Shown: one piece after another, positions 1 through 32,466 of the stretch
Numbering within the stretch: the first letter of the stretch is position 1
Layout of the letters: each line of letters begins with the position of its first letter
NCBI GenBank assembly: GCA_029934695.1
Contig: JAOZLU010000011.1
Location: 1-32,466, forward strand
Length of the DNA: 32,466 nt
Source of the DNA: Desulfobacterales bacterium
Lineage (GTDB): Bacteria > Desulfobacterota > Desulfobacteria > Desulfobacterales > 4be13
Direction: 5' to 3'
Position numbers and translations under genes: made by a program
The notes under the pieces: generated by a model
Told to the model about the DNA's origin: nothing
The model's input: the letters and a program-made list of their open reading frames with translations, nothing else
Database searches by the model: none

Positions 1-1
1 G

Positions 2-64
2 AGAGACTTCAAGCGTGGTCAGATATGGCTGGTCAATTTTGATCCGAGCTTCGGAAGAGGATGA
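2..64 (+). pseudogene. N-terminal remnant of a PemK/MazF-like toxin (RDFKRGQIWLVNFDPSFGRG*)
   Basis: Frame-2 translation of nt 2-64 reads RDFKRGQIWLVNFDPSFGRG then TGA. This resembles the RGDIWLVNLDPxxG N-terminus of PemK/MazF proteins, and the rest of the domain is absent. Confidence 0.5.
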
Positions 65-728
65 GGTGATTGACGAATATGAGGATTGGTTCTCTTCCGA
101 CGGAAACAGCTTTCAGACATCAAAGACAGTGGATAACACAGATTATGCGTTTGAAATGAACAGTGACTGTGAAGTCCATGTTTCAGGTAAATTATATGAT
201 CTGATGGCAGATTTCGAGTCCTTTCTTGAGAAACAGGACCTTAAAAAGAGAGAAGCGGAACAGACGGACTGGGATGAGAGAAAGGAGGATTGGCTCAGGC
301 ATATTGACAGATTCCACAAGACTGTTCAGAGATTTCTGAGGAAGTATCTGGATCAGGGAAAGGTGAGCATTGATTTCAGTCCGCTGACATTGAATGAGGA
401 GCATATCGGAAGTTATGAAACAAAAAAGCTTCACCTCACGATGGGGGGCTATGAAGTCGTATTTTCTCCCCTGGGAACACGCATGATCGGTTCCAGGGGG
501 AGGATTGATATGGAGGGGAGAGCAGGAAAGGTGAAGTTTCTCCTCGTTGACAAGGAATCGGCAGATATGTGGGGATATACAGGTGGGAGAGGCTCGAAAG
601 AAAAGGCTGCTGAAAAAAAGGCAGCCGGTCTTACATGGAAAATAGTGACACCTCCTCCCTCAGTCAGTCTCGTTGATCTGAATATGGAGAGTTTCTTTGA
701 TGCGCTGATGGAAGTGACAAATGGCTAA
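15..728 (+). CDS. Hypothetical protein (237 aa as given, GTG start; true start may differ)
   Basis: Long open frame ending at TAA 726-728 with plausible protein composition. The first ~10 codons overlap the MazF-like remnant in another frame. Confidence 0.6.
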   Translation: MVRYGWSILIRASEEDEVIDEYEDWFSSDGNSFQTSKTVDNTDYAFEMNSDCEVHVSGKLYDLMADFESFLEKQDLKKREAEQTDWDERKEDWLRHIDRFHKTVQRFLRKYLDQGKVSIDFSPLTLNEEHIGSYETKKLHLTMGGYEVVFSPLGTRMIGSRGRIDMEGRAGKVKFLLVDKESADMWGYTGGRGSKEKAAEKKAAGLTWKIVTPPPSVSLVDLNMESFFDALMEVTNG

Positions 729-864
729 ACGGGTTCCTTTTTCAAATTCACAGTTGGACATACGGGAAATTTCGTACCATCATTCCGACACGGAGGCAGC
801 CTGAAAGAATATCCCAAATGAGCTTATTGTTCCCTTGACAAAAAAAACCGGGTTTCCTTCCTTT

Positions 865-3786
865 CTAATACCTCTCAAATTCCGCATCGTAATCGTAATC
901 ATCCTCTTCCTCCCGAGTCTTATCCATCTTTCCGAAACGACTTGAAATTTTGTCATCTGCTTTTGAGTTCTCTGTATCAGCATCTTCAAATTCTCGCCGG
1001 TTTTTAACCTTTAGCCGCCCCTTTGATGCACCTGCCCCGGTTCCCGAAGCGGGTGTTTTTTGGGCAGTGCTTTGTTCCGATGTTTTCCGGCTGGTGTCAT
1101 CAACTTTGAAAAATTCAATTACTCTCCGGAGCTGATCTGCCTGATCTGCCAATTTTTCGGATGTCAAAGCTATTTCCTCAGACGAGGAAGCCATTTCCTC
1201 AGATGACGCGGCATTTTGCTGAATCACCTGCTCCAACTCCTGAACCGCTTTGCTGATCTGGCCCGAGCCTGTATTCTGCTCATTACTTGCCGCACTGATT
1301 TCCTGGACCAACTCCGCTGTTTTCTGAATGTCCGGTACAAGGAGAGCCAGCATCTCCCCGGCTTTTTCCGCAACATCCACGCTGGAGCTTGACAACTCGT
1401 TGATCTCAGCCGCTGCGACCTGGCTCCGCTCGGCCAGCTTGCGAACCTCAGACGCGACCACTGCAAAACCCCGGCCGTACTCCCCGGCCCGGGCCGCTTC
1501 AATCGCGGCATTCAATGCCAGCAGATCTGTCTGGCGGGCAATCTCTTCGATAATTGATATCTTCTTGACAATCTCTCTCATCGTAACCACGGTTTCTGTC
1601 ACAGCCTTTCCGCTTTTCTGTGCATCTTGGGCGGATTTCAACGCAATTTTTTCCGTCTCAGTCGCATTATCCGCGTTCTGTCTGATACTGGCATCCATCT
1701 CCTCCATGGAAGCTGAAACTTCCTCAGCCGAAGCTGCCTGCTCCGAAGCTCTTTCGGACATTTCCTCCGCGCCAGCACTCATTCCCTCCACTCCTGAGTT
1801 CATCTCCGCACTGGCGTAGGCCACATTGTCTGCGGCATGTTTCACATCGGCCACAATGTCCTGAAGTTTCATTATCATTTGTCTCAATGCATCTGCCAGA
1901 ATGCCGGCCTCGTCTTTCTGATCCACATCTATTTCAGCGGTAAGGTTGCCCTCAGCCACTGACTTGGCAAAATTGACACCTTTAACCAGCGGTTCGGCAA
2001 TGCTTTTTGCAATAAACAAAGCGAAAAACGCCACAGCCACAGCAATAAACAGGCCAAAGAGAATTGTGTATCTGATCAGTTTGTAAATCGGCGATTTCAC
2101 CTGAGCTTCATCAATCTCCGCAGTCAGCACCCATATCGTATCTCCGACCTTTAACGGCGTGTATGCCGAAAGCACAAAGTTTCCATTATAGTCTCTGATA
2201 ATATCTCTTCCTGCTCTGCCGGAGAGTGCTTCTGTGACTGCATAGGTCTCAACACTTCCTGTGGCCGGATCATCAAAAGATGCCTTTACCGAATGATCTG
2301 TTTTATCCAAGTAGGAATCAGACCGCATAAGCTTGTCAGACCCCACCAGATAAGTTTCTCCGCTCTTTCCCATACCATCGCGCTGCTGCATGATGCTGTT
2401 GATTCCTTTAAGAGACAGTTGGAGGGCCACAATCAGTTCCGTGTCATTATTGTGAAGTACGGGTTGGGCAATAAAGGCGGCAGGTTCGTTGTTGGTTGGA
2501 GGATAAAGCTCAAAGTCGGCAATGCTGAATTTTTTGGTATCCAATACCTGCATGACCAGCCTGCCAAGCCCTGAGTCTGCATAAGGGCCGTTCAATATGT
2601 TTGTGCCGTACTCAGCCTCATGCCTGACAGAATAAAAAATCTCTCCGTCGGGATGGATCAGGAAAAGGTCATAGTAGCCGTATTTTCGTATATATTTGGA
2701 AAAGAAATCTTCCCGCTCCCCTTCCTGTTTTGGCGTAATTGCCTCTTCATAACTCATAGTGGTATTCATCATCCAATTCAGGCCGGGAATGTCCAGCGAA
2801 GTGTGACAAACAAGTTCCAAATATCCGGCACTGCCTGTTTTGACATCAGCTCCGGATTCTCCTGCCAGCCCCTTGTCAATATAGATGCCCGTCTTTTCCA
2901 TACCGAGTTTTCCCGCTTTGACCACCCTGTCGCTGCGATAGCCGGTCTTTCCGTCAAGTTTCCCCACGAGATAACTTTCACCTGTCTCTCCCATGCCTTT
3001 ACGCTGCTGCATAATGGCGTTGATTTTGTCAGGAGATATCTGAAACGCTATATATCCTTTCAGTACTCCGCTCTCATTCCGCATCTGCGCCATCATGAAA
3101 GCAGTGTAGTTTCCTCCGGAAGGCGCGTAAGGCTCAAAATCGGCAATGAGCATATCATCTTGGTCTGCTGATTTCGCAGCCTGAAAAGCCTTTCCCAGCC
3201 CCGAATTTTTCAAAGCACTATCCGGAATAATCATGCCAAGGTCAGACTTTCTGGCAACTGTATAGATAACATCGCCGTCCTCGCAGATAAGCAGGATATC
3301 ATTCCACTTGTTGTCCTTCGTAATACCCTTCATGCGAGAATCATACTTCTCGGCAAGGGCGTTCCATTCGGGTGTCAGCACTTTGCCTGTTTCCTCAAAC
3401 ACTTTGTCGAACTCAGTCAGCGCGTTCAGAACAAACGGATCATCCTTGAGAATACGCAACTGCGCTTTCATGATTTCAAAATAATCTCTGATATGCTCGC
3501 TTTTATCATGCTGCGCTGTTCTGAGCTTTTCAAAAGTTGCCTTTCTGAGTATTTCCACTGTTTCCACCAAGGCCCCTGTGTCGCTTCTGCGCTCGGCAAA
3601 GAACTCCTCTATCTGATTTTTTTTGATTTCACGCACATTTTCAAGGTGATTATAAGAACTCTCCATCAGAGTTTCCCATGCCTTCCAATTGCTCCACAAA
3701 CTGACAGGGAGAATGGATATAAAGCCTACAAACAGAAACAGCAGTATCAGCTTGGGTTTTATTTTAATGTCTTTCGATTTGATCAT
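865..3786 (-). CDS. Methyl-accepting chemotaxis protein with duplicated Cache-like sensor, HAMP and MCP signalling domain
   Basis: N-terminal TM ([20 protein letters not shown]), second TM before a HAMP-like segment ([41 protein letters not shown]), and MCP hairpin [38 protein letters not shown]. The ORF extends to 3819, but AGAGGA precedes the ATG at 3786. Confidence 0.95.
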
Positions 3787-3813
3787 TTTGTCCTCTTTCC
3801 TACTCATTTTGTA

Positions 3814-3834
3814 GGGCAAATTTGCAATTTGCCC
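3814..3834. repeat. Palindrome GGGCAAATTTGCAATTTGCCC upstream of the MCP gene
   Basis: Near-perfect inverted repeat read directly. Confidence 0.8.
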
Positions 3835-3889
3835 GGATGTGATTGCCTGTGCCGGACTGGGTTTGTGCGCCTGTGCCGGACGGAGTTAC

Positions 3890-3957
3890 AAACCCCGTCC
3901 CGCAGTGGGGTCCCGCAGTGGGAAACCCCGTCCCGCAGTGGGAAACCCCGTCCCGCC
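3890..3957. repeat. ~20-bp tandem repeat AAACCCCGTCCCGCAGTGGG
   Basis: Successive copies at 3890, 3923 and 3943, plus a partial copy (TCCCGCAGTGGG). Confidence 0.85.
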
Positions 3958-3994
3958 ATTTTTGCACTCCTTTTGCACTTGAACGTATAATTCC

Positions 3995-6106
3995 CTAAAC
4001 ACTGAACATCGCCTCATTTTCCACAGACTGAACCAGTTGTGCAGTATCAAGAATGAGTGCGACGGTTCCGTCACCCAGAATAGTCGCTCCTGATATTCCC
4101 TCCGCATCCTTGTAAAATTTGCCAATCGTCTTAATCACCGTCTGATACTGACCAATGACATGATCCACGCCGAATCCGATTCTGCCACTCTTGGCCTCGG
4201 CAACAACAACCTGCTTAACAGGAGGAAGGTCACCTTCAACCATGAAAGCTTCCCGCAAATCCAGATAAGGAATAATTTTTCCTCTGAAATTCATCATGTT
4301 CCGCCGCCTTGCCCTGGTCAGATCATCATGGATCAGTTCCACGCATTCTTCCACAACTGAAAGCGGCAATATAAAACATGTTTCTCCGATCTTCACCAGA
4401 AGGCCGTCAATAATCGCCAGAGTCAGCGGCAGCTTGAGGGTTGTGGTCGTCCCTTTTCCTTTTTTGCTGGTGATTTTCACAGTTCCCCTAAGTGCCTCCA
4501 CGGTGCGCTTCACCACATCCAAGCCCACACCGCGGCCGGATATGCCTGAAATCTTCTTTGCCGTTGAAAATCCAGGAGCAAATATCAGTGACAGGATTTC
4601 TTTTTCATCCAGATCCGCATCTTGCACAATCAGCCCTTTTTCCACAGCTTTGGCGCGGATCACCTCAGGGTCAATGCCCGCGCCGTCGTCGAAGACGCGG
4701 ATCAGCACATTGGGGCCGGAATGTTCCGCGGACAAACGGATTGTGCCCTGTCTCGGCTTTCCTTCCGACTCCCTGAAATCCGGAGATTCTATTCCGTGGT
4801 CTATGGTGTTTCGAATGATATGCACCAGAGGATCGTTTAACTGCTCAATAACGGTTTTGTCCAACTCTGTGTCGGCGCCTTCAATAATCATAATGGCTTC
4901 TTTCCCCAACTCATTGGAAAGATCGCGAACCAGACGTTTGAACCTGGCGAATGTCGCACCGATGGGCAACATACGGATACGCATTGTATTGTCACGAAGG
5001 TTTGCTGTCAGCCGCTGTACCTCCTCGGCGATGGAGAGCAGCTCGGGGTCACTTTGAAAAGATGCCTTCTGAGAAAGACGTGCCTGAACCGTGACCAGCT
5101 CGCCGACCAGATCCACAAGGCTGTCCAGTCTTTCCGAAGGAACCCTGATGCTTGACGATGAGGTTGATTCCTTACGCGTTTTCCGAACGGTCCTGATATG
5201 CTCCTGCTCGGCCAGGGCGGAGTCCACAGCACCCTGCTCAACCACTTCAGCCGCTACCAGCAACTCTCCGAGTCGCCTCTGCTCCTCCAGAACCGCCAGC
5301 AGTTCCCGGGTTGAAATATCGCCGCGCTCAATTAGAATCTCACCAAGTCTCTTGTAGCCTGTTTCATTCTCCGGCCCGCCTGCCTCGTCAATGATTTCGA
5401 TATGGATTTCACAGTCATCCTCAACAAATACAAACACATTTTCTATGGCATCAATTCCTTCTGAGGTGGTAAGAATGATATCCCAATATATGTAGCATTT
5501 TTCAGGTTCAATATCCTCTAATCGGGGAACGGCATTTGTCTGGGCCACAATTCTGGCTTCTCCGAGTTCCTGAAGTTCATTCAGCAAAAAGATCGGATTT
5601 GTGCCGTTGATGAAAATATCGGGGTCCGGGTGAAAGCGAATCCGGTAAGTGATATTTCCAGGTTTCAGATATCGGGCTTCAGGTTTCAGTTTCCGGATTT
5701 CAGATTCCTGTTCCTCCAAATCTTTTTCAGTATCTGGGAGAAACGCCCTGATCGCTATGATGATTTCCTCTGATATTGAAGTATCTGCTGTTTCTCCGCC
5801 CTCATTTGCGTCAAGCATCGCCTTTATCTGGTCCCGGGCAGACAAAGTCAAATCAATAAGCTCTTTGGTGACTGATATTTTCCCACCACGCACCAAGTCG
5901 AAAATCGTTTCCAGTTCATGTGTGAATTCCGCAATATCATCAAACCCGAACATCGCCCCCGACCCTTTAATCGTATGCAATGCCCGGAAAATACGCCCGA
6001 TCATACCTGTGTCATCGGGTGTTTCCTCCAGCTCCAGCAGGGATGCTTCAAGCTCGGCAAGAAGCTCATAAGCCTCTTCTCTGTATGTTTCTGTTTGTTT
6101 GTCCAT
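3995..6106 (-). CDS. cheA: Chemotaxis histidine kinase CheA
   Basis: HPt motif HTIKGSGAMFGFDDIAEFTHELE, kinase N-box VHIIRNTIDHGIE, VFDDGAGID, ISGRGVGLDVVK, C-terminal CheW-like domain. ATG at 6106 (MDKQTETYREEAYELLAEL) preceded by AGGAG. Confidence 0.95.
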   Translation of the reverse strand: MDKQTETYREEAYELLAELEASLLELEETPDDTGMIGRIFRALHTIKGSGAMFGFDDIAEFTHELETIFDLVRGGKISVTKELIDLTLSARDQIKAMLDANEGGETADTSISEEIIIAIRAFLPDTEKDLEEQESEIRKLKPEARYLKPGNITYRIRFHPDPDIFINGTNPIFLLNELQELGEARIVAQTNAVPRLEDIEPEKCYIYWDIILTTSEGIDAIENVFVFVEDDCEIHIEIIDEAGGPENETGYKRLGEILIERGDISTRELLAVLEEQRRLGELLVAAEVVEQGAVDSALAEQEHIRTVRKTRKESTSSSSIRVPSERLDSLVDLVGELVTVQARLSQKASFQSDPELLSIAEEVQRLTANLRDNTMRIRMLPIGATFARFKRLVRDLSNELGKEAIMIIEGADTELDKTVIEQLNDPLVHIIRNTIDHGIESPDFRESEGKPRQGTIRLSAEHSGPNVLIRVFDDGAGIDPEVIRAKAVEKGLIVQDADLDEKEILSLIFAPGFSTAKKISGISGRGVGLDVVKRTVEALRGTVKITSKKGKGTTTTLKLPLTLAIIDGLLVKIGETCFILPLSVVEECVELIHDDLTRARRRNMMNFRGKIIPYLDLREAFMVEGDLPPVKQVVVAEAKSGRIGFGVDHVIGQYQTVIKTIGKFYKDAEGISGATILGDGTVALILDTAQLVQSVENEAMFSV

Positions 6107-6128
6107 AAAAACTCCTGTCTTGGGCAAG

Positions 6129-6150
6129 TTCCAAATTCCAAATTCCAAAT
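6129..6150. repeat. Short heptamer tandem repeat (CCAAATT x3) upstream of cheA
   Basis: ttccaaattccaaattccaaat. Confidence 0.8.
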
Positions 6151-6169
6151 AAATCCCATAAGACAAATT

Positions 6170-6541
6170 CTATCCCAGCACCTTTTTTGTCACAGACAGA
6201 AGTTGCTGTGGTTTAAAGGGTTTTACGATCCAGCCGGTGGCACCGGCTGCTTTGCCTTCCCGTTTTTTACTGACCTGTGATTCGGTGGTGAGCATGACAA
6301 TAGGGATAAATTTATAGGTGGGGTTGGCTCTTACCGCACGGATCAGTTCGATGCCGTCCATGTTCGGCATGTTAAGATCAACAAACATCATGCGGACACG
6401 ATACTGTCCCTTCAGTTTGGAAAGCGCATCCACACCGTCTGTCGCCTCCACCACGTCATATCCTGCTGATTTCAGGGTAAAGCTTACCATCTGTCGAATG
6501 CTGGCCGAATCATCCACTGTCATAATGAGTTTGCCCATCAT
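6170..6541 (-). CDS. cheY: Single-domain response regulator, CheY-like
   Basis: Acidic pocket VDDSASIR, phospho-acceptor region MMFVDLNMPNMDG, MLTTES, IVKPFKP. Overlaps the STAS gene stop by 4 nt. Confidence 0.93.
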   Translation of the reverse strand: MMGKLIMTVDDSASIRQMVSFTLKSAGYDVVEATDGVDALSKLKGQYRVRMMFVDLNMPNMDGIELIRAVRANPTYKFIPIVMLTTESQVSKKREGKAAGATGWIVKPFKPQQLLSVTKKVLG

Positions 6542-6882
6542 TTATCCCCTCCTATCCACAAACAGCTTTCACAGCTGTCCGCAGTGCATCCCCTGTTTCG
6601 GGTATATCCCGCATCTTTCACAGTCTGTCTGAACACTTGGGATTCCTCGCTGTCCAATATCAGATTTTTATTTAAATTCATGGCAGTGCGGTGAGCTGAA
6701 CATAGGAGCTGAAGACAGGAGAGATCAACCTCCGTGACTGCTTCAAGCCTGATATGCACATTTTCTGCGCTCTCCAGCGATGTTATCAGCATCGTTCTCA
6801 GTTCAGCCGCACGATCTATGGTGAGTTCACCGCCAATGGTCAATATTCCTCTGTCCCCTGATGGTTCCAGCTTAAAGTTCAT
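6538..6882 (-). CDS. STAS-domain protein (anti-sigma factor antagonist-like) with Cys-rich tail
   Basis: GGELTIDRAAELRTML...VTEVDLSCLQLLCSAH matches STAS fold spacing. Strong SD (AAGGAGGGG) upstream of ATG. Confidence 0.85.
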   Translation of the reverse strand: MNFKLEPSGDRGILTIGGELTIDRAAELRTMLITSLESAENVHIRLEAVTEVDLSCLQLLCSAHRTAMNLNKNLILDSEESQVFRQTVKDAGYTRNRGCTADSCESCLWIGGDK

Positions 6883-6933
6883 GATACCCCTCCTTAAACA
6901 AAAAACAAATAAAAAAACAAAAACCTGAAACCT

Positions 6934-8907
6934 TCAGAAAAGTTCCACGTTATTATCAAAATCCTCCTTCTCACCGTTATCCTTTTTCTCATCTTGGGGT
7001 GCTTCGTCCGCGTTATTGTCCAAATTATTCGTCTGAGCAATGATTTGTTTGTGGATGTCCCGTTCCTGCCGCATCGTATATCTTTCAGCAATTCTGTCCG
7101 TGTCGGACAGTAATTCTTCAGTCTCCTGACAGGTTCTCAGGCTTAGTGCCTGGCCGATGCCTTCCAGTTCCCGGAGAAGCCTCTTCAACTCCCCGGACAG
7201 GGCCGGGAGAAAATCAAGGTTGGAGATTGTCTGTGAAATTTCAGTTTTCAGTGCCTCGGCCTGTTGAAACGCATCCAAAGACTCTTTTCTGAACTGCTCA
7301 TACGCATGAGAGATATACTGAATCCCCACATCCGCGGAAACCCCGGTCTCAAAACCCTTTTCAGGAAAATTTTGCTCCTGCACTTTATCCGCCTTTTCCA
7401 AAGGGTCGGGGGAGATTTTTCGGATTTTCCGGACAGAATCAGAGATCGTGTCAAGGATCTCCGCCACATCGCTCACAAATGTGTCTGACTGGTCGGACAG
7501 GATTTTCACTTCCTGGGCAAGGACTTCAAGCGATTTTCCGTCTTCACCCAGATGTGCGGCTTTGACAATGGCGTTAAGTGCGACGAGATGTGTCTCAAAA
7601 CTGACTTCCCGCACATGCTTTGTATGATCTGCAAGTCGGATGGCCGTTTCAGATGTCTCGGCAGTCATCTCCTGGATTTGGTCCGCCAGGCCGGCACCCT
7701 GGTCAATGATCTGCTGAAGGTGCGAAAGATCAGATTCAAGCCTTGAAAATTCCAAAGGCGAACCGTTTTCCGCGTTTGCGGATCCGAAAATTGAAAAGCT
7801 GTGTATAAGTCTGGCCACTTCACTGTGAATCCTTCCGAAAGCCTGCGTACTCTTATGATGAACCTCGTCAATATCAGAGATTGTCTGTCTTAACTGGGCG
7901 TACTGGATTTCCACGATTGAATACGCACTGCCCGCTGTTTCCGTATCCCTCCCCTCATGTATGTCTTCTGCAAAAAGGTGTCTGACATCAGAAAGAGCAC
8001 TGATAATATGCATCACCCGCTGATTCATGCTGTCGTGAATCTGGATTCCTGCAACAATCTCTCCCACCTGCTGGGATATTTCCCGGGTGTGGATGCCAGC
8101 CTGTTCCAGAGTCTCAAGAGAGAGTTTCATCAACTGCCCGATTTCCCGGGCAGAATCCTGCACAGCCCGCTGTGCATCATTCGCCAACCTGTGCAACTGG
8201 TTCAGACCAGCGTAAATTTTACTGTGTACAATTCGCTGACTGGCGCATGTTGTTTTGGTATCCTCGCGGATGCTTTCGGCAATTCTGACAGTTTTCTCAG
8301 ACAATTGATAAATCTGCTGGAAAACAACCTTGAACATATTCAGAGACGCTGCTGACCGGGAACTCTCCACGGCGATGTTCAGCCCCACCACTCTGAGGGA
8401 CATACCAATCTTTTCAAGTGCCGAGCATACGTTGTAAAGATCCTCGAGCCCGACGATGACAGTATTGACATGGCTGAGATTATCAGTGACCTGGATATGG
8501 CAGTTTTTGAAATCTGCAAGTGATTTTCGGGCCAGCCATCTGACCTTGACAAGAACACTTTCATCTGATTCCCCGCCGATTCGGCTGACCGTTTCAAATG
8601 TCTGCCGGGTCAGGGCGGTGGTATCAAGATTGATTGACTGAAGCTTCCGACCCAGTTGCAGAAAATCCGGTTCGGCACTTTTGCAGACCGTATCCAGAGA
8701 TTCAATAAAAGCGGACAACTGAACAGGTATTTCAGACGCTGTTTCCGCGTGCTCGCCGGTATGAACTTCCGGCAGCTCATCTGTATGGGCAGAGCGTTTT
8801 TCCTTCCATTTTTTTATGAAAGAAAGGGAAAAAAAATTTTCAGTGAGCCAGTTTCTGTAATAATCAAACAACCTGGCTGTTCCATCTTTGATTTTGTCAT
8901 ATTTCAT
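6934..8907 (-). CDS. Soluble MCP-like chemoreceptor with divergent signalling tip
   Basis: Predominantly helical, no clear TM. FETHLVALNAIVKAAHLGEDGKSLEVLAQEVKILSDQSD aligns by eye to the MCP hairpin consensus but is degenerate. The ORF extends to 8955 through a repeat; ATG at 8907 is preferred. Confidence 0.75.
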   Translation of the reverse strand: MKYDKIKDGTARLFDYYRNWLTENFFSLSFIKKWKEKRSAHTDELPEVHTGEHAETASEIPVQLSAFIESLDTVCKSAEPDFLQLGRKLQSINLDTTALTRQTFETVSRIGGESDESVLVKVRWLARKSLADFKNCHIQVTDNLSHVNTVIVGLEDLYNVCSALEKIGMSLRVVGLNIAVESSRSAASLNMFKVVFQQIYQLSEKTVRIAESIREDTKTTCASQRIVHSKIYAGLNQLHRLANDAQRAVQDSAREIGQLMKLSLETLEQAGIHTREISQQVGEIVAGIQIHDSMNQRVMHIISALSDVRHLFAEDIHEGRDTETAGSAYSIVEIQYAQLRQTISDIDEVHHKSTQAFGRIHSEVARLIHSFSIFGSANAENGSPLEFSRLESDLSHLQQIIDQGAGLADQIQEMTAETSETAIRLADHTKHVREVSFETHLVALNAIVKAAHLGEDGKSLEVLAQEVKILSDQSDTFVSDVAEILDTISDSVRKIRKISPDPLEKADKVQEQNFPEKGFETGVSADVGIQYISHAYEQFRKESLDAFQQAEALKTEISQTISNLDFLPALSGELKRLLRELEGIGQALSLRTCQETEELLSDTDRIAERYTMRQERDIHKQIIAQTNNLDNNADEAPQDEKKDNGEKEDFDNNVELF

Positions 8908-8931
8908 AAGCTTCAATGGAAATCCCCTTTT

Positions 8932-9058
8932 CCCCTTCGACAAGCTCAGTGCCAAGCTCAGGGTCCGAGCCGCAGAGAAAATAATAAAAACTCTGTGGTT
9001 CCCTGAGCCCGGCCTCTGAGCCCGGCCCCTGAGCCCGGCCCCTGAGCCTGCCGAAGGG
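8932..9058. repeat. Inverted-repeat element with 13-bp internal tandem repeats
   Basis: Left arm CCCTTCGACAAGCTCAG, right arm reverse complement CCCTTCGGCAGGCTCAG, internal CTGAGCCCGGCCC repeats at 9003-9048. Confidence 0.8.
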
Positions 9059-9102
9059 ATGACAGTGGCAAAGGGGAACGGTTTTAATTCCCTCTTTTAA
9101 AT

Positions 9103-11082
9103 TTATTTTTCATTATTCGCAAGCCCCATCAATCCGCCGACATCAAGGATGAGTCCCACTCTGCCGTTGGGCATTATGGCACTTCCGGAAATTCCGGGGA
9201 TATTCCGCATGGTTTCCCCCAAAGTTTTAATGACAATCTGCTGACTGCCGATCAGCTCATCAACAAGGATGCCTGCCTGATGTCCGTCTTCTTCAATAAC
9301 CATGACAATGCCTCGGACAGGATCCTGCTCGGCCCCTTCAATATCGAAAAGTTCAGCAAGCCGAAACAGCGGAACAAGCTTTCCTTGAACGGACACCGTC
9401 TCACCCCGACGAAGCACCGTTGAAATATCTTCCGGAACCGGTCGGACAGACCTGACAATCGAAACAGTGGGCATGATATATTTTTCGCTTCCCACACGAA
9501 TCACCATTCCATCAATGATTGCAAGTGTGAGAGGAAGGGTTATTTTAACAACGCTTCCCTTTCCTGGTGCGGATTGGATTTCAATATGCCCGCGAAGCGC
9601 GTCAATACTCTTTTTCACAACATTCATCCCGGTGCCGCGGCCGGATACCTCGGAAAGGGCCTTGACTGTGGAAAAGCCCGGTCTGAAAATCAGGCTGAGT
9701 ACCTCATGCTCACTGATCATAATATCTTCAGCCTGGGTTTTATTGCTGATCAGCCCTCTTTCCCTGGCTTTGGCAAGAATTGCCTTATGGTTGAATCCCC
9801 GACCGTCATCTTTTACTTTCACCACAACATTGCCCGATGAATGATAGGCGGACAATTTCACGATCCCATAAGGAGGTTTGCCTGCTCTCTCTCTGCTATC
9901 AGGCTGTTCGATGCCGTGATCCATTGCGTTGCGGATTATATGTATAATGGGATCGTTAATAATATCAACCATATTCCGATCTATCTCAGTGTCCTCTCCT
10001 TCGGTGACAAAGGAGACTCTTTTTTCCAGCTTATGCCCCATATCTCGCACCAGTCGGGCCATTTTCCGAAAAGTTTCCCGGAGGGGAACCATTCTCATGG
10101 ACATGCTCATGTTTTGAAGTTCACGAATAATTTTGTTTGTGTGAGACATTTTTTTGAGAAGATCATGGTGACCGCTCCCTGCAATCAGGTCATCCTGGGC
10201 TACCATAGAATGCGAAACCACCAGCTCTCCCACCATGTCAATAAACTGGTCCAGCCGTTCCACTGGAACCCGGGCAGAGGATTCAAAGCCCTCCTGTTTT
10301 TTGCTGGTTTCCAAGTATTGTTTTGTTTGAAGTCCGCGGGCAACATCCAGCAGAGAAGCAGCCTCTGTTTTTTTCACTTCCTCGTCAATCGGCATTTTGT
10401 GCTGATGAATGATTTCCTCTGTTTCTTTCTTTTTGACAGAAATTTCTTTCTTTTTGACAGAAGACGGTGCTGAACCTGCACGCGGGCTTCCTGCTCTGAC
10501 ATCGCCGGATTTTTCAGGGGGGAAAATCGTCTTTTCTGAAGTTCTGGGGAGTTTCCCTGTTTCAACAGCTTCAGAGGATTTTGCGGCCGCTGTCGTCTGG
10601 GTCAGAAGAAGAGCCAGTTCATCATAACCTTCAGGTTTGAAAGAAGGTTTGCCGTTTGTCACATCCTGAACAGACTGAAAAAGCAGTTTAAGCATGTCAG
10701 CCGCTCGAAGTGCCAAGTCTGAGTATTCCTTTGTGTAACGGATTCTCCGGCCGCGAATAATGCCTATAAGAGACTCTGCATAATGTGCCATTTCTGTTAT
10801 GAGGGAAATTTCAAAGAAGGCAGATGTCCCCCTTATATTGTGAAATGCGCGGAAAACAGTGTCAACCGCGGTCATATCACCCGGATCCGTTTCAAGAGAT
10901 AACAGTGCTGTTTCGGCGCTGTCAATCAAATCTTTGCTTTCAGCGACAAAGGCCTCTATCAATTCGATATCAAAGTCTTCAGGCAGGCAGACCCCGACTT
11001 GGGCAGGCGCAGTTTTGACAGGTCGCTCCGCCTCCTGTTCCTTGTTCAGAATGGGAACACTTTTTTTTTGTTTATCAGACAT
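9103..11082 (-). CDS. cheA: Second chemotaxis histidine kinase CheA
   Basis: HPt motif FRAFHNIRGTSAFFEISLITEMAHYAESL, kinase IHIIRNAMDHGIEQPDSR, VKDDGRGFN, VSGRGTGMNVVKKSI, CheW-like C-terminus. ATG at 11082 (MSDKQKKSVP) with upstream AAGGA. Confidence 0.94.
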   Translation of the reverse strand: MSDKQKKSVPILNKEQEAERPVKTAPAQVGVCLPEDFDIELIEAFVAESKDLIDSAETALLSLETDPGDMTAVDTVFRAFHNIRGTSAFFEISLITEMAHYAESLIGIIRGRRIRYTKEYSDLALRAADMLKLLFQSVQDVTNGKPSFKPEGYDELALLLTQTTAAAKSSEAVETGKLPRTSEKTIFPPEKSGDVRAGSPRAGSAPSSVKKKEISVKKKETEEIIHQHKMPIDEEVKKTEAASLLDVARGLQTKQYLETSKKQEGFESSARVPVERLDQFIDMVGELVVSHSMVAQDDLIAGSGHHDLLKKMSHTNKIIRELQNMSMSMRMVPLRETFRKMARLVRDMGHKLEKRVSFVTEGEDTEIDRNMVDIINDPIIHIIRNAMDHGIEQPDSRERAGKPPYGIVKLSAYHSSGNVVVKVKDDGRGFNHKAILAKARERGLISNKTQAEDIMISEHEVLSLIFRPGFSTVKALSEVSGRGTGMNVVKKSIDALRGHIEIQSAPGKGSVVKITLPLTLAIIDGMVIRVGSEKYIMPTVSIVRSVRPVPEDISTVLRRGETVSVQGKLVPLFRLAELFDIEGAEQDPVRGIVMVIEEDGHQAGILVDELIGSQQIVIKTLGETMRNIPGISGSAIMPNGRVGLILDVGGLMGLANNEK

Positions 11083-11186
11083 GGTGGATTCCTTGTTTTC
11101 TTCGTTTACAGGAAAGTTCCGAAGGTAAATTTTCACCGGAAAGAACCAGAGGACAATCTGATCTTTGACCTCCTGACCTGACCCTG

Positions 11187-11639
11187 TCAGGCATGTCCCA
11201 GCGGTTCTATGTCTTTCAAATTATTTTTCTGATGATCCATATCCATATCATCTGCACTGTGTGCCTGATTTCCTGACAGATTTTTGTAAAATTCAGCCAT
11301 ATATATAATTTTTGAGATAAAAAGGGCTCTCACGAGATATCCTATGGCAAAGTTCTGCTGTGCGTTTGAACTATTCTGAAGTAACAAACCAAGGGCCTCT
11401 CTGATAACAGGAGATATTCTCGCATGAATTTCTTTCTGTTCGGTCGTAAGATCGCCGTCTTTAATTGCCCCCCAGACCGCAGCGACGATATAGATATTCG
11501 ATTCTTTTAACAATATTCTTTTATATTCCCTGAATATGTCCAGTGATGCCTCATCAATGCGCTTTTCAATTGTCCTGGCATAAACGACGACATCATCATT
11601 CTCTTTGCCTGTGCGTTTTGAAAAAAACTTGCTTAACAT
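11187..11639 (-). CDS. Hypothetical ~150-aa helical protein in the chemosensory operon
   Basis: Open frame co-directional with flanking cheA and cheW, SD AGGAGGA upstream of ATG; no recognised domain. Confidence 0.8.
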   Translation of the reverse strand: MLSKFFSKRTGKENDDVVVYARTIEKRIDEASLDIFREYKRILLKESNIYIVAAVWGAIKDGDLTTEQKEIHARISPVIREALGLLLQNSSNAQQNFAIGYLVRALFISKIIYMAEFYKNLSGNQAHSADDMDMDHQKNNLKDIEPLGHA

Positions 11640-11723
11640 ATTCCTCCTGTGATTTGTTCGCAGTTCCGCCTTTAGGCAGTGGCGGAACTACGAACTTTTC
11701 GGTGGCACCGCCTAAAGGTGAAA

Positions 11724-12248
11724 CTACGAACTTTTCGATGTTCTTCTTTCCAGAAGCGTGATTTCTTCGGATCTGAGGACTCGGTCAATATCAAGCAAAA
11801 TCTTCACGCCGCCATCCATTTTTGCCATGCCGAGAATGTAGTCCGTATCCAGCTTTGTTCCAAATGCAGGGGAATCCTCAATCTCCTCTGTTTTGATGTT
11901 CAGCACTTCTGAAACAGTATCCACAACAATACCGATCATCACGCTTCCTGTTTCCCCTGCTATTTCCACAACAATGATGCAGGTCCGATCTGTATAATCT
12001 ATTGCGTCCATGCCGAATCTCAGTCTGAGATCCATAACCGGAATTACTTTTCCCCTCAGGTTAATGACCCCCTTCACAAAATCCGGTGTCTGAGGTACAG
12101 AGGTGACGGGCATCATTCCGATAATTTCCTTTATTTTCAATATGCCGATGCCATACTCTTCATCTGCCAGCGTGAAGGTCAGGTATTTCCCCTCTCTTTC
12201 ACCCATCGCCTTTACAGCCTTATCCATTTTCTGAGCCAATTTTTCCAT
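11724..12248 (-). CDS. cheW: Chemotaxis coupling protein CheW
   Basis: YLTFTLADEEYGIGILKIKEIIGMMPVTSVPQTPDFVKGVINLRGKVIPVMDLRLRFGM is CheW-typical. SD TAGGAGGT upstream. Confidence 0.96.
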   Translation of the reverse strand: MEKLAQKMDKAVKAMGEREGKYLTFTLADEEYGIGILKIKEIIGMMPVTSVPQTPDFVKGVINLRGKVIPVMDLRLRFGMDAIDYTDRTCIIVVEIAGETGSVMIGIVVDTVSEVLNIKTEEIEDSPAFGTKLDTDYILGMAKMDGGVKILLDIDRVLRSEEITLLERRTSKSS

Positions 12249-13030
12249 TGTTTTTACCTCCTATGCTTTATTTTAATTGAAAAAAATATGTCGGGTGTTA
12301 AGCTGTTTCTTATTCTTGACACGAAATTTTTTGCATACAGTTGCAGGATGAAGCGAAGCGTAAACCCACCATTTTTTTTGCAGATGTGGTGGCTTCCGCT
12401 CTGCTTCACCCATACTGCATTTTTTAAGGTTTTGTTTTTTTGCCATTTGAGGCTGACAGTACCTTCCTGTTAATTATGATACACTATAATACAAACTGAC
12501 AAATAAATATCAAGCCAAATCGCCCGGTTTTGGAATGCAATCCGGCTTTGCAGGCCGGAAACAGGCGGAACTCTGATACAGGTGTGTTTGGGACCAGGAA
12601 AATATATGCTTGGAATATTTGATGATATGGCAATAGTTTTCTTCCTCAATGTTTATATATTTTACCAAACTGGAAATTTATATTTTTTTTTACATTTTTG
12701 CAATATTTTTTATGTGCTGAACAGCCTGTCTTTATAAACAGCGTGTCCGATCAGAGGACAGACACTCCGGCCCGATTCTGTGAGCCACAGTTTAATCAAT
12801 ATATTACGCCAATTGTATATTCTTTGCCAAATGATTTTATTCTCATTATGTTATCCCTGTAAAATAGCCATTCATTCTCTCCTGTTCATAATTTCATATC
12901 TGCAACCTCCCTCAAAACATTTAAAAAACTGATTATAACAGCTCATAGCATATTTATTACGATTTTAGTGGATTTAAAGGTTGAATGATGATATATCTGA
13001 AGTTTTGGTATTGTAATTATATTTTTTTCC

Positions 13031-13123
13031 TGATTATAACGGATGTGGGGAGTCTCCCGTGAACGTGCCTGTGAACGAAACATGCATGGGGATTCACGGA
13101 CACGTTCAAGGGTGCTATAATCA
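13031..13123. repeat. Imperfect palindromic element with TGATTATAACG ends
   Basis: TGATTATAACG...CCGTGAACGTGCCTGTGAA / TTCACGGACACGTTCAAGG...GCTATAATCA. Confidence 0.75.
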
Positions 13124-13290
13124 CATTCATGGAACACACAAGGGGCGGTTTCAAAACTGTCCCTGCATGAATCAGGCAGGAATTTTTGTCAATGTCCCAT
13201 CAGACAAAAAGAATAATACATAACTTTTCCAGACACATATTAACCGGAAACAGGTTACAGACCAACGGGCGTACTGCGAATTGGGGGAAC

Positions 13291-13418
13291 ATTGATGCTG
13301 ATTATAACGCCTTTTGGGAAGCAGGGTGGATTCCGGGTCAGAATTGAAAAAATGTCCCATTTTTTTTTCAATTCTGCATGATGTCATTTTATCCCAAGAC
13401 GTTATAATCAGCATTAAT
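13291..13418. repeat. Palindromic MITE-like element with 19-bp terminal inverted repeats
   Basis: ATTGATGCTGATTATAACG (13291-13309) versus reverse complement of 13400-13418 ATTAATGCTGATTATAACG. Inner arms CAGAATTGAAAAAATG / CATTTTTTTTTCAATTCTG. Confidence 0.85.
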
Positions 13419-13485
13419 TTTTATCCCCTTTTTTGAAATTATCCCCTTCCCCTTCAAATGGGGGATCTCTTTCAGGCCGCAGTAG

Positions 13486-13540
13486 GGTGGGTGAAGGATT
13501 TCGATTTTTTACGCAGTAAAAAACGAAACCGCAACCCACC
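13486..13540. repeat. Inverted repeat GGTGGGT...TTTCGATTTTTTAC / GTAAAAAACGAAA...ACCCACC
   Basis: Arms complementary with small internal mismatches and a 3-nt loop (GCA). Confidence 0.8.
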
Positions 13541-13750
13541 TTGATAAACCCAAGTTTAAGGTAAGAAAGGATTTTAAATTAATGGAAGTTATAACGTCGC
13601 AATTTCAGGCATATGCGTAACATCACAATTTGATACCATAACAGACCTTATAAACGAGACGGGTTTTCAGGATTTCTGAACGGTTATTCATTGGTGCCCG
13701 ATATCCGTCGGCCACCAGACATCAAATATTTATAAGAAAGAGAGGTGTTT

Positions 13751-14752
13751 ATGTTGAAAAAAAAATTGCATTGTTTTAGGATATTGACTGTGTTGTGTTT
13801 TTACGGGCTGTTTCCGGCAATGGTTCAGGCGGCTCAGTTCAAAGTCCTCGCTGTTATGAGCTATGAGGAGGATTTTACATGGACCATGGCGATAAAACAA
13901 GGGATAGATTCCGCACTGGCAGACACTTGTGAGGTGCGATATTTTTATATGGATACGAAAAAAAATTTGGAGGGCGGGCCGGAAAAAGCAACGCAGGCTC
14001 ACGCCCTGTATCAGGAATTTCAGCCGGACGGTGTGATTACGGCTGATGACAATGCTCAGTCCATGTTTGTCGTTCCTTATCTGAAGGACAAAGTGAAGAC
14101 ACCTGTGATGTTCTGCGGAGTCAACGCCGAACCTGAAAAATACGGATATCCAGCGTCAAATGTTTCGGGAATTTTGGAGCGTCTGCACCTTCACGAGTCT
14201 GTCGTACTGGCGAAGAATATTGTTCCCTCAATCAGGAATTTTGGATTCATCATAAAGTACAGCCCCACAGCCGATGCAATTTTAAGGCAGATTAAAAGAG
14301 AATCAGATGACTATCCGGCAAAATTTGTAGCCATGAAAACACCAAAAACCCTCAAAGAGGCCGTGACAATGACTGAGGAACTCAGAGAACAGTGCGACCT
14401 GTTATTTCTGTCCGCGGTTCAGGGGCTGGCCGGTGAGGGAGGCGAGCCTGTCATAGAGAAAGAAGCCGTGTCACTTCTGGTAAAGACCTTTGGCAAGCCG
14501 ACCATCAGCACCGAGGAGCATAATGTAAAGCACGGAACATTATGTGCAGTGAGCAGAACAGGCCAGGAGCAGGGGAGAACAGCCGCCAAAATGTTGCTGA
14601 AGGCCATGCAGGGGACGCGGATGGCTGAAATCCCGATCACTCAGAATTATCAGGGAAAAAGAATCATCAATGCGACAGTGATAAAAACATTGGGTATCAA
14701 ACCCAAGCTTGAATTCCTGATCGGTGCGGAAGTGGTGAAGACAGAAGAATAA
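13751..14752 (+). CDS. ABC-type substrate-binding protein, ABC_sub_bind (PF04392)-like, with signal peptide
   Basis: Signal sequence MLKKKLHCFRILTVLCFYGLFPAMVQA, then FKVLAVMSYEEDFTWTMAIKQGIDSAL...DGVITADDNAQSMFVVPYL...VMFCGVNAEPEKYGYP; SD AGAGAGG. Confidence 0.85.
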   Translation: MLKKKLHCFRILTVLCFYGLFPAMVQAAQFKVLAVMSYEEDFTWTMAIKQGIDSALADTCEVRYFYMDTKKNLEGGPEKATQAHALYQEFQPDGVITADDNAQSMFVVPYLKDKVKTPVMFCGVNAEPEKYGYPASNVSGILERLHLHESVVLAKNIVPSIRNFGFIIKYSPTADAILRQIKRESDDYPAKFVAMKTPKTLKEAVTMTEELREQCDLLFLSAVQGLAGEGGEPVIEKEAVSLLVKTFGKPTISTEEHNVKHGTLCAVSRTGQEQGRTAAKMLLKAMQGTRMAEIPITQNYQGKRIINATVIKTLGIKPKLEFLIGAEVVKTEE

Positions 14753-15029
14753 AATACTCCTGATTCTGACAGATTTTGTGATCTGAATCCGTTTTTTAAG
14801 CGCAGAGGATACAGAGGGGACACAGAGAACCGGCCTTGCTCATCGTTTGGATCAACTTTGCTCGGCCTGGATTGCTAAATCCAGGCCGCCGGATTTGGCA
14901 ATCCCGCGGGAGCAGGGTATTTATTAATCGCCTGAAATTATACGGAATCACGAAATTCGCCAGAACCAGAAATATTTGAACATCAGATGCCCGTTTTTTT
15001 CAAACATCGGGCCTTTACAGAGAGGGGAG

Positions 15030-16844
15030 ATGAAGAAATCATATTCGTTCTTTCATAAAAATATCACCACGAAACTTTTCATAGTGAACGGGCTGGTATG
15101 CATCGCACTCGGACTGGTCGTTATTGTTGTGCTTTTTTCATTCCAAAATGTAAAAGAGATTCTGTCAACCGTATTCGCCAGACAAGCCGAGCAGGCTATC
15201 GAAAATGCGCAGATCGGAAGAGGGCTTTCGCGAATACTTTCTGATACAAATCTTTTGGTCACGACATTTTACGGAAAAGATGAATTTTTGAAATCTGAAG
15301 GAGAATCTCTTATCAGCGAAATAACTGCACTGACAGCAAAAAGTACAGATGCAGAAATAAAAGCCTCTCTGGAAAATTTTACACAGAAAATCCGGGAGGT
15401 TCTCGAAAAATGCGGGAAGGTGAATCATTCACGCGGAGAAATAAGGGCGATTAATCAGCAGATGAATACCAATTTACAGGGACTGGAAGAGGCCCTTGCC
15501 GAGAGAATTCTCAATCTGGCAACGGAAGGTGAGGACATCTCTGCTATGGAGCAACTGAATGCCATGATCCCCGGACACTATGAATCCCTCCTCCGGATCA
15601 GCCTCCGGCTTGCCGAAGAGGGGTTGGAGCATTTCAAATTACCTTTGGAAGACTACGAACATCCCATTCTCAGTATGTTGGAGGAACTCAGCCTGAGATT
15701 TCAGACACTGGCCGGCACTTATCCTGAAATTTCCCGATACGGCACACTCCTTACGGATAACACCCGAAAATACAGCGATACAATGCTCCGATTTTACCAA
15801 GTTGCAGAAAAACTCCATACACGCCTGAATGGAATGAATGGCAAAAAAGAAGAATTGCTGGCCATGATGGAGGAAACCGACGCGCGTATCGCAGACACAA
15901 CTGAAACAGCGGCCAGAGATTTAACAGCGAAAATTTTCAGATCAGCAATGGGAAGCCTGGTCATTTTTTTTGTGACCTTGCCTGTGGTTATATTTGCTTT
16001 TCTTCTGAGCCGATCTGTCCGCAAATCGCTGAATCACGTCATTCATGGCCTCCTAAATACCTTCGACCAGATGGCCGGGGCTTCCGTCCAAGTATTGTCC
16101 GCGAGCCAGAATATGTCGGAAAGGTCTTCGGAACAGGCCGCATCTTTGGAAGAGATGTCCGTATCCCTTGAAGAGATGACCGCCATGACCCGACAAAACG
16201 CGGATGATGCGAGTCATGCGTTCGGCATTATGAAAGGTTCGGTCAGGGACATTAAAGACGCGGGTGCCGCCATGACCCGGATGACTCAGTTCATTGAGGA
16301 AATCTCTGACGCAAGCGAGGAAATCCGAAAAATCATCAAGGCAATTGATAAAATTGCTTTCCGAACCAATCTCCTTGCTCTGAACGCGGCCATAGAAGCC
16401 GCCCGGGCTGGAGAAGCCGGCGCGGGATTTGCCGTGGTGTCAGATGAAGTCCGAAATCTCGCCATGCAGTCCGCAGATGCGGCAAAAGATACAGCAGCGA
16501 TCATTAAAGCCACAGTAAGGAAGATGCAGGATGGTTCGGAACTGATAGCCACAGCAAACGAAGCCTTTGACAGGGTAAAAACAGTTGGCCAAAAAGTTGG
16601 CAAACTGCTCAGTAATATTTCTGCTGCTTCCGATGATCAGGCTCAGGGGATTGGGCACATCAGCGAGGCAGCCGCTGAAATGGACACAAGGGTCCAGCAA
16701 AACGCAGCTTATGCTCAGGAGTTGGCCGTCACCTCTGAGAACATGAACATCCAAGCCGGCCAAATGAACAGATTCGTCCAGAAACTGGCCACGCTGACAG
16801 CCAGGTGCGGAGAAAAAGAAGCGATCATGGAGGATAAAGATTAA
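15030..16844 (+). CDS. Methyl-accepting chemotaxis protein, helical periplasmic sensor, no evident HAMP
   Basis: TM LFIVNGLVCIALGLVVIVVLF, long helical periplasmic region, TM LVIFFVTLPVVIFAFLLS, then MCP domain [52 protein letters not shown] at 15030 preceded by GAGGGGAG. Confidence 0.94.
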   Translation: MKKSYSFFHKNITTKLFIVNGLVCIALGLVVIVVLFSFQNVKEILSTVFARQAEQAIENAQIGRGLSRILSDTNLLVTTFYGKDEFLKSEGESLISEITALTAKSTDAEIKASLENFTQKIREVLEKCGKVNHSRGEIRAINQQMNTNLQGLEEALAERILNLATEGEDISAMEQLNAMIPGHYESLLRISLRLAEEGLEHFKLPLEDYEHPILSMLEELSLRFQTLAGTYPEISRYGTLLTDNTRKYSDTMLRFYQVAEKLHTRLNGMNGKKEELLAMMEETDARIADTTETAARDLTAKIFRSAMGSLVIFFVTLPVVIFAFLLSRSVRKSLNHVIHGLLNTFDQMAGASVQVLSASQNMSERSSEQAASLEEMSVSLEEMTAMTRQNADDASHAFGIMKGSVRDIKDAGAAMTRMTQFIEEISDASEEIRKIIKAIDKIAFRTNLLALNAAIEAARAGEAGAGFAVVSDEVRNLAMQSADAAKDTAAIIKATVRKMQDGSELIATANEAFDRVKTVGQKVGKLLSNISAASDDQAQGIGHISEAAAEMDTRVQQNAAYAQELAVTSENMNIQAGQMNRFVQKLATLTARCGEKEAIMEDKD

Positions 16845-16957
16845 ATGAGGAACAATTTTGCTGTAGTGCCTGACCAAATAAGTTCTGAGGGGTTGTTTTA
16901 TATGAGGATATCCACTCGATACCCCAGACCCTGACCGCTTCTGAAGGTTTCTCACCT

Positions 16958-17008
16958 GCCGGACGGGGTTGCGAGCTACCTGCTGGAGAAGGGCAAACCC
17001 CGTCCGGC
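16958..17008. repeat. Inverted repeat GCCGGACGGGGTT ... AACCCCGTCCGGC
   Basis: Perfect 13-bp arms just upstream of the 1098-aa ORF. Confidence 0.88.
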
Positions 17009-17056
17009 AAGAGGGGCAAAATGTGCCCGTTGACATTCATACAAGGAGCAAACCTA

Positions 17057-20000
17057 ATGCCTAATATTGAAGAAATTACCAAAGATCATGGTAAGATTGA
17101 TCTTAATTTTGTGCTTAAACCGATCATTGCCCATATCCGGGAAAATCCTGGAAAACTGCTCAGGGAGAGTGACGGGAAGGTATATGTCGTCACCGATGAG
17201 ATCATTAAAGGTATTCTTGATGACCCCAAATTTACAGAGGAAATATCGCGGGAGGGGCGGCTTTTCTCCAACCTGAAATATGCGGATGCCGTGGCAACCC
17301 AGCACAAAAGCGGAGTCGTCAGCGAAAAGCAGATGCGTCAGATCACTGAGATGGAGGACCTGATTTATGAACATCTCCGCTCCAAGCTCAAAGGAAAAGA
17401 AGCGGACTTTTTCGGTCAGAGTGCCTCCTCCTATTTCAACGCGTTAAATTCAGTCGCCGGCAAAAAGGCAGATATAGACTCGCAGCAACGGTCCGCATTT
17501 CCTGACGGCCTTATGCTGAAAGAATATCCCGGGGGAAACGCACTCCTGCGTGTTCCCCATCACACCATTCAGATGAGTGCCCGCATTCCCGACTCAGTGG
17601 TCAGTGAGGTAAAGCGCATTATGAAAACGAGGCTTTCCGAGGAATCCCCTGAAGAAGATGAAATTGACGACATTATTGAGAGGGTGGACAAGGATTTGGC
17701 GGATCATGCCGGCCATCTTCATAATTTTCTGGGCGTGCTGGACAGGGACACTTACGGGAGAATTCGCAGAACCTATGCGTGCAGTATCATGCAGCAGATG
17801 GCAGATCAGCTTCCCGGAGGTTCTCCGGCCATCCCGTACATACAACGGGTGTGCGACTTTAACGAGCTTGTCCAGAGAACGCTCCCGGAAAGCGGGCTGG
17901 CCGCGGACGATCTTGTTCTGGAGTTTCCCAATCCCCACGGGAGAGGCGTGATGCCGGACTTTGATCTCATGACAGAATTCGCTTATGCCGATGCTTTGGA
18001 TGCGCTTCCTTTCTGGGTGACTTTCAGTGAGCTGCTTTCCGAATCAACCTCAGAAGACCGCGTCACCACAACCATGGGGCAACATTTTAAAATGAACGGC
18101 AATGTCCCGAGCAAAGGGGCCGATTCTGTGTTTGAATTCAATGTCGCCAAACTGGAGACTTTGGCCGAAGATATCCGTATAGCACTTGCAAAAGGGCAAC
18201 AGCCGCCAAATGAATATGCTGTCCGCAAAGTCCTGCGGATTGTTGTTCTGTATTATGTGGTTTTTCGTGACAGCGATGATGGCAAGCCGCCCAGGGATGC
18301 GCTCACCAATTACAATGAATTTAAGGAGGCTATAACAAAACTGACTGCCCGAAAGACCAGTTTGGATAACATTCTGACCCGTATTGCAGATATGCTGAAA
18401 AAGAGCGCATCCGTGAATAAAAAAATCCAAAAGGATTTTAAGGGCCTGCTGACCAGTCGGAAACTGGATAAGCTGCCGCTCAACAAAACAACGCTCTGGC
18501 TCATCGTATCAAGGGGAATTCTCAGCAAAACGGCTGACATGGAAAACGCCATGCCCATTGTGCCTCCGACAAATCATGTCGCCAGCTACCTGAGATATCT
18601 TAAAGTGACCTGCCATCCCGGCGAGGATTATCAGGCCCTCATAAAAGAGGATATCCGTTTTACCGAGTCGCTGCGTTACCTGACGCTTCCCAAACCTGAT
18701 CAGCGGGGAAGAGGAATGAAACGGGACATAGATCGCCGGGTTCTGGGAGTGCTTTTTACCCCACGGGACAATGATATGAATTATTTCTCAGTGCCTTTTA
18801 AGGGCCTGACAAAGCTGGTCATCTCTTATGACAGGAATCAGATGCATGGCATAAACTCTCAGTCTGGAGAAAACGATATGTCTCTTGCCGCACTTGCCCG
18901 ACTCATTTATGTATTGCTGGCCTGGGGAGTGCTTAAATCGGTTACCCGCATGGATGACGATACCAAACCTCATGCGGAAAAAACAATGATGATGTTCCTG
19001 TCGCTGTTTTCCACATCTTTGCAAAAAGATAAGTCAGCAGGGGGCTTTACTCATGATGCTCATAAAGCCATTGAACACATCATCAGGCAGCATGTCCCTA
19101 CAAAAAGCCAGGGATTTAAGCTGACAGGGTCAGCCCAGTGGGATAAGGGTGCCCGTCCTATAAACACGAAAAGCAAAGCAGCCTGTGCGTATATTAAAAA
19201 AGAGTTCAAGGATTACCGCTTTTGGAATATTGCAACAGGTCTTTCCTCCGGCATGGATGCCCTGTGGGATCTGCCCGAGGCCCCGGGTATTCAGAAAATC
19301 GCCCTGATCAGCGTCACTTCCCGGGCATGTGACAGGCTACGCAAACGCTCTGATGGCGACCGCATTGTCATGTTCGGTGATATTCAACGCTTTGAACATG
19401 AGATGAAAGATGACTGCCATTTTTACCGGCATAAGCCTGTTCAGGCATTTTGTGATGATATGGACGCGCAGAACTGCTTCAAAAGCCCCTCAGTGCTGTT
19501 TGCGAGCGTAAAAAAATTATATGAGGAAGGCTTTCGGGATGTGGCTATTGTCACCAAGGTGCCGTTCACCCGACGCATCCGCATGACCACATACAATGAT
19601 TCCACCTATATCAATCCGGTTATTCTCCGTACCCTGCACAAAGAGATGCCCGACATGAGAATCTATCCCCTGTTCACGCAGAAATCTTACGGTGTGCGTC
19701 TTCATCAGGGCAAAACAGCGTATCCCATATTTCTGCCGCCGGATGCGGAAAATGATGAGGCTATTCAGGAGGCGTCCGACAAAAGCACGTTGTTCCGTGC
19801 AGGATCGGTTGTCACATACAGAATCGTTGAAGGCGGCAAGGTCACTGACAGGCTGCACAGCGGCATCAGCGACTATCTGTTTCGCTGTTACCCCGAGACC
19901 ATGGCCATTCAGAGCGAAGCCATGTCAGTGCTGACCACTCCGGGGAAAGAGCAGGCATGTCTGCACGAGGTGTTGCGGTTTCTCCATTCAAATGCTTATG

Positions 20001-20317
20001 AGAAATCCCTAAGCAAAGCAGGACGGGAAAAATCGCTGGAAGCGAAACTGGATGCCCTTGAAACCATCATCGGAGAAAACAGTGTGGGGCAGCAGGCAGA
20101 CATTTTGCAGTTCCCCAAGCCCAAAAAAGGAGTGGGAACCGAGGATAAAATCTACACATTCTCAGTCAATATCATCGCCCTGCTGAAACATCTGGAGAAT
20201 CAGTCGGACTTGTATCGTGAGAAAACAGAAGCATACAACCACGGGAAGGATAACATGAAGATGCCGATCCGTGCAGCATCTACACGGATTGTGTATAAGA
20301 ATAAGGATTATTCCTGA
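17057..20317 (+). CDS. Large orphan protein (~1086 aa) with no recognised domain
   Basis: Uninterrupted ~3.26-kb frame, AAGGAG SD 8 nt before ATG at 17057, no signal peptide or TM evident. Confidence 0.92.
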   Translation: MPNIEEITKDHGKIDLNFVLKPIIAHIRENPGKLLRESDGKVYVVTDEIIKGILDDPKFTEEISREGRLFSNLKYADAVATQHKSGVVSEKQMRQITEMEDLIYEHLRSKLKGKEADFFGQSASSYFNALNSVAGKKADIDSQQRSAFPDGLMLKEYPGGNALLRVPHHTIQMSARIPDSVVSEVKRIMKTRLSEESPEEDEIDDIIERVDKDLADHAGHLHNFLGVLDRDTYGRIRRTYACSIMQQMADQLPGGSPAIPYIQRVCDFNELVQRTLPESGLAADDLVLEFPNPHGRGVMPDFDLMTEFAYADALDALPFWVTFSELLSESTSEDRVTTTMGQHFKMNGNVPSKGADSVFEFNVAKLETLAEDIRIALAKGQQPPNEYAVRKVLRIVVLYYVVFRDSDDGKPPRDALTNYNEFKEAITKLTARKTSLDNILTRIADMLKKSASVNKKIQKDFKGLLTSRKLDKLPLNKTTLWLIVSRGILSKTADMENAMPIVPPTNHVASYLRYLKVTCHPGEDYQALIKEDIRFTESLRYLTLPKPDQRGRGMKRDIDRRVLGVLFTPRDNDMNYFSVPFKGLTKLVISYDRNQMHGINSQSGENDMSLAALARLIYVLLAWGVLKSVTRMDDDTKPHAEKTMMMFLSLFSTSLQKDKSAGGFTHDAHKAIEHIIRQHVPTKSQGFKLTGSAQWDKGARPINTKSKAACAYIKKEFKDYRFWNIATGLSSGMDALWDLPEAPGIQKIALISVTSRACDRLRKRSDGDRIVMFGDIQRFEHEMKDDCHFYRHKPVQAFCDDMDAQNCFKSPSVLFASVKKLYEEGFRDVAIVTKVPFTRRIRMTTYNDSTYINPVILRTLHKEMPDMRIYPLFTQKSYGVRLHQGKTAYPIFLPPDAENDEAIQEASDKSTLFRAGSVVTYRIVEGGKVTDRLHSGISDYLFRCYPETMAIQSEAMSVLTTPGKEQACLHEVLRFLHSNAYEKSLSKAGREKSLEAKLDALETIIGENSVGQQADILQFPKPKKGVGTEDKIYTFSVNIIALLKHLENQSDLYREKTEAYNHGKDNMKMPIRAASTRIVYKNKDYS

Positions 20318-20657
20318 GAGGTAATCCGAACATGGATTGTGTGTAAGAAAAGGATTAATCCTTTCTTAAAATATCAATTTTATTATGCTGTATTTGACAA
20401 TAAAATGACTGGTTTTTATTGCCGTTCAAAAGTGACAATTTTTGGCAATAATCATGCCAAGGCATTTAAATTTGCAACTTTTTTTAAATTCTTTTGAAAA
20501 AAATTGGGTTCTCAGACATCCATGCGGGACTTTTTTTATCTGCCCGTCTTTCTCATTTTCCTGAAATTATTTTCAGACCTGAAAAATTCTGTTGAAAAAA
20601 TAAAAGAATGGGTATATCTTCAATCCTGCATGTGAAAGTATTCTGATTATAACGGTC

Positions 20658-20798
20658 ATGGATGGGAATGAGACAGACGGTGCTTACGGACTTCCTGCGG
20701 ACAGGGTGTTTGTGGAACTGATGGGGCTTGACACCCTGAGAGACCCGTTCAACCCTGTTTTATTAAACTGGCTGCCTGAAACAGAAAGGAGTGTCTGA
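20658..20798 (+). CDS. Possible 46-aa small ORF directly upstream of the endonuclease I gene
   Basis: ATG..TGA reads MDGNETDGAYGLPADRVFVELMGLDTLRDPFNPVLLNWLPETERSV. Its stop (20796-20798) abuts the GTG start at 20799. Below the ORF-track length cutoff. Confidence 0.35.
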   Translation: MDGNETDGAYGLPADRVFVELMGLDTLRDPFNPVLLNWLPETERSV

Positions 20799-21584
20799 GT
20801 GCATAAACAAAAGTATCTTTTTATAATCATTGTCATTCTGCTGACTATGGCAGGCTGTGGCAAAGAAAGTGTCAGCAACAAGGGAAATACCAAATTTGAA
20901 AGCTTCATAAAGGTAAAGAATATTCTGCTCAAAGAAGTTTACAGCAAACACAGGGACACATTTTATTGTGGCTGCAAGTTCAGCAAAAATAAGAAAGTCC
21001 GATGCAAAGTGGGAAAAGGGGAAAGGGCCAAACGTATCGAATGGGAACATATCGTGCCTGCATCCCAGTTTGGAAAAACATTCAGCTCCTGGGAAAAATA
21101 TACGTCTTTAACCTGCCGGGTGCCGTCATTTATACGAAAAATATTTTCCATAAAATGTAAAACGCTTACTGGCAGGGCAAATGCCAGACGCATATCAAAA
21201 CTCTACCGGCTGATGGAGTCTGATATGTATAATCTCGTGCCTGCAATCGGTCTGGTCAATCAGCGACGCTCGAATTATCCTTACAGAGACATTCCCGGTG
21301 AGAAAAGAGAATTCGGAAACTGTGATTTTGAAGTATCAGGAAAAGCAGCCGAGCCTCCCTCAAATGTCAGGGGAAATATTGCCAGAACTTATTTTTATAT
21401 GGATCACGCTTATCCCAAGCGGAACATCATGTCTTCAAAAGAGAAGAAAGTATTCAAGGCATGGGACAAAAAAGACCCGGTGGATGAATGGGAGTGCGAA
21501 CGGTGCAAAAAAATAGAAAGTCATCAGGGTAATGTGAATCCATTTGTCAAAAAGCCATGTCAGAAAAAAGGATTGTGGCAGTGA
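20799..21584 (+). CDS. Endonuclease I (EndA/NucM-like), predicted lipoprotein
   Basis: RIEWEHIVPASQFG, YRLMESDMYNLVPAIGLVNQRRSNYPY and HAYP match endonuclease I. N-terminal lipobox LTMAGC. Confidence 0.9.
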   Translation: MHKQKYLFIIIVILLTMAGCGKESVSNKGNTKFESFIKVKNILLKEVYSKHRDTFYCGCKFSKNKKVRCKVGKGERAKRIEWEHIVPASQFGKTFSSWEKYTSLTCRVPSFIRKIFSIKCKTLTGRANARRISKLYRLMESDMYNLVPAIGLVNQRRSNYPYRDIPGEKREFGNCDFEVSGKAAEPPSNVRGNIARTYFYMDHAYPKRNIMSSKEKKVFKAWDKKDPVDEWECERCKKIESHQGNVNPFVKKPCQKKGLWQ

Positions 21585-21738
21585 TCAGGATAACGGCTTG
21601 CCAACGACATTGTATAGATGAAAATCCGGGCATTAACGGAGTGCAAAAATGGATTTGCTCAGGATGTGATTACTGTGACGGAATTTTTGCTTCCTGGAAA
21701 CTACAGACGAATATATTTTGATTTACAGAGGAGATATT

Positions 21739-24381
21739 ATGAAAAATTTGTTTAAAATCAGTGTGTTTTTCTCATGTATGCTTGTATTCATTTTCCTGCC
21801 GTTATCATCAGCGGCCCAGGAACAGGAAATTTACACCCACCAACTCACCCAGTCAACTTCAGGCTATCAGTTCTGGACAACCCCGCCAAGCGAGCGCGTG
21901 TTCAGAGATGACGGAGTTCCTGCTGAAACCGGTTCGGAAGTGAAGGTGTATGCCGCACAAAATGAGTTCGAGCCGTTTCAGGTGATTGTGAGACCGGCAT
22001 CGTCGGGAAATGTCACAGTTAATATGGATGATTTCGGTGCCGGTATCACAACTGAGATTTATCAGGTGAAATACGTCAGCATTTCCCAGGCCACGGACAG
22101 TCTGGGGAAAACCGGCCCTTATCCGGACCCCCTGTGGCCCTTGGAAAAGGGGGCATCGGTGAATGTCACCGCCAGTCAGAACACCTCGTTCTGGTTCAGT
22201 GTCTCTGTCCCGAAAACGGCCGCATCAGGGGATTACACAGCGAATGCCCGGATCGGGGGTGTCAGCATTCCTGTCAGGCTGCATGTCTTCAATTTTGCGG
22301 TTCCGGACGGGCTTCATGTGAAATCACAGATGAATTATTCGCATGAGACCATCCTCGGCAAATACGGCGTCTCCGGCACTGGCGACGATTACTGGATGTA
22401 TGTTGACAAAATGAAGCAGTATTTCATTGACCACCGGCTCACCCCGAAATCCCCTCTGTGGTCCGGCGGGCTGACCGCCGGAGGAGGCGCACCTTATATT
22501 GGTTATGACTGCGACACAAAAACCCTGACGGATTCTGACGGCATCTGGGGTTTTGAGGCTCCTGCTGAAAGATATCTTGACGGAGACGGACTGATGGACG
22601 GTCAGTTTGCGGAGCCTTTCAACGGGGGAACCGGTTATCCCTCTTTTATGGCTGCCACTTTTCAGAACAATGACTCATCAGCGGATCAGAGACCTTCGAG
22701 TTTCTGCGGCACCGCAAGGGGGACAGGCGACTGGTACACTGCGGACAGTCCCGGTTCCGCTTACAATCAGAAATGGTTCGCATACATCGCTGTTCTTCAG
22801 GACTATCTGAACAGCAGAGGCTGTCTTGACAAGTCCTATTATTATTTTGCCAATGAGCCGCAGGATCAGGCAGACTACGACGCGGTGGCATGGTATTCCA
22901 ATGAGCTGAAAAAAGCGGCTCCGAATCTGACGCTCATGGTGTCCGAGGAGCCCAAGCCGGAGATTTACAACACCGGAAAAATTGACATCTGGCTGCCGGT
23001 TCTCAACAATTACGAGCCGGATGTCTCACACGACCGGGAAAAGAATCACGGTGAGGAGACATGGATATATTTTCTCCACGGCACAAGACCGCCTTATTTC
23101 AACCCGGTCACCCTTGATCATCCGGGCATCGAAAGCAAGTTCACAGGATGGTTTCTCTGGAAATACAGGGTGCGGGGCATTGCATACTATTCGATGAACA
23201 ATTGGAGTAAAAATCCCTGGACATCTCCCATGAACGACAACCACAACGGCGATCTTTTCATGCTGTATCCGCCGTCTGAGTCAAACAGCAGCATTGCCTA
23301 CGGCTCGAACAGTCACCGTTTTGTCCCCTCAGTCCGGTTTGAACTCATGCGGGACAGCCTGGAAGATTATGAATATCTGTATGTGCTGAACAACGGAAAT
23401 CAGCCCGAGGTGGATCAGGCAAATGCCGCAGACACCCACGCGGACAAGATTATTTCAGGGCTGACCAGCTATACGCGGGACAGCAACTTCATGTATAATC
23501 TGAGGCGGTTCATCGGGCTTAAAAACGGAGACGAAATATCCGCCATTCCCGATATTCAGCCGGCAGTGACACACCCGAGGGCAGAAGGTCTTCCGGGAAA
23601 TTATCATATCAATTTCCAGGATCCGGGCGGATCGCCTGTAGCAGATCCGCTGATCGTTGACGAAAAGGAATACATGAAAATCGGATGGAACGAGTATGAA
23701 ACGGACACCTCTCTCGGATATGGCTGGTACGGCAACATGGCGCATGTGAAGTATCAGTACCTGTCCCAAGGCCCGAATGAACTTCAGAAAAGCATTCTTT
23801 ATGATGACTGGGGAAGGGAGAAGACGTTTGAGTTTGACCTGCCTCGCGGGACATACAATGTGACTGTGTCCGTGGGATGGCAGGGGAAAACGTATTTCCG
23901 CAACAAGATAGATATTGAGGGTGTCAGCTTTGTGAATGACGAGGAGACAACACCGTCAGATCCGTACATCGTCCGCACGAAAGAGGTCACGATCTCGGAT
24001 AACAGACTGACCATGGAGATGGGAATTTTCAATGAATACACCATGCTCAACTATCTTGATATTGAGGCGGTCGGCGGTGTCCCCGACAACCCTGTTGCCG
24101 ATTTCACAGCAGGCCAGACATCCGGGTCTGTGCCGCTTACCGTTCAGTTTACAGACACTTCGGAAAATAATCCCACAACTTGGGAATGGGATTTTGACAA
24201 TGACGGCACTGTTGATTCGAGGGCGCAGAATCCTTCTCACACTTACACAGTGAATGGGAAATACACAGTATCTTTGAAAGCGATCAGCAAGAGCGGTGCC
24301 GACACCGGGACAAAAATTGATTTTGTCACCGTCAGTTCCGCTCTTCCGCCAAAGAATCTCAGGATCATTCGGATTGAATAG
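21739..24381 (+). CDS. Secreted DUF4091/GH123-like protein with C-terminal PKD domain
   Basis: Signal peptide MKNLFKISVFFSCMLVFIFLPLSSAAQ, DUF4091-like region (YYYFANEPQDQADYDAVAWYSNELKKAAPNLTLMVSEEP), PKD motif FTDTSENNPTTWEWDFDNDGTVDSRAQNPSHTY. Confidence 0.85.
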   Translation: MKNLFKISVFFSCMLVFIFLPLSSAAQEQEIYTHQLTQSTSGYQFWTTPPSERVFRDDGVPAETGSEVKVYAAQNEFEPFQVIVRPASSGNVTVNMDDFGAGITTEIYQVKYVSISQATDSLGKTGPYPDPLWPLEKGASVNVTASQNTSFWFSVSVPKTAASGDYTANARIGGVSIPVRLHVFNFAVPDGLHVKSQMNYSHETILGKYGVSGTGDDYWMYVDKMKQYFIDHRLTPKSPLWSGGLTAGGGAPYIGYDCDTKTLTDSDGIWGFEAPAERYLDGDGLMDGQFAEPFNGGTGYPSFMAATFQNNDSSADQRPSSFCGTARGTGDWYTADSPGSAYNQKWFAYIAVLQDYLNSRGCLDKSYYYFANEPQDQADYDAVAWYSNELKKAAPNLTLMVSEEPKPEIYNTGKIDIWLPVLNNYEPDVSHDREKNHGEETWIYFLHGTRPPYFNPVTLDHPGIESKFTGWFLWKYRVRGIAYYSMNNWSKNPWTSPMNDNHNGDLFMLYPPSESNSSIAYGSNSHRFVPSVRFELMRDSLEDYEYLYVLNNGNQPEVDQANAADTHADKIISGLTSYTRDSNFMYNLRRFIGLKNGDEISAIPDIQPAVTHPRAEGLPGNYHINFQDPGGSPVADPLIVDEKEYMKIGWNEYETDTSLGYGWYGNMAHVKYQYLSQGPNELQKSILYDDWGREKTFEFDLPRGTYNVTVSVGWQGKTYFRNKIDIEGVSFVNDEETTPSDPYIVRTKEVTISDNRLTMEMGIFNEYTMLNYLDIEAVGGVPDNPVADFTAGQTSGSVPLTVQFTDTSENNPTTWEWDFDNDGTVDSRAQNPSHTYTVNGKYTVSLKAISKSGADTGTKIDFVTVSSALPPKNLRIIRIE

Positions 24382-24446
24382 CGCAGAAGAAGACGCTCGG
24401 TTCGGCCCGTGCTGCTCGGTTCGTGCTGCTCGGTTCGGCTCGTGCT

Positions 24447-24588
24447 GCTCGGTTCGGGTTGGCAAACCCTAACCATGAAAGGGCGGGGGATTTGCCAATC
24501 CCCCGCAGGCATTCTCTCTCATCGCTCGGTTCGGGTTGGCAAACCCTAACCATGAAAGGGCGGGGGATTTGCCAATCCCCCGCAGGCA
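24447..24588. repeat. Two direct copies of a 65-bp unit containing palindromes
   Basis: GCTCGGTTCGGGTTGGCAAACCC...GCGGGGGATTTGCCAATCCCCCGCAGGCA at 24447-24511 and 24524-24588. Confidence 0.9.
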
Positions 24589-24684
24589 ACTTTATGAACC
24601 GAACCACTTTATGTTGTCGGTCGGAGCATGGATGAGCATGGGTGAGAAAAATTTTAAATCTGAGTTTGCAAAAAAGGAGCTATT

Positions 24685-27564
24685 ATGAAAAAGCAGTTGA
24701 AGTTCGTATCGTTGTTGGCAAGTTTATTTGTATTGACGTTTCTGTCCTTATCTGCAACGGCCCAGGAACAGGAAATTTACACCCACCAACTCACCCAGTC
24801 AACTTCAGGCTATCAGTTCTGGACAACCCCGCCAAGCGAGCGCGTGTTCAGAGATGACGGAGTTCCTGCTGAAACCGGTTCGGAAGTGAAGGTGTATGCC
24901 GCACAAAATGAGTTCGAGCCGTTTCAGGTGATTGTGAATCCGGCTTCATCAGGAAGTGTCACGGTAAACATTGGTGATTTCGGTTCCGGCATCACCGCTG
25001 AAATCTATCAGGTCAAATATGTCAACATTGCTCAGGCCACCGACAGTCTGGGGAAGACCGGGCCGTATCCTGATCCCCTCTGGCCCATTGAAAATGGCGA
25101 TTCGGTGAGTCTCACCGCGGATGAGAACACCGCTTTCTGGTTCGGCATTTTTGTTCCTGAGACGGTTCCATCAGGGGATTACACCACCAATGTTGAGATC
25201 GGAGGTGTCAGCATTCCGGTGACACTGCATGTGTTCAATTTTGCGGTGCCGGATACGCTCCATGTAAAATCACAGATGAATTATTCGCATGAGACCATCC
25301 TCGGCAAATACGGCGTCTCCGGCACTGGCGACGATTACTGGATGTATGTTGACAAAATCAAGCAGTATTTTATTGACCATCGACTGACCCCCAAGTCTCC
25401 CTTTTGGTCCGGCGGGCTGACCAGTAGCGGCGGAAAACCTTATATTACTTATGACTGCGATACCCGGACATTCACCGACAATGACGGGATATGGGGCTTT
25501 GAAAAGCCTGCTGAGAGATATCTTGGCGGGGACGGGCTGATGGATGGCAAATTCACAGCCTCTTTTAATGAGGGAACCGGGTTTCCTTCTTTCATGGCTG
25601 CCACTTTTCAGAACAATGACTCATCAGCGGATCAGAGACCTTCGAGTTTCTGCGGCACCGCAAGGGGGACAGGCGACTGGTACACTGCGGACAGTCCCGG
25701 TTCCGCTTACAATCAGAAATGGTTCGCATACATCGCTGTTCTTCAGGACTATCTGAACAGCAGAGGCTGTCTTGACAAGTCCTATTATTATTTTGCCAAT
25801 GAGCCGCAGGATCAGGCAGACTACGACGCGGTGGCATGGTATTCCAATGAGCTGAAAAAAGCGGCTCCGAATCTGACGCTCATGGTGTCCGAGGAGCCCA
25901 AGCCGGAGATTTACAACACCGGAAAAATTGACATCTGGCTGCCGGTTCTCAACAATTACGAGCCGGATGTCTCACACGACCGGGAAAAGAATCACGGTGA
26001 GGAGACATGGATATATTTTCTCCACGGCACAAGACCGCCTTATTTCAACCCGGTCACCCTTGATCATCCGGGCATCGAAAGCAAGTTCACAGGATGGTTT
26101 CTCTGGAAATACAGGGTGCGGGGCATTGCATACTATTCGATGAACAATTGGAGTAAAAATCCCTGGACATCTCCCATGAACGACAACCACAACGGCGATC
26201 TTTTCATGCTGTATCCGCCGTCTGAGTCAAACAGCAGCATTGCCTACGGCTCGAACAGTCACCGTTTTGTCCCCTCAGTCCGGTTTGAACTCATGCGGGA
26301 CAGCCTGGAAGATTATGAATATCTGTATGTGCTGAACAACGGAAATCAGCCCGAGGTGGATCAGGCAAATGCCGCAGACACCCACGCGGACAAGATTATC
26401 TCAGGGCTGACCAGCTATACGCGGGACAGCAACTTCATGTATAATCTGAGGCGACTCATCGGACTTAAAAACGGGGGCGAGATTTCTTCCATCCCTGATA
26501 TTGAAGTTCCTTCAGAGGGAACCCCCGGGAATTACTATATCAACTTTCAGGATCCAGATGGCGATCCCACCGCGGACCCGCTCGTTGTTGACGATAAGGA
26601 ATACATGAAGATCGGAATCACTCCCTATGATGAAAATATGGGATACGGGTGGTTCGGAGCCACGGAAAATTTCAAAACGAACTATGATCCGTGGGGAAGT
26701 GAAACCAGTGAGTTAAAGAGAAGTTATGTTTACGATGACTATGCTCATAATCCGAACACCTTTCAATTTGACCTGCCTAACGGGACTTATAATGTTGAGT
26801 TATGTATCGGTTCTCCAAGACAGAGCGAAGCGCACAATAAAGTTATTGTAGAAGGTGTCACCTTTATAAATGATGAAGCTGCAAACACATATATTACCCG
26901 TACAGATGAGGTGACAGTTTCGGATGGTAATTTAACTCTGGAAGTAGGTATATGGGGGGAATACACTTTCCTCTGTTATCTGAATATCGAGGCGACCGAG
27001 ACACCTGACACCACCACGACAACATCTTCTACGACCACTACATCCACGACCAGTTCCACCACGACTTCAGTTGGTACGACCACTACGACATCTGTCTCTC
27101 CCACGACCAGTTCCACCACGACTTCAGTTGGTACGACCACCACGACTTCTGTCTCTCCCACGACCAGTTCCATCACGACTTCAGTTGAGACGACCACCAC
27201 GACTTCTGTCTCTTCTACGAGCAGTTCGACCACCACGAGTTCAACGACCACGTCCGTGCCTGAAGAACAACAGTATCACAGCGCAGATTATAATCCGCAG
27301 GACTACAAAATATCTCTTTCAGAGATGCTTCGCGTCCAACAGCTTTACATTCTGAACTCCTTTCACTGCGATCCGGACGGAGAAGACGGATATGGTATAG
27401 GGGATGGCGATCAGACATGTGCGCCCCACGATTCGGACTACAAGCCTCAAGATTGGCGTATCAGTCTCAGCGAACTTTTGCGGGTCGTTCAGTTTTACAA
27501 CCTTTTCGGATATCATCCTGACCCGCAGGGAGAAGACGGTTTTGCCCCGAGGCAGGGAGAATAA
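24685..27564 (+). CDS. Secreted DUF4091/GH123-like paralog with Thr/Ser-rich linker and duplicated dockerin-like C-terminal repeats
   Basis: Same core as 21739-24381, then a Thr-rich linker, then DYNPQDYKISLSEMLRVQQLY... / DYKPQDWRISLSELLRVVQFYN... Confidence 0.87.
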   Translation: MKKQLKFVSLLASLFVLTFLSLSATAQEQEIYTHQLTQSTSGYQFWTTPPSERVFRDDGVPAETGSEVKVYAAQNEFEPFQVIVNPASSGSVTVNIGDFGSGITAEIYQVKYVNIAQATDSLGKTGPYPDPLWPIENGDSVSLTADENTAFWFGIFVPETVPSGDYTTNVEIGGVSIPVTLHVFNFAVPDTLHVKSQMNYSHETILGKYGVSGTGDDYWMYVDKIKQYFIDHRLTPKSPFWSGGLTSSGGKPYITYDCDTRTFTDNDGIWGFEKPAERYLGGDGLMDGKFTASFNEGTGFPSFMAATFQNNDSSADQRPSSFCGTARGTGDWYTADSPGSAYNQKWFAYIAVLQDYLNSRGCLDKSYYYFANEPQDQADYDAVAWYSNELKKAAPNLTLMVSEEPKPEIYNTGKIDIWLPVLNNYEPDVSHDREKNHGEETWIYFLHGTRPPYFNPVTLDHPGIESKFTGWFLWKYRVRGIAYYSMNNWSKNPWTSPMNDNHNGDLFMLYPPSESNSSIAYGSNSHRFVPSVRFELMRDSLEDYEYLYVLNNGNQPEVDQANAADTHADKIISGLTSYTRDSNFMYNLRRLIGLKNGGEISSIPDIEVPSEGTPGNYYINFQDPDGDPTADPLVVDDKEYMKIGITPYDENMGYGWFGATENFKTNYDPWGSETSELKRSYVYDDYAHNPNTFQFDLPNGTYNVELCIGSPRQSEAHNKVIVEGVTFINDEAANTYITRTDEVTVSDGNLTLEVGIWGEYTFLCYLNIEATETPDTTTTTSSTTTTSTTSSTTTSVGTTTTTSVSPTTSSTTTSVGTTTTTSVSPTTSSITTSVETTTTTSVSSTSSSTTTSSTTTSVPEEQQYHSADYNPQDYKISLSEMLRVQQLYILNSFHCDPDGEDGYGIGDGDQTCAPHDSDYKPQDWRISLSELLRVVQFYNLFGYHPDPQGEDGFAPRQGE
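27044..27230 (+). repeat. 57-bp tandem repeats coding a 19-aa Thr/Ser-rich unit
   Basis: CCACGACCAGTTCC... starts at 27044, 27101 and 27158, with a decayed fourth near 27215. Confidence 0.9.
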
Positions 27565-27689
27565 CGCAGTGTTGCTTCTTGAATGTCTCTGGTTCTGACA
27601 CTTTATCGCTCAAAATATCATGGGTTTTTATAATCAGGCGGGTAAACAATTCCTGCCCTGCAAACTATCAGAAAAATGAAAGGACGATA

Positions 27690-28160
27690 ATGGAGGAATT
27701 TGAAAGCAAGCTGATTCCCATAATGAGGGAAGGTGTTGACGTAATTAAAATGATATTTTTCAGAAAATTAAAGGACAGTTTCTCAGAGAAGTATCCTGAC
27801 CGGGATTCGTCATACATCAGTATGTTGTCAGGAGCGATTCTCAACAATCTTTTCGGAGTTGTGAATACCGCGGAACCGTTTGCAAGTTTTGCGGAAGAGA
27901 ACAAGGCTTATATCAACAAGGAAATGAAGAATGTCGCCACAGAATTGGAAGAGATGCGTATTCCGCTGACCGATGCGCTCCGAATTCAGTTTCTGTGCGA
28001 CACTCAGGAAGGCATTGACACTTCGTTTATCCTTGAACACGCCAAAGTGCTGAATATTCTGCTTGCTGACAGGGAAATTCCTTTGCCGAATCATTTTATG
28101 ACTCTGGTACGCAATTTGGGAAACAAGTTTAATGTGCTGAACCAATTCGGAACGGCCTGA
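27690..28160 (+). CDS. Hypothetical helical protein (~156 aa)
   Basis: Open frame from ATG 27690 (MEEFESKLIPIMREGVDVIKM) with upstream AAAGGA; no recognised domain. Confidence 0.75.
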   Translation: MEEFESKLIPIMREGVDVIKMIFFRKLKDSFSEKYPDRDSSYISMLSGAILNNLFGVVNTAEPFASFAEENKAYINKEMKNVATELEEMRIPLTDALRIQFLCDTQEGIDTSFILEHAKVLNILLADREIPLPNHFMTLVRNLGNKFNVLNQFGTA

Positions 28161-28168
28161 GTCACCCA

Positions 28169-29185
28169 TTATTTTTCGACAAGTACTAACTCAATGCGTT
28201 TCTTGTTTTCTTTCATCCTAATCGTGTGTATAGCCACTCGAATATGTTCTCCCGGATTAAAACGTGTGAAAAAATCGTTGACAAGCGTGGATTTGTCAAT
28301 AATCCCTTTGGACCCTGATTGCAATGATACTACAATCCCTTCTTGTGGACGAATCTCTTTCACAACTCCTTCGACAATACGGAGTTGCCTGTCGGGTGTT
28401 ATTATTGAGCGACGGCCTTTTTTAACCTGTCTGACCATTTGTTTGTCCGGGGTTATTGAGCGATGGCCTGTTTTAACTTGTTCAGTCGTTTCTGTATGGT
28501 CCTCACTTGTAAACATATCTTCTGAATTTATCTTCTCTGAAAGACTCAGGATTTCTTTTTTGGCCTGGTTGACAAAGGAGCGGACGTTTTCTGTGACAGC
28601 CTGTTGGTAAGCTCGGTACATATCCTGATGAGTCAGGAAGTGATACCACAGAACCCCATGACAGACAACAATCATCCAAAAGACTATCTGATACTTTCTC
28701 TTCCGCGATTTGTGACGATAACAGAGTTGAGCGAGTAACGCACCCGGCCATCCGCCCAACATCTCGAAGGCATGCAATCTGTTTTCAGGAGTGCGCCGTT
28801 TCCCTAATCGTGCAGCACGTTTATCCCGGCTATATGCCCGTATCGTGAGGAGGCTCATTGCCGCATAGATCGCAAGCGGGTGAAAAGGAAGTTTTTGTTG
28901 AAAAACAAAATACACATAAATTCCAAAGAGAAGGGTGATACTGACCCAGAAGATGGTAAAATAAGACCAGGCAATCCCTTCAATTTTTGCAGAACGTGCG
29001 TAATGTTGCTGCTTTTCATCAACGCCAACCTCATACGTCAGCACATCGTTAGTTTTCGGGCGACGTTGATCATGGGGTAGCGATTTCACATGGAGGAAAA
29101 TATCTTCTTCCCCGTTCCGTGGACGAATAAACCCATATCCTTTTTCATCATTCCAACGTACAAGCCTTCCTTTCTCTCTCTTCAT
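28169..29185 (-). CDS. Cold-shock domain / DUF1294 membrane protein with C-terminal S1-like OB domain
   Basis: KGRLVRWNDEKGYGFIRPRNGEEDIFLHVKSL (cold-shock), DKRAARLGKRRTPENRLHAFEMLGGWPGALLAQLCYRHKSRKRKYQIVFW (DUF1294), GVVKEIRPQEGIVVSLQSGSKGIIDKSTL...FNPGEHIRVAIHTI (S1-like). Confidence 0.88.
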   Translation of the reverse strand: MKREKGRLVRWNDEKGYGFIRPRNGEEDIFLHVKSLPHDQRRPKTNDVLTYEVGVDEKQQHYARSAKIEGIAWSYFTIFWVSITLLFGIYVYFVFQQKLPFHPLAIYAAMSLLTIRAYSRDKRAARLGKRRTPENRLHAFEMLGGWPGALLAQLCYRHKSRKRKYQIVFWMIVVCHGVLWYHFLTHQDMYRAYQQAVTENVRSFVNQAKKEILSLSEKINSEDMFTSEDHTETTEQVKTGHRSITPDKQMVRQVKKGRRSIITPDRQLRIVEGVVKEIRPQEGIVVSLQSGSKGIIDKSTLVNDFFTRFNPGEHIRVAIHTIRMKENKKRIELVLVEK

Positions 29186-29243
29186 CGCTTCTTCTCGCTT
29201 TTGTGTTTTATTGCAGATAGCCCATTTTCAGCATCTCCCAATC

Positions 29244-29500
29244 CGGGCAGGATTTGCAATCCTTTCGGATCATTCCGGCACTCCGGTGACGGGGCGGAAA
29301 AACTTTTATTTCCAAGCCGGACGGGATTTGCCAAGCCGGACGGGATTTGCAATCCCGTCCGGATCATTCCGGCACTCCGGTGACGGGGCGGAAAAGCTTT
29401 TATTTCCAAGCCGGGTGGGATTTGCCAAGCCGGACGGGATTTGCAATCCCGTCCGGATCATTCCGGCACTCCGGTGACGGGGCGGAAAAACTTTTATTTC
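29244..29500. repeat. 94-bp tandem repeat, about 2.7 copies
   Basis: GGATCATTCCGGCACTCCGGTGACGGGGCGGAAAA begins at 29267, 29361 and 29455. Includes CCGGACGGGATTTGCAATCCCGTCCGG palindromes. Confidence 0.93.
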
Positions 29501-29518
29501 ATTTTGATCACGCTCAAA

Positions 29519-30313
29519 TTATTTAACCGGTTTTGTAAATGGCATGACGATCAGGTGGTGGAAATTCAGTTTTTCCTGTTTCGGATAAGCTCCCACCCCG
29601 ATCCGGATATGATCCTGGTCTGTTTGGATCAGAAGGGTTCCCAATATACGATCCCAGAAAGAAAAGAGAACCCCGTAGTTGGTATCCCGCTCTTTTATTT
29701 TTACCGAGTGGTGAATCCGGTGCATGGATGGCGGGACAAACAGAATCCACAAAAGGGATTCAAGCCTCCGGGGGAGTTTCAGGCTGCTGTGATGGAACTG
29801 TGTTGCAGCCACCACAGCGATTTCAAATATCAGTATCCCCGTAAAATCGGCTCCGATAAAAAAAACGAGCGATATCCTGATGACAGAAGAGAAAATAAGC
29901 TCGCCAGCGTGGAAACGGGTCGCGGTGGACACATCCATGTTCAGATCACAGTGATGAACCCGGTGGAACCGCCAGAGAAACGGCATTTCATGGTTGAGCA
30001 GATGCCAGACATACAGCATGAAATCCATAAATATCACGGTGGCCAGAATTTTCAGGCTGTATGGGATGTCAAGGAGATTCAGAACGCCCACCCGATATTT
30101 TGCAACATAATCAAGAGTTTCAGCAATCAAAGCGGCAAAGATGAGGCCAATGACAATATTGTTGAACCCGGTGACTGAAAGGTTGATGATCCATCGTTTT
30201 GCCTTTGAGACTGTGGGCGGTCTGTAAGGCGTTGCAAGCTCAAAAATCATAAAAAAAATAAGCCCGCCGACAAACAGCAGAAATTTTATTATTGATGTTT
30301 CAGATTCGGACAT
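29519..30313 (-). CDS. Sterol desaturase / fatty acid hydroxylase family protein
   Basis: Histidine-box motifs HLLNH, HRVHH and HRIHH with several hydrophobic segments. Confidence 0.9.
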   Translation of the reverse strand: MSESETSIIKFLLFVGGLIFFMIFELATPYRPPTVSKAKRWIINLSVTGFNNIVIGLIFAALIAETLDYVAKYRVGVLNLLDIPYSLKILATVIFMDFMLYVWHLLNHEMPFLWRFHRVHHCDLNMDVSTATRFHAGELIFSSVIRISLVFFIGADFTGILIFEIAVVAATQFHHSSLKLPRRLESLLWILFVPPSMHRIHHSVKIKERDTNYGVLFSFWDRILGTLLIQTDQDHIRIGVGAYPKQEKLNFHHLIVMPFTKPVK

Positions 30314-30321
30314 GTTCGTTG

Positions 30322-30389
30322 GAAGTGAAAAGTAAAAAGTTGAAAGTTGAAAGTTGAAAGTTGAAAGTAAAAAGTTGAAAGTGAAAAGT
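30322..30389. repeat. Tandem heptamer array (GTTGAAA-type)
   Basis: gttgaaagttgaaagttgaaagttgaaag with degenerate flanking units. Confidence 0.9.
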
Positions 30390-30464
30390 CCCGCTGGCTT
30401 TCCCTTTTGCTTTACGCTCAGTTAAATACATATAATGCCGTAGATAATCAAGTAAAATAAATGT

Positions 30465-30532
30465 TCCGGAGTGCTGAAATGAAATTTTGGCACCTGATGA
30501 ACTGCACTGAAATTTCATTTCAGCACTCCGGA
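30465..30532. repeat. Palindromic element, arms TCCGGAGTGCTGAAATGAAATTT
   Basis: Left TCCGGAGTGCTGAAATGAAATTT and right AAATTTCATTTCAGCACTCCGGA are exact reverse complements. Confidence 0.93.
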
Positions 30533-30690
30533 TGATGCCATATTTTTGTATGTCTTTGTTTTTATTTATTATTTGTGATTAAAAGAATGTGTTTGCCACA
30601 CTTTGGTAATGCGTCCCTCTTGACACAGGACATAGTTATGAAGTATGACACAAGGCTGACATAGAGAGAATTTTTCACAATCCAGTCTGA

Positions 30691-30753
30691 AGGAGTGCTG
30701 AAATGAAATTTCAGCACCGTCTGCCAGTGCTAAAATTTCATTTCAGCACTCCT
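30691..30753. repeat. Second copy of the GGAGTGCTGAAATGAAATTT palindromic element
   Basis: AGGAGTGCTGAAATGAAATTT ... AAATTTCATTTCAGCACTCCT. Confidence 0.93.
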
Positions 30754-30792
30754 TTCCTGATGGATTAAATAATTCAAAATCTGGAATTCAAT

Positions 30793-31533
30793 ATGAACAA
30801 TGACGCTATTATTGAAATCATTGGAATGCACAAGTGGTTTGACAACTTTCATGTGTTGCAAAACATCGGCCTTACGGTTCGCAAAAAAGAACGTATTGTG
30901 ATCTGCGGTCCCTCAGGCTCAGGAAAATCCACCCTGATCCGCTGCATTAACCGTCTTGAAACGCATCAGCGCGGAAAGATCATTGTTGACGGGATTGAAC
31001 TGGGCAATAATTTAAAGAATATTGAAAAAATCCGTGCGGAAGTGGGCATGGTGTTTCAGCATTTCAACCTTTTCCCCCATCTGACAATCCTTGAAAATCT
31101 GACGCTGGGTCCGATATGGGTCCGCAAAATACCTAAGAAAGAGGCAGGGGAAACCGCCATGTATTTTCTGGAAAAGGTTCGTATTGCCGAGCAGGCCGGC
31201 AAATATCCGGGGCAGCTGTCAGGGGGCCAGCAGCAGCGTGTCGCCATTGCCAGGAGCCTGTGCATGAAGCCGAATGTCATGCTTTTTGATGAACCGACCT
31301 CAGCACTGGACCCGGAAATGGTCAAGGAGGTGCTGGACGTGATGATTGATCTGGCAAAAGAGGGGATGACCATGATCGTGGTCACGCATGAAATGGGTTT
31401 TGCCAAAAGCGTGGCCGACAGAGTGCTTTTCATGGATTTTGGACAGATTGTTGAGGAAAACGAGCCACAGGCCTTTTTTGAAAACCCGCAGCATGATCGG
31501 ACAAAGCTCTTTCTTAGTCAGATTTTGCATTAA
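30793..31533 (+). CDS. Polar amino acid ABC transporter ATP-binding protein (GlnQ-type)
   Basis: Walker [11 protein letters not shown]-loop [10 protein letters not shown], signature [15 protein letters not shown], Walker [15 protein letters not shown]. Confidence 0.96.
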
Positions 31534-31569
31534 AAAACAGTTAAAAGTTGAATGAGAGGACGAAGAATT

Positions 31570-32334
31570 ATGCAAATGATAAACAGGCTTTATTCCGGCT
31601 TAAACGTTGCAATTTTTTTTCTGATCATAATGTTGCCGATGTTTTTTCTGAGCAGCGTTCCAGTCTCAGCAGAATCGCTGAAAATCGCCACCATCCAGTT
31701 GAAGCCCTTTGGCTTTTTTGACAAAGACAAAAACAGCAAAGGGATATTGTATGATTTGAGCAGCCGAATCGCAAAAGATGCCGGCTTTTCTTATGAAAAC
31801 CGAATTGTCCCTTATGCGCGGGTAATGAAAGAACTGGCAGACGGCACTTCGGATTTCAGTCTTGTCTATACCAATGATACTTTGGAGAAATATGCATTAC
31901 AGGTGATGCCTGTTATGACTTTTGAAAATATTATCATCGGTCTGAAAGGTACAAAATTTGACTCCTTGAATGCATTGCATGGGAAAAAGATTGCTGTCGT
32001 GCGCGGCGCAAAATATGACAATGCTTTTTCCGCGGATAAGGCCATCGTAAAGATTAAAACTTATGATTATCAGCAGGCCGTAAAAATACTTGTCAGGAAA
32101 CGTGTTGACGCAATAATCATTGCAAGAACGGGATTTTATTTTATGATAAAGCAAATGGGGATTCCAAGGGATAAATTCGGTGTGCCGCTGGTGGTGAACA
32201 CAAAAGATTCCTATCTGCATTTCTCGAAAAAAAAGGCTGATGGCAAAATAATCTCAGCTCTGAAAGCCTCTGCGGAAAAAATCAAACAGAACAATATCGT
32301 TCAAAAAATCAGGGATATGTACATTATGCCCTGA
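31570..32334 (+). CDS. Periplasmic substrate-binding protein (SBP_bac_3-like)
   Basis: Signal peptide, then LKIATIQLKPFGFFDKDKNSKGILYDLSSRIAKDAGFSYENRIVPYARVMKELADGTSDFSLVYT, typical of family 3 solute-binding proteins. Confidence 0.88.
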   Translation: MQMINRLYSGLNVAIFFLIIMLPMFFLSSVPVSAESLKIATIQLKPFGFFDKDKNSKGILYDLSSRIAKDAGFSYENRIVPYARVMKELADGTSDFSLVYTNDTLEKYALQVMPVMTFENIIIGLKGTKFDSLNALHGKKIAVVRGAKYDNAFSADKAIVKIKTYDYQQAVKILVRKRVDAIIIARTGFYFMIKQMGIPRDKFGVPLVVNTKDSYLHFSKKKADGKIISALKASAEKIKQNNIVQKIRDMYIMP

Positions 32335-32349
32335 TTTCCAAATCTCAAA

Positions 32350-32466
32350 TTGATATTTGATATTTGATGTTTGATGTTTGATGTTTGATGTTTGATGTTT
32401 GATGTTTGATATTTGATGTTTGATATTCGATGTTTGATGTTTGATATTTGATGTCAGATATTTGAT
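32350..32466. repeat. Tandem heptamer array (TTTGATG/TTTGATA) running off the window end
   Basis: tgatgtttgatgtttgatgtttgatgtttgat... to the last base. Confidence 0.95.

Follow-up and report, generated by a model that had tools for sequence, protein, structure and literature searches.

Two neighboring genes of a Desulfobacterales bacterium are identical over long stretches and strongly diverged between them, which raises the question of how such a patchwork could have arisen. The window that we analyzed, 32,466 bp in length, is one contig (C148) of a draft genome that totals 7.7 Mb and comprises 1,194 contigs. The best explanation for the pattern, which is seen in one genome, is interlocus gene conversion between anciently diverged tandem paralogs, and we consider this reading very likely to be correct.

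Results

Two tandem paralogs share a patchwork of identity

The two genes, termed A and B, are arranged head to tail with a spacer of 303 bp between them.

21739-24381, forward strand: gene A, open reading frame for a secreted GH123/DUF4091-like protein of 880 amino acids from ATG (Pfam GH123_cat 2.3e-18, PKD_4 3.8e-14)
24395-24588, unstranded: spacer between A and B, with short GCTCGGTTCG repeats and two identical 65-bp copies spaced 77 bp
24685-27564, forward strand: gene B, open reading frame for the tandem paralog of 959 amino acids (Pfam GH123_cat 3e-18, AGA-YXIM_GBD)

An RBS-like AGGAG lies ahead of the gene A start codon (ATG 21739), and the reading frame also opens at TTG 21718. Gene A encodes a galactose-binding-like domain and a C-terminal PKD domain, and gene B a galactose-binding-like domain of another type, a Thr/Ser linker and a two-repeat C-terminal module. 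The Thr/Ser-rich linker (27044-27233) is encoded by a 57-bp unit repeated 3.3 times in tandem with 92% matches, and is likely to be variable in length. The 65-bp spacer units are hairpin-forming (fold z -4.1), and the spacer repeat, with 60 matching pieces genome-wide among the matches listed, belongs to a dispersed family that is REP- or MITE-like. Elsewhere in the window, positions 17021-20317 hold an open reading frame of 1,098 amino acids without a Pfam family at E 1e-3 and with no NCBIfam match better than 0.1. Synteny of the neighboring genes with relatives did not extend beyond generic ABC transporter matches.

At an offset of 2946 bp, A and B align without indels over 21812-23507, and the alignment breaks down beyond about 23540. 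Exact identity runs over 21812-21991 (180 bp), 22321-22412 (92 bp), 22648-23453 (806 bp) and 23455-23507 (53 bp), which divides the region into three tracts (T1 to T3) and two diverged intervals (D1 and D2).

21812-21991, forward strand: T1 in A, residues 25-85, from the signal-peptide cleavage region (180/180 identical to 24758-24937)
24758-24937, forward strand: T1 in B, partner of T1 in A
21992-22320, forward strand: D1 in A, B copy at 24938-25266 (77.6% nucleotide identity; four-fold sites 48%)
22321-22412, forward strand: T2 in A (92/92 identical to 25267-25358; local permutation p 2e-5)
25267-25358, forward strand: T2 in B, partner of T2 in A
22413-22647, forward strand: D2 in A, B copy at 25359-25593 (73.8% nucleotide identity; four-fold sites 45%)
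22648-23507, forward strand: T3 in A, residues 304-590, with NEP motif codons from 22852 (859/860 identical to 25594-26453)
25594-26453, forward strand: T3 in B, with NEP codons from 25798

Together the tracts span 1,132 bp with a single difference, T at 23454 in A and C at 26400 in B, which is synonymous (ATT/ATC). Changes in the intervals fall mostly at third codon positions (15/13/46 by position in D1, 12/10/40 in D2). T1 begins in the signal-peptidase region (SSA/AQEQEIY in A, SAT/AQEQEIY in B), and upstream of this point the signal peptides have 29% of their residues in common.

Much of this arrangement had been described in an initial annotation, whose coordinates for three identical or nearly identical tracts at a constant offset proved right within 1-3 bp. 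The diverged segments that it placed between the tracts, the lack of length changes in the tract region and a first tract that begins at the predicted mature N-terminus, leaving different signal peptides, are all borne out by the alignment. Its assignment of both genes to tandem DUF4091 paralogs agrees with the match of each protein, above the Pfam cut-off, to GH123_cat (PF13320), the family formerly called DUF4091.

The identical tracts are not due to chance

When codons were permuted, runs as long as the 806-bp and 180-bp examples were obtained with p <= 5e-5 and p = 1.5e-4, respectively. For the 92-bp run, permutation over the whole gene gives no significance (p = 0.096), since the long tracts are then part of the pool, and permutation inside the diverged interval 21991-22647 gives p = 2e-5. 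Chance is thus excluded for all three tracts, in the case of the 92-bp tract solely within its diverged surroundings. Four-fold degenerate sites are identical at 158 of 159 positions in the tracts versus 37 of 79 between them (Fisher 1.6e-23).

Different segments of the genes have different histories

The T1 and T3 segments of A and B are closest to one another, with HSG2, the closest relative, next. The T3 tree unites A and B with support of 100/100, and trees in which they are separated are rejected (AU p 5e-4 and 1e-4). The D1 tree places A with HSG2 (95/93), whereas the D2 tree places B with HSG2 (86/89), and both groupings are weak by the AU test (p 0.03-0.2, varying with the taxon set). 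The affinity of B with HSG2 in D2, opposite to that in D1, implies either an older exchange or a weak signal. To see which copy was the donor, distances to HSG2 were scaled by those to other relatives. The ratio for T1-T3, 0.65 (0.57-0.73), falls between those in D1 and D2 of the closer copy (0.47-0.61) and the more distant copy (0.75-0.84), and with overlapping intervals neither copy is singled out as donor.

A further change of ancestry is evident in the galactose-binding-like domains near the C-termini.

23576-24010, forward strand: galactose-binding-like domain of A, type I, groups with HSG2 (tree support 100/99)
26510-26970 (approximate limits), forward strand: galactose-binding-like domain of B, type II, of a different lineage (Pfam AGA-YXIM_GBD 2.6e-6)

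Grouping of A with B is rejected for this domain (AU p 4e-70), and the domain of B falls among the second type of G118, L031, G320, G038, L027 and G086. Placement of B with this second-type group is in turn rejected for T3 (AU p 6e-5) and, more weakly, for D1 (p 0.019). Because B combines a catalytic part of A's lineage with a C-terminal domain of another, it is at least a two-part chimera, and the junction at which the lineage switches lies just past the 3′ end of T3. The conflict between tract trees and flanking-segment trees is decisive for T3 versus the C-terminal domain and weak for D1 and D2, and exactly such conflict is predicted by recombination.

A GH123-like family with an Asn-Glu pair

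A PDB profile search with these proteins matched solved beta-N-acetylgalactosaminidases, the best being 8k2j (E 2.8e-29). From sequence comparison the GH123 homology is clear: the GH123/DUF4091 beta-N-acetylgalactosaminidases (PMC11087588; PDB 8k2j, 8k2f, 5l7r) are homologous to A and B over the N-terminal sandwich and catalytic domain. In contrast to those enzymes, A and B carry extra C-terminal binding and other modules, and they lack the catalytic Asp-Glu (DE) motif. The aligned place is occupied by NE, and the Asn-Glu(-Pro) at this site (22852-22860 in A, 25798-25806 in B) is invariant in 13 of 13 aligned sequences. Characterized GH123 enzymes in which the Asp was mutated to Glu or Asn show little or no activity (PMC11087588). 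Given the Asn-Glu pair and these weak or inactive mutants, the published substrate-assisted chemistry should therefore not be assumed for A and B, and it is possible that their catalytic mechanism has changed. Their Asn-Glu pair may resemble the acid/base motif seen in retaining glycosidases of clan GH-A.

The end of gene B (27274-27561) encodes a module of about 90 amino acids with two similar halves (HSADYNPQDYKISLSEMLRVQQ... PHDSDYKPQDWRISLSELLRVVQ...GEDGF). Neither a Pfam family above cut-off nor a solved relative was found for this module by sequence. Its profile has 18 matches in the window genome, and the module is present in the four same-family genomes searched and a few others (8/194 genomes of the order). 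It resembles a dockerin-like or cell-surface sorting module that has not been named. AlphaFold models of B had a pLDDT of 54 for the N-terminal, catalytic and binding domains and of 46 for the C-terminal module, both below use for fold search.

Discussion

Alternative origins of the patchwork

One alternative is that one gene was recently duplicated in tandem and that imports from diverged relatives then replaced D1, D2 and the 3′ portion in one copy or in both. Identical blocks amid diverged islands would be produced equally well in this manner, and the different ancestry of B's C-terminal domain indicates that a domain was replaced or fused at least once at some time. However, three or more separate imports would be required, with A as the outlier in D2 and B as the outlier in D1, no donor copy is left in the genome, and the signal peptides are strongly diverged as well. 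We therefore regard this history as improbable.

It is equally doubtful that the blocks are falsely identical because the two genes were collapsed or wrongly joined during short-read assembly. The draft consists of many contigs, and short reads do not span the 806-bp run; a few true differences could be lost to bubble popping, and additional copies beyond the two could be concealed. Nevertheless, the diverged flanks and the islands D1 and D2 demonstrate that the copies were assembled separately, and the synonymous difference at 23454/26400 survives. The 7.7-Mb draft genome holds two copies only, with no third copy of the A/B sequence and no stray contig carrying one. Two direct copies with unique sequence between them should form a simple loop that an assembly graph can traverse in only one way. 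Moreover, collapse could raise identity from 99.5% to 100%, but could not do so from 75%. Misassembly is thus a poor explanation for the pattern.

The notion that purifying selection, codon usage included, holds the catalytic blocks identical can be set aside almost entirely: the active-site motif does lie within T3, the best-conserved part of the family, but the four-fold sites of the tracts vary among relatives (48-64% identical between A and HSG2 inside the tracts; for the catalytic blocks at issue, 54% between A and HSG2 and 63% within a second tandem pair in genome G035) and are therefore not intrinsically constrained, such that synonymous sites refute selection or codon bias as the cause.

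With selection excluded, near-identity in bounded blocks points to recombination. The initial annotation had read the locus as gene conversion, and this reading is now supported by four-fold sites, permutations and conflicting segment trees; smooth divergence, the opposing pattern named there, is excluded by bounded blocks set against near-saturated synonymous divergence.

A proposed course of gene conversion

Under gene conversion, A and B would be tandem paralogs that diverged long ago, and recently parts of one copy would have been overwritten by the other through RecA-type homologous recombination without crossover. This would have left three blocks of identity, with islands of 329 bp and 235 bp between them unconverted. 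We infer that the route was intrachromosomal conversion, and the single difference in 1,132 bp suggests that the three blocks are similarly young. Given this like youth, one patchy event is plausible, in which a heteroduplex underwent partial mismatch repair, and several events would fit equally well. On the 5′ side the tracts end where homology falls away at the signal peptide, and on the 3′ side they end close to the C-terminal ancestry switch; it is likely that they stop at both limits because homology is lost there. A single recent event does not explain everything, as the D2 affinity is left unaccounted for. Also counting against conversion is the 22-26% divergence of D1 and D2, which is high for efficient recombination. 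The 860 bp of near-identity should make it easy for the locus to lose or amplify a unit of 2.9 kb.

A second tandem pair

A search of 390 genomes from the order recovered members of the family (E <= 1e-60) in 16, and among these only the window genome and G035 carry two copies. The G035 copies, on contig C95, also form a tandem pair. They are 85% identical in the T3 region and most alike in the D2 region (91% of nucleotides, 87% of four-fold sites). Their catalytic parts are sisters (99-100% support); their C-terminal domains are not grouped together, a separation that is not significant (AU p 0.13). Scans of this pair for a conversion tract yielded none that was significant (p 0.06-0.43), a result that also weighs against conversion. 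The pair is part of an array of related secreted genes (L040, G035:C95, positions 6083-15120), in which the 3′ end of the gene ahead of the GH123-like pair is an 84% match to the C-terminal portion of the gene that follows.

It is conceivable, albeit unlikely, that conversion recurs in the tandem pairs of this family and keeps the catalytic module common while the C-terminal binding or anchoring modules remain different. If true, recurrent conversion would provide one genome with the same putative enzyme in several delivery formats.

Comparison with known conversion systems

Interlocus conversion is already known in bacteria, and the mechanism proposed for A and B is an ordinary one of this known kind, here with an unusually clear patchwork. 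The case leaves knowledge of conversion itself unchanged. What it offers is a clean, quantifiable example of conversion that is patchy and joins tandem paralogs of strong divergence, and it signifies that whole-gene trees of this GH123/DUF4091-like family will mislead.

Among described systems, the adjacent genes pe_pgrs17/18 and pe_pgrs27/28 of M. tuberculosis (PMC1762029, PMC12046097) resemble A and B in their mosaic identity blocks and discontinuous tract. For the pe_pgrs pairs, sister strains reveal the unconverted state, whereas A and B are known from one genome, the relatives searched including no other of its genus, and the high background divergence of A and B (22-26%) is unlike that of the pe_pgrs paralogs. 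Duplicate tuf genes of Salmonella (PMC5485169) likewise undergo non-reciprocal copying between two copies, with tracts shaped by mismatch repair. However, the tuf copies used differ at only 12 nucleotides and their tracts are usually continuous, while A and B are in tandem and strongly diverged. Mosaic imports in Helicobacter pylori (PMC2582958) exhibit a patchwork of donor and retained recipient sequence at a scale similar to that of A and B, but these are allelic imports by transformation rather than exchanges between paralogs within one genome. In pe_pgrs28 of M. tuberculosis a conversion tract is broken by a 286-bp unconverted gap (PMC12046097), and recipient islands in H. pylori transformation imports reach up to 593 bp (PMC2582958). 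The A/B islands of 329 and 235 bp are of the same order as those in known systems.
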